A stretch of 39,440 bases of DNA from a virus. The number at the start of each line of letters is the position of its first letter. Position 1 is the first letter of the stretch. The DNA lies in the IMG/VR virus record IMGVR_UViG_3300034096_000737, positions 1-39,440 of that record; one strand, given 5' to 3'. Under the pieces are notes generated by a model. The model saw only the letters and a list, made by a program, of their open reading frames with translations. It made no database searches and was not told the DNA's origin. This document shows positions 1 through 39,440 of the stretch, one piece after another. The position numbers and the translations under genes are program-made.

Positions 1-127
1 GATGGAGAGTCAGTGATTATTTTACGGGCGAACGCCGCCGTTCGTATTTCAAAAACGAAGTGGATGCTCGTGCCTTTGCAGCGGCGTTAAATGCGGAGTT
101 TGCCAGCGTGCCACCCAAAGAGATTTA
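1..127. repeat. Left copy of 127-bp terminal direct repeat
   Basis: These bases are identical to the last 127 bases of the window. An exact overlap of 127 is what a de Bruijn graph assembler leaves on a circular contig. The open frame entering here continues in phase from the one running off the right end, which supports a true circle rather than a packaged terminal repeat. Confidence 0.93.
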
Positions 128-335
128 TGCAGCGTGGGCTTTCGTTGATGAGTGGCTACGGCATTTCGGTGGAGGCTCGCTGCTAGAGTTAGGCAAAGCG
201 AGAATCTTGGAGCTTCAGCAAAGCCGTCCATCAAGTAGCAAGCAAACCAAAAGATTTATGCAGATGCTTGCTGCTGGTTTTGACATCAAAACCAAAGCCA
301 TTGGTGCTTCAAATCTAATAAGCAAGAACCACTAA
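1..335 (+). CDS. Small AP2-like DNA-binding protein, 3' part (gene spans the circle junction)
   Basis: This is the downstream part of a gene whose ATG lies at 39220. Joined across the junction it encodes about 142 residues. The part near the junction, RWRVSDYFTGERRRSYFKN followed by a DARAFAAALNAEF helix, has the three-strand-plus-helix look of AP2-like domains found at the N-terminus of tyrosine integrases. No catalytic domain follows, so it may be a stand-alone DNA-binding or excision-type accessory protein; that role is inference. The stop lies just before a block of CATAACT-type words that precedes the SSB-like gene. The start overlaps the previous gene by ATGA, so it is the tail of the replication operon. 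Confidence 0.7.
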   Translation, partial: WRVSDYFTGERRRSYFKNEVDARAFAAALNAEFASVPPKEIYAAWAFVDEWLRHFGGGSLLELGKARILELQQSRPSSSKQTKRFMQMLAAGFDIKTKAIGASNLISKNH

Positions 336-363
336 CCAATAACTCATAACTAATAACACACCC
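328..363 (+). repeat. ACTAATAACTCATAAC-type reiterated block before a start codon
   Basis: Degenerate copies of a seven- to eight-base word (CTAACCA, ATAACTC, ATAACTA, ATAACAC) fill the gap between a stop codon and the next ATG. No purine-rich ribosome binding site is visible. Similar blocks precede several other starts in this genome. Confidence 0.75.
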
Positions 364-780
364 ATGCCTAACAAACTAAACGCCTACCTCGACCCGCTGA
401 AACTTCAGGGCGCGGTTTTGATGACCCTGAAAGACAAGACCGGCGCACCGACCGAGTGCCTGGTGATCCCGTTGAAAAACTCGCGGATTCGCCGGGCGGA
501 ACGATCTGGCAAGCTCGGGTTGTCCATCGACCTGGTGCCGAATCGGGATGGCAAAGACGAGTTTGGCAACACGCACTGGATCAAGGAAAGCACCACGAAG
601 GCGGAACGCGAAAGCGCCACGCCGCCGAATCTGCCGTTTCTTGGCAATGCCCGCGAGTATGACGCTGCCACAGGCGGCCAGCGCACGGCGCGGCCTGCCG
701 GTGGTGTGCTGGTGACGGGCGTTGGCGGCGATTCAGCGCCGATGGCGGAGGGGATGGAAGACGATGAGATACCGTTTTGA
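364..780 (+). CDS. ssb: Single-stranded DNA-binding-like protein
   Basis: A 138-residue protein. Its last residues, DDEIPF after an acidic stretch, match the conserved C-terminal tip by which bacterial SSB proteins recruit partners. The N-terminal 90 residues are rich in beta-forming segments, with basic positions at KNSRIRRAERSGK, suitable for an OB fold. I cannot confirm the fold by eye, so the call rests on the tip and on the context at the end of the replication operon. The stop codon directly abuts the outermost attC box at 781. The first 11 bases of the gene, ATGCCTAACAA, are also found at the attI core (4017-4027), which is odd. Confidence 0.6.
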   Translation: MPNKLNAYLDPLKLQGAVLMTLKDKTGAPTECLVIPLKNSRIRRAERSGKLGLSIDLVPNRDGKDEFGNTHWIKESTTKAERESATPPNLPFLGNAREYDAATGGQRTARPAGGVLVTGVGGDSAPMAEGMEDDEIPF

Positions 781-873
781 CCGCAACACTCTCCCATGAG
801 GAGGGCGTAAAGGAGAAACTATGACACCTACGACATCACCGCCCTCCGAATTGGGAGCAGCACATGGTTCAGC
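781..873 (-). other. attC recombination site (attC5, distal end of array 1)
   Basis: Read on the minus strand the site begins GCTGAAC (867-873) and ends GTTGCGG (781-787). Two stems fold it. CTCCCA 791-796 pairs with TGGGAG 852-857, and GGAGGGCG 800-807 pairs with CGCCCTCC 840-847. The internal loop is 3 against 4 bases, so the extra base is on the arm next to the first box, as in family attC sites. Nine bases separate stem and box on that side, as in the other attC sites of this array. The start codon of the HAD gene (821) lies in the apical loop. Confidence 0.75.
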
Positions 874-1345
874 CTGGAAGGTGATCTTTTTGGACATTGA
901 CGGCGTTCTCTCATCATTCGGCCTTCGTGGACTTTGCGGAACGAGGCTCGACCTATTCGCCGACATCGTGAAGCAGACGGGCGCGGAGGTGGTGCTATCA
1001 TCAACATGGAGATATCCACACTGCCGTGATCAACGCATGAGGCTGCAACAGGAACTTGGAAAGCGAGATGTGGAGTTCTTCGGCATGACTCCGATTGTTG
1101 GGACGAATCGCGGTCAAGAAATTAAGCAATGGCTCAGCTCAGCCAGTCGCCGCCATCAGATCAACTTCGTGATTCTCGATGACGATCCGAACAATGAAAT
1201 GGGCGAGCTAAAACCAAATCTTGTCAAATGTGACGGATACTCAGGACTCACGCCCGACATCGCCGCAGAGGTGGTGCGTCGGCTGAACGCTCAATCTCTG
1301 CCAACCCTGGGGCACGACCAGGGCAACACGACAAAGGCCCAATAA
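821..1345 (+). CDS. HAD-superfamily phosphatase-like protein (HAD_SAK type)
   Basis: A 174-residue protein with the HAD signatures in order. FLDIDGVL at about residues 24-31 has the nucleophile and acid-base aspartates, VVLSSTWR at about 58-65 holds the motif II serine, and VILDDDPNN near 126 holds the acidic motif IV residues. The arrangement with SSTWR and RGQEIKQWL resembles the small HAD domains linked to nucleic-acid repair proteins, which remove 3' or 5' phosphates. Substrate is not determinable. The gene is the content of the outermost cassette. It starts inside attC5, is preceded by AAAGGAGAAACT as a good ribosome binding site, and ends inside attC4. Its third codon positions look less GC-rich than those of the phage structural genes, which fits acquisition. 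Confidence 0.75.
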   Translation: MTPTTSPPSELGAAHGSAWKVIFLDIDGVLSSFGLRGLCGTRLDLFADIVKQTGAEVVLSSTWRYPHCRDQRMRLQQELGKRDVEFFGMTPIVGTNRGQEIKQWLSSASRRHQINFVILDDDPNNEMGELKPNLVKCDGYSGLTPDIAAEVVRRLNAQSLPTLGHDQGNTTKAQ

Positions 1346-1417
1346 CATGACCGAAGCAAGCACACTAACAATGACCCAAGACCAGCCCCAGAGGTTGGCA
1401 GCAGAGCCGGGTTGTCC
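1282..1417 (-). other. attC recombination site (attC4)
   Basis: On the minus strand it runs from GGACAAC (1411-1417) to GTTCAGC (1282-1288). CTGCCAACC 1298-1306 pairs with GGTTGGCAG 1393-1401, and CTGGGGC 1307-1313 pairs with GCCCCAG 1385-1391. A single unpaired A at 1392 lies on the first-box arm, like an extrahelical base. Sixteen pairs with one bulge plus terminal AAC/GTT boxes make this one of the best sites. Nine bases separate stem and box. The stop of the HAD gene and the ATG at 1347 lie in its loop. Confidence 0.85.
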
Positions 1418-1769
1418 TCCCGAATGGCTGGAAGAGATAGTCGAAACTATCGGCATTACCGATGGCGTCGATCTCGTTGAATGGCACCTAGACCAGACGG
1501 GCGACTACATCGTCAAAATCGAATACGGCGAGGAAGAAATGAGCTTCCGCGCGGGCACAGATGGCGAGAGCCACGGCCAAGACTACGATGGCACAATCAT
1601 CGACATGACCACGACGGATCAAGTGCAGTGGTGGTGCGCTGGTGAACTCTACACGCGGCTCCAAAGGGCCAAGCGCAAGATCGAGGACTTGGAGGCGAAC
1701 GTCCCTGCTCTGGCAGCAAGCCTGGCGGAAAACTCAAACCAAGCGACTGATACCCAAGATGAAAACTGA
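1347..1769 (+). CDS. Hypothetical acidic cassette protein
   Basis: A 140-residue acidic protein with no family I recognise. Residues 20-75 look like a compact alpha/beta domain (PPEWLEEIVETIG, then VEWHLDQTGDYIVKIEYGEEE). The C-terminal third is helical (LYTRLQRAKRKIEDLEANVPALAASL), probably a short coiled coil. The first 23 or so residues are encoded by attC4. The start is one base after the HAD stop, so translation is probably coupled. The gene is the only ORF of its cassette (about 1288-1699) and ends inside the next candidate attC. Confidence 0.7.
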   Translation: MTEASTLTMTQDQPQRLAAEPGCPPEWLEEIVETIGITDGVDLVEWHLDQTGDYIVKIEYGEEEMSFRAGTDGESHGQDYDGTIIDMTTTDQVQWWCAGELYTRLQRAKRKIEDLEANVPALAASLAENSNQATDTQDEN

Positions 1770-1820
1770 CCCGATACTCCAAGAAGCTGGCGAAGCTTGC
1801 CAGCAGCAGGCTTGTTCGGC
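1694..1820 (-). other. Candidate attC site (attC3, weak fold)
   Basis: The right part is clearly related to the other sites: CCAGCAGCAGGCTTGTTCGGC-like sequence ending at 1820 matches the GGCAGCAGCGTCTTGTTAGGC-like end of attC2 apart from a few bases. The left box would be GGCGAAC 1694-1700 (GTTCGCC on the minus strand). Pairing is CTGGC 1710-1714 with GCCAG 1799-1803 and AAGC 1718-1721 with GCTT 1795-1798, with a bulge on the less usual side. A local hairpin at 1786-1804 competes. It holds the stop at 1769 and the start at 1759, as the other sites do. Confidence 0.45.
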
Positions 1821-2070
1821 TTCTGCTCGCCGTCATGCCGACAATGTGTGGTGCATTGTGTATGCGGAACATAGTGCGCGATACCAGCATGAGGTAAAAT
1901 GCACAGGCGCGGCGTGCGACTACTTCGAGGCCAAGCGCAAAGTCGTGGATGCACAAGCTTTAGCCGACCCAAGAGTGATCGACGCAAACCGGCTGGCCTA
2001 TGGTGAGCCGAACGGCATGGATGAGAGGGCGCGAAGCTCGACATCCTCAACCACTCACAGCACACTATGA
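1759..2070 (+). CDS. Hypothetical cassette protein
   Basis: A 103-residue protein of unknown function. It overlaps the end of the preceding gene by 11 bases and the next gene by ATGA, so it sits in a tightly coupled set. I chose the ATG at 1759 because it lies in the loop of the candidate attC, as starts in the neighbouring cassettes do. The centre (VWCIVYAEHSARYQHEVKC, then CDYFEAKRKVVDAQALAD) suggests beta strands and a helix with three cysteines. The N-terminal 20 residues (QEAGEACQQQACSAS) are attC-encoded. Confidence 0.6.
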   Translation: MKTDPILQEAGEACQQQACSASARRHADNVWCIVYAEHSARYQHEVKCTGAACDYFEAKRKVVDAQALADPRVIDANRLAYGEPNGMDERARSSTSSTTHSTL

Positions 2071-2399
2071 GCGATCTTCCTCCATCCAATTGTTCTGCCT
2101 GCCCTCAGTGCCGAGGGTTTAAGATCATTCTGAACTTCCACGGGCAGAGCTTGGGGCAATGCGATATGTGTGAAGGTGCTGGCATCATGCCTGAGTGCGT
2201 TAACAGGTGGCACGCCTATGGCCAAAGGCTCAAGGCTGAGCGCATCTATCGACGAATGACACTTCGAGCGGCAGCTAGGCATCTTGGCATAGACGCCTCC
2301 AATCTGTCGAAGATGGAACGCGGAATCATCGCGCCTCGTGGTCTTTGGCAGAACGCTTCAAGTCTGGCGACGGCGGGCGCTGGACTACCGAAACCATAA
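2067..2399 (+). CDS. Zinc-ribbon plus helix-turn-helix protein
   Basis: A 110-residue protein. Residues 9-36 contain CPQCRG and CDMCEGAG, a DnaJ-like pair of CxxC knuckles. Residues 48-85 read GQRLKAERIYRRMTLRAAA and then HLGIDASNLSKMERG, the pattern of a Cro/C1-type helix-turn-helix. The combination suggests a small DNA-binding regulator. The tail after residue 88 (APRGLWQNASS) does not continue the HTH domain, so the end may have been altered by a frameshift or a junction. It starts with an ATGA overlap with the gene before it. Confidence 0.7.
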   Translation: MSDLPPSNCSACPQCRGFKIILNFHGQSLGQCDMCEGAGIMPECVNRWHAYGQRLKAERIYRRMTLRAAARHLGIDASNLSKMERGIIAPRGLWQNASSLATAGAGLPKP

Positions 2400-2402
2400 A
2401 CA

Positions 2403-2422
2403 GGCAACGGCCCGCCGTTGCC
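2403..2422. terminator. Eight-base-pair hairpin without a T-tract
   Basis: GGCAACGG and CCGTTGCC form a perfect stem around a CCCG loop just after the zinc-ribbon gene. No run of T follows on either strand, so it may be only a weak terminator or a processing hairpin. Confidence 0.35.
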
Positions 2423-2463
2423 AGCACTGCCGGGTTCTCCGGCGAACTACCCAAACCAACACC

Positions 2464-2766
2464 ATGAGAAAAATCATACCAGAAGACAGACTCGATAGAA
2501 TCCTCAAGTCCACAGACCTGCGGAAACTGATCGAGCAAACCGAAACAACAACAGCCCGTGGAAATGTGATCTGTCCATGGTGTCACGATACCCAATCTTT
2601 CCGCATCTCCGAGAAGCATCAAAGCTATCATTGCTTTTGCTGTGGACGTGGCGGTAACGCGATCCGTTGGATGATGGAACGCAAGGGGATGGGATTCCGC
2701 GAGGCCGCTAAGAAACTGGAGGAGAACAACCAGCTCTGCCAGAAGCGGGGCGAAACCAAACTTTGA
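2464..2766 (+). CDS. CHC2-like zinc-finger protein (DnaG N-terminal domain type)
   Basis: A 100-residue protein made almost only of the zinc-binding domain of bacterial primases. VICPWCHDTQSFRIS at about 33-47 and YHCFCCGRGGNAIRWMM at about 53-69 provide CxxC and CxxC ligands and the glycine-rich turn. The following helix FREAAKKLEE matches the family's usual continuation. There is no catalytic TOPRIM part, so it is not a full primase; it could be a DNA-binding regulator or a remnant. The ATG at 2464 was chosen because upstream residues in this frame do not look like protein. The last 14 or so residues are encoded by attC2, and the gene shares a cassette with the two genes before it. Confidence 0.75.
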   Translation: MRKIIPEDRLDRILKSTDLRKLIEQTETTTARGNVICPWCHDTQSFRISEKHQSYHCFCCGRGGNAIRWMMERKGMGFREAAKKLEENNQLCQKRGETKL

Positions 2767-2818
2767 AATCATGACCGACATCACCGCCCCGATTCTTGGC
2801 AGCAGCGTCTTGTTAGGC
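2724..2818 (-). other. attC recombination site (attC2)
   Basis: On the minus strand it begins GCCTAACAAG (2809-2818), the commonest start of attC sites. CTGCCA 2736-2741 pairs with TGGCAG 2797-2802, GAA with TTC, and CGGGGCG 2746-2752 with CGCCCCG 2785-2791. The middle segment is 4 bases on one side and 5 on the other, giving one extrahelical base on the first-box arm. Nine bases lie between stem and box. The other end carries AAC at 2728-2730 (GTTGTTC on the minus strand), a degenerate second box. Confidence 0.85.
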
Positions 2819-3484
2819 CCCGTTGGTCTAGCGCATGGCATAAGGCCGTATTACCAAGACGCAGCCGTTACCATATATCATGGAGACAATCGCGTCATCA
2901 TGCCGCAACTCGCTCCGTTCGATCTCCTACTGACTGACCCGCCGTATGGGATCGGGGCGGACAATCGAAAGCGCATTCTGTCGCGGAGGAAGTTGGCTGC
3001 CGCCAAAGACTACGGAGAACAAAACTGGGATGCCGATGTGGTCGATGAATGGGTGATGTTCCTCGCTCGAAGACTTGGAAGAAAGCAGATCATCTTCGGG
3101 GGAAACTATTACGACCTGCCTCCGACGAAATGCTGGCTGGTATGGGACAAGCTAAACGGGGAGAATGACTTTGCTGACTGCGAGCTTGCATGGACGAACC
3201 TGGAGCGAGCTGTAAGGCGAAAGACTCATTTATGGAATGGGATGCTACGCAAAGGCGGAGAGGATCGTGACCACCCAACGCAAAAGCCGCTGGAGGTAAT
3301 CTCATGGGCGCTCCAGCTCGCTGGAGACGTGACGACAGTGCTCGACCCGTGGGCAGGCTCAGGAACAACCGGACGTGCCTGCAAAGACCTCGGCAAGCTG
3401 TGCGTGCTTATCGAGCGAGAGGAACGCTACTGCGAGGTAGCAGCCCAACGCATGGAACAAGAAGTGCTCCCGCTAGGGGCCTAA
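2771..3484 (+). CDS. DNA adenine/cytosine-N4 methyltransferase (beta class)
   Basis: A 237-residue SAM-dependent DNA methyltransferase. The catalytic motif LLLTDPPYGIG is at about residues 54-64. The cofactor motif VLDPWAGSGTTGRA comes later, at about 189-202, giving the beta order. HPTQKPLEV at about 170 is the conserved segment before it. FGGNYYDLPPTKCWLVWDK is typical of phage orphan methylases. No restriction endonuclease is next to it, so protection of phage DNA against host restriction is the likely role (inference). The ATG lies in the loop of attC2, and the TAA is the TAA of the GCCTAAC box of attC1. The whole gene is therefore bounded by recombination sites. Confidence 0.88.
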   Translation: MTDITAPILGSSVLLGPVGLAHGIRPYYQDAAVTIYHGDNRVIMPQLAPFDLLLTDPPYGIGADNRKRILSRRKLAAAKDYGEQNWDADVVDEWVMFLARRLGRKQIIFGGNYYDLPPTKCWLVWDKLNGENDFADCELAWTNLERAVRRKTHLWNGMLRKGGEDRDHPTQKPLEVISWALQLAGDVTTVLDPWAGSGTTGRACKDLGKLCVLIEREERYCEVAAQRMEQEVLPLGA

Positions 3485-3610
3485 CGCCAGCGGTGAGCCG
3501 CGCCCCCTCGAATGACTATGAACACCACGACTGAAACCCTGACCCTCGAAAGCCCTGCGCAGGCCGCCAGCGTGACCAGCGGGGGTGTTGGCTCTAGCGC
3601 CTTGTTGGGC
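3479..3610 (-). other. attC recombination site (attC1, proximal to attI)
   Basis: On the minus strand it begins GCCCAACAAG and ends GCTGGCGTTAGGC, both textbook attC ends. GAGCC 3495-3499 pairs with GGCTC 3590-3594 and CCCCC 3503-3507 with GGGGG 3581-3585. Three bases face four, so the extra base is again on the first-box arm. Nine bases separate stem and box (3595-3603). The long loop holds the ATG of the Dam-type gene at 3512. The stop of the previous methylase is inside the box at 3482-3484. Confidence 0.85.
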
Positions 3611-4042
3611 TCCGTTCATTTTTCGAGCGCGTCCGATGAATGGCCAACGCCTCGCGCCTACTTTGAAACGGTGGAACGTGAGTTCGGCCCCTTCGACCTC
3701 GACCCGTGCGCAACGCCTGCCAGCGCCAAGGCTCCCAAATACTTCACGAAAGCAGACGACGGCCTCGCCCAAGAATGGCGCGGGCGCGTGTGGATGAATC
3801 CGCCCTACGGTCGCACCATCGGCGCGTGGATGCGGAAAGCCTACGAAGCCGCGCAAGCCGGGGCTGTGGTGGTGTGCCTAGTGCCAGCCCGCACGGACAC
3901 CGCATGGTGGCACGACTACGCAGCCAAAGGCACCGTCCGCTTCCTGCGCGGGCGGTTGAAGTTCGGAGACGCCAAGAACTCCGCGCCCTTCCCCTCGGCT
4001 CTCGTCGTCTTTGGTATGCCTAACAAGAATTATCCAGACTGA
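3512..4042 (+). CDS. Phage Dam-type DNA N6-adenine methyltransferase
   Basis: A 176-residue protein of the phage N6-adenine methylase family. DEWPTPRAYFETVEREFG followed by FDLDPCATP near residues 48-74 is the family hallmark. VWMNPPYGRTIGAW at about 93-106 carries the NPPY catalytic motif. VVCLVPARTDTAWWHDY and the RFLRGRLKFGD strand follow as expected. It likely modifies phage DNA to evade restriction. The first 33 residues are encoded by attC1 and are not part of the family. The last six, NKNYPD, and the stop are encoded by attI1. Its cassette (about 3485-4023) is the one next to attI, so by integron logic the most recent insertion. Confidence 0.9.
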   Translation: MTMNTTTETLTLESPAQAASVTSGGVGSSALLGSVHFSSASDEWPTPRAYFETVEREFGPFDLDPCATPASAKAPKYFTKADDGLAQEWRGRVWMNPPYGRTIGAWMRKAYEAAQAGAVVVCLVPARTDTAWWHDYAAKGTVRFLRGRLKFGDAKNSAPFPSALVVFGMPNKNYPD

Positions 4043-4078
4043 CTTTTCCGCTCAACACCTGCAAAACCGGAAATATTC
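4018..4078 (-). other. attI recombination site (attI1) beside the integron integrase
   Basis: On the minus strand it reads towards the cassettes and ends TTCTTGTTAGGCAT, the GTTAGGC core expected at an attI/cassette joint. The core is at 4018-4024, so the crossover would fall between 4023 and 4024. A second copy of about 57 bases lies at 31365-31420 in the opposite orientation, with about 48 aligned matches including TTTCCGGTTTTGC and GTCTGGATA. The conservation of this otherwise non-coding stretch in both places identifies it as the integrase's primary site. It lies 8 bases upstream of the integrase ATG. Confidence 0.85.
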
Positions 4079-4086
4079 TAAAACTT

Positions 4087-5091
4087 ATGAACCTGCGTGA
4101 TACACTGGAACAAGTTCGGCTGACGTGCCGCATGCGGCGGTTGTCGAGGCACACGGAAGAGTCTTATGCTGGGTGGATCGTGCGGTTTGCCAGGCATGTA
4201 GCCAGCAGGGCGGAAGAGTCACGGGAGGAGCGGGTGCGGAGTTTTCTGGAGCAGATGGCCCCGTGTTGCTCGGCATCGACGCAAAACCAGGCTTTGAATG
4301 CCATCGTGTTCTTTTACCGCGATGTGCTGCGGCAGCCGCTGGGTGATCTGGGGAAGTGGGCGCGGGCGAAACGGCCGGCACGGCTGCCGTCGTGGCTGAG
4401 TCCTGACGAGATGCGGCGTTTGTTCGATGCGATGACACCGGGGCCGCGACTGATGGCGCAGGTGGCGTATGGCAGCGGCGTGAGACTGGCGGAACTGCTG
4501 GCGCTGCGGGTGAAGGACATCGACCTCGATGCGTGCCTCATCACGGTGCGCGGCGGCAAGGGTGACAAAGACCGTGTGACATGCCTGCCTCGCTCGCTGG
4601 TGTTCACGTTGCGGGCGCATTTGGAGCGCATTCGGTTGCTTTACGATGCCGACCGCCAGGCGGGGGCGATGCCGGTGTATCTGCCGGACCAACTGGAGCG
4701 CAAATATCCAAACGCAGGCCGTGAGTGGCCGTGGTTTTGGCTGTGGCCTGCGGCGAATGAAAGCACCGATCCACGCAGCGGCATCGTGCGCAGGCATCAC
4801 ATCCATGAGGACACGCTGGGCAAGGCGCTGAAGAATGCCCGCCGTCGCTGCGGACTGAGCAAACGAGTCACGGCGCACACGCTGCGTCATAGCTTTGCCA
4901 CGAACTTGCTGGCGAACGGCGCGAGTATTACTCAGGTGCAGGAATTGCTCGGGCACAGCAGCGTGGAAACGACGCAAATTTACACGCACTGCATTCCGCA
5001 GTTTGCCCGCAGCATCACGAGTCCGATGGACACGCTGCCGCAACCTGAGAATGTCGTGCCGTTTGAAGCGCAAGCAAGGAGGGCGGCATGA
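4087..5091 (+). CDS. intI: Integron-type tyrosine recombinase (IntI)
   Basis: A 334-residue integrase, close to the usual IntI length. The catalytic set reads R133 (in GSGVRLAELLALR), K158 (in RGGKGDKDR), H264 and R267 (in HTLRHSFATNLL), H290 (in LLGHSS) and Y299 (in TTQIYTH). The IntI-only insert lies at about 200-245: KYPNAGREWPWFWLWPA followed by DPRSGIVRRHHIHE. It separates IntI from XerC/D and phage integrases, and in the family it binds the extrahelical bases of folded attC sites. IntI inserts and excises cassettes at attI and attC. The gene is transcribed away from attI1, the canonical geometry. It ends by ATGA overlap with the small terminase gene, so it is expressed with the packaging operon. 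No LexA box is obvious upstream. Confidence 0.95.
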   Translation: MNLRDTLEQVRLTCRMRRLSRHTEESYAGWIVRFARHVASRAEESREERVRSFLEQMAPCCSASTQNQALNAIVFFYRDVLRQPLGDLGKWARAKRPARLPSWLSPDEMRRLFDAMTPGPRLMAQVAYGSGVRLAELLALRVKDIDLDACLITVRGGKGDKDRVTCLPRSLVFTLRAHLERIRLLYDADRQAGAMPVYLPDQLERKYPNAGREWPWFWLWPAANESTDPRSGIVRRHHIHEDTLGKALKNARRRCGLSKRVTAHTLRHSFATNLLANGASITQVQELLGHSSVETTQIYTHCIPQFARSITSPMDTLPQPENVVPFEAQARRAA

Positions 5092-5711
5092 GTGAGCTGG
5101 TGACAACGGAACTGGGGCTGGCGGTGCCGCCGAAACCTGCGGAGGCGTGGCGGGAGCACACGACGGAGCGGTGGCGTGAACGTGACCCGGAAGGGTATGA
5201 GTTCGCGTTGTATCTGGTGCGCGAGCTGGGGCTCACGAACAAATCGAAGATCGAGGGCATGGTGAGCCAGCATCGCCAGGCGCGAGGACTGGACGGCATT
5301 TCACGCAACAGCATCATCGCGTTGTTCAACGACACGCGGGAGTTCAAACCCGGAGAGATTGACGAGATCATCCGGCGACGCTCGGCGCTGCTGACGGCGG
5401 ATGCGCTCGACAAGGTGGAGGAGCTGCTTTACTCCGCGAAGGCCGCGAAGGACTTGGGCGCGGCGAGCATGGCGCTGACGGCGGTTTACAACGTCAAGCA
5501 ACTTAGCAGCGGCGGCGCGACTCGGATTAGCGGGAACACGCAAGACAGCGCAAAAGCGAAGACGTTTGATGACTTCGTGAAGATGGCGCAGGAGCGCATG
5601 AAGCTGAAGGAAGCTGAAAGGGTGACGGAGGTGGAGGTGGTGCCGGTGAAGGAATGTGAAACTGAAGCGGGCAGGAGTGCCCGCGCTCCTCTCCAAAACA
5701 AAACTCTATGA
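5088..5711 (+). CDS. Terminase small subunit-like protein
   Basis: A 207-residue protein placed directly before the large terminase, with overlaps of four bases on both sides. Residues 15-75 form helical segments (AEAWREHTTERW, YLVRELGLTNKSKIEGMV, RNSIIALFNDTREF) compatible with a DNA-binding fold. Residues 85-130 are helical (RRSALLTADALDKVEELLY), as in oligomerising small terminases. Position, size and layout are the main evidence; I do not recognise the family by sequence. Its role would be recognition of the packaging start on phage DNA. Coupling to intI is unusual. Confidence 0.65.
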   Translation: MSELVTTELGLAVPPKPAEAWREHTTERWRERDPEGYEFALYLVRELGLTNKSKIEGMVSQHRQARGLDGISRNSIIALFNDTREFKPGEIDEIIRRRSALLTADALDKVEELLYSAKAAKDLGAASMALTAVYNVKQLSSGGATRISGNTQDSAKAKTFDDFVKMAQERMKLKEAERVTEVEVVPVKECETEAGRSARAPLQNKTL

Positions 5712-7693
5712 GCACGGACGAAACCAGAATGGCGTTTGAACTGCTGGCGGAGACGCAGCGGCCGCATGGGATGCTGGCGGCGTTGTCGGCGGATGAACTC
5801 ATGGCGCTGGGGCCGGAGGATGCGATGCGCGCGGTGCAGGCGCGGGAGGAACGCATTCGGGAGGCGGCGGATGATCCGTTCAATCACGGCTGGTTCTTCC
5901 GCTCATGGGATGACATTCTGTGGGAAACGTGCCGCCTGCGTGTGGCGAATCCGGGCGTGCCCTGCACGATGGGGATCGGCGGCTCGAATGGCTCCGGCAA
6001 GACGCAGGCGCTGGCGCGGTTTTACACGCTGGCGATGGAGCAATGCACGCCGGACATGCCGGAGCATCAACGCACGTTTTGGACGTTCAGCTACGACGAC
6101 GACAAGAGCGCCGAGGTGGTGGAGGCGGCGATTCGGTTCTGGCAGCCGAACGAATACAAGACCGAGACGGGCCGCCTGAAGAAGATGGCGAACCAGAAAA
6201 TGGCCTATGATCGCGCAGGCGGTTTCACGAACAATGAGTGCGCGGTGATGAGCGGCGCGGTGTGCCGGTTCAAGACTTGGGCGCAGGACATCGGCAAGCT
6301 GGAAGGTCCGCGCCCCACGACGGCCTGGGCGGATGAAAGCGTGCCGGTGATGGTGCTGGAGGCGGTGGAAAACCGCCTGCTGACGGCGGCGGAGTTCACG
6401 CATGAAATGATGCCGAAGTGGAAGGAACTGCTGGCGCAGAAGGAGCGTGACCCGGAGCTTTGGTTTCCGCGTGAGCTGATCGGCCGCCTGATGGTGGCGA
6501 TGCAGTTCGTCACCTACACCTTCCGCGACGGTTACACGGAGACGGTGCGCTGGTTCATGGACAAGGCGGTGACGATGAAGGAGATCGAGGCCGATCCCGA
6601 GCTGCTGCCGCGTTGCGACGATCAGGGCCGTGTGATCGGTGGCGAGAAACTGCCCTGCGTGGTGCATTGCGCCATGCCGACGCGGCGCTTTGTGTGGATC
6701 TATGCGTGGCAAAATCCTCTCGGTGGCAACTGGGAGGGCATGAAAAAGGCCGAACTCAAAAGCCCGCGAGCGAAGAAACTTTGGAAATGCTACGGCATCG
6801 CCGAGGGCACGGCGGATTCACCGTTTCCGAACTTCAACGTGCAGGTGCATGTGCGTCCGGTTCCGGCCTGGCTGCCGCCGTATGAAATTGGAACGTGGTG
6901 GATGTCGCAAGACCCGAACGCAAGCGGCGGCCGTGCGTGGTTTCAACTGTGGGCGTTTGTGCTGGGCGAGGCGTTTGGCAAGATGCACCCCGGTGACATC
7001 CTCATCGCGCACGAATACCCGCAGACGAACGACATCGTGAGCGTGCCGGGCGCGGCGATCTACACGGGCGAGGACTGCGAATGGGCGCAGACGGGCGGCA
7101 AGAACGGGCTGGGTGTCAAAGGCAACGCGCAGAAGCAATGGCCCTGCGGCTATGCGTTCCGCGCCGCCGAGATCCGGCGCATCGAGGCGAAACTGGCCGA
7201 CTGGCAGGGCGTCAAGGACATGCGCGGCAAGTTTGAGCGCAGCATGCTCGACCTCTACGGCCGCCGCATTTCCGACAGCCGCAGCACGAACACGCAGGTG
7301 GAAGGCCAGGAAGAGAGCAAGACCATCATCGAGTGGATGGAGGAAAACGATTTGTATTTCAGCCAGGCGGGCGGCAATGCGGCGGCGGACAACGTGCTGA
7401 GCGGTGAGCAGAACATTAACAGCATGCTGATGTGGGATCGTGAGCGCGGCATCATCCAGCCGAACGGCTGGATTGAGTTCGATCCGCAGCACGGGCGCGG
7501 CCCCGGCCTGTGGATCGCGCAGCATTGCACGAACCTGATCGGCGCGTTGCAGAACTACCCTGGCTACGCGGTGAGTGGCAGCAGCGGCAGCGCGTGGAAA
7601 GACCCGATCGACACCCTGCGCATTTTGTTGGCGGCGCGGCCCGAGCATCTTTCGGAAAAGGATCTGCGGATTGAGAGGGGCGGGAGTTATTGA
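5708..7693 (+). CDS. terL: Terminase large subunit
   Basis: A 661-residue packaging ATPase-nuclease. The P-loop is GIGGSNGSGKTQALARF at about residues 88-104. A Walker B-like segment, TTAWADESVPVMVLE, lies near 204-218. Later, WMSQDPNASGGRAWFQLWAFVLGE at about 397-420 with a downstream IYTGEDCEW looks like the start of the RNase H-type nuclease, where an aspartate is expected. The motor cuts concatemers and pumps DNA into the prohead through the portal. It overlaps the small subunit gene by ATGA and ends next to a GACAATC-type repeat block. Confidence 0.88.
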   Translation: MSTDETRMAFELLAETQRPHGMLAALSADELMALGPEDAMRAVQAREERIREAADDPFNHGWFFRSWDDILWETCRLRVANPGVPCTMGIGGSNGSGKTQALARFYTLAMEQCTPDMPEHQRTFWTFSYDDDKSAEVVEAAIRFWQPNEYKTETGRLKKMANQKMAYDRAGGFTNNECAVMSGAVCRFKTWAQDIGKLEGPRPTTAWADESVPVMVLEAVENRLLTAAEFTHEMMPKWKELLAQKERDPELWFPRELIGRLMVAMQFVTYTFRDGYTETVRWFMDKAVTMKEIEADPELLPRCDDQGRVIGGEKLPCVVHCAMPTRRFVWIYAWQNPLGGNWEGMKKAELKSPRAKKLWKCYGIAEGTADSPFPNFNVQVHVRPVPAWLPPYEIGTWWMSQDPNASGGRAWFQLWAFVLGEAFGKMHPGDILIAHEYPQTNDIVSVPGAAIYTGEDCEWAQTGGKNGLGVKGNAQKQWPCGYAFRAAEIRRIEAKLADWQGVKDMRGKFERSMLDLYGRRISDSRSTNTQVEGQEESKTIIEWMEENDLYFSQAGGNAAADNVLSGEQNINSMLMWDRERGIIQPNGWIEFDPQHGRGPGLWIAQHCTNLIGALQNYPGYAVSGSSGSAWKDPIDTLRILLAARPEHLSEKDLRIERGGSY

Positions 7694-7721
7694 GACAATC
7701 AGACAAGGCGACAATCAGATT
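7692..7721 (+). repeat. GAGACAATCAGACAAGG-type repeat block
   Basis: Reiterated GACAATCAGA and GACAAGGC words fill the gap between the terminase stop and the next ATG. The same words appear at 10273-10304, within the polyvalent gene at 23127-23215, and in a related form at 31250-31325. Confidence 0.8.
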
Positions 7722-7964
7722 ATGAGCAACACGATGACAACAGCAAAAACCACGGCTTCAGCCAAACCGGCAAGCAAACCCGCGTTGAAAACCTTGATCA
7801 CCTGGGCGGAGGTGATGGGGCATGCGAGGCAGGCGAGGATTTCCGAGCACACGGCGCGGAAGATTCTCTGCCGGCAGGGCAGCCCGGCGAAAATCCACTT
7901 GCCAACCATGCAGCAATTCCGGTATGATGAGGCCGTTGTGCTGCGGGAGTTTGGGTTGCTTTGA
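7722..7964 (+). CDS. Small basic hypothetical protein
   Basis: An 80-residue protein between terminase and portal. The first 25 residues are a low-complexity TTAKTTASAKPASKPA linker. The rest (LITWAEVMGHARQARISEHTARKILCRQG) has a helix-turn-helix look. It could be a DNA-binding accessory of packaging or a regulator; neither is shown. The ATG at 7722 comes straight after the repeat block, with no clear ribosome binding site. Confidence 0.55.
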   Translation: MSNTMTTAKTTASAKPASKPALKTLITWAEVMGHARQARISEHTARKILCRQGSPAKIHLPTMQQFRYDEAVVLREFGLL

Positions 7965-7985
7965 TCCATTCCTGCCCGCACGGCC

Positions 7986-10271
7986 ATGCCCACACTCGAT
8001 TTAGATTCAGACGATGAATCCCTGCACGTCGTTGAAAGCGACGAAACTCTTGATCCCGCCTGGGTGATTGACGAGCTGATGGTGTCACTCACCGATCTGG
8101 GGCCGTGGATTCAGGACATGCAGGACCATGAACGCACGGCGCTGGCCGTGTGGGCGGGGCAGTCGCAGGACGGGCGGAAGCACGCGGCGAACTACGGCAA
8201 GAAGGTGTTCCCCTTTGAAGGGGCGGCGGATTCCCGCGTGCATCTGGCGGGCGCGGCGATTGACGAGCTTACCATGCTGGAAATGCTGGCGATTGAATCC
8301 GCCAAGGTTCAGGTCATTGCGATGGAAAGCAGCGATGCCGCCGCAAGCAAGAAGGTGGAGACGCTGATGAAATACGAGACGCGGCAGCGCATGCGCAACG
8401 AGCTTTGGCGCGAGCGCAATTTTGCGCGGCAGATCAAGCACACCTGGGGCCATGCCGTGATGCACGTTGGCTGGGAGCAGCGCATGGGCACGGCGCAGGC
8501 CACGGTGAGCGTGGACGATTTGATCGCCGATCACACGCAGACGAAGCTGGCCGAGGCCCGCATCCAGGCCGCCGACGCGGGTATGCAGCCGCTCGATGAA
8601 TCCGGGGAACTGCTCACCGCCGAGCAGCAGCTTGCTATCGCCGATGCCGCCGAGGTGGAGGTGAACGATTTCCTGCGCTCCGACGATCGCGCGCCGCTGG
8701 TGGCGATGATCCGCCGCAGGCATCCGCTGCTTTCTCCCATCCGGGCGCGGCGTGCCGCCAAGGAGCTGCGGGGCGAGGACAGCGTGACGTTTGCCGCGCC
8801 GTATCGCAAACCGGGCAAGCCGTGCGTGCGTGCGTATCTGCCGGGCATTGACGTGTTTTATCCGCACTGGTGCGGCCAGGTGGACCGTGCGCCCTGGGTG
8901 GCGCATGTGGAGCAATACAGCGAGCCGGAGCTGCGGGCGAAAGCCAAGACGGACGGCTGGAATCAGGACGCCATCGACGCGCTGCTGAAGCTGGGGCCGA
9001 AGCCGGTGGTGGACAGCTCCGCCGTGCTGCACACCGTCGCCGCCAGCGTGGAGCGCATCTTGAACGAACCGGCGCGGGACACCTTCACCGCCCGCTATCG
9101 CAACCGCGAGCAGACGTGGTATGAAGTGCTGCGCATCACGGTGCAGACGGTGGATGAGGAATGCTTTCCCGCCGTGCAAGAGATCATCTTGCATCCGGGG
9201 CTGGTGGGCAAAAACCGGCGCAAGGAGGACAACGAGCTGCTGTTCGTGAACCGGCTGCTGGATTACTACTTTGACGGCGGCTGTTATGTCGATCTGCGCC
9301 GTGAATACAAGGCGCGGCCGTTGTTTGAGAGCCGTGGCGTGCCGGAGCTGGTGGGCACGCATCAATACCTGCTTAAGAGCACGCGGGATGCGAGCATGGA
9401 CCGGACGAGCTTTGCCACCATGCCGATCGTGAAGGTGTCCGCACGCCGGGCTGGCAGCGGAACGCGCTGGGACTACGAGCCGGGCAGCAAGCTGCCGCTG
9501 GCCTCCGGCGATGAGGCGGACTACATGCGCCCGCCGCCGCTCGACCAGGGCACGGTGCTGGACAGCAACGAGATCCGCAAGGACGTGGCCGATTTGCTCG
9601 GGCTGCATCACGGCGACATCGTGCCGGCCAAGGTGCAGATGCACCAGCAATGGATTGTCACCACGGCGCTGATGGAAGAGCGCGAGATTCTGCTGCGCAT
9701 TCTCGCGCTGGATCAGCAGTTCATGGACCCGCTTTATGTGTCCCGCGTGCTCGGCAACGGGCCGCTGCCGTTCCAAGTCACCCGCGAGGAGATCGCGGGC
9801 AGCTTTGATTTTGTGCTGGAGTTTGATGTGAAATCGCTGGATATGGAATACTTGCAGAAGCGGTGGAGCGCCCTCAAGGATGCGTTCAGCATTCCCGGCG
9901 TGGCGGGACAACTGCCCACAGTGCCGGTGGTGTCCTGGCTGCTGAACAACATCGACCCCGGCCTCTCCGATCTTGTCACCGGCAGCCTCACCGAACGCAA
10001 TGCGGCTGAAGGCGAGGAGGAAAAAGCGGCCATCGCCATGCTGCTCACGGGCGTGGAGCCGACTGTGACGGAGAGCATGGATGCCGCCACCCGCTTGCAG
10101 GTGGATCAGGAGCAGATGCAGAAGAATCCGGCCGTGGCGCAGGCGTATGCGGCGGGCGGCATGTTCACCGAAATGATGAACCGGCGCATGCAGGCGTTCC
10201 AGTTTGCCATCCAGCAGCGCACCGAGAATGCGCAGACGGGGCGGACGGGATTCAAGCCGGTGGTGGAGTAG
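7986..10271 (+). CDS. Portal protein
   Basis: A 761-residue protein directly after the terminase. The length is that of the long portals of podoviruses. VFPFEGAADSRVHLAGAAIDELT at about 74-96 matches the segment by which this portal group is recognised. A long central region carries LLGLHHGDIVPAKVQMHQQW near 537-556 and DFVLEFDVKSLDMEYLQKRW near 614-633. The C-terminal 60 residues are helical and Gln/Ala-rich (AVAQAYAAGGMFTEMMNRRM), fitting a barrel. Twelve copies would form the DNA channel and dock the terminase. Confidence 0.85.
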   Translation: MPTLDLDSDDESLHVVESDETLDPAWVIDELMVSLTDLGPWIQDMQDHERTALAVWAGQSQDGRKHAANYGKKVFPFEGAADSRVHLAGAAIDELTMLEMLAIESAKVQVIAMESSDAAASKKVETLMKYETRQRMRNELWRERNFARQIKHTWGHAVMHVGWEQRMGTAQATVSVDDLIADHTQTKLAEARIQAADAGMQPLDESGELLTAEQQLAIADAAEVEVNDFLRSDDRAPLVAMIRRRHPLLSPIRARRAAKELRGEDSVTFAAPYRKPGKPCVRAYLPGIDVFYPHWCGQVDRAPWVAHVEQYSEPELRAKAKTDGWNQDAIDALLKLGPKPVVDSSAVLHTVAASVERILNEPARDTFTARYRNREQTWYEVLRITVQTVDEECFPAVQEIILHPGLVGKNRRKEDNELLFVNRLLDYYFDGGCYVDLRREYKARPLFESRGVPELVGTHQYLLKSTRDASMDRTSFATMPIVKVSARRAGSGTRWDYEPGSKLPLASGDEADYMRPPPLDQGTVLDSNEIRKDVADLLGLHHGDIVPAKVQMHQQWIVTTALMEEREILLRILALDQQFMDPLYVSRVLGNGPLPFQVTREEIAGSFDFVLEFDVKSLDMEYLQKRWSALKDAFSIPGVAGQLPTVPVVSWLLNNIDPGLSDLVTGSLTERNAAEGEEEKAAIAMLLTGVEPTVTESMDAATRLQVDQEQMQKNPAVAQAYAAGGMFTEMMNRRMQAFQFAIQQRTENAQTGRTGFKPVVE

Positions 10272-10272
10272 C

Positions 10273-10304
10273 GGGAGACAATCGGACAGGGAGACAATCA
10301 GACC
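10273..10304 (+). repeat. GGGAGACAATCGGACAG-type repeat block before a start codon
   Basis: Two tandem copies of a 16-base unit (GGAGACAATCGGACAG, GGAGACAATCAGACC) lie immediately before the ATG at 10305. Same family as the block at 7692-7721. Confidence 0.8.
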
Positions 10305-10607
10305 ATGAGACAAAGCAAAAGCAGAAACAGCCGAGTGCTGGTTGAGACGTGCATGGAGTCCGGGCCGTTGACGGAGGATCAGATTGCGGATGCTTTGGAA
10401 GCCACGCATGAGACGCGGGAGCTGCGGGCGGTGATGTCGCTCATCGAATGCTTCATTGCGGAGGCGCACGCGGAGATGACACAGCGGGGGCAGGAGGCAC
10501 GGATTCGGGACGAGGCGGCGGGCGCGGCGCGGTTTTTGAAGGATCTGCGGGCCGATGTGATCCGGCTCACGGCGCGGAAGAAGCCGGACAAAGCACCTGA
10601 AAAGTGA
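10305..10607 (+). CDS. Hypothetical helical protein between portal and scaffold
   Basis: A 100-residue, mostly helical protein. LTEDQIADALEATHETRELRAVMSLIECFIAEAHAEM and then the basic tail DVIRLTARKKPDKAPEK are the visible features. Its position between portal and scaffold suggests a head-assembly accessory, but I recognise no family. It starts directly after a repeat block and is followed by a terminator-like hairpin about 90 bases downstream. Confidence 0.6.
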   Translation: MRQSKSRNSRVLVETCMESGPLTEDQIADALEATHETRELRAVMSLIECFIAEAHAEMTQRGQEARIRDEAAGAARFLKDLRADVIRLTARKKPDKAPEK

Positions 10608-10695
10608 TGGTGTGTCATGGTCAATGACCGCAGGTGGCCCCAAGTGGTGAGCGTGGAATTTTGACGGCGGGGCCGTGGTGCGGTGAACGTGGCGG

Positions 10696-10718
10696 CGTGC
10701 GCAGGGCGCACGTCTTTT
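10696..10718 (+). terminator. Rho-independent terminator ending one base before the scaffold ATG
   Basis: CGTGCGC 10696-10702 pairs with GCGCACG 10706-10712 around an AGG loop and is followed by TCTTTT, then ATG. The hairpin would end transcription from the packaging genes or attenuate it. It also occupies the place of a ribosome binding site for the next gene. Confidence 0.7.
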
Positions 10719-11969
10719 ATGTTCATCTCCAATCATGCGGTTCCAAACGCACCGGCTGCCCGCAGGGCAGGTGGTGATGTCGCCTCCGCAGGCGGCACGG
10801 GCACGAACACACCCGTAGAAGCTGGTGTTCAGGGCGGTTCTGATGAATCTCCGTTGTCCATTTTCGAGTCACTGGCGAGCAACACGGTTGCCGAGCAGAT
10901 GGCCGCGCTGGATGCAGCGGAAGGAAGCAGGACAGAGCCGGTGAAGGCGAAGGCCAAAAGCCAGCCGACACAAGCCGCCGCGAAACCGAAGTCCCAAACT
11001 GTCACCTCGACAGCCGACGATGACGACGACGCGGGAGCCGATGACGCAGACGAGTCCGACAAGACGGCCGGGAAATCTCAGGAACGCGACGCGATCCTGC
11101 CCGACGATGAGGACGAAGCCGCCGAGGCGCCCGCCGAGGATGAATCGAACGCTGACGAACACGACGACGCGGACGACGGGGAGGCGGGCAGCGACAACGA
11201 CGACGATCCCGAGGACACGAAGGAAGCCGCCGCCAAGCTCAAGGCACTGGAGAAGGACAATTTCAAGACGCGGGCGAAGAACCGCGAACTGCGCGAGCAG
11301 CTTGAGAAAATCCAGGCACGGATGCAGGAGCTGGAAAGCCAGGGCACGACAGCAGGGATGCCGGTTCACGGCATGCCGGAAGGATTCGAGGCCGTGAAAA
11401 CGGAATCCGATCTGAACAAGCTGGAGCAGCAATGGCAGGCGAGTCTGGAGTGGGCCGAGGATCACGAGCAGGAAGGCTACATCGGCAAGGACGCACAGGG
11501 CAACGAGGTGGAATACACCCCGCAGCAGGTGCGCCAATACCGCCGCCAGATGGAGAAGGCATTGAAGCAGGCCGACAAGGCCCGCACGGTGCTGAAGGAC
11601 CGGATGGCGAAGGAAGCCGAGGCCAAGGCCGCCGCGAGCAGAAAGTATCCCTTTGTGCTTGATGCGAACAGCAGCCGCCACGCGCTCGTGAAGCAGATCG
11701 AGTCCGAGCACCCTGAGATCAGTTTGAGCCCGCAGCGCGCCCTTTTGCTAGGCCGCCTGGCTGTCGCCAAACTCATCGAAAGCGGCGCTTATGAACTCGT
11801 CAAGAAAGGCAGCAAGCCTGCTGCCGTCGTCACCCGGAAAGTCGCCACGCCTCCCTCCCCGCCGCCTGCTCGTCGCCCGGCTCCCAAGTCGGACGCGCCC
11901 GATTCCTTTGCCAGTCTCGCCATGAGTCTTGCGCAAGGCACCGTGTCAAGTCTGACAAAAGCCGCCTGA
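10719..11969 (+). CDS. Scaffold / capsid assembly protein
   Basis: A 416-residue protein between portal and major capsid. Residues 90-185 are strongly acidic (DDDDDAGADDADESDK, EDDEDEAAEAPAEDES, DDGEAGSDNDDDPEDT). A coiled coil follows (NRELREQLEKIQARMQELES), then more helices (QVRQYRRQMEKALKQADKA) and a proline/basic linker near the end. Acidic stretches with coiled coil next to the capsid gene are the usual look of phage scaffolds. I chose the ATG at 10719. An in-frame GTG at 10683 would place the terminator inside the gene. Confidence 0.72.
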   Translation: MFISNHAVPNAPAARRAGGDVASAGGTGTNTPVEAGVQGGSDESPLSIFESLASNTVAEQMAALDAAEGSRTEPVKAKAKSQPTQAAAKPKSQTVTSTADDDDDAGADDADESDKTAGKSQERDAILPDDEDEAAEAPAEDESNADEHDDADDGEAGSDNDDDPEDTKEAAAKLKALEKDNFKTRAKNRELREQLEKIQARMQELESQGTTAGMPVHGMPEGFEAVKTESDLNKLEQQWQASLEWAEDHEQEGYIGKDAQGNEVEYTPQQVRQYRRQMEKALKQADKARTVLKDRMAKEAEAKAAASRKYPFVLDANSSRHALVKQIESEHPEISLSPQRALLLGRLAVAKLIESGAYELVKKGSKPAAVVTRKVATPPSPPPARRPAPKSDAPDSFASLAMSLAQGTVSSLTKAA

Positions 11970-12000
11970 CGAATGAGGCCCGGAGCTTCGCGGAAAACCT

Positions 12001-12030
12001 GAACTTCAACACTTCAACTTTTCCACGACC
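12001..12030 (+). repeat. GAACTTCAACACTTC-type repeat before the capsid gene
   Basis: GAACTTCAA, CACTTCAA and CTTTTCCA words precede the capsid ATG directly. There is no visible purine-rich ribosome binding site, although the capsid gene should be among the most highly translated. Confidence 0.65.
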
Positions 12031-13026
12031 ATGCCCGCCACTTTTGAGCGCACCCAAACCGGCCGCCGCGAAGACCTCGCCGACGCCATCTACAACATCG
12101 ACGCGAAGGACTATCCTTTGCTCTCCGCCATCCCGAAAGGGAAAGCCGCCGTCAAGACCCGCTTTGACTGGCAGGCCGACAGCTATGCCACCCCGAGCAC
12201 CGACGGCGTTGTCGATGGTGCCGACGTGAGCACCTACGAAGACGCCGCCGAAAATCGCGGCCTGCTCTCCAACTACGTCCAGAAGGTGCGCCGCACCCCG
12301 ATGGTCACGGAGATGGCGCAGGACGTGTCCGACGTGGCCGGCCTCGCATCCGAAATGGCTGGCGCCATCGCCAAGAAGACCATCGAGTGCAAACGCGATG
12401 TCGAAGCCACCCTCGGCAGCGACAACGAAGCACAGGCCGACAACGGCACGGTGCCTTACAAGACGCGCGGCCTCGGCAAATGGGCGCTCAGCACCGCGCA
12501 AGCCGTGCTTCCGGTGCCCTCCGCCTTCCGCACGCCCTCCGCCAGCATCGACGCCACCGCGCTTGCCAGCGTGACCCGCGCCGTGGTGAACAACGTCATG
12601 AAGAGCCAGTATGCCCAGACCGGCAAACGCGGCACCTACATGTTCGTGTGCGGCACCAGCCTCAAGGCCCGCTTCACCGAAATGGTCGGCTACTCGCCCA
12701 CCGTGTCGAACTTCACCGCCATCACCCAGACCAATCGCGGCCAGGGATCGAAGTGGAGCGACACGATCGAGAGCTTCACTGGTGACTTCGGCACCTACGA
12801 CCTCGTGCTGTCCAACTGGCTCGGCTTCTCCGCCGGTGCGGCCGATGCCCGCCGCGGCTACGCCATCGACCCCTCCATGATGGAACTCAAGTTCAACAAG
12901 CAGTGGGCCTACAAGGCGCTGCCTGACCTGGACGGCGGCCCACGTGGTGTGATCAGCGCCATCTTCGGCCTCGCGGTCAAGAACCCGCTCGGCCTCGCGA
13001 AGTTCGCCGCTACCGCCGACAGCTAA
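12031..13026 (+). CDS. Major capsid protein (SU10 / DUF5309 type)
   Basis: A 331-residue protein. The start MPATFERTQTGRREDLADAIYNIDAKDYPLLSAIPKG is the pattern of the SU10-like HK97-fold capsid group, where the N-terminal arm is followed by TRFDWQADSY. The group's YVQKVRRTPMVTEMAQDV and NVMKSQYAQTGKRGTYMFVCG-like segments are also present, at about 90 and 190. YDLVLSNWLGFS and LDGGPRGVISAIFGLAV near the end fit the P-domain. It forms the icosahedral shell. A strong terminator follows. Confidence 0.88.
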   Translation: MPATFERTQTGRREDLADAIYNIDAKDYPLLSAIPKGKAAVKTRFDWQADSYATPSTDGVVDGADVSTYEDAAENRGLLSNYVQKVRRTPMVTEMAQDVSDVAGLASEMAGAIAKKTIECKRDVEATLGSDNEAQADNGTVPYKTRGLGKWALSTAQAVLPVPSAFRTPSASIDATALASVTRAVVNNVMKSQYAQTGKRGTYMFVCGTSLKARFTEMVGYSPTVSNFTAITQTNRGQGSKWSDTIESFTGDFGTYDLVLSNWLGFSAGAADARRGYAIDPSMMELKFNKQWAYKALPDLDGGPRGVISAIFGLAVKNPLGLAKFAATADS

Positions 13027-13034
13027 CCCTGACA

Positions 13035-13068
13035 CCGGGGCCGCGTGACGAGCGCGGCCCCGGATTTC
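13035..13068 (+). terminator. Rho-independent terminator after the capsid gene
   Basis: CCGGGGCCGCG 13035-13045 pairs perfectly with CGCGGCCCCGG 13053-13063 around a seven-base loop, followed by ATTTCTT. It can insulate the capsid message or stabilise its 3' end. Confidence 0.8.
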
Positions 13069-13115
13069 TTCCCCTCGCAGATTCATTCTCACCCACTTTT
13101 TGAAAGGACACCTTT

Positions 13116-13613
13116 ATGGCTGACCAAGCAGTTACCCTCTCCACCGCCACCAGCGCCAGCAATGGCGTCAAGATCGCCGTTCTCTCGGCAGAAGTCGCCG
13201 CGCAGACCGGCTTCACGCACGCCTTCCGCGTGCCGTTCGACATCCTCAACAACTCCTCGTGGACCACGCAGGGCGATACCGTCACGGTCACGCTCGGCAC
13301 CACTTCGGCCCGCTACCAGGTGGACCGCGTGGCGGTCAACGTCCCGACGGCCTTTGCCACCACCGGCACGCTTACTCTCAGCGTCGGCACCAGCAGCAAT
13401 ACCGCGCTGGCTCTCGCCGCCGCGAGCTGCAAGAGCGACACGCAGCTCACCGCTGCCGCTGGTTGTGTCACGGCCAACAAGGTCGAAGGCACCAGCGCTG
13501 CCACGCTGCAATGCCGCTTCACCACGCAGGGCAGCACCGGAGCCCCGTCGGACATCACCGCAGGCGTCGCCGAGATCTTCCTGCGGATCATCGACGTGGC
13601 CGCGCTGATCTAA
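13116..13613 (+). CDS. Beta-rich structural protein, possible decoration or minor capsid protein
   Basis: A 165-residue Thr/Ala/Ser-rich protein with alternating strands (DTVTVTLGTTSARYQVDRVAVNV, GTLTLSVGTSSNT), consistent with a beta sandwich. It follows the capsid gene by 89 bases, has a good ribosome binding site (GAAAGGACACC), and has its own transcript segment after the capsid terminator. Decoration protein, head fibre or minor head protein are all possible. I recognise no family. Confidence 0.65.
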   Translation: MADQAVTLSTATSASNGVKIAVLSAEVAAQTGFTHAFRVPFDILNNSSWTTQGDTVTVTLGTTSARYQVDRVAVNVPTAFATTGTLTLSVGTSSNTALALAAASCKSDTQLTAAAGCVTANKVEGTSAATLQCRFTTQGSTGAPSDITAGVAEIFLRIIDVAALI

Positions 13614-13617
13614 TGTT

Positions 13618-13746
13618 TTGCCGTCGATCCTGACGGCAAACCCAACGCCTCACAGCACAACCTGCTGCGACTCGGATCAAACCGGGCCGCAGCAGGGGTG
13701 AAGGCGGTTCCTTGTTCGTTGTTCTTAGTTTTCGCCTCTCTGACTC
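13618..13746. other. Intergenic region with two hairpins and a GTTCGTTGTTC repeat
   Basis: TTTGCCGTC pairs with GACGGCAAA (13618-13641) and CTGCTGCG with CGCAGCAG (ending near 13695). Neither has a plus-strand T-tract; the first has one only upstream. From about 13708 to the ATG the bases are reiterated CCTTGTTCGTTGTTCTTAG words, the reverse complement of the AACCAAGAAC class seen at 38618-38641. Confidence 0.6.
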
Positions 13747-14163
13747 ATGTTTGACTCCGAAGAACTCATCGCCGAGCTGCACGCGCAGGGTGGTCCTGCG
13801 CTGGTTGCCGCTGTGGAGAAGGAGTTCCGCACGGGCTGGGAATTGCAGAAGCACATCGCGCTGCAACGCGAGCAATCCCGCGCCGAGGTGGGCCATGCCC
13901 GCAGCGGGGCCGTGGAGGGGCTGGGCTACATCTCCAGCAGCATCGACGCGAACAGTTACTTCTACTGGCTGAACAAAGGCCGGAAGGACATGGGCTGCGA
14001 GAATCTGTGGAAAGAGGAGGAGTGGCGGCGCGACTACGCACGCACCAATCCGCAAACCGTCGTCAAGTATCAAAGCCTCGTGCCGTTCAGCGGGTGGACG
14101 CCGCCGCGTGATGGCGTGCGCCTCGTGACTGGCAGCAAGTATGGGATGGGGGTGGCCGCATGA
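13747..14163 (+). CDS. Hypothetical head-completion-region protein
   Basis: A 138-residue protein. The N-terminal half is helical (SEELIAELHAQGG, LVAAVEKEFRTGWELQKHIAL). The second half contains a short aromatic segment (SYFYWLNKGRKDMGC and EEEWRRDYARTNP). It overlaps the next gene by ATGA. The place between capsid and adaptor genes suggests a virion or assembly role, but no family is recognised. Confidence 0.6.
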   Translation: MFDSEELIAELHAQGGPALVAAVEKEFRTGWELQKHIALQREQSRAEVGHARSGAVEGLGYISSSIDANSYFYWLNKGRKDMGCENLWKEEEWRRDYARTNPQTVVKYQSLVPFSGWTPPRDGVRLVTGSKYGMGVAA

Positions 14164-14843
14164 GGGGCGTTTCCTTCAAGACCCTGCGGGACGGCTGCAT
14201 TGAGGATGCCGGGCTGCTGCTGGCGCAAGACAGCGCCATGAACTCGCGCTTTACCTCCTACATCAACACCGCGCTCGATTACGCTTATCCGTGGCTGGCC
14301 GAGGGCTGGCCGGAGCTGCGCAAAGCCACCAGTGAAACCGTAACCTCGCAGGTGATCGACCTGGACACCGTGGGCGATGGCTACTGGGGCGTGTGCCAGG
14401 TGCTCGGTGTGACGAAGGAGCACCCGTGGAAGAGTAGCAATCCCACCCCGCGAGACTACCAAGTGACCGGCAGCGGCATTGTCGTGCCGGACACGGTGAC
14501 GGACGCCACGCTGTATGTGGCGCACATTGAAACGCCGCCCGTCTTCAGCAGCACCGCATGGGTGACGAGCACCGCCTACGTCGTCGGCGATGTGCGGCTG
14601 CAAGGCAATGACTGCTACTACTGCGCCACCGCGCACACCAGCGGCACCTTCGCCACCGATCTGGCCGCGAACAAATGGGTGATCCTGAAGATTCCCGGCT
14701 TCCTCAACATCCCCATCCGCCAGGCCGTCGTGCAAGCCTACCTGCGCACCGGAGCGCAGGAGCAGACGAGCCAGAGCATCCAGAACCTTCTCAACCTCCA
14801 TCTAGGTTACATCGCCACGCGACACGAACCCGCCATCCGTTGA
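14160..14843 (+). CDS. Head-tail adaptor-like protein with a small carbohydrate-binding-like insert
   Basis: A 227-residue protein. The start (TLRDGCIEDAGLLLAQDS and FTSYINTALDYAYPWL) and the end (IPIRQAVVQAYLRTGAQEQTSQ) are helical, as in podovirus adaptors that sit under the portal. Between them, at about 135-180, lies WVTSTAYVVGDVRLQGNDCYYC followed by HTSGTF and NKWV. This resembles a chitin-binding type 3-like repeat of tail proteins. A mixed adaptor with a surface-binding insert is my reading; the family is not certain. Confidence 0.6.
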   Translation: MRGVSFKTLRDGCIEDAGLLLAQDSAMNSRFTSYINTALDYAYPWLAEGWPELRKATSETVTSQVIDLDTVGDGYWGVCQVLGVTKEHPWKSSNPTPRDYQVTGSGIVVPDTVTDATLYVAHIETPPVFSSTAWVTSTAYVVGDVRLQGNDCYYCATAHTSGTFATDLAANKWVILKIPGFLNIPIRQAVVQAYLRTGAQEQTSQSIQNLLNLHLGYIATRHEPAIR

Positions 14844-14848
14844 TTTTT

Positions 14849-15166
14849 ATGAATACCATTGACATCAAAGATTTTCAATCTGCCGCCGCGCCAAGCACCT
14901 CCTCTCCCGCCACGGCCAACACCACCGTGTTCACGCTCGCCAAGGGGGAGATCGGATTCATCCAGAACCTTGATGATGCCGCGCTGGCGGTGAAGCTCGG
15001 GGCCAGTGCAAGCACGACGGATTTCAATCTGATCCTGCAAGCGGGCAGCGCCGCCGATGATGGCAAGGGCGGATTCATTTACATCACCGATTACACCGGG
15101 GCTGTGAGCGTGTGCGCCATGAGCGGCACGGCTCGTTACATTGCCTGGAAACGTGCGCTCTCCTGA
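14849..15166 (+). CDS. Small beta-rich virion protein, hypothetical
   Basis: A 105-residue protein rich in Ala, Ser and Thr. Segments such as KGEIGFIQNLDDAALAVKLG and GKGGFIYITDYTGAVSVCAM suggest a compact beta sandwich. It precedes the LamG-like fibre gene by three bases and is probably a spike or fibre accessory. The ATG at 14849 follows TGATTTTT with no purine-rich site. Confidence 0.6.
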   Translation: MNTIDIKDFQSAAAPSTSSPATANTTVFTLAKGEIGFIQNLDDAALAVKLGASASTTDFNLILQAGSAADDGKGGFIYITDYTGAVSVCAMSGTARYIAWKRALS

Positions 15167-15169
15167 TCC

Positions 15170-15943
15170 ATGACCCCCTACCCCCGCAGCCCGTCGCAGC
15201 TTGTGAACCCGCTGGCCCGCCAGCGGATGATGGGCTACGGCACGGCGGCGGGCGGCAGCAGCAGCTTCGATCCACTGACCTTAAGCGGTCTTCTGGAATG
15301 GTGGAGCGTTGAGGATCTGGCCAGCGTCGGGGATGGTAACCCCGTTTCGTCATGGGCGGGCCGCAAGGCGGCAATCACCCCCACCGCAAGCACCACCGCC
15401 CGCCCCACGTATGTGGCAAATGCAGGCGACGGACTGCCGGCATTGGTGCCAGATGGAGTGGACGACAGCATGTCAGTGACTATTGCCTCCAGTGTGTTGA
15501 GTTACTTTCCAGGCACGTCTTTGGAAGTGTGGATGGTAATGTATCATGCCGCCGCAAGCGCCACCAACAATGTCAAACCTGTGGAAACAAGCGCCGCGCA
15601 ATGGGTCGGCGAATGGCTGCCGTTCAGTGATAACTCCATTTATTTCGACCATCCGCATCCGGCCACGGCGCGATTGTCAGGTGCGCAGCCTGCTGGGTTC
15701 GATAATGCGTGGCATGTGGTCCGCTTTGCCAAAGCGGGCAGCGCCAGGCAAATCGAAGTGGATGGTGCGCAGATTGCAAGCAATTCCATGGCGGGTGATT
15801 TTGCCGCCAGTGCCTCCACGACGTTTCGCATTTGCGGCACCGGCACCAAGATGAAGTTGCGGCATCTGTTATTGTTCAACGCAGCGGTGACGGGTGACGA
15901 CCTCACCGCTTTGCGAACCTACCTCAACCAATGGGCACCATGA
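15170..15943 (+). CDS. LamG/concanavalin-like jellyroll protein, probable receptor-binding part
   Basis: A 257-residue protein. LSGLLEWWSVEDLASVGDGNPVSSWAGR near residues 38-65 is the conserved opening of LamG-type jellyroll domains, which usually reads LWLDASDL..DGDPVSTW. Strands such as LEVWMVMYHAA, WHVVRFAKAGSARQIEVDG and MKLRHLLLFNAAVTGDDLTALRTYL follow the same plan to the end. Such domains bind glycans; on a phage this suggests host attachment. Confidence 0.75.
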   Translation: MTPYPRSPSQLVNPLARQRMMGYGTAAGGSSSFDPLTLSGLLEWWSVEDLASVGDGNPVSSWAGRKAAITPTASTTARPTYVANAGDGLPALVPDGVDDSMSVTIASSVLSYFPGTSLEVWMVMYHAAASATNNVKPVETSAAQWVGEWLPFSDNSIYFDHPHPATARLSGAQPAGFDNAWHVVRFAKAGSARQIEVDGAQIASNSMAGDFAASASTTFRICGTGTKMKLRHLLLFNAAVTGDDLTALRTYLNQWAP

Positions 15944-16263
15944 TTCGCGGCCTTCTCATCATCGCCTCCGAGCATCTAGCCAGTGCCCGCGCATTGGCGG
16001 AGATGCCGCCGTTTTCGTTGAGCGCGGATGAGTCAGCCCGGCTTTTTGTCCCGGCAGGGTCGCAAAACGGCGACCACCCGGCGGAGCGATGGTGGGCGTC
16101 CGGTTTGTTCACCGGGGATCAATTTGCAGCACTGCAACAACTGGCCGCCACCCTGCCGTGGGCGGAGTGCCTGGCCTACGATCTTGCCACGCAACCGGAT
16201 TTCCCGCTGCAAAGTTTGGCCGGCATGGGCCTTAAACCCGTCAATCAACCTATGGTGCCATGA
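15931..16263 (+). CDS. Hypothetical protein downstream of the LamG-like fibre
   Basis: A 110-residue protein overlapping the previous gene by 13 bases and the next by ATGA. It looks mostly helical (SEHLASARALAEMPPFSL, FTGDQFAALQQLAATLPWAE). It may be a small tail or chaperone protein. An alternative ATG lies at 15940. No family recognised. Confidence 0.55.
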   Translation: MGTMIRGLLIIASEHLASARALAEMPPFSLSADESARLFVPAGSQNGDHPAERWWASGLFTGDQFAALQQLAATLPWAECLAYDLATQPDFPLQSLAGMGLKPVNQPMVP

Positions 16264-16568
16264 GCCACGACGAAAGTTCTGCCATTGACGCCCTCCGCCA
16301 GACCATCCGCTGGCTGATCGGCGGCATCGCCAGTTTGCTGGTCGGCGCAGCAACCGTGGGCGGATGGGTGGCGACGCAGGAGAGCCGCATCGGCAGTCTG
16401 ATGGAGGCGGACAAGCTAAGCATGTCCGACCGCTCCGAACTGCGCGGGCAAATCAAGGCGCACTCGGAAAGCATTTCCGTGCTGCGGCAGGACACCGCCT
16501 TGCAAAACCGGGATCTGCAATACATCCGCGAGTCCGTGACAAAGATCGAGAAAGCCCTCACAAAATGA
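16260..16568 (+). CDS. Membrane-anchored coiled-coil protein (holin accessory type)
   Basis: A 102-residue protein. One transmembrane helix is visible at about 18-38 (IRWLIGGIASLLVGAATVGGW), followed by a long helix to the end (MEADKLSMSDRSELRGQIKA, ISVLRQDTALQNRDLQYIRE). This is the layout of XhlA-like haemolysin/holin accessories, and it lies at the start of the lysis block. It overlaps both neighbours by ATGA. Confidence 0.65.
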   Translation: MSHDESSAIDALRQTIRWLIGGIASLLVGAATVGGWVATQESRIGSLMEADKLSMSDRSELRGQIKAHSESISVLRQDTALQNRDLQYIRESVTKIEKALTK

Positions 16569-17008
16569 TCTGGCCCTTCCGCAAACCCAAGCCACCGCCG
16601 CCGCGTCGCAAGTTCGACGTGGAGACGGTGCGCATGCGTTTGCAGCAACGCATCGCCGGGAATGCCGATCCGCATTTCAAAGCCGTGTGGACGAAGCAGA
16701 CGATGGCGGAGGCCAACGTGTTCGACATCCAGAAGGCGAGCGACAAGAGTTTTGCACCGTGGCGCAAGGATGTGTGGGAGTGCGAAGACCAGGCGCGGAG
16801 TCTCATCGAACATGCGCAACGGGCTGCTGCGAATGAGGGGTGCAGCCTGGCTGTGGGGCTGATGATCGCCGATCCCCCCGGACAGTTTCAGGATGCCGCC
16901 CGCCATGTCTATGTCTGGGCCGTGCTGCCGACGGGTATCTCCTGCTACGACCCGACCGCACGGCGGTGGTGTGAGCTGCCGCGCAACATTTACTTCTCCC
17001 TCGCATGA
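16565..17008 (+). CDS. Possible transglutaminase-like cysteine peptidase
   Basis: A 147-residue protein. WECEDQARSLIEH at about 77-89, RHVYVWAVLP at about 117-126 and ISCYDPTARRW near 129-139 give a Cys, His, Asp order. It resembles transglutaminase-like peptidases, which read CEDyA, then HxVL, then LD. The first 15 residues are basic and proline-rich. If correct it could act on host peptide cross-links or in virion maturation. The assignment is by motif only and tentative. Confidence 0.4.
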   Translation: MIWPFRKPKPPPPRRKFDVETVRMRLQQRIAGNADPHFKAVWTKQTMAEANVFDIQKASDKSFAPWRKDVWECEDQARSLIEHAQRAAANEGCSLAVGLMIADPPGQFQDAARHVYVWAVLPTGISCYDPTARRWCELPRNIYFSLA

Positions 17009-17439
17009 GCCGTGAAGCCGCATTTCTATCCGAGTTCAAGGCCGCCGATGTGTCGGAGGGCCGGGAGGTTCGCACCTTGGAACTGCTGGAGCCGTTTCAG
17101 GTTTATTCGGCGGTGCTCGATTCCATCATCACGGTGCCTGCGGGTTTCCGATTTGACGGGGAAAGCATTCCCTTGGGGCTGCAATGGCTGGTGCCGCCGT
17201 TTGGACAAAGCAAACGTGGCGCGTGTGTGCATGATTATCTTTATCGCCAGCATGGTTTTCGCACCATCACGGGCGTGCTGGTGCCGGTGACACGCGCCGA
17301 GGCGGACGCGGTTTACCGCGAGTTGATTGTTGCCAAAGGACTGCCGAAGTGGCGGGCGCAGATCCGCTGGTTCACGCTTCGCGCCGTAGGATTCATCGCC
17401 TGGAACAACTCACCCGCCAAACGCCAAGGCTTTGCATGA
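17005..17439 (+). CDS. DUF1353-like phage protein
   Basis: A 144-residue protein. FRFDGESIPLGLQWLVPPFG followed by RGACVHDYLYRQHG (about 50-86) is the DUF1353 signature, in which the first aspartate and the HDYLY block are conserved. DUF1353 genes often sit beside phage lysis genes, as here; the molecular role is unknown. It overlaps the lipoprotein gene by ATGA. Confidence 0.7.
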   Translation: MSREAAFLSEFKAADVSEGREVRTLELLEPFQVYSAVLDSIITVPAGFRFDGESIPLGLQWLVPPFGQSKRGACVHDYLYRQHGFRTITGVLVPVTRAEADAVYRELIVAKGLPKWRAQIRWFTLRAVGFIAWNNSPAKRQGFA

Positions 17440-17645
17440 AACGCATTCATTCATCCTTCCTCATTCTGGTTTCGTCATTCCTCGCGTCCTGCGCTGGCGA
17501 CATCGCGGGCCTGTCCCGTGACGAACGCCTCACCCTCTACGGCACCGCCGCCACGCTGGCCGGCAAGCCGGAGATCGCGGTGATCGCCTACGGCCTGCGT
17601 CGTCCGGTGACGAGCGCCAAGCAACCCAAGGAGGTGCGGCCATGA
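17436..17645 (+). CDS. Small lipoprotein, possible spanin-like or lysis protein
   Basis: A 69-residue protein with a signal peptide ending in LASC, a type II signal peptidase site, so Cys19 would be lipidated. The signal sequence is written in reiterated CATTCATCCTTC/TCATTC words, the reverse complement of the GACGAATGA class seen elsewhere, so it may have arisen from a repeat. The mature 50 residues are short, as in outer-membrane spanins, but are not proline-rich. Function is inferred from place only. Confidence 0.6.
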   Translation: MKRIHSSFLILVSSFLASCAGDIAGLSRDERLTLYGTAATLAGKPEIAVIAYGLRRPVTSAKQPKEVRP

Positions 17646-17728
17646 GCGGGCTGGTGCTGGCATTGGCCTACATGCTGGGCTTCGCGCTCGTCGTGTTCGG
17701 CGTGTTTTACCTCATCAACAAGACCTGA
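17642..17728 (+). CDS. 28-residue single-pass membrane peptide, possible mini-holin
   Basis: An ORF of 29 codons starting by ATGA overlap with the lipoprotein gene. After MSG, almost the whole chain is one hydrophobic helix (LVLALAYMLGFALVVFGVFY) ending LINKT. It directly precedes the amidase. Size and place suit a pinholin-like or regulatory lysis peptide. The coupled start argues that it is translated. Confidence 0.55.
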   Translation: MSGLVLALAYMLGFALVVFGVFYLINKT

Positions 17729-17759
17729 AACTTGAAACCTTAAACTTCAAACTTTCTGC
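17727..17759 (+). repeat. GAAACTTGAAACCTTAAAC-type repeat before the endolysin
   Basis: Four degenerate copies of a nine-base word (GAAACTTGA, AACCTTAAA, CTTCAAACT) fill the space up to the ATG of the amidase. Same class as 12001-12030. Confidence 0.7.
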
Positions 17760-18326
17760 ATGAACATCTTCCTTGACCCCGGACATGGCATGTCCAACCG
17801 CAAGCCCGGCGTGTATGACCCCGGTGCCACGGTGCGCGTGGGGAAGGAGGACGTGACGGAGGCGGGAATTGTCATGGCGTGGGCGAACGAACTCCGCGCT
17901 TTGCTCATGGCCCAGGGCCACACGGTCATCCGCAGCCGCAAGGACATGCTCGATCCCGCTCCGCTCGGCGACCGCGTGGAGGACGCGCATCATTTCAAAT
18001 GCGACATGCTCGTGAGCCTGCATTGCAACGCGGCCAATGGCAAAGCCAACGGCACCGAGACGTTCTTTCGGGGCGAGCGCAACCGCACGCTGGCGCAACG
18101 GTGCAACGATGCCGTCGTGCACGCGCTCGGCACGCGCAATCGCGGCGTGAAGACCGAGAGCGCCAGCCAGCATGCCCGCCTCGCCGTGCTGGCCTTCCCC
18201 CGCGCCGTGCTCATCGAGCTGGGCTTCATCGACCATCCCGGCGACCGCGCCCTGCTGCTCGATCCCAAGAAGATGCTGCAAGCCTGCGATGCGCTGTGCC
18301 ATGCCATCACCGGCACGAACTCCTAA
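17760..18326 (+). CDS. N-acetylmuramoyl-L-alanine amidase (Amidase_3), endolysin
   Basis: A 188-residue enzyme consisting of the catalytic domain alone. FLDPGHG at residues 4-10 gives the first zinc histidine. TEAGIVMAW near 39 provides the glutamate, MLVSLHCNAANG at about 84-95 the second histidine, and VLIELGFIDHPGDRALL near 150 the catalytic glutamate. It cleaves the bond between muramic acid and the stem peptide at the end of infection. There is no signal peptide, so export needs the holin-type neighbours. Confidence 0.92.
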   Translation: MNIFLDPGHGMSNRKPGVYDPGATVRVGKEDVTEAGIVMAWANELRALLMAQGHTVIRSRKDMLDPAPLGDRVEDAHHFKCDMLVSLHCNAANGKANGTETFFRGERNRTLAQRCNDAVVHALGTRNRGVKTESASQHARLAVLAFPRAVLIELGFIDHPGDRALLLDPKKMLQACDALCHAITGTNS

Positions 18327-18351
18327 CTCATAACACTTAACACTTAACAGC
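18324..18351 (+). repeat. CTCATAACACTTAACACTTAAC block
   Basis: Two perfect copies of CACTTAA with flanking CATAA words lie between the endolysin stop and the next ATG. Same class as 328-363. Confidence 0.75.
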
Positions 18352-19422
18352 ATGCCCCGCGACCCGCGAGAAACCACCCCTTTTGAAACTGTGGCGACTG
18401 TCAAGCCGGGCGAAGTCGCTGCTTTGCTGTGGGTGCCGGAGGATCGCATTCGCGGGGATTTCTCGCTCACCGTGGGCACCACATTGCAAGCGGCGCTGCC
18501 GCTGGTGTCAAAAGGTGACGGCTTGATCCGGGGTTTTGAAAGCTACGTCTTCACCGACAACGGCCCCGTCGATGCCGGATGGCATGGGTTTTACTTTGCG
18601 CGTCCCTTTAGCAGCGGGGAGAAAACGACGGCCTTCCGCACGGTGACGGAGATCCGGGGCGGCATCTACTGGCCGCCCGTCATGGCCGGGCTGAACGTGC
18701 GAAACTTCAAAGCCTATGACCGGGACGGGGCGGAATACACGGCCGATGTGATTTGGGACTTCAACCTGCGGGACGCTTACGACGGCCCCACCAAAGTGGT
18801 GATCGAATACTTCGCCAGCCATGAGCCGCACACCATCGCCACGCCGACGACCATGCAGCCGGAAGGCGGCACGTTCTTCTATGGCGTGGGGCAGGTGAGC
18901 ATCCCGCGCTGCCTGCATCCTTCGCTGGAACTTATTTACAGCACCGGCAGCGCGAGCACGCGCTACCCGTTGCAGACGTTTGTGAAGGCATTCCCGAATA
19001 CCAATCTGACAAGCTGGCCGGCCACGCTGGTGATTGACGACGGGGAGAAGTTCGACAACGGCCTTTACATCCGGCGGAAGGTCACGGCCTATCGTCCTGG
19101 CGACTACGCCACCGCGCCGATCATCTCGACGCCGACGAAGGCCAGCATCGGCAGCACAACGGTGACGCTGGGCGGCAATGCCAGCAACGACGGCGGCAGC
19201 ACGATCACCGAGCGCGGCGTGGTGGTGAGCGCCACCGCGACCAATGCCGATCCCGTCATTGGCGGCACGGGCGTGACCAAAACCACCACCACCGGCACCA
19301 CAGGCGTGTTCACCGTCGGCGTCACCGGACTCACCAGCGCCACCGGCTACACGTTCAAAGCCTATGCGACCAACGCACGCGGCACCAGCTACACCGCGCT
19401 CGACACCTTCACCACCAGCTAA
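18352..19422 (+). CDS. Tail fibre/spike protein with C-terminal fibronectin-like domain
   Basis: A 356-residue protein. The first 250 residues are beta-rich without a family I recognise (VAALLWVPEDRIRGDFSLTV, VIWDFNLRDAYDGPTKVVIE). The last 100 form a fibronectin type III-like repeat: APIISTPTKASIGSTTVTLGG, ITERGVVVSATATNADP, VGVTGLTSATGYTFKAYATN. This repeat is common in bacterial surface proteins and is probably exposed on the virion. It may bind the host surface. Confidence 0.65.
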   Translation: MPRDPRETTPFETVATVKPGEVAALLWVPEDRIRGDFSLTVGTTLQAALPLVSKGDGLIRGFESYVFTDNGPVDAGWHGFYFARPFSSGEKTTAFRTVTEIRGGIYWPPVMAGLNVRNFKAYDRDGAEYTADVIWDFNLRDAYDGPTKVVIEYFASHEPHTIATPTTMQPEGGTFFYGVGQVSIPRCLHPSLELIYSTGSASTRYPLQTFVKAFPNTNLTSWPATLVIDDGEKFDNGLYIRRKVTAYRPGDYATAPIISTPTKASIGSTTVTLGGNASNDGGSTITERGVVVSATATNADPVIGGTGVTKTTTTGTTGVFTVGVTGLTSATGYTFKAYATNARGTSYTALDTFTTS

Positions 19423-19460
19423 CTCATAACTCTTAACTCATCACCTCCAACCCATCACCC
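19421..19460 (+). repeat. TAACTCATAACTCTTAACTC block
   Basis: Reiterated AACTCAT, AACTCTT and CATCACC words run right up to the next ATG. Same class as 328-363 and 18324-18351. Confidence 0.75.
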
Positions 19461-20003
19461 ATGGACCGCCTGACAGAACTTTTCGCTGACAAGCCCATCT
19501 CGTATGCGGGAGCGGGATTGTCGTATGCGGGGGATGCGTCCGGCAATGCGGTGCTGGTGCCGGAAAGCCCGCTGCGCATCCAGCGGAATGTGGTGGACAG
19601 TGACGCGACCAGCGGCGGCAGTCATCCCTTCAAATGCCCTGCCGCCGCCTCGACCTCCAGCGTGGTGTCAGGCGGCAGCGTGAACGGGCAGAGCGCCACG
19701 AACCTGACGCTGAACATCAGCAGCAGCGGCACGCGCTATGTGTATCTCGATGTCACTATGACGCAGGATGTGTCCGGCGATGGCTATGTGCTGGGCTTTT
19801 CAGGCGGCCATACCAACATCACCGCCGCGCTCGCCACCGGCAGCAGTGTGCCTGCGGACAGCAGCACGCACCTTTACCGTCAAGTCGCCAAGTATGTGGA
19901 TGGCGTGAAGACCGAGCAGAACATCATCAGCAGCATGGAGGTGGTCATCCGCGACAACGGCAGCGGCAGCAGCACCGCCAATGCCATTTGGGGGCAAAGT
20001 TGA
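19461..20003 (+). CDS. Hypothetical beta-rich virion protein
   Basis: A 180-residue protein with Gly/Ser/Thr-rich strand segments (SGTRYVYLDVTMTQDVSGDG, YVLGFSGGHTNITAALATGS). It follows the fibre gene and is followed three bases later by another small beta protein, so both may be fibre or spike parts. No family recognised. Confidence 0.55.
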   Translation: MDRLTELFADKPISYAGAGLSYAGDASGNAVLVPESPLRIQRNVVDSDATSGGSHPFKCPAAASTSSVVSGGSVNGQSATNLTLNISSSGTRYVYLDVTMTQDVSGDGYVLGFSGGHTNITAALATGSSVPADSSTHLYRQVAKYVDGVKTEQNIISSMEVVIRDNGSGSSTANAIWGQS

Positions 20004-20006
20004 ACC

Positions 20007-20432
20007 ATGAGCACGCTGACCGATCCTGTTTCTGACATCGTGCTCATGGCACGCATCGACTGCCCTGTGGAGTGGAAATGGGAGATCCTGAAGAACGGCA
20101 GCGTGGACCAGGCTTACACCGAAGCGGACAATTATTACGACTACGGCGACACGCTGTTCTTCGGGCCGGGAGATCACTGGTATCTCGACAACGACGGCAC
20201 GGACGTGTGGGAGACGCGCATCACACTGAAGCACCTGGGCCATGAGGTGCCCATGAAAGTGGAGTGGGATTACACCATTCATGATCGCGGCGGCGGGCCG
20301 GACACGACGGCCAGCGGCAGCCTGGTGCTGGTGAGCGGCACCGTGACGCAGACCTTCAGCCCGCCCGGTGTTGATCAGTATTCGAGCGGCGGCTTTGACA
20401 TCAGCAACGTGACTTTCACCGCGCCGACGTGA
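20007..20432 (+). CDS. Hypothetical beta-rich protein
   Basis: A 141-residue protein with a beta-sandwich look (VEWKWEILKNGSVDQAYTEA, MKVEWDYTIHDRGGGP, GSLVLVSGTVTQTFSPPG). It shares context with the preceding gene and is probably the last surface or fibre component before the internal-protein genes. Confidence 0.55.
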   Translation: MSTLTDPVSDIVLMARIDCPVEWKWEILKNGSVDQAYTEADNYYDYGDTLFFGPGDHWYLDNDGTDVWETRITLKHLGHEVPMKVEWDYTIHDRGGGPDTTASGSLVLVSGTVTQTFSPPGVDQYSSGGFDISNVTFTAPT

Positions 20433-20492
20433 TCCCGCTTTGCAACGCATCATTTCTTGTTATCTTGAACCTCAACAGCATCACTTTTTCTT

Positions 20493-21944
20493 ATGGCGAC
20501 TTCTTCAATCATGAACCGGGGTTACGGCGGCGGACTGGCCGGACGGGGAGCCATGAGCGTGGGTGGGAACAACGGTGTCAGCCCGATGAATCGCGGCTAT
20601 GGCGGCGGACTCGCGGCAGGGGCGCAGCCAGGCGGCGGATTCCGCAGTAATCTGCCGGGCATGGATCGCGGTTTTGCAGGCGGCATGACTCCGGCGCAGA
20701 AAACACCGCAACAGCAAGCCATCGAGGACATCAACAAGCCGCTCGATCTGTCCGTGCCGGACACACCCGCGACCTCCGCCCCGCCGCCCATGGGCATGCC
20801 GTGGAATGCGCAGCTTTTGCCGGGCATGGGTGATTTGCCGCCTGCCAGCAGCGCGAACCTGCCGCCCAGCACGCTGGGGAAACAACCGTGGGAAGCACCG
20901 TTCGGCGGCTTCCGGGCCGAGGGCGGCCCTGTGATGCCCGGCCGGTCCTACATCGTGGGCGAACGCGGCCCCGAGGTGATCGTGCCGCAGATGCCTGGAG
21001 TGGTGATTCCGATGGACGCCCGCGAGCGTGAAATGCAGGCCCGCTTCATGACGAACGCGCAGCACAGCGCGAATGTGAATGCCGCCGAGCAGGCGTGGGC
21101 CATGCGCCCGCCTGTGGGAGCCAACAGCCTTTCGAGCCGTGCCACGGATGGCGCGGTGCGCAGCGGGCCGCTGAGCACCCGTGGAGCCGTGCCCGTGGGC
21201 CGCAGCATGTATGATCCGAGCCGCATCGCCGAGCAAGCCTACCGCCAGCGGCGTGATCCGCGCCTGCTGATGCAGCTCAACCAGCAGCAGACCATGCAGA
21301 ACTTTGCCCGCGAGCGTGACGCCACGAACTTCGACCAGCAGCGGCAGTTCTTCGACATGCAGCAGGCCGCCCAAATGGGGCAATACCAGCAGCAGCGCCT
21401 GGACCGTGCTGACCAATGGAACGCCGAGCAGCAGGCGCAAGCCGCCCGTGACGCGCAGCAGTTCCAGCAGCAGATGACGATGTTCGGCCTGAACCAAGGC
21501 GCGGCGGCGATGGACGCGGAGCGCAAGCGGTTGCAGGAGGAGGCGGATCGGAAGCGGGTGCCGATCACGGGAGCCGTGCAAGTGGCACCTGGTTTTGGTA
21601 TTTCGTATGCGGATGGGCGACCGATGGGCAATATTCCAATGGCAAAGCCAGACGCACCGCTGCCGCCCGGCATGGTGCCGGTGCAGGCGGAGCGCGGCGG
21701 TGTGCAATACGGCATGCCGGTTTCCAAGCCCGTGGTGCCGACCGTGAAGGAGTTCAAGAAAGCCGATGGCACGAGCGAGTATCGCCAATGGAACCAGAAC
21801 ACGAACGGCTGGGAGCCGGTGAGATTCATCTACACCAACAACGACGGCATCCCCGACAATCCCGCAGGCGGTGCCGCCGCCGCGACGGCCGCCCCCGGCA
21901 TGCAGACCGCAAAGAGCGGCTTCACCTGGAAACCTGTGCAGTGA
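20493..21944 (+). CDS. Large Gln-rich virion or injection protein
   Basis: A 483-residue protein. The N-terminus holds three related repeats (MNRGYGGGLAGRG, MNRGYGGGLAAGA, MDRGFAGGMTPA). Residues 145-172 read AEGGPVMPGRSYIVGERGPEVIVP, the short motif usually seen near the C-terminus of tape-measure proteins. A long Gln-rich helix follows (LLMQLNQQQTMQNFARERDA, QQRQFFDMQQAAQMGQYQQQ, AQQFQQQMTMFG). Next to the polyvalent gene, it is likely an internal or ejected protein. The exact role is unknown. Confidence 0.6.
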   Translation: MATSSIMNRGYGGGLAGRGAMSVGGNNGVSPMNRGYGGGLAAGAQPGGGFRSNLPGMDRGFAGGMTPAQKTPQQQAIEDINKPLDLSVPDTPATSAPPPMGMPWNAQLLPGMGDLPPASSANLPPSTLGKQPWEAPFGGFRAEGGPVMPGRSYIVGERGPEVIVPQMPGVVIPMDAREREMQARFMTNAQHSANVNAAEQAWAMRPPVGANSLSSRATDGAVRSGPLSTRGAVPVGRSMYDPSRIAEQAYRQRRDPRLLMQLNQQQTMQNFARERDATNFDQQRQFFDMQQAAQMGQYQQQRLDRADQWNAEQQAQAARDAQQFQQQMTMFGLNQGAAAMDAERKRLQEEADRKRVPITGAVQVAPGFGISYADGRPMGNIPMAKPDAPLPPGMVPVQAERGGVQYGMPVSKPVVPTVKEFKKADGTSEYRQWNQNTNGWEPVRFIYTNNDGIPDNPAGGAAAATAAPGMQTAKSGFTWKPVQ

Positions 21945-21953
21945 TCCATCCTC

Positions 21954-24900
21954 ATGCCACGCTACGAACTTACCTCCGCCCACACGGGCAAGACCTACGT
22001 CATCGAAGGCGACGGCACGCCCACCGAGGACGACATGGTGGACATCGGCCGGCAGCTCGATGAGCAGACGGTACGGCAGGCGGGGATTGATCCCGCGCTG
22101 CTTCAGCAAACACCCGTGGGCACGGTGGCAAACACGGTGCGGAACATCGGCCCGGAGTTTGTCGATATGGCCGTGGGCGGACTCGCAAAGCTGAACGAGA
22201 CGCTGGGCCGCTCTCCGCTGGGCATCGTCTCTCCGCTGGCGCTGGCGAACCGGGCCACGGAAATGGTGACGGGCATCAACCCGCTGGCACGCACCGCCGA
22301 GGCCACGCAGGTGATCCGCGAGACGGGCGAGGACATGCGCCCGGTGAACCCCTTCAACCCAACCGCCCGGACCATCGGCAGCGCGATCAATCAAGTCGGC
22401 GGCATGGTGGCGACGGGCGGACTCGCCACCGCCGCAGGCATGGCCCCGGCCACCGCGATGACGGCCATCCCGGCCGGCATCGGCTTCGCCGCAGGCGCAG
22501 GCCAGGGCATTGACACTGCCCGGCAGATGGGCATCACCGACCCGACCGCGCAGGCGGGCATGGGCATGGCCTTTGGCGGTGTGGAGATGGCGACCGAGCG
22601 ACTGGGCGGTATCGGCGGCGATGTCGTTAATCGTTTCATCCGGCCGCAATCCCTGCTAGGCCGTGCCGCGCTGAATGTGGCGAGCGAATCCGGCGAGGAA
22701 GTGCTGGCAGGCCGTGCGCAGGACGCGCTCACCGTAGGAGCAGGACAATTCGTGTCCGACCCCAACCGCCCCGGCTTCACCCGCAGCGGCTTCGAGCTGC
22801 CAAGCCTGAACCCGCTGAATCCGCAGACCCTCGAACGCATGCAGCAGGAGGCCATCGGTGGCGCTGCGGGCGGCGTCGTGTTCAGCGGACTGCAAGCGCT
22901 TTCCCCCAATGCCAGCGTAACCAAGGAATCCGGTCCGACTGCCGATCAAACCGTGCAGCAAGCAGCCGGTGCGGGTTTGAGTCCCGCCGCTGGCTCCCCT
23001 TCCCCTTCCCCGCTCGGCGGCATCGCCCGCAGGGCCGGGACGGTGGATGTCGCGCCGCTGGTGCCGGGGCTGGAGGAGGATACGGGGGCGCTGACGGCGC
23101 AGGATGTGCAGGACTTGGAGAGGGGGAGAGGGGGAGACAATCGGACAATCGGACAGGGAGACAATGAGACAATCAGACAAGGAGACAATCAGACGGGGCG
23201 ACAGGCGATTTTGACGAATGTGCCGGACGCGGTGACGCAGCCGGACAACGGACCCGCGCAAACCATCACTGGCTCCAATGTGCAAACGGGCACTGAAATG
23301 CCAGTGCCGCCCCCGACTGCGGACGCAGGTGCCGGGGCGGGCGCAACCGTGCCGGATGCGCAGGGGGTAGGACAGGCAATGTCCGACACCCCCCAAGTCT
23401 CCCCGTCTCCGTCTCTCCCAGTCTCCGAGTCTCCTGCGCCTCTGATGCTGCCGAGCCGGAACTTCACGGGCGGGCTGGCTTCCCAGCTCGAGGGGAGCGC
23501 GGCCAGTCTTGGCCGCAATGCAGCGCGAGGCACCAGGAACCCAGAACCCATCACCAATAACTCTTCACTCTCGTCTGCCTACACCCAAGCCTCACGCGGC
23601 AGCAGCAGCGCGATGGTGCCGATCTCCCGCGTCTATGAGCAGGCGAAGGCGCAGAACCCGGCGCTGACGGTGCCGCAGTTTCTCGCCGAGGTGCAGGCGG
23701 CGGACCAGCGCGGCGAGGTGCTGCTGGAGCCGTTTGATTCCCCCGCAGGCTTGCAAGCGGCGGGTGAGTTTGTGGTGCGGAATGCCAGCGGGGTGCCGAG
23801 TGTCAATATGGCGGTGCCGTCGCCGCAAGGAATGACGAATGAGGAAGGACGAAGGACGAATGGCTTGCGGAATCCGGCCGAGCGTGGCAGCGGTGCCGGT
23901 ATCAATGCTGACGAATCCCCTGCCCCTGTCAACCCTGAATCCTCGCGTGCTGAAGGTGGCACGCTCGCATCCCCCGCCGAACTCAAAGCGGCGCAGAAGT
24001 CCAACGAAGCGAAGCTCGCCGCGCTCGGGCTGCCGGTGAAGCCGGGCACGAGGATCTGGGCGGCGTCGAAGATGCGGACGGCGCTGGGGAAGATCGCCAA
24101 GGATGGCAGTTATCCGGCGACGATGCGGGCGATGGCGGACCTGCTCACGCGGGTGAATCTGGACAACCTGCTGCTGAAAGTCGAAGCCGATGCGCGGCTG
24201 AACTTTGCCGGGAAGTATCAACCCTACAACGACGGGCGCGGTGAGATCAGCCTGAACACCCGCGTGACGGGCCGGGGTGACACGGACATCGTGCAAAGCC
24301 TGGTGCATGAGCTGCTGCATCATGCGACGTATCGCGCCCTGCGCAGTCCGAAGAACGCCGTGCAGAAGGGAGCCATCGCCGACCTCGAAGCCCTGCGCAA
24401 ACGCGCCCTGGCCGCGCTCTCCGCGCAGGAGCAGGGCCGCCAGTTTGACTACGAGCTGAGCAACACGGACGAGTTCATCGCGGCGCTGTTTACAAGGGCC
24501 GATTTCCAGACCGCGCTGGCCGGCATCCCCGCCGAGTCCGCGCCGAAGTCCCTCACCCAGCGCATCCGCAGCGTGCTGGATGAGATTTTCCGCGTGCTCG
24601 GGGAACTCGTGACCGGCAAGAAGGTGGAACCCGGCAGCGTGCTGGAGGCCAGCATGGCCGCCACTCTGCGGTTGATGGAGGATGGCAAGCCCAGCCTGCC
24701 ATCCCGCCTCGGCAACGCGGTGATGATGAATGGCGAAGGACGAATGACGAATGACGGGGCGCTGCAAATGCCAGTTGAAAAAGCGGCTGCTAAAAGTAAG
24801 GTGAACGATGATCAAGGCGACTACATGGGGCAAGCAGGTTGGCAGAGCTTTCGCGACGCAATCGGTGTCATTGACCCCCGAGCAAGCGCGAATGCAGGCG

Positions 24901-27900
24901 TCTCAACCCTCGCCACCAGCGCCTCAACAGCAAATGCTGAACTCACCGCCCTCTGGCGCTCCGGTTACCAGGCCGCGCCCAACACGGTAGACACCGTTCG
25001 AGGCGGTGAGCACACGCTTGAACTCAAAGGAAAGCGTTATTTCAAACAGACGCATCCCGAGAAATTTGGGGCCGTGTTTGATCCGGCCACACCTGAAGTG
25101 CTAGGTTGGGGCACGCCGCTGCAATACCTGCAACGCTGGCGCTTGTTTAACGAGCTTTTCCCCGGTGCTGATGTGCGTTTTGAAGGCGTGGTGATGCACC
25201 CCAACGGGCAAGTGAGCCTGAAAATCTCCCAGCCCGTGCTGCAAGGCACCAAACCTACGGCGGAGGAGATTACTGAGGTGCTGACTCAAGACGGTTGGCG
25301 CAAGACCTCTCTGAACACCTGGCGGAAAGGCGGTTTGCTGATGAGCGATGCCAAGCCGGATAATTTCCTCAAGCTGGCAGATGGCTTGATCGTGCCCGTG
25401 GATCTGGTGCTGCAAGAAGGCATGGCAGAAGCTCCGCTGATGAATCCCGCTGCCGAACAGCGCGAGAACCGCAGCGCCTTTGCCCGGCCAGAGCAGGCTG
25501 CCCGCATGTATGAAGTGCAGGGCAATGACGTGATGATGACCGAGGCCGCGCAATGGCTGGCGGGTGTGGACAATGCCACCGCCGTGCAGCAGCTCGAAAG
25601 CGGCCTGCCACCGGCAGGACTGCGCAAGGATCACTTGCCCGCGCTGGCGGAGCAGACCATGCAACGGCTGGTGCAGACGATGGCGAGCGACAAGGAGCTG
25701 GTGCGCCTGCAAGCCGAGGCGTTGCTGGATCGTGCTGGCATTGCCTGGCAGGACGTGATCAACCGCGAGGCGGGCCGCGGACTGCAACAAGTCGGCGCGG
25801 CGAATGCGCGTCTGCTTCCCATCGCCCCGATTTTGGCAACCAAACGCATTTTGGTGCAACGCGCCGAGGTGGTGATGGACAAAAGGTTTGAAGGCGGTGC
25901 CGAGGGCGCGGTGGAGAAGGTCAAGGGCATCATTCAGAAAGCCGACACGCAGGCCAGCACCGAAGTGGCACAGGCGGTGCAAGACACGGTGGAGATGGCC
26001 CCGCCCGTGGACCCTGCCGCCGCCCGTGCGGCGGTGAATGCTATCACCCAGACGGCGCGGACCTACTTTGGCGGAACGCTGCCGCCGCGTGTGAAGATCC
26101 TGCATCAAGATCAGGCCGAATGGGATGCCCGCATGAATGGCAATGTGCTGGAGCTGAACGCCGCCGCTTTGGAGACATCGCAAGTGGTGGGCAAGATCGA
26201 GCATGAAATCGGGCACCTGCTGTTTCAAGATCCGGCGATGCGCCAGCAGTTTGACGCGCTGTGGAATAGCCTGGACGTGAATGAGCGGGCGCAGATCGAG
26301 AACATCACCGCCGTGCTCTACGATGCCGCGAACCGCAACGAGGAAGCCAGCGTGCGAGCACTGGATGCCGTGCGGCAGATGGTGGAGGCTAAGAACCCCG
26401 GCCTGTGGCAGCGCTTTGTGACCTGGCTCCGGCAAGCCTGGGAACGTCTCACGGGCCGCCTGCCGGGTGATCCGCGCCGACTGGCCGCCGTGATGATCGA
26501 AACCGGCGTGGCCCGACTCAAAGGCGTGGAAGGCAACCAGACCGAGGTGCGCGAGTCCCGCCGCTCGGATCTGCTGAAAGTGAACTCACCGCAACTGGCC
26601 CGGCTGCTGAACTCACTCCGCATCAAAGTGGCTCCTGGCCTGAAATGGCGCGACATCTTCACCGACATGCCCGCCACGCAACTGGAGCGGCAGCGCGAAA
26701 TCTACAAGCGCCTGATGCAGCATCAAGCGTTGCAAAACCTGAGCGCCGCTGAACGTCTGCAACTCACCAACGAACTGGACAAAGCCTGGCAGCGTGAGCG
26801 CCGGAAGGTGTTCAACAAAGAGCTGGAAAAGGCGGGTGTGCTCGGAGAGAAGGACAAGACCGACCGCGTGAAGGCCAAGGCCGTGCTGCCGAAGATGCTC
26901 CGCATGATCAACCTGGGCATGTTTGACAGCGCTGCCTGGCGGGATGCCGTGGCCCCACAATATGGCCTGCGCGTGCTCACAAGCGCCGACACCGCGCAAC
27001 TGCGCACGCTGGCGGAGGCCGCGTGGAAGCTGCCGGAGGGGGTGATTCGCAACCAGAAGCTCCGCGATCTGCTGAACGCCATTCAGAAGAAGACCGGCGC
27101 GAGCTGGATCGAAGTGCTGAACTCTTACTGGACCGCCGCTGTGCTGTCCGGCCTGCGCACGCAGTTTGACACCTGGATGTCTGCCATCAACGGCATGGGC
27201 ACGAACCTGATGCAGATCGGCGGACTCGTGGCCCGAGGCCGTGGCCGTGCCGCGATCGACGCGCATGCTCAGTGGTGGCGCGGCCTGTTTGAAGGCGTGC
27301 GCGAGAGCGGGCAAATCCTGTTCAAGGGAGATACCAGCTACCTGAAACGCTTTGGCGCGGACCTGAAAAAGGCGCTGGAGGGAGAGACGACCGTGACGCC
27401 TGTGCTGCTGGGAGAAAACCTGTGGAAGAACGGCAACACGTTTTACAAATACGGGCTGGCTCCGGTGATGATGTTCACGGGCCGCCTGATGGCTGCCGCT
27501 GACCACATCAACAACACGGCCACCACGCAGGGGGCGATTGCCGTGGCACGGGCGCTGCATCCTGAACTCTACCAGGGCAAGGTGGGATTCACCGAGACCG
27601 AACGCGCCGACGCTCGCGCTCAAGCCCTGCGCGAAGTGACCGGCGGCAACGAGCCGAAGACCAGCCAAGAACGCGCCACCGTGAGCGCTCGCACGCGGGA
27701 AATCCTGAATGGCACGGTGAAACCTGCCGACTACGCCGCCGCGTCAGAGATCGGCGACATGGCAGCCTATCAGAACGACCCCACCGGGCTGTTCGGCGTG
27801 GTTTACAGCGCGATGAAGCAGGGACTCGGCAGCATTCAGCGCGGGCTGGGTGATTATGCGGAGGATGTGACAGCGAACCGCTTTGCACGCGTGGTTTCCG

Positions 27901-29012
27901 GCATGATGGCCGGTTCCTTGCACGGCATCACCGGCACGCGGTTCATGCGCTTCGGTGCGAACTTCGGCGCGGATCTGACCCGTTACATCCCCGGCAGCTA
28001 TGTGCTGGGCAAGGCGGGCTTCTATGGCCGCGACGTGAGCCGCATGCAGCAGGAGCTGCTGCTCGGCAAGAACCTCGTGGGCCTGATGCTGGCAAGCACG
28101 CTGGCGGCGGTCTTTCTGAACAGTGACGATGAAGACGAGGGCTGGCAGATTGAAGGCGACTGGAGCACCCTGAACCCGCAGCAGGCCAAGGAACGCATGG
28201 CCGCAGGCTACGAGCGCCTGACGATGTGGAAACGCGACGGCGATCAAGTGCGGCGCGTGAGCTACAAGCAATGGCCGACCATGGGCCTGTTTGCCGTAGT
28301 GGGCGGCATGCTGGATGAGAAGCGCCACAAACCCGCAAGCTGGGCACAGCACGGCACGGCGGGCCATCTCCTGCGCGGCGTGGCCACCGGCTACACGCAG
28401 GTAAAGAACGTGTCAGCCGTGCGCAATCTGGTGGAACTCTTCGGCGAGCCGACTTTCAGCGCGGATGCGGTGAGCGGCACGATTGACAAGATGATCAAGA
28501 TCGGCACGAACTTTGCGGGCGGATTCATGCCCACGCTGATCAAGGACGCGGAGGCCTGGACTGATCCGCGCAACTTCAAACCCGAGGGCACGGCGGAGCT
28601 GATGCTGCGGAGCATGGTCATCGCCCGCAAATTTGTGAACGATGGCCGGCCCCAGCTCAATCTGCTGGGTGAAGAGGTCAAACTGCAACGCGCTCCGTGG
28701 AGTCGGGCCTATACCAGCGTGGAGAGCGGCGAGGCGCATCGCGTGCTGGGTGCCCTGCTGGCCCGTGGACTGGCCCTGCCGATGCCGAGCGATCAAATCA
28801 GCGTGTTCAAGAACGGCGTCAAGGTGCCGCTGGAAAGCCTGGGCCGTGAAGCCGTGTGGAAATACGAGAAGGCCGTGGGCCAAGGCTACAAAGAATGGCT
28901 CTACCTCGAAGGCTCCGACCTGCTGCAAATGCCCGTGAAGCAGGCCGCCAAGGTGATCGAGCAGCGGGCCGCGAGCATCAAGCGGCAGGCGCTAGCGCGG
29001 GTGGTGCGGTGA
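21954..29012 (+). CDS. Giant polyvalent protein: two zincin-like proteases and a kinase-like domain
   Basis: A 2,352-residue protein. In order: an N-terminal start that resembles a phage linker domain (YELTSAHTGKTYVIEGDGTP), then Gly/Ala/Met-rich helices to about 320. A low-complexity linker of about 300 residues follows, full of reiterated host-like words. Next comes a first zincin with VHELLHH near 783 and DEFIAALF after it. A kinase-like domain has ELKGKRYFKQTHPEKFG near 1022 and LMSDAKPDNFLKLADGLIVPVDL near 1129-1151. A second zincin has KIEHEIGHLLF near 1413. A C-terminal 900-residue helical region includes one hydrophobic segment (LVGLMLASTLAAVFLN). Such 'polyvalent' proteins are known to enter the host with phage DNA and carry several effector domains against host defences. 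Here that is inference from the domains. Confidence 0.75.
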   Translation: MPRYELTSAHTGKTYVIEGDGTPTEDDMVDIGRQLDEQTVRQAGIDPALLQQTPVGTVANTVRNIGPEFVDMAVGGLAKLNETLGRSPLGIVSPLALANRATEMVTGINPLARTAEATQVIRETGEDMRPVNPFNPTARTIGSAINQVGGMVATGGLATAAGMAPATAMTAIPAGIGFAAGAGQGIDTARQMGITDPTAQAGMGMAFGGVEMATERLGGIGGDVVNRFIRPQSLLGRAALNVASESGEEVLAGRAQDALTVGAGQFVSDPNRPGFTRSGFELPSLNPLNPQTLERMQQEAIGGAAGGVVFSGLQALSPNASVTKESGPTADQTVQQAAGAGLSPAAGSPSPSPLGGIARRAGTVDVAPLVPGLEEDTGALTAQDVQDLERGRGGDNRTIGQGDNETIRQGDNQTGRQAILTNVPDAVTQPDNGPAQTITGSNVQTGTEMPVPPPTADAGAGAGATVPDAQGVGQAMSDTPQVSPSPSLPVSESPAPLMLPSRNFTGGLASQLEGSAASLGRNAARGTRNPEPITNNSSLSSAYTQASRGSSSAMVPISRVYEQAKAQNPALTVPQFLAEVQAADQRGEVLLEPFDSPAGLQAAGEFVVRNASGVPSVNMAVPSPQGMTNEEGRRTNGLRNPAERGSGAGINADESPAPVNPESSRAEGGTLASPAELKAAQKSNEAKLAALGLPVKPGTRIWAASKMRTALGKIAKDGSYPATMRAMADLLTRVNLDNLLLKVEADARLNFAGKYQPYNDGRGEISLNTRVTGRGDTDIVQSLVHELLHHATYRALRSPKNAVQKGAIADLEALRKRALAALSAQEQGRQFDYELSNTDEFIAALFTRADFQTALAGIPAESAPKSLTQRIRSVLDEIFRVLGELVTGKKVEPGSVLEASMAATLRLMEDGKPSLPSRLGNAVMMNGEGRMTNDGALQMPVEKAAAKSKVNDDQGDYMGQAGWQSFRDAIGVIDPRASANAGVSTLATSASTANAELTALWRSGYQAAPNTVDTVRGGEHTLELKGKRYFKQTHPEKFGAVFDPATPEVLGWGTPLQYLQRWRLFNELFPGADVRFEGVVMHPNGQVSLKISQPVLQGTKPTAEEITEVLTQDGWRKTSLNTWRKGGLLMSDAKPDNFLKLADGLIVPVDLVLQEGMAEAPLMNPAAEQRENRSAFARPEQAARMYEVQGNDVMMTEAAQWLAGVDNATAVQQLESGLPPAGLRKDHLPALAEQTMQRLVQTMASDKELVRLQAEALLDRAGIAWQDVINREAGRGLQQVGAANARLLPIAPILATKRILVQRAEVVMDKRFEGGAEGAVEKVKGIIQKADTQASTEVAQAVQDTVEMAPPVDPAAARAAVNAITQTARTYFGGTLPPRVKILHQDQAEWDARMNGNVLELNAAALETSQVVGKIEHEIGHLLFQDPAMRQQFDALWNSLDVNERAQIENITAVLYDAANRNEEASVRALDAVRQMVEAKNPGLWQRFVTWLRQAWERLTGRLPGDPRRLAAVMIETGVARLKGVEGNQTEVRESRRSDLLKVNSPQLARLLNSLRIKVAPGLKWRDIFTDMPATQLERQREIYKRLMQHQALQNLSAAERLQLTNELDKAWQRERRKVFNKELEKAGVLGEKDKTDRVKAKAVLPKMLRMINLGMFDSAAWRDAVAPQYGLRVLTSADTAQLRTLAEAAWKLPEGVIRNQKLRDLLNAIQKKTGASWIEVLNSYWTAAVLSGLRTQFDTWMSAINGMGTNLMQIGGLVARGRGRAAIDAHAQWWRGLFEGVRESGQILFKGDTSYLKRFGADLKKALEGETTVTPVLLGENLWKNGNTFYKYGLAPVMMFTGRLMAAADHINNTATTQGAIAVARALHPELYQGKVGFTETERADARAQALREVTGGNEPKTSQERATVSARTREILNGTVKPADYAAASEIGDMAAYQNDPTGLFGVVYSAMKQGLGSIQRGLGDYAEDVTANRFARVVSGMMAGSLHGITGTRFMRFGANFGADLTRYIPGSYVLGKAGFYGRDVSRMQQELLLGKNLVGLMLASTLAAVFLNSDDEDEGWQIEGDWSTLNPQQAKERMAAGYERLTMWKRDGDQVRRVSYKQWPTMGLFAVVGGMLDEKRHKPASWAQHGTAGHLLRGVATGYTQVKNVSAVRNLVELFGEPTFSADAVSGTIDKMIKIGTNFAGGFMPTLIKDAEAWTDPRNFKPEGTAELMLRSMVIARKFVNDGRPQLNLLGEEVKLQRAPWSRAYTSVESGEAHRVLGALLARGLALPMPSDQISVFKNGVKVPLESLGREAVWKYEKAVGQGYKEWLYLEGSDLLQMPVKQAAKVIEQRAASIKRQALARVVR
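23127..23215 (+). repeat. In-frame GACAATCAGACA tandem repeat inside the polyvalent gene
   Basis: The same words that lie between genes at 7692 and 10273 are here translated, as DNRTIGQGDNETIRQGDNQT. Related tracts follow within the same linker: TCTCCCCGTCTCCGTCTC words at about 23391-23435, CCCAGAACCCATCACC at about 23540-23565, and GACGAATGAGGAAGGACGAA at 23832-23862. Another tract lies at 24727-24760. The reading frame survives all of them. Confidence 0.85.
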
Positions 29013-29039
29013 GTTGACAGGCGTGGTAGGGTGAAGACC

Positions 29040-29345
29040 ATGAAACGCTTCACGCTTTCCCTGCTGGTGCTGACGGCGCTGGCGCTGCATGCCAACACGC
29101 CCCCGAGTCCCGACGCGGCGCAGGTGATGCGCTACCAGTGCGTGGCCGGCACGGTGCACGGCCTGACGAAAGCCGAGGACCGGCCCGCCACCTTCCGCAT
29201 CGACACCGCCACCGGCAAAACCTGGATGCTGCAAGCCGTGCCCATGAACACGCCGAATGGCGTCATCATTGTCTCGACCTGGATCGAGGTTCACGAGACG
29301 AACGGGGAACTGTATCGGGTGGCGATGCAGAGCATGAGCAAGTGA
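29040..29345 (+). CDS. Small secreted or periplasmic protein
   Basis: A 101-residue protein with a clear signal peptide (MKRFTLSLLVLTALALHANT, cleavage likely after AxA-type LHA). The mature part is about 80 residues of beta type (YQCVAGTVHGLTKAEDRPATFRIDTATG, VIIVSTWIEVHETNG). It lies between the ejected-protein genes and attP, a common place for lysogenic conversion genes, so it may be expressed from the prophage (inference). I chose the ATG at 29040; a GTG lies three codons earlier. Confidence 0.65.
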   Translation: MKRFTLSLLVLTALALHANTPPSPDAAQVMRYQCVAGTVHGLTKAEDRPATFRIDTATGKTWMLQAVPMNTPNGVIIVSTWIEVHETNGELYRVAMQSMSK

Positions 29346-29429
29346 AATGTATCTAGCTGAACGTCTAGCACCGTGACTTTTGCGCTGGAGTCCTTGTTTT
29401 ACAAGGCATGCACGATTCCGCGCAACGCA

Positions 29430-29473
29430 TTCTGAATCTGTTATTCAAGGTTCGAATCCTTGTGAGGCAACCA
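29430..29473 (+). other. 3' half of a tRNA gene (attP core), CUG anticodon loop
   Basis: The bases fit the 3' half of a tRNA. The anticodon loop TTCTGAA at 29430-29436 is followed by TCTGT, a four-base variable loop and a T-arm CAAGG-TTCGAAT-CCTTG at 29446-29462. Acceptor strand TGAGGCA, discriminator A and CCA follow to 29473. Upstream bases do not pair to complete a cloverleaf, so this is a fragment, as expected where a phage core restores the host tRNA gene after insertion. The CTG triplet would mean tRNA-Gln, and an A at position 72 fits its usual U1-A72 pair. Confidence 0.75.
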
Positions 29474-29490
29474 CTCCAAAAGGGGTGGTT
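29469..29490 (+). terminator. Hairpin after the tRNA 3' end
   Basis: AACCACTCC and GGGGTGGTT form a nine-pair stem (one G-T) around AAAA, starting within the CCA end. It looks like the host tRNA terminator carried with the attachment core. Confidence 0.65.
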
Positions 29491-29659
29491 TATGGCCTGA
29501 AACGGGCTGGAAGGGCTGATTTACAAGGGTTTGAGGGGTGAGTTGTGGTCCAGAGGTGTGTCAAAAGCTGATTTTAATTATTTTCATTTATGTTGATTTA
29601 TGGCGGCGGCTCGTCTAGCAGTTCGTCTAGCAGGATCAAACCACCTGCCCCACCATTCA

Positions 29660-29890
29660 ATGAAACTCCCCGATGAATTGACTCCGCAGGAGCATGGCGT
29701 TATTAAAACGGCTCTGCTGGAATTGGAAACACGCAACGCTGTCTGGCTGAAGGACTCGCATTGGTCGCCTGAGATGCGGGCGGGTTTGCAGCGGGATATG
29801 GAGCAGGCTAGTGCGCTGCGCGAGAAGTTGCGCGAGGTGTATCTGGTGCCGATGGCACGCCATTGGAGCAAAGGGAGGGCGGCACGATGA
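29660..29890 (+). CDS. Small helical protein coupled to the phage integrase
   Basis: A 76-residue helical protein (LTPQEHGVIKTALLELETRN, MRAGLQRDMEQASALREKLRE) starting at MKLPDE. It overlaps the integrase start by ATGA. It may be an excisionase-like or accessory partner, but has no recognisable DNA-binding motif. The ATG at 29660 was preferred to a longer start that would run into the attP arm repeats. Confidence 0.55.
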   Translation: MKLPDELTPQEHGVIKTALLELETRNAVWLKDSHWSPEMRAGLQRDMEQASALREKLREVYLVPMARHWSKGRAAR

Positions 29891-31242
29891 AAACGGCTCT
29901 GGGATCATACTCGATTTATCGGCAGCCAAAGGCGCGGGCGGAGGGGCTGCCTCAGTTTGAGTGGAAGTGGGTCGTGCGGTTCTTTGTCGGGACGGGCAAG
30001 CCGCTGACGAGATCGAAGCACCCCTACCCTATTTGTGATAAGTGCCTGGCGGAGGTGGGGAATCCGGTGGAGACGCGGCCGAATTGCGGGTGCCAGGTGG
30101 TGGTGCGGAAGTGGGCGGAGTTGTTTCTGAAGACGCACACGGCGATGCTGCAACGCGGCGAGATGGACCGGCTGACGGAGCTTTTAACGCCGAAGCAGTT
30201 CACGTCACCTGCGGAGGTGCTGGCGGTGTATCGGGAGCGCGGGCCGGAGGACCGGGTGCAACGGTTGAACTTTCTGGCGGCGGTGTTTGAGCAGACGACG
30301 GGGAAGGACATTTCATGTGTGAGGTGGGAGGATTTGACGGCGGACCTGAAGCTGGACTGGGCCGAGCTGCGCCAGGAGGCTGGCCGCCGCGGCTGGCTGG
30401 GGCTGGGTGCTGGCCGGAACATGCCGGCCAATGGTTGGGCGATGCTGCGTGAGCTGAAGCGTGCGGGCAAGCTGCCTGCGCTGGACGATCGCACCGAGGC
30501 GGCATGGAACACGACGGTGAACACTTACATGACGAGCATCAATTCCATTTTTGGCGAGAAGGCGCGGACGAAGATCCTGCGGGGGCTGAACGTGCCGCCG
30601 CTGGCGGAGTTTCTGGGCTGCCGTCTGGCTTTGCCTGCGCCGAAGGGGCACAAAGAAATCGAGGCGGGTGTGATGGCGCGGATTGATGCGGCGCTGCCGG
30701 TGCTGCGGGCGGAGGATGCGCGGGTATGGTTGTTTGAGCAGCTATGTGAGGAGACGGGCATCCGCCCAGTGTCGGTGCGGCGGCTGGTGCCGGGTGATCT
30801 GCGGGCGCTGACGACGGCGGAGGCGGCGGAGTGGAGGTCACGCATGGCGGCGGAGTGGCGCGTCGAGGAAGCGGATCTGTGCGAGTTTGGCGGGCTGCTG
30901 CGGGTGGCGGCGGCGAAGCATGGGGCGGAGATCCTGACGCCCATCTCGGCGGAGGTGGTGGCGGTGGCGCTGGCGGTGCAGACGGCGGGCAGCCTGATCG
31001 GTGCCAGGCATGAGACGGAGGGCCGCCAGCTTCATGCGCGGCTGAATGCGTTTCTGCGCGTCTGTGGCGTGTCGGGCACGCAGGCGGCGTATTTGCTGAG
31101 GCATCGCAAGGGGCAGCTTCTCCGTCGTTTTGGTGGCAAGGCAGCGGCGGCGGCGGGCCTGGGCCATACGAGCGAGGCGATGGCGGGACGGTATAGCCGC
31201 GAGGATCGCGTGGTGCCTGCGGTGGGCCTGCGGGTGGCGTGA
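29887..31242 (+). CDS. int: Phage tyrosine integrase
   Basis: A 451-residue protein. An N-terminal region carries a cysteine cluster (ICDKC and NCGC near 49-73), perhaps a zinc knuckle. The C-terminal catalytic part shows ETGIRPVSVRRL near 295 with the first arginine. AAYLLRHRKGQLLRRF near 402 follows, where the usual H-x-x-R appears as Y-x-x-R. GLGHTSEAMAGRYSRED near 425 then supplies the last histidine and the tyrosine nucleophile. It lies next to a tRNA-derived attP, so it should insert the phage genome into a tRNA gene. It is unrelated in detail to the IntI at 4087 and lacks its insert. Confidence 0.8.
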   Translation: MKTALGSYSIYRQPKARAEGLPQFEWKWVVRFFVGTGKPLTRSKHPYPICDKCLAEVGNPVETRPNCGCQVVVRKWAELFLKTHTAMLQRGEMDRLTELLTPKQFTSPAEVLAVYRERGPEDRVQRLNFLAAVFEQTTGKDISCVRWEDLTADLKLDWAELRQEAGRRGWLGLGAGRNMPANGWAMLRELKRAGKLPALDDRTEAAWNTTVNTYMTSINSIFGEKARTKILRGLNVPPLAEFLGCRLALPAPKGHKEIEAGVMARIDAALPVLRAEDARVWLFEQLCEETGIRPVSVRRLVPGDLRALTTAEAAEWRSRMAAEWRVEEADLCEFGGLLRVAAAKHGAEILTPISAEVVAVALAVQTAGSLIGARHETEGRQLHARLNAFLRVCGVSGTQAAYLLRHRKGQLLRRFGGKAAAAAGLGHTSEAMAGRYSREDRVVPAVGLRVA

Positions 31243-31249
31243 GTGGAGA

Positions 31250-31325
31250 TGGGAAGTAATCGGACAGGGAGATATGGAGACAGGGAGATATGGAGACAAG
31301 GAGACAGAGAGATAGTAAGACAGAG
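31250..31325 (+). repeat. GGAGATATGGAGACA-type repeat block
   Basis: Tandem copies of GGGAGATATGGAGACA and shorter GGAGACAGAGAGATAG words follow the integrase stop. They are a variant of the GGAGACAATC class found at 7692, 10273 and 23127. Confidence 0.8.
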
Positions 31326-31355
31326 AAAAGCCGCAGGACTGGTCCTGCGGCTTTT
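31326..31355. terminator. Strong bidirectional rho-independent terminator
   Basis: AAAAGCCGCAGGAC and GTCCTGCGGCTTTT form a perfect 14-pair palindrome with a two-base loop. T-tracts on both strands let it end the integrase message from the left and the minus-strand cassette message from the right. It lies 10 bases from the second attI copy. Confidence 0.93.
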
Positions 31356-31364
31356 GATTTTCTG

Positions 31365-31420
31365 GAATGTTTCCGGTTTTGCGGGTGCTAACCGGAAATG
31401 TTGTCTGGATAGTTCTTGTT
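31365..31420 (+). other. Second attI site (attI2), inverted relative to attI1
   Basis: About 48 of 57 aligned positions match the attI1 region read on the other strand, with one single-base gap. Runs TTTCCGGTTTTGC, CGGAAA, GTCTGGATA and TTCTTGTT are unchanged. The core is GTTCAGC (31418-31424) instead of GTTAGGC. Divergence of about 15% shows it is not a recent copy. The minus-strand gene 31388-31738 ends inside it with NKNYPDNISG. Confidence 0.85.
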
Positions 31421-31738
31421 CAGCTTCTTCTTCGCGTCGTTGGCGGCGTCGTAGAGTTGAGACATAACCCTGTTTTCAAGTCCGCTGCTGCCGTGGTTCG
31501 CGAGCCTGTTCGCTTCGTCGTAGCATGTCCGCATCAGCGTGGTGGCAAGCGCCTCCATTTCGCGGGCACGAGTTGCGAGGTTGTGGATCAGCGAACTGTC
31601 GCCACTGTCGCTGGACAAAATGGCGTCAACCGAAGCTGAACCCGGCATCGCAGCCAATGAGCCACGAGCTTCTTGGTGGTGGAACGGGCAGTCCGCAGAT
31701 GGGACCGTGGGGCACGTGCAGATTTTGGGAAGGCTCAT
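31388..31738 (-). CDS. Hypothetical cassette protein ending in attI2
   Basis: A 116-residue protein. The N-terminus has CTCPTVPSADCPFHH, a possible metal-binding cluster, and the rest is helical (LIHNLATRAREMEALATTLM, ENRVMSQLYDAANDAKKKL). The last ten residues come from attI2; the first six of them equal the end of the Dam-type methylase in array 1. It overlaps the gene upstream by ATGA. Function unknown. Confidence 0.65.
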   Translation of the reverse strand: MSLPKICTCPTVPSADCPFHHQEARGSLAAMPGSASVDAILSSDSGDSSLIHNLATRAREMEALATTLMRTCYDEANRLANHGSSGLENRVMSQLYDAANDAKKKLNKNYPDNISG

Positions 31739-31932
31739 GGCTGGATTTGATCGTTCTGGACACCGGCGAGAGTCGCTAGGTATTCGTAAAGTTCAAGGCT
31801 TCCGGCCTTCGCTCGCAGTCCGGCAACGGTGCCGTCAATGAGTCTATCGGCGAGCCGTTCGTTGCGGTTTGTGCGCTTGCTGCCCGGCACGGGTCCGGGC
31901 TTGCGTTTCTTGGTTGCTTTCTTCTTTGGCAT
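31735..31932 (-). CDS. Small very basic hypothetical protein
   Basis: A 65-residue protein. The first 25 residues are Lys/Arg/Pro-rich (MPKKKATKKRKPGPVPGSKR), as in nucleic-acid-binding tails. A helix follows (ERLADRLIDGTVAGLRAKAG, then LELYEYLATLAG). It is translationally coupled to the gene that ends in attI2 and probably acts with it. No family recognised. Confidence 0.6.
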   Translation of the reverse strand: MPKKKATKKRKPGPVPGSKRTNRNERLADRLIDGTVAGLRAKAGSLELYEYLATLAGVQNDQIQP

Positions 31933-31967
31933 GACTTTGAATGGGTTTGGCTATTTGCCACTGACCG

Positions 31968-32039
31968 CAGCGGCTTTGACTGGCTCTCGCCGCTGGCTCC
32001 GCTCCCCGTCGCTGGGGAGCGGAGCACCTTCGGTTATTC
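31968..32039 (+). other. Double hairpin, possible degenerate attC
   Basis: CAGCGGC pairs with GCCGCTG (about 31968-31996), and GCTCCGCTCCCC with GGGGAGCGGAGC, a perfect 12-pair stem with loop GTCGCT, ending near 32026. It is followed by GTTATTC at 32033-32039, whose complement GAATAAC holds the TAA stop of the next minus-strand gene, just as GCCTAAC does in attC1. No matching AAC box is seen on the left, so a plain terminator-like structure is also possible. Confidence 0.4.
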
Positions 32040-32444
32040 TGTCCATGAGAGTTGTTCTTCATGGTCTGCCCACGCTTGAGCAACCCAGGCTTCCAAGGCT
32101 TGGCGCATCGAAGTTTCGCCTTTGCTGAAATTTGTCAGCCATGTCACGTCGCCATTGTGTCCCCAGTAATAATGCTTAGGCTTACGGTATTGCTCAAAGC
32201 CGCAGGCTTTCAGAAACTCCTCATTTAGTTCGCGCAAGTCAGCGTCGCCTTCGTCGGCTCCATATTGTGCGCAGACCTGCTTGAGCCCTTCCATGCCTGT
32301 CAGCACGAGGTAGCCTTGTTTTTCCCAGTAGTCACAGGCAAGCTGGCTGAGGTCGTGCAGGTCGTGACGGCTGTCATTGCTTTCAATGCGCTCAATGACT
32401 TTGCTGAGCATTTCGTCGGAGGTAATGGCTTTCAGTGTTTTCAT
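32034..32444 (-). CDS. Hypothetical cassette protein
   Basis: A 136-residue acidic, helical protein (SDEMLSKVIERIESND, HDLSQLACDYWEKQGYLVLTG, LRELNEEFLKACGFEQYR) ending with an aromatic segment (HYYWGHNGDVTWLTNF). No family is recognised. It is less GC-rich than the phage core genes. A good promoter lies 50-80 bases upstream of its start. Small acidic accessory proteins of phages are often inhibitors of host defence, but nothing here shows that. Confidence 0.65.
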   Translation of the reverse strand: MKTLKAITSDEMLSKVIERIESNDSRHDLHDLSQLACDYWEKQGYLVLTGMEGLKQVCAQYGADEGDADLRELNEEFLKACGFEQYRKPKHYYWGHNGDVTWLTNFSKGETSMRQALEAWVAQAWADHEEQLSWTE

Positions 32445-32495
32445 GGCTCTCTATTTGTTTGTTTGTGTTTCGCGAGGTCGCTCTCGCTTGGTTCC

Positions 32496-32523
32496 ATTAT
32501 CGCACTTTAATTGCTGGCGTCAA
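32496..32523 (-). promoter_or_regulatory. Sigma-70-type promoter reading towards attI2
   Basis: On the minus strand TTGACG (32518-32523) and GATAAT (32496-32501) are separated by 16 bases, each one mismatch from consensus. The surrounding 130 bases are AT-rich and gene-free. It would drive the minus-strand cassette genes up to the terminator beyond attI2. Confidence 0.65.
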
Positions 32524-32573
32524 TAATTATTTATTGGTGCCAAGAAGTATATTTGGAAGCGTGAGGCAGGTGT

Positions 32574-32631
32574 CCAGAACCAAACGCTGATCCGAACCGC
32601 CAAAGCGCGGTCGGATAGCTATGCGTTCGGC
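32574..32631 (+). other. Canonical 58-bp attC site in array 2
   Basis: AAC box (to 32580), five-base spacer, left arm GCT-g-ATCCG-a-ACCGC (32586-32600), loop CAAAGC, right arm GCGGT-CGGAT-AGC (32607-32619), five-base spacer, GTTCGGC (32625-32631). All 13 pairs are perfect. The two extra bases G32589 and A32595 are on the arm next to the first box, just as the extrahelical bases of known attC sites. Orientation is away from attI2. The stop codon of the minus-strand gene at 32619 lies within it. Confidence 0.9.
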
Positions 32632-32873
32632 TTCTTCCACACGCCGGGCTTCACCCATTGCTTGCCTTGGGCCGCATACTCGGCAGCGCCAGCAGCATCG
32701 CAGAGAGCCATCTGTATTGCGTCGATTGGCTGGATCAGCCCTGGGCTTAGATGCGTCGAGTAGAAGTTTGCCATTTTGCGGAGGCTCACAGCGAAAATCG
32801 CCAAAGCCGAACCATCCGCTGCACCCTCAACGGCTGCCGCCGTTGCCCGTTTCATTGTTTTCTTCTTTGCCAT
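32619..32873 (-). CDS. Hypothetical cassette protein
   Basis: An 84-residue protein with a basic start (MAKKKTMKRATAAA) and a helical centre (LAIFAVSLRKMANFYSTHL, IDAIQMALCDAAGAAEYAAQ). It ends KKPNA, with the final codons in the attC box. Unknown function; perhaps a small nucleic-acid-associated protein. It fills a cassette-sized interval of about 300 bases. Confidence 0.6.
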   Translation of the reverse strand: MAKKKTMKRATAAAVEGAADGSALAIFAVSLRKMANFYSTHLSPGLIQPIDAIQMALCDAAGAAEYAAQGKQWVKPGVWKKPNA

Positions 32874-32876
32874 AGT

Positions 32877-32934
32877 CGTCAGTGTTTGCGGTGCCTATTC
32901 CCCGGCAGCCGTCGCCTGACGCTGATCGTTCGGC
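32877..32934 (+). other. Candidate attC with a degenerate left box
   Basis: CGTCAG 32877-32882 pairs with CTGACG 32916-32921 and TGCC 32892-32895 with GGCA 32904-32907. The right end reads CTGATC then GTTCGGC (32928-32934), the same box as the canonical site 300 bases to the left. No AAC is present where the left box should be. Confidence 0.35.
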
Positions 32935-32975
32935 CCCTTGCACGATCTGGCGGATCGGGTGCAGCGGGTGGGTGG

Positions 32976-33356
32976 TCATGGGCTGGCGTCGGTTTTGTGG
33001 GTCGCCGGGGTTTCGTTGAGGCTGATGGTGCTGGCGTCGGGCTGCTCGGCTTCGAGTTGCTTTTTGATCGCCGATTCAATCCACTCGTTGACCGTGATGT
33101 TTTCCCTGTTCGCAGCCTGCTGGATGCGAGAATAATTGTTGAGCGTGATCTGCGGATTGATGACCATGCGCTCATTCATAAGCGTGTTGATGATGCGCAG
33201 GCAGGGTGCTGGAATGGCTCGCTGAGCGTTTTCGGCCAGCCACCCATCGACCGTGCTTTTGCTAACGCCGCAGTGGTTCGCAAGCCAGGCCCGGTCTTGG
33301 TCGATTCGTTTCAGCCAGCGTTTGATGATGGCTGGCGTTGTTGTGGGGTTGTGCAT
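32976..33356 (-). CDS. Transcriptional regulator-like protein with HTH and ribbon-helix-helix features
   Basis: A 126-residue protein. Residues 20-50 (DRAWLANHCGVSKSTVDGWLAEN) form a typical helix-turn-helix. Residues 72-104 (NPQITLNNYSRIQQAANREN then ITVNEWIESAIKKQL) look like an Arc/CopG-type ribbon-helix-helix. It is divergent from the plus-strand replication operon, with repeated TTAGCACT motifs between them. It could act as the switch regulator for that operon and its own gene. Confidence 0.7.
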   Translation of the reverse strand: MHNPTTTPAIIKRWLKRIDQDRAWLANHCGVSKSTVDGWLAENAQRAIPAPCLRIINTLMNERMVINPQITLNNYSRIQQAANRENITVNEWIESAIKKQLEAEQPDASTISLNETPATHKTDASP

Positions 33357-33364
33357 GGGGATAA

Positions 33365-33445
33365 ATAACTCTTTTTAGCACTATGCCAAAATATTATTTG
33401 CATAATTAGCACTCTACGAGCATTTGTTCGGCGTTCTGCTAAACT
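33365..33445. promoter_or_regulatory. Divergent control region with repeated TTAGCACT operators
   Basis: TTAGCACT occurs at 33375-33382 and 33406-33413, 31 bases apart or about three helical turns. An inverted partial copy TGCTAA lies at 33437-33442. ATGC 33383-33386 and GCAT 33400-33403 add a dyad between the first two. The region is AT-rich and separates divergent genes, so these are likely operators of the adjacent HTH protein. I do not see convincing promoter hexamers. Confidence 0.55.
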
Positions 33446-33625
33446 ATGCAACTTATCACTCTCTCCCTGTCGCCGAGTCCCAGCATGCCCATAGAGGTGT
33501 TGGATCAGGTGTTTCAACGAGCCGAGGCTGAAGGTGTCACCCCCGAGGCGTGGGTGTATTCCCGATTGCAGGAGGCTTTGACCAAAGTGGAGGGCGCTGA
33601 CCGCGAGGCCGCGAACCCGCAGTGA
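33446..33625 (+). CDS. Small helical hypothetical protein, first gene of the replication operon
   Basis: A 59-residue protein (MQLITLSLSPSPSMPIEVLD, then QRAEAEGVTPEAWVYSRLQEAL). The second part resembles the helix pair of small ribbon-helix-helix proteins, with the first strand being LITLSLSP. The next ORF overlaps its stop as GTGA. An internal in-frame ATG at 33485 would give 46 residues. Confidence 0.5.
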   Translation: MQLITLSLSPSPSMPIEVLDQVFQRAEAEGVTPEAWVYSRLQEALTKVEGADREAANPQ

Positions 33626-33756
33626 TCGCGCTCGCTTTGTTTTTTGCCCTGGCTGTCTGCGGGCTGGCTGCGTGGAATGTGATCCTGCCGCCGCGAGATT
33701 ATCGCGCCGATGATTTCGAGCTGTCGAATTTGCGCACGAAGGAGGACCGGCCATGA
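33622..33756 (+). CDS. 44-residue membrane peptide
   Basis: A GTG start overlaps the previous stop (GTGA) and the ORF ends with ATGA overlap to the next. The first 20 residues are one hydrophobic helix (IALALFFALAVCGLAAW), then a polar tail (DYRADDFELSNLRTKEDRP). Coupling on both sides supports translation. Unknown function. Confidence 0.5.
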   Translation: MIALALFFALAVCGLAAWNVILPPRDYRADDFELSNLRTKEDRP

Positions 33757-33950
33757 GCATGTCTGCCGAAGGTTTGAGGATTTCCCGCCTGCTGTCCAGG
33801 AGCGCAGGCGAGGCCGTGAGGGTTCCCCGTGCCGCGTTGGTTGAGGGCGGCACGGGGAACAATGCGTGCGGCTGCGTGCAGGTGCGGCGTGTGTCCCGTG
33901 ATCGCAAGGGCCGCCGTATCGTTGAGCGCTGGACCGAGGCGGCGCGATGA
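33753..33950 (+). CDS. Small basic hypothetical protein
   Basis: A 65-residue protein rich in Arg, with a probable beta hairpin (CGCVQVRRVSRDRKGRRIVERW). It is coupled by ATGA on both sides within the early operon. No family recognised. Confidence 0.5.
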   Translation: MSMSAEGLRISRLLSRSAGEAVRVPRAALVEGGTGNNACGCVQVRRVSRDRKGRRIVERWTEAAR

Positions 33951-34279
33951 CGTGGCCGGGCCTGCTGCTGTGTGCGGCGGCCCTTTTCTTTTTTGACGAA
34001 CCGATGAGTGATGAACTGACAGCTCTACGCAGACGCGGCCGCCCGGCTGGGCCTGAGCCGCTATGCACGGTGGCAGAGGTCGCTGAGGCGTTCCGCGTGC
34101 CGCTCCAGACTGTCTATGGCTGGACGCGCCAGCGGTGCGCCGATGGCAAGCCTGTGCTTCCCGTGCGCAAGCTGGGCCGACTGGTGCGCGTGCGTGTGCG
34201 GGATCTGGATTTGCTCGATGAGCGCCTGGCGTGTCGGCCCGCCGTTTCTTTTTTTGTGAAGGAGGGGCAAGATGACTGA
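33947..34279 (+). CDS. MerR/excisionase-type HTH protein
   Basis: A 110-residue frame whose core from the ATG at 34004 reads LCTVAEVAEAFRVPLQTVYGW, then KPVLPVRKLGRLVRVRVRDLDLL. This is the winged HTH_17 pattern of excisionases and small regulators. The first 19 residues (MTWPGLLLCAAALFFFDEP) contain one of the A/T-run repeats and may not be translated. I list the longer frame because its start overlaps the previous stop. It could control integrase direction or early transcription. Confidence 0.65.
   Translation: MTWPGLLLCAAALFFFDEPMSDELTALRRRGRPAGPEPLCTVAEVAEAFRVPLQTVYGWTRQRCADGKPVLPVRKLGRLVRVRVRDLDLLDERLACRPAVSFFVKEGQDD
33975..33996 (-). repeat. A-run/G-run dispersed repeat, copy 1 (inverted)
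   Basis: Read on the minus strand: AAAAAAGAAAAGGGCCGCC. One of five copies of a roughly 20-base element with the plan A6-8 G A1-4 G/C-rich GGC found only between 33.9 and 36.6 kb. Confidence 0.6.
34234..34256 (-). repeat. A-run/G-run dispersed repeat, copy 2 (inverted)
   Basis: On the minus strand AAAAAAAGAAACGGCGGGCC. It is translated as AVSFFV near the end of the HTH gene. Confidence 0.6.
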
Positions 34280-34296
34280 CTCTCCAATGCTGGCCG

Positions 34297-34485
34297 GTGG
34301 TGTCCTGCGTGCTTCCTGTGGAGCAGTTTGCGGGCGCATTACTCATGCTGCCGCAGCCAGCCAGGGAATGGATTCAGCGGCGGCGGGAGAATTTGCATTG
34401 TCGGCGGCCGGCCTGGGTGCGGCTGGGATCGGCGGGCTGGATGAGGGTGGAAATGGGGCAGAATCCGGCGAGACTAGATTTGTAA
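34297..34485 (+). CDS. Probable small protein in an alternative frame
   Basis: A 62-residue frame with no ATG; GTG at 34297 or 34294 would start it. The residues LPVEQFAGALLMLPQPAREW and RRPAWVRLGSAGWMRVEMG look like real protein, and third positions are mostly G or C. The overlapping frame from ATG 34272 gives Ala/Gly-rich sequence with mixed third positions. I therefore favour this frame, with low certainty about the start. Confidence 0.4.
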   Translation: MVSCVLPVEQFAGALLMLPQPAREWIQRRRENLHCRRPAWVRLGSAGWMRVEMGQNPARLDL

Positions 34486-34694
34486 TCTGTTGTTTACTCA
34501 TCGTATCACTGGGGGAAATTGCTGGACACGGCTCTGCTAGACGGTTGGCTAGCTGTTCAGCGGTGGCAGGTGGTGCCGATCTGCTCGGTGGCCTGGCTGA
34601 ATTTCAGGAGGGGGGGAGGGGGTCGCGGGCGCGGCGCGAGCGCGTGCTCTCAATACATCGGCAGCCAAAGAAAATTTTCACATTGCCCCAGCCT
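34486..34694. other. Uncertain stretch with a G-run and a stray CGTCTAGCA motif
   Basis: No convincing gene. A TTG-started frame from 34519 reads LLDGWLAVQRWQVVPICSVA and then degenerates after a run of G's at about 34608-34622. This could be a broken small gene or a slippage site. TGCTAGACG at 34535-34543 is the inverse of the attP arm repeat. The earlier-starting frame from 34272 crosses the region without protein-like character. Confidence 0.4.
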
Positions 34695-34928
34695 ATGCAC
34701 GCCATGCGATGCCCGCAGTGCCTTTTGAGTCACTGCATTGACTGCCTTGAAGTGGGATGCCCCTACCCTGCCGGGATGGTCGCAAAAAAAGAGGGGCGGG
34801 CCGACACGCCAGCGGCGGCGGCGGCTGTGTCCGCATCGCGGTGTCCGCAGTGTCTCATCGCGTCTCCCATCGACTGCCAAGAGCGCCCGTGTGGATGGCC
34901 GGAAAAAAAGAAGGGGGGCGCGGCATGA
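34695..34928 (+). CDS. Duplicated small zinc-knuckle protein
   Basis: A 77-residue protein built from two copies of one unit. RCPQCLLSHCIDCLEVGCPYP then AKKEGRAD, and RCPQCLIASPIDCQERPCGWP then EKKKGGAA. Each unit has CPQC and downstream cysteines suited to bind zinc. The Lys-rich end of each unit is encoded by an A-run repeat. It overlaps the next gene by ATGA. DNA or RNA binding is possible but not shown. Confidence 0.65.
   Translation: MHAMRCPQCLLSHCIDCLEVGCPYPAGMVAKKEGRADTPAAAAAVSASRCPQCLIASPIDCQERPCGWPEKKKGGAA
34783..34803 (+). repeat. A-run/G-run dispersed repeat, copy 3
   Basis: CAAAAAAAGAGGGGCGGGC, translated AKKEGRA within the first zinc-knuckle unit. Confidence 0.6.
34903..34924 (+). 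repeat. A-run/G-run dispersed repeat, copy 4
   Basis: AAAAAAAGAAGGGGGGCGCGGC directly before the ATG of the next gene; its purine run can also serve as that gene's ribosome binding site. Nearly the same as the copy at 36503-36526. Confidence 0.7.
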
Positions 34929-35227
34929 GCGCGGCGAATCTCGAGCTTTGGCAGACGGCACCTGCGACGGCGGCGGTGCGTGAGCGGCCGGTGCAAGAGC
35001 TGCTGCATTGCCAGCGCGAGATGGACGCGCTGAGCGAGCAGATCCGAGTGATTGATGACTTGCTGCGTGATCCTGAAGTTTGCGAACTCGACCGCCTGGC
35101 GCTGGCGATGGAAAAGGCGGTGGCGAAATGCCGGCTGCTGGCCTGCGCGAACATCATCACCGCCTGCGAGGAAACCATGCGCAGGCAGGCCGCACGGATG
35201 CAGGCGCGGCACGGCTTCCTCCTTTGA
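34925..35227 (+). CDS. Hypothetical helical protein
   Basis: A 100-residue, largely helical protein (VQELLHCQREMDALSEQIRV, LDRLALAMEKAVAKCRLLAC, CEETMRRQAARMQARHG), probably a coiled coil or helical bundle. It is coupled by ATGA to the zinc-knuckle gene. It may be a replication accessory. No family recognised. Confidence 0.6.
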   Translation: MSAANLELWQTAPATAAVRERPVQELLHCQREMDALSEQIRVIDDLLRDPEVCELDRLALAMEKAVAKCRLLACANIITACEETMRRQAARMQARHGFLL

Positions 35228-35243
35228 CACTTTCTCTCAACCT

Positions 35244-35516
35244 ATGAACGAACTCGAATCTAAACCCATGCCGCTCGCTTCCGCCGTCCAGGTGGTGAAG
35301 TGGCGGGCTAACTCCACGACGGGCGCTATGGAGCCGTGGCCGGTGGCAACCATCGAAATCGACATTGCGGGCAAAGTCACCTTCAAGGGCGACGCCAGCA
35401 AAGCCTACGAGACGCTGCTGCGGGCCACCCGCAAAGCCGCCTCACGGCTGGTGGATCAAAGCATCCGCGAAGCCATGCACGAAGCGCAACAACTCAAAGC
35501 TGACTCCGACCTGTGA
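35244..35516 (+). CDS. Hypothetical early protein
   Basis: A 90-residue alpha/beta protein (SAVQVVKWRANSTTGAMEPW, ATIEIDIAGKVTFKGDASKA, ASRLVDQSIREAMHEAQQLK). It overlaps the next gene's GTG start. Unknown function, in the replication operon. Confidence 0.6.
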   Translation: MNELESKPMPLASAVQVVKWRANSTTGAMEPWPVATIEIDIAGKVTFKGDASKAYETLLRATRKAASRLVDQSIREAMHEAQQLKADSDL

Positions 35517-36001
35517 AAACCTCCCCTTCTCGACCCCAAAAACCTGCCGCGAAAAAACATGGCGGCGGCCATGAGTATGTGCTGGCTGTCGAAAAGCTGC
35601 TGCCAGCCGAGCGTGTCATTGCCGGTCCTTATCTGGTTACGCACGAGATGCGGCACATTCGCAGCGAGGAACAAGGGCTGGCGGCCAAGGCGCTTTCGGT
35701 CCAGACAAAAAACGGTCACAAGGCGCGGATCGTGATGCACCAGGGCCGGGCGTTTGTGGTCCGCCCGCGTGAGGGCTGGGTGTCGGCGGGCAAGCACGGG
35801 CTGCCGCGCACGGCCAAGGCGGTGCCGATGGTGGGGCAGGTCTGGGTGAGCAAGGAGCACGGCACGGCCCGGATCACGAACCTGACCCGCGACAGCATCG
35901 ACTACCAGCTTGAGGCCGCCAAGGAGGGCCACCGCAACAAGGTTTCCCCGCTGAACTGGTTCACGAAACACTTCACCCCGGCCCAGAAATCCCATGCATA
36001 A
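35513..36001 (+). CDS. Hypothetical early protein
   Basis: A 162-residue basic protein starting with GTG in a GTGA overlap. It opens with a basic tail (SRPQKPAAKKHGGG) and continues with a beta-rich body (KARIVMHQGRAFVVRPREGW, QVWVSKEHGTARITNLTRDS). It lies directly upstream of the helicase loader-type gene, so a replication role is possible. No family recognised. Confidence 0.55.
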   Translation: MKTSPSRPQKPAAKKHGGGHEYVLAVEKLLPAERVIAGPYLVTHEMRHIRSEEQGLAAKALSVQTKNGHKARIVMHQGRAFVVRPREGWVSAGKHGLPRTAKAVPMVGQVWVSKEHGTARITNLTRDSIDYQLEAAKEGHRNKVSPLNWFTKHFTPAQKSHA

Positions 36002-36968
36002 ATACTGGCGACACATCGGCGATTACGCGAAGGACACGCGCCACTTGTCCATTCTGGAGCATGGAGCCTACACGCTCATGCTGGACTGGTGCTATGCTTC
36101 GGAAAAGCCGCTGCCAGTGGATGAAAAGGTGCTGTTCCGGTTGTGCGGCGCGTTTGAAAAAGCGGAGCAAAAGGCCGTCATGGCCGTGCGCGACGAGTTC
36201 TTTGTCCTTGAATCTCAAGGCTGGACGCAAAAGCGCGTGATGGAAGAGATCGGAGAATACCAGGACAAGAAGAGCAAGGCGAGCAAAGCGGCAGACATGC
36301 GCTGGCAATGCGAACGCAATGCGGATGCATTACAAACGCATAGCGTCCGCAATGCGAACGCAGATGCGAACGGTATGCCTCGCGCGCGCGTTCCAGCAAC
36401 CAGCAACCAACAACCATCAACCAGTTTCTTGCTCGCACCTGACGGTGCCGAGCCGCCGCCGAGCGCCGAGGCTTCCGCCATTGACCTCGCATCCGATCCC
36501 CAGAAAAAAAAGAAAGGGGGCGCGGCGGATGAAGGTTTGGCATGGGCGGCTGAAACGGGCTGGCGTGGCTTTACGGATACGCTGATGAGTGAACTGGCCG
36601 AGGCTTACCCGGCCTGTGATATCCGCAGGCAAATGCTGGCGATGGAGCAATGGCTGAAGGCGAACAAGGCGAAGGCTAAAAAGTCGAACTGGAGGAAGTT
36701 TGTCACCAACTGGCTTGCCAAGGAGCAGGATCGCGGCGGCGATTTGCGAGGCCGCACACCATCGCAGGCATTCATGGCCGCGTATGAGTCGAGAAATGAC
36801 CCGCCGCCACGCATGATCGAATCGCCCCCGGAAGGCTACGAGGCGGCGATGGTGGAGCTGTGGGGCGAGGGGTGGCAGGAGACGGTGCCCGCGTGGGCGC
36901 AGATGGTGGCGAGTGACAAGGCGCAGGTGCGCAAGTGGCTGGCGGAGCATGGAAAGGAGGCCGCATGA
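35994..36968 (+). CDS. DUF1376-containing replication protein
   Basis: A 324-residue protein. The N-terminal 100 residues (YWRHIGDYAKDTRHLSILEHGAYTLMLDWCY, then LPVDEKVLFRLCG) are the DUF1376 domain, common in phage replication initiators near DnaB or its loader. A linker of about 60 residues contains tandem GCGAACGCA codons, ATSNQQPSTS encoded by CAACCAGCAACCAACAACC words, and an A-run repeat. The C-terminal part is helical and basic (QWLKANKAKAKKSNWRKFVT). It probably loads or recruits the helicase encoded next, with which it overlaps by ATGA. Confidence 0.72.
   Translation: MHKYWRHIGDYAKDTRHLSILEHGAYTLMLDWCYASEKPLPVDEKVLFRLCGAFEKAEQKAVMAVRDEFFVLESQGWTQKRVMEEIGEYQDKKSKASKAADMRWQCERNADALQTHSVRNANADANGMPRARVPATSNQQPSTSFLLAPDGAEPPPSAEASAIDLASDPQKKKKGGAADEGLAWAAETGWRGFTDTLMSELAEAYPACDIRRQMLAMEQWLKANKAKAKKSNWRKFVTNWLAKEQDRGGDLRGRTPSQAFMAAYESRNDPPPRMIESPPEGYEAAMVELWGEGWQETVPAWAQMVASDKAQVRKWLAEHGKEAA
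36503..36526 (+). repeat. A-run/G-run dispersed repeat, copy 5
   Basis: AAAAAAAAGAAAGGGGGCGCGG within the linker of the DUF1376 gene, translated KKKKGGAA. The A8 run could allow polymerase slippage. Confidence 0.65.
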
Positions 36969-38620
36969 GCGATTTCCCGAACAAAGAAAAGCTCGTTTCC
37001 ACCGAGGAGCGGCTGGCGAGGATCAACCGGGCGCTGCCGTTTTCGGATGAGGCGGAAAAAGGGGTGTTGTCGTGCTTGATGCAGGACCCGGAGCGCATTG
37101 CGGAGGTGCGGGCGAAGCTGCCGGTCGAGGCGTTTTACCATGTCGGCAGCCGGACGTTGTTCGAGGTGATGCTGGAGATGCTGGACAAAAACCTGCCGGT
37201 GGAGCCGGTGGCGCTGACGCATCGGCTGCGGGACCAGGACAAGCTGGAGCTGGTGGGCGGCGCGGCGCAGGTGACGGAGCTTTACACCTTCGTGCCGATC
37301 GCGGCGCACTACCCGCACTATGTCGGCATCATCCGCGAGAAGTGGGCGCTTCGGCAGACCATTCATGCATGCGCTGAGAGTATTGACGAGTGCCTGGCAC
37401 ATGGCAGCGAGGACACGAGCGAGGATGTGACGACCGTGGTAGGCCGTGCCGAGGGGCGCGTGTTTGAGTGCGTGCAGGCTTTGCAAGCCTCCGGCGAATA
37501 CTCAACCGGCCCCGTGCATGCGAAGCGTGGCGTGATGGACTGGCTGGAGCGGACGGAGCAGACCATTGCCAATCGTGGCAAGATCATGGGCATCGAGACG
37601 GGTATTCTGGAACTCGATCAGACCGTGCATGGACTCGATGACGCGCAGGGCGAGATTGTCGTCATTGCCGGCCGCCCCGGACAGGGCAAGACCGCGATGG
37701 CAACGACGCTGATTCACAACCTTGCCGTCGAGCGAGCAGTGCCGGGACTTGTGTTCAGCGCGGAAATGAGCGCGGTGCAGCTTTACGACCGCATCATCTT
37801 GGGCGGCGCTGGCATCGACACATCCAAGGCCATCACCGGCATGTTTTCGCGTGACGATCAGGATGGCATGCGCACGAAGCTACGGCAGGTGCAAGGCAGT
37901 CCATTGCTCATCAGTGACGGATCAGCCATTTCCACCGCCGACATTCGCAGCCAGGTGCAGGTGGCGAAGCGGCAGCATGGCATCCGCTGGATCGTGGTCG
38001 ATCATTTGCACCTCATCAAAGCCGTCAGCAAACGCGGACTGAAAGACGAGCGCGAGGCGCTGGTGGAGGTGATGGAGACGCTGCAATTTGTGAAGAAGTT
38101 CTACAAGCTCACGGTGCTGCTCATGGTGCAGCTCAACCGTGAAACCGACCGCAACGCGGGCAAGCCGCCGGTGCTGGCGGATCTGAGCGGCAGCGCGGCG
38201 ATTGAATGGTATGCAGACCACGTTTGGATGCAGCACCGCGATCCTTATTTCTTTGGCTGGCACACGCTGAGCGCGGAGAAAAAGAAAGGCTGGATGGACG
38301 CGGTGGAGCCTCGCCGGATGCGGAATCCGCACTGCTGGAGCGCGGGCGAGAAGTATCAGCCGGACGAGGGCGGGTGGGCGCGGGAGGACTATGAGGAGGA
38401 CGCCAAGATTTATGTGCGCAAAAACCGGCGAGGCCCGACGCCGGAGCTGCATGTGCGCTTCGAGCCGGAGCGCACCTGGTTTTCCTCACGCATGCCCAAG
38501 CTCAACTCCACCGACTGGCGCGACTGGCAGTTCGGCAGCTACGCGATCCCCAAGAAGGAGACGACCGAGAAACGCGGCCGTCCGAAGCAAAGCAGTCTCG
38601 ATGAAGATTTCCCGGATTAA
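36965..38620 (+). CDS. dnaB: Replicative DNA helicase (DnaB family)
   Basis: A 551-residue helicase. The N-terminal domain shows LPFSDEAEKGVLSCLMQDPE, FYHVGSRTLFEVMLEM and VALTHRLRDQDKLELVGG, the DnaB N-terminal pattern. In the RecA-like domain the P-loop IVVIAGRPGQGKTAMA is at about 229-244, VFSAEMSAVQLYDRII follows, and Walker B IRWIVVDHLHLI lies near 340. The H4 motif VLLMVQLNRETD follows. It unwinds phage DNA at the fork. The C-terminal 100 residues are longer than usual and basic (KIYVRKNRRGPTPELHVRF). Confidence 0.92.
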   Translation: MSDFPNKEKLVSTEERLARINRALPFSDEAEKGVLSCLMQDPERIAEVRAKLPVEAFYHVGSRTLFEVMLEMLDKNLPVEPVALTHRLRDQDKLELVGGAAQVTELYTFVPIAAHYPHYVGIIREKWALRQTIHACAESIDECLAHGSEDTSEDVTTVVGRAEGRVFECVQALQASGEYSTGPVHAKRGVMDWLERTEQTIANRGKIMGIETGILELDQTVHGLDDAQGEIVVIAGRPGQGKTAMATTLIHNLAVERAVPGLVFSAEMSAVQLYDRIILGGAGIDTSKAITGMFSRDDQDGMRTKLRQVQGSPLLISDGSAISTADIRSQVQVAKRQHGIRWIVVDHLHLIKAVSKRGLKDEREALVEVMETLQFVKKFYKLTVLLMVQLNRETDRNAGKPPVLADLSGSAAIEWYADHVWMQHRDPYFFGWHTLSAEKKKGWMDAVEPRRMRNPHCWSAGEKYQPDEGGWAREDYEEDAKIYVRKNRRGPTPELHVRFEPERTWFSSRMPKLNSTDWRDWQFGSYAIPKKETTEKRGRPKQSSLDEDFPD

Positions 38621-38641
38621 CCAAGAACCAAGAACGAAGCT
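38618..38641 (+). repeat. AACCAAGAACCAAGAACGAAG repeat before a start codon
   Basis: Three copies of AACCAAG/AACGAAG abut the ATG at 38642. The reverse complement of the same class lies at about 13708-13740. Confidence 0.75.
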
Positions 38642-39223
38642 ATGAAAGCAAACGAACTTACAATCTTCAAATCCGATGACTTGGTGCGTTGCATCACTGA
38701 TGGAATCGCCAACTGGAAAAAGGCAGGCGACATGGTGGTGAATGCCATCGACCACGGAGGCATGAGCCTGCAAAGTATTGCGGACTCTTGCGGCTCTGAG
38801 TGTATCACAGTGGAAGTTTTGGCGCAATTTGAAAGGATTGGGCGCAAGCAGGTGATGCCGCAGGTGTTTGCGTTGCCGTGTGCGGCGCAGAAATACCTTG
38901 AGCGCCTGCCCTACTCCGAGCAGCAGCGTCTTTTGTATGGCGCTGTTCCTGTGGTGCTCATTAAGGATGGCAAGGTAGATGTGCTGGAGGTGTCAGTGAA
39001 AAACCTGACCCGCTACCAATGCAAGCAGGTGTTCAACAGCGGAGGAGTGCGCAGCGTGGAGGCGCAACGCGCCTGGCTGGAAAGCGAGCGCGAGAAGAAA
39101 ACGGCGCAGATGTCCAGCCCGCGTCAGGTGCCGTGGATCGTGAAGCAGGGCAAGGTGGTGTTCACGGAACCTTGTGAAATCAACCGGCATGATCTGGCAA
39201 CCATTTTGAGTCAAATTGCATGA
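38642..39223 (+). CDS. Hypothetical ParB-like or HTH-containing early protein
   Basis: A 193-residue protein. The middle, MSLQSIADSCGSECITVEVLAQFERIGRKQVMPQV, resembles a helix-turn-helix, and the second half has LPYSEQQRLLYGAVPVVL. No family is firmly recognised. It follows the helicase and overlaps the next gene by ATGA, so it belongs to the replication operon. Confidence 0.55.
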   Translation: MKANELTIFKSDDLVRCITDGIANWKKAGDMVVNAIDHGGMSLQSIADSCGSECITVEVLAQFERIGRKQVMPQVFALPCAAQKYLERLPYSEQQRLLYGAVPVVLIKDGKVDVLEVSVKNLTRYQCKQVFNSGGVRSVEAQRAWLESEREKKTAQMSSPRQVPWIVKQGKVVFTEPCEINRHDLATILSQIA

Positions 39224-39440
39224 AAACTAAACTGCGAAGACAGCGCAGCGAACGCAAGTTTGCCAAAGTTGCACGTTTGCCAGAAAACCAATGGGCAAAA
39301 AATAATAACATTCGATGGAGAGTCAGTGATTATTTTACGGGCGAACGCCGCCGTTCGTATTTCAAAAACGAAGTGGATGCTCGTGCCTTTGCAGCGGCGT
39401 TAAATGCGGAGTTTGCCAGCGTGCCACCCAAAGAGATTTA
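39220..39440 (+). CDS. 5' part of the AP2-like protein gene that crosses the junction
   Basis: The start overlaps the previous stop (ATGA). The N-terminus is basic (MKTKLRRQRSERKFAKVARL), then the AP2-like strands begin. The reading frame runs off the right end and continues in phase in the left end of the window, giving about 142 residues in total. This continuity is independent support for circularity. Confidence 0.7.
   Translation, partial: MKTKLRRQRSERKFAKVARLPENQWAKNNNIRWRVSDYFTGERRRSYFKNEVDARAFAAALNAEFASVPPKEI
39314..39440. repeat. Right copy of 127-bp terminal direct repeat
   Basis: Exact copy of bases 1-127. Best read as the assembly overlap of a circular molecule. Confidence 0.93.

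Follow-up and report, generated by a model that had tools for sequence, protein, structure and literature searches.

Integrons and CALINs have already been described in phage genomes, in which intI, attI and attC arrays occur, methyltransferase genes were found in cassettes, and attCs of virulent phages were shown to recombine with attI1 (PMC9892861). The complete integrons reported there are of bacterial types (Vibrio, class 1, Shewanella), and the arrays of TJE1 and PH101 are called typical in direction, while an all-viral IntI clade, reversed genes as a rule, or cassette transfer between phages do not appear in those parts of the text that we consulted. One of these phages, Shewanella phage M16-3 (MZ568829), carries intI with an upstream array and, by our score, weak attC candidates (27.5-33.0) on the strand away from intI. 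However, its annotated genes lie on the attC top strand, i.e., they are canonical, and its IntI is 42% identical. M16-3 is described with an attI at both its integron and its CALIN, so two attI sites in one phage are not new in themselves. In the Treponema-type integron (PMC3607928), intI and the cassette genes point the same way and intI is flipped relative to attI, and we observed this type also in virus Rctr41k (KX853513), where five attC candidates of a generic scan lie downstream of intI with canonical genes. In the sedentary chromosomal integrons of Verrucomicrobiota, similar attC sites are detected by the model used here and the attC direction relative to intI is the same as in the phage, but their genes are canonical and their IntIs are at most 55% identical.

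Here, we analysed a stretch of 39,440 nucleotides from a virus (IMG/VR record IMGVR_UViG_3300034096_000737), called the window in the following. It is a complete phage genome with identical 127-base ends, encoding an SU10-type capsid protein and DnaB. A first-pass annotation had proposed a complete integron at 781-5091, consisting of IntI, an attI-like core and five attC-like folds, which would give the phage a docking site for accessory genes. This is confirmed by our analysis, although array A contains seven and not five cassettes, and a second attI with a second array had been missed. Notably, intI, attI and attC keep the usual geometry, with the 5' end of intI facing attI, whereas the cassette genes, wherever a coding strand could be called, are reversed. 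The locus is therefore assigned neither to the canonical bacterial subtype, in which cassette genes are readable from Pc at attI, nor to the Treponema-type subtype, in which intI is transcribed towards attI. That the element is active is inferred from sequence comparison.

Architecture of the phage integron

The features are listed by position; scores are those of an attC model trained on 16 sites of relatives, none of them from the window. Relatives are designated L002, L003 and so on.

364-780 (+), putative SSB-like gene directly upstream of array A
781-873 (-), attC of cassette A7 (785-1287; the HAD_SAK_2 gene 821-1345 runs into the next attC), far end of array A, score 31.3
1282-1417 (-), attC of cassette A6 (1287-1699, gene 1347-1769), score 53.1
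1694-1820 (-), attC of cassette A5 (1699-2012), score 46.8
2007-2098 (-), attC of cassette A4 (2012-2353, HTH gene 2067-2399), score 28.6
2348-2440 (-), attC of cassette A3 (2353-2726, CHC2 zinc-finger gene, ATG at 2464, end 2766), score 57.5, 93% identical copies in L004 and L007
2721-2818 (-), attC of cassette A2 (2726-3484, N6/N4 methyltransferase 2771-3484, Pfam PF01555), score 55.3
3479-3610 (-), attC of cassette A1 (3484-4024, Dam-type methyltransferase 3512-4042, which ends inside attI-A, Pfam PF05869), score 47.5
4022-4078 (-), attI-A, crossover at GTT 4023-4025
4087-5091 (+), intI, integron integrase (334 aa)
29863-31242 (+), second, predicted tyrosine recombinase (459 aa) beside attI-B
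31365-31420 (+), attI-B, second attI without intI, crossover at GTT 31418-31420
31635-31759 (+), attC of cassette B1 (31419-31754, gene 31388-31738 on the minus strand), score 49.0
32574-32631 (+), attC closing block B2 (31754-32626, ORFs 31735-31932 and 32034-32444 on the minus strand, possibly two cassettes), score 43.0
32806-32934 (+), attC of cassette B3 (32626-32929, gene 32619-32873 on the minus strand), score 41.7

The integrase matches the profile TIGR02249 (integrase_gron) with 354.3 bits against a cut-off of 265, while the XerC, XerD and XerA models yield 151.4, 139.9 and 162 bits, all below their own cut-offs (335 for XerC and 330 for XerD). The catalytic residues R133, K158, H264, R267, H290 and Y299 and most of the IntI insert are invariant in the nine aligned sequences (window and eight relatives). 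In a tree of 126 sequences, IntI falls into an all-viral clade of 17 (SH-aLRT 96) and 21 (SH-aLRT 97) sequences, and 29 viral contigs hold this IntI at 62-100% identity. In contrast, 99 of 387 Verrucomicrobiota genomes contain an IntI at E 1e-70 or better, of which the best reaches 55% identity.

The gene at 364-780 may encode an SSB-like protein, judged from its acidic DDEIPF tail, although no family match names it. In L020-L023 it is followed after about 60 bases by the gene at 5088.

The attI and attC sites

On the minus strand, attI-A reads ...TCTGGATAATTCTT followed by GTTAGGC. The window and 11 relatives are related up to the GTT and differ after it, with the exception of L006 and L007, which are near-identical phages carrying the same cassette. 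AttI-B was missed by pattern searches for attI, of which the first was too strict, and was found by BLAST; it is 84% identical to attI-A over 57 bp and lies about 12 kb away on the circle. It was found in three virus records, in two of them with 100% identity up to the GTT.

All five attC-like folds of the first-pass annotation exist, and its interval of about 1030 bases is in fact three cassettes, since the sites at 2007-2098 and 2348-2440 had been overlooked. Twenty simulated genomes (first-order Markov) give 0.25 sites per genome at a score of 30 or more. The site at 781-873 scores only slightly higher, but the homology of L004 and L020-L023 ends there, at 783-785, and the site at 2007-2098, scoring 28.6, is supported by an excision junction in L003. 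The scanner is home-made. Rfam has no match in the window at gathering scores, and our covariance model R1 finds only 2348-2440 (E 5.9e-9) and 32574-32631 (E 1.5e-6) of the ten sites at significance, besides hits in relatives that include training sites; R1 without filters performed worse for long-loop sites. A MAFFT alignment of seven window sites misaligned the 3' arms and was not used. Simple hairpin scans find the sites but give similar scores elsewhere in the genome (-20.8 kcal/mol and 19.1 in two scans, both at 13640), so hairpin strength alone was not used as proof, and in agreement, fold energy separates only 3 of 10 sites from shuffles at z of -3 or lower. Of 57 attC sites of the clade, 47 have more unpaired bases on the arm expected for the top strand and seven on the other arm. 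GTT was required by the scan, and only 4 of 57 R' boxes of the clade fit GTTRRRY, against 28 of 60 in Verrucomicrobiota.

Gain and loss of cassettes among related phages

Relatives differ by whole cassettes, with breakpoints at or near 785, 1700, 2013, 2354 and 4024, and in array B at 31420 and 32624. L003 equals the window minus one cassette, A5, which is precisely absent. The L002 and L003 records match the flank of array B at 100% up to the attI GTT, then carry other cassettes, and their homology resumes at 32624. A junction at attI was also observed for L007 and L009. Moreover, single cassettes recur in other arrays and other phages: window 31418-31757, i.e., cassette B1, corresponds to L007 6075-6414 (340 bp, 90.3%), in another array of a distant phage, and L004 988-1357 corresponds to L007 6080-5711 (370 bp, 90.5%), with ends within 3 bases of crossovers in both partners.

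Of 14 homology ends in the window, nine lie within 11 bases of a crossover, where 5.9% of array positions lie within 12. Of the other five, two bound a small internal deletion, two lie outside the arrays, and one (2384 in L003) lies 31 bases off, inside an attC. These ends were listed by hand, leaving out ends at contig edges, matches of an attC alone (2343-2454), a 122-base 72% match (3086-3207) and the starts of flanking homology (300-362, 546). Over all homologies among clade loci, within arrays or not, 64 of 146 block ends lie within 20 bases of a crossover.

Orientation and content of the cassettes

By coding potential, 21 of 42 distinct cassettes of the clade are reversed, none is canonical and 21 are uncalled (17 none, 4 unclear), whereas in bacteria 1 is reversed and 16 are canonical of 56 (Fisher 7.6e-10). 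A first count of 47 cassettes gave 24 reversed, 0 canonical, 4 unclear and 19 without a call, but one of the 24 (L122 6187-8050) spans intI itself and copies were incompletely removed (L006 552-1508 and L007 8137-9091 are one cassette), so the clustered count is used. Six other viral contigs gave 11 of 24 reversed in the first count and 10 of 21 after clustering, none canonical. By longest ORF, a criterion that is noisy in GC-rich DNA, the clade gives 29 reversed, 9 canonical and 13 unclear of 51, and all bacterial loci scanned give 40 canonical, 4 reversed and 13 unclear; reversal is thus not proved for every cassette. Each reversed cassette has its attC at the 5' side of its gene and the genes point towards attI. 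The start codon lies inside the attC in 14 of the 21, in one case with a visible ribosome site.

Pfam gives 15 member-family matches in 63 gene-strand ORFs and none in 54 opposite-strand ORFs. The 63 derive from a set of 61, to which five window ORFs were added or re-cut by hand (821-1345, 3512-4042, 2067-2399, 2461-2766, 31388-31738) and from which three were left out (window 1642-2070 and 2338-2766, L007 8183-9139). Four of the five carry Pfam hits, and without the five there are 11 matches in 58 against 0 in 54. The cargo over the 63 ORFs includes C5 methyltransferases, Acb2/Tad1 hairpin, Dam, N6/N4 methyltransferase, RNA ligase and HAD_SAK.

A phage-native integron and alternative explanations

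Taken together, we consider with high confidence that the locus is a phage-native integron with reversed cassettes and two attI sites. Based on these data we infer that during phage replication the attC bottom strand becomes single-stranded and folds, that this IntI recombines it with attI or another attC, and that the SSB-like protein encoded next door may tune this process. The array genes are inferred to be read from phage promoters at the far end, i.e., the replication operon for array A and the region near the putative regulator 32976-33356 for array B, rather than from a Pc promoter at attI. The loop of many attCs would supply the start codon, so that an inserted cassette is translated wherever it lands. 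The likely use is to exchange DNA-modification and counter-defence genes between phages. This would show that a phage lineage, and not only its hosts, keeps a working integron, and the reversed genes break the usual rule that cassettes are built to be read from a promoter at attI. A broader reading is, in our view, only slightly more likely than not: phages would have evolved their own kind of integron in several IntI lineages, in which the attC has moved to the front of the gene and doubles as translation start, with an attC-encoded leader peptide, one IntI serves several attI sites, and the cassette pool is exchanged mainly between phages.

Ordinary phage mosaicism, by homologous or illegitimate recombination at short conserved hairpins with IntI as a passenger, is unlikely. 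The attC arms are similar between phages and could be used for homologous recombination, one end lies 31 bases inside an attC, and 82 of the 146 block ends are not near a crossover. However, the clustering of window ends, the change of sequence at the GTT of attI-A and attI-B, and the recurrence of whole cassettes in other arrays speak against it. Similarly improbable is a piece of a host chromosomal integron picked up by the phage, as in the Vibrio anguillarum phages, without phage-specific history. Captured bacterial integrons are published (PMC9892861), and attC sites of Verrucomicrobiota loci score well with the phage-trained model, but the IntI clade is all-viral, the nearest bacterial IntIs found are at 55% or less, and the cassette genes are reversed compared with bacterial arrays. 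The host is not established: the terminase-like protein has one weak match in the 387 Verrucomicrobiota genomes. Against phage records it has no match at 1e-5. Finally, the reading that the hairpins are transcription terminators or regulatory hairpins of an operon and the recombinase a normal phage integrase, although 7 of 10 fold energies are not beyond z of -3 and the phage has a second, predicted tyrosine recombinase, can be practically dismissed given the TIGR02249 and Xer scores, the unpaired bases on the same arm in 47 of 57 sites, cassette gain and loss at the sites, and start codons inside several of the hairpins.

This second recombinase of 459 aa had no Pfam or PHROGs match but has homologues at 55-59%, and its nature as a tyrosine recombinase comes from a Foldseek fold search with a low-confidence model (pTM 0.40).

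Integron integrase and attI

The first-pass annotation had claimed a complete integron at 781-5091. The protein encoded at 4087-5091 matches the integron integrase model TIGR02249 at 354.3 bits (cut-off 265), while XerC, XerD and other recombinase models stay below their own cut-offs. The catalytic residues and most of the IntI-specific insert are invariant in an alignment of the window's protein with eight relatives that are 64-96% identical to it. Next to the start of the integrase gene, on the minus strand, lies a sequence ending ...GATAATTCTT|GTT. In relatives a related sequence is kept up to GTT and is followed by different DNA, except in near-identical phages, which is what an attI site loaded with different cassettes should look like. 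The ends of the record, window 1-127 and 39314-39440, are identical over 127 bases, so that the record represents a complete circle or a terminally redundant genome.

attC sites

To identify attC sites, we built a position-specific score from 16 attCs of related phages, none of them from the window, to which the pairing of the two arms was added. In the window the following sites were obtained:

781-873, attC site, array A, score 31.3
1282-1417, attC site, array A, score 53.1
1694-1820, attC site, array A, score 46.8
2007-2098, attC site, array A, score 28.6
2348-2440, attC site, array A, score 57.5
2721-2818, attC site, array A, score 55.3
3479-3610, attC site, array A, score 47.5
31635-31759, attC site, array B, score 49.0
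32574-32631, attC site, array B, score 43.0
32806-32934, attC site, array B, score 41.7

The best site outside the arrays scores 34.1 (13640-13720), and twenty simulated genomes (first-order Markov) give 0.25 sites per genome at 30 or more. The sites at 781-873 and 2007-2098 are weak by score but are supported by breakpoints. A covariance model of 17 relatives' sites gives 89 matches at E up to 1 in 33 related loci, its training sites and copies among them, but only two in the window at significance, and folding energy alone is a weak witness. A weak lone attC (22.5 bits, E 0.0057) was moreover seen at 9734-9825 of L027, shortly before the terminase-like gene in a phage whose integron lies elsewhere, and is perhaps a scar. 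In 47 of 57 sites of the clade more unpaired bases lie on the 5' arm of the strand that we call top, in 7 on the other arm and in 3 they are equal, while in Verrucomicrobiota loci the corresponding numbers are 38, 18 and 4 of 60. This distribution, the joins at the R' side and the position of attI agree on direction: the top strand is the minus strand in array A and the plus strand in array B, in both cases running away from attI, as in bacteria.

Second attI and second array

Window 4022-4078 matches 31420-31365 at 84% over 57 bp. This second attI (attI-B) has no intI beside it. Both attI sites are found in the records behind L002, L003 and L005, three loci of related phages. In L007, another related locus, the intI-bearing integron lies where attI-B lies in the window: the homologue of the 459-aa recombinase gene next to attI-B lies next to intI there, followed by the match to window 25460-29028. 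We therefore infer that intI with an attI probably moved to its present place between the SSB-like gene and the gene at 5088 in the window's lineage. In the related loci L020-L023 the matches to window 785 and 5103 are only about 60 bases apart, representing a site without the integron, and the contig behind L020 holds an integron elsewhere (L010). The 459-aa protein (29863-31242) has no Pfam or PHROGs match, but its predicted structure, a low-confidence model, folds like tyrosine recombinases, with XerA and lambda integrase as the best Foldseek hits. It is probably the phage's own integrase, so the phage may be temperate. More than one array is also seen in the phage behind L115/L121, which carries three: plus-strand sites at 57-1614, minus-strand sites beside intI, and minus-strand sites at 13582-14064 with a second attI at 14273 (L115 coordinates).

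Evidence of cassette movement

Comparison with related loci gives four lines of evidence for movement. Firstly, L003 reads GGAGGCGAAC|GGCATGG, where the window has GGAGGCGAAC|GTCCCTG and, 313 bases later, GAGCCGAAC|GGCATGG, so that a single cassette is present or absent with one exact join. Secondly, the L002 and L003 records are 100% identical to the window over 920 bases up to GTT 31420, differ from there to 32624, and are again 100% identical over the next 102 bases. Thirdly, L007 and the related locus L009 share an array at 100% over 520 bases, and L007 has 1.8 kb more, exactly at attI. Fourthly, the cassette 31418-31757 occurs in L007 at 6075-6414, 90.3% identical over 340 bases, inside another array, and positions 988-1357 of the related locus L004 occur in L007 at 6080-5711. 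Of 14 homology ends that we listed for the window, 9 are within 11 bases of a predicted crossover, one is 31 bases off inside an attC, two bound a small internal deletion, and two lie outside the arrays, while 5.9% of array positions lie within 12 bases of a crossover. Over all matches of at least 60 bases and 80% identity among 19 clade loci, arrays or not, 64 of 146 ends lie within 20 bases of a crossover.

Orientation of the cassette genes

In bacterial integrons found with the same scanner the genes lie on the attC top strand. By longest ORF, 40 canonical, 4 reversed and 13 unclear of 57 cassettes were counted, and by codon scoring 16 canonical, 1 reversed, 3 unclear and 36 without a call of 56 distinct cassettes. 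In the window's clade, 42 distinct cassettes gave 21 reversed, none canonical, 4 unclear and 17 without a call by codon scoring (Fisher 7.6e-10 against bacteria); a first count, with copies and one row that spans intI, had 24 reversed of 47. By longest ORF the clade gives 29 reversed, 9 canonical and 13 unclear of 51, copies included. Independent of ORF length, Pfam finds 15 member-family matches among 63 gene-strand ORFs (44 of the clade, 19 of other viral contigs), five of which were chosen by hand, and none among 54 ORFs of the other strand, and PHROGs finds 37 families against 2. Six other viral contigs with more distant IntIs show 10 reversed, 0 canonical and 11 without a call of 21 distinct cassettes. 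Array B matters here, as its genes run against the main direction of the phage, yet they are reversed too. So the rule seems to concern the cassette, not the direction of phage transcription.

In 14 of the 21 reversed cassettes of the clade the start codon of the best ORF lies inside the attC. In the window this is so for the following ORF starts:

821, plus strand, preceded by a ribosome-site-like AAGGAG
1347, plus strand
2771, plus strand
3512, plus strand
31738, minus strand
32873, minus strand

Interestingly, different proteins encoded at 145-483 (minus strand) of L115 and at 8781-9146 (plus strand) of L124, another phage locus, share an N-terminal leader (25 residues, 72% identical) that lies in the attC, as if the attC adds a tag to each protein.

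Cargo genes

The cassettes of the window encode N6/N4 and Dam-type methyltransferases, HAD_SAK_2, HTH and CHC2 zinc-finger proteins, and they contain genes without family. Among all 63 gene-strand ORFs of the clade and of other viral contigs, for which the search gives counts and not members, five C5 methyltransferases, two Acb2/Tad1 hairpin proteins, and one each of Dam, N6/N4 methyltransferase, HAD_SAK, CHC2, RNA ligase, HTH, PAPS reductase and DUF5662 were found. By their sequence we tentatively assign the two Acb2/Tad1 matches to L007 6807-7190 (plus strand) and L124 9236-9547 (plus strand), which are 51% identical. These are probable Acb2/Tad1-like genes inside integron cassettes of two phages and would be of the anti-CBASS/anti-Thoeris type, given that Acb2 and Tad1 are likely to block CBASS and Thoeris signalling.

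Origin of the integrase

In a tree of 126 IntI rows the window's protein sits in an all-viral group (17 rows, SH-aLRT 96; 21 rows, 97). A second all-viral IntI group of 12 rows (SH-aLRT 99), the L129-L165 group, lies beside a Lentisphaerota IntI, and its arrays were hardly detected with our model. In 387 Verrucomicrobiota genomes the best IntI is at 55%. The phage-trained attC model scores well in Verrucomicrobiota loci, which hints at hosts in that phylum. However, we chose to fetch more loci from that phylum, other phyla also gave hits, and the terminase-like protein has one weak match there. The host is unknown, and Verrucomicrobiota is a guess.

Relation to known integrons

Integrons in phages were reported before, with 3 complete integrons, one In0 and 17 CALINs in 10,705 phage genomes, and recombination of phage attCs by IntI1 was shown in the same study, which also describes an attI at both the integron and the CALIN of M16-3 (PMC9892861). 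Typical integrons have intI and cassette genes diverging from attI, while Treponema integrons have intI pointing to attI (PMC3607928). Strand choice by an unpaired base and joins in the R' box were taken from the literature (PMC2727003). We found no report of reversed cassettes as a rule or of a phage-only IntI clade, in a search restricted to open-access papers without preprints. Shewanella phage M16-3 looks canonical, and virus Rctr41k has the Treponema geometry with canonical cassettes, although the attC candidates in these two come from the generic scan or score low. In Rctr41k (KX853513, 4680-9434) intI is followed downstream by five attC candidates, and this virus is not in Tables 1 and 2 of PMC9892861.

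Proposed mode of action

Starting from an integrase, two attI sites, attCs, the gain, loss and sharing of cassettes at exact points, and genes that are reversed where callable, all of which are seen in the sequence, the most likely mode of action can be inferred. We infer that this IntI does the work at both attI sites, that folding happens on the bottom strand during phage replication, and that the SSB-like protein matters in this process. We further infer that attC loops start translation, that the purpose of the system is DNA modification and counter-defence, and that phage promoters at the far ends drive the arrays. Just upstream of array B, at 32976-33356 on the minus strand, a small protein is encoded that has only weak matches to phage transcription regulators (best such E 0.0035) and that may control transcription of the array.
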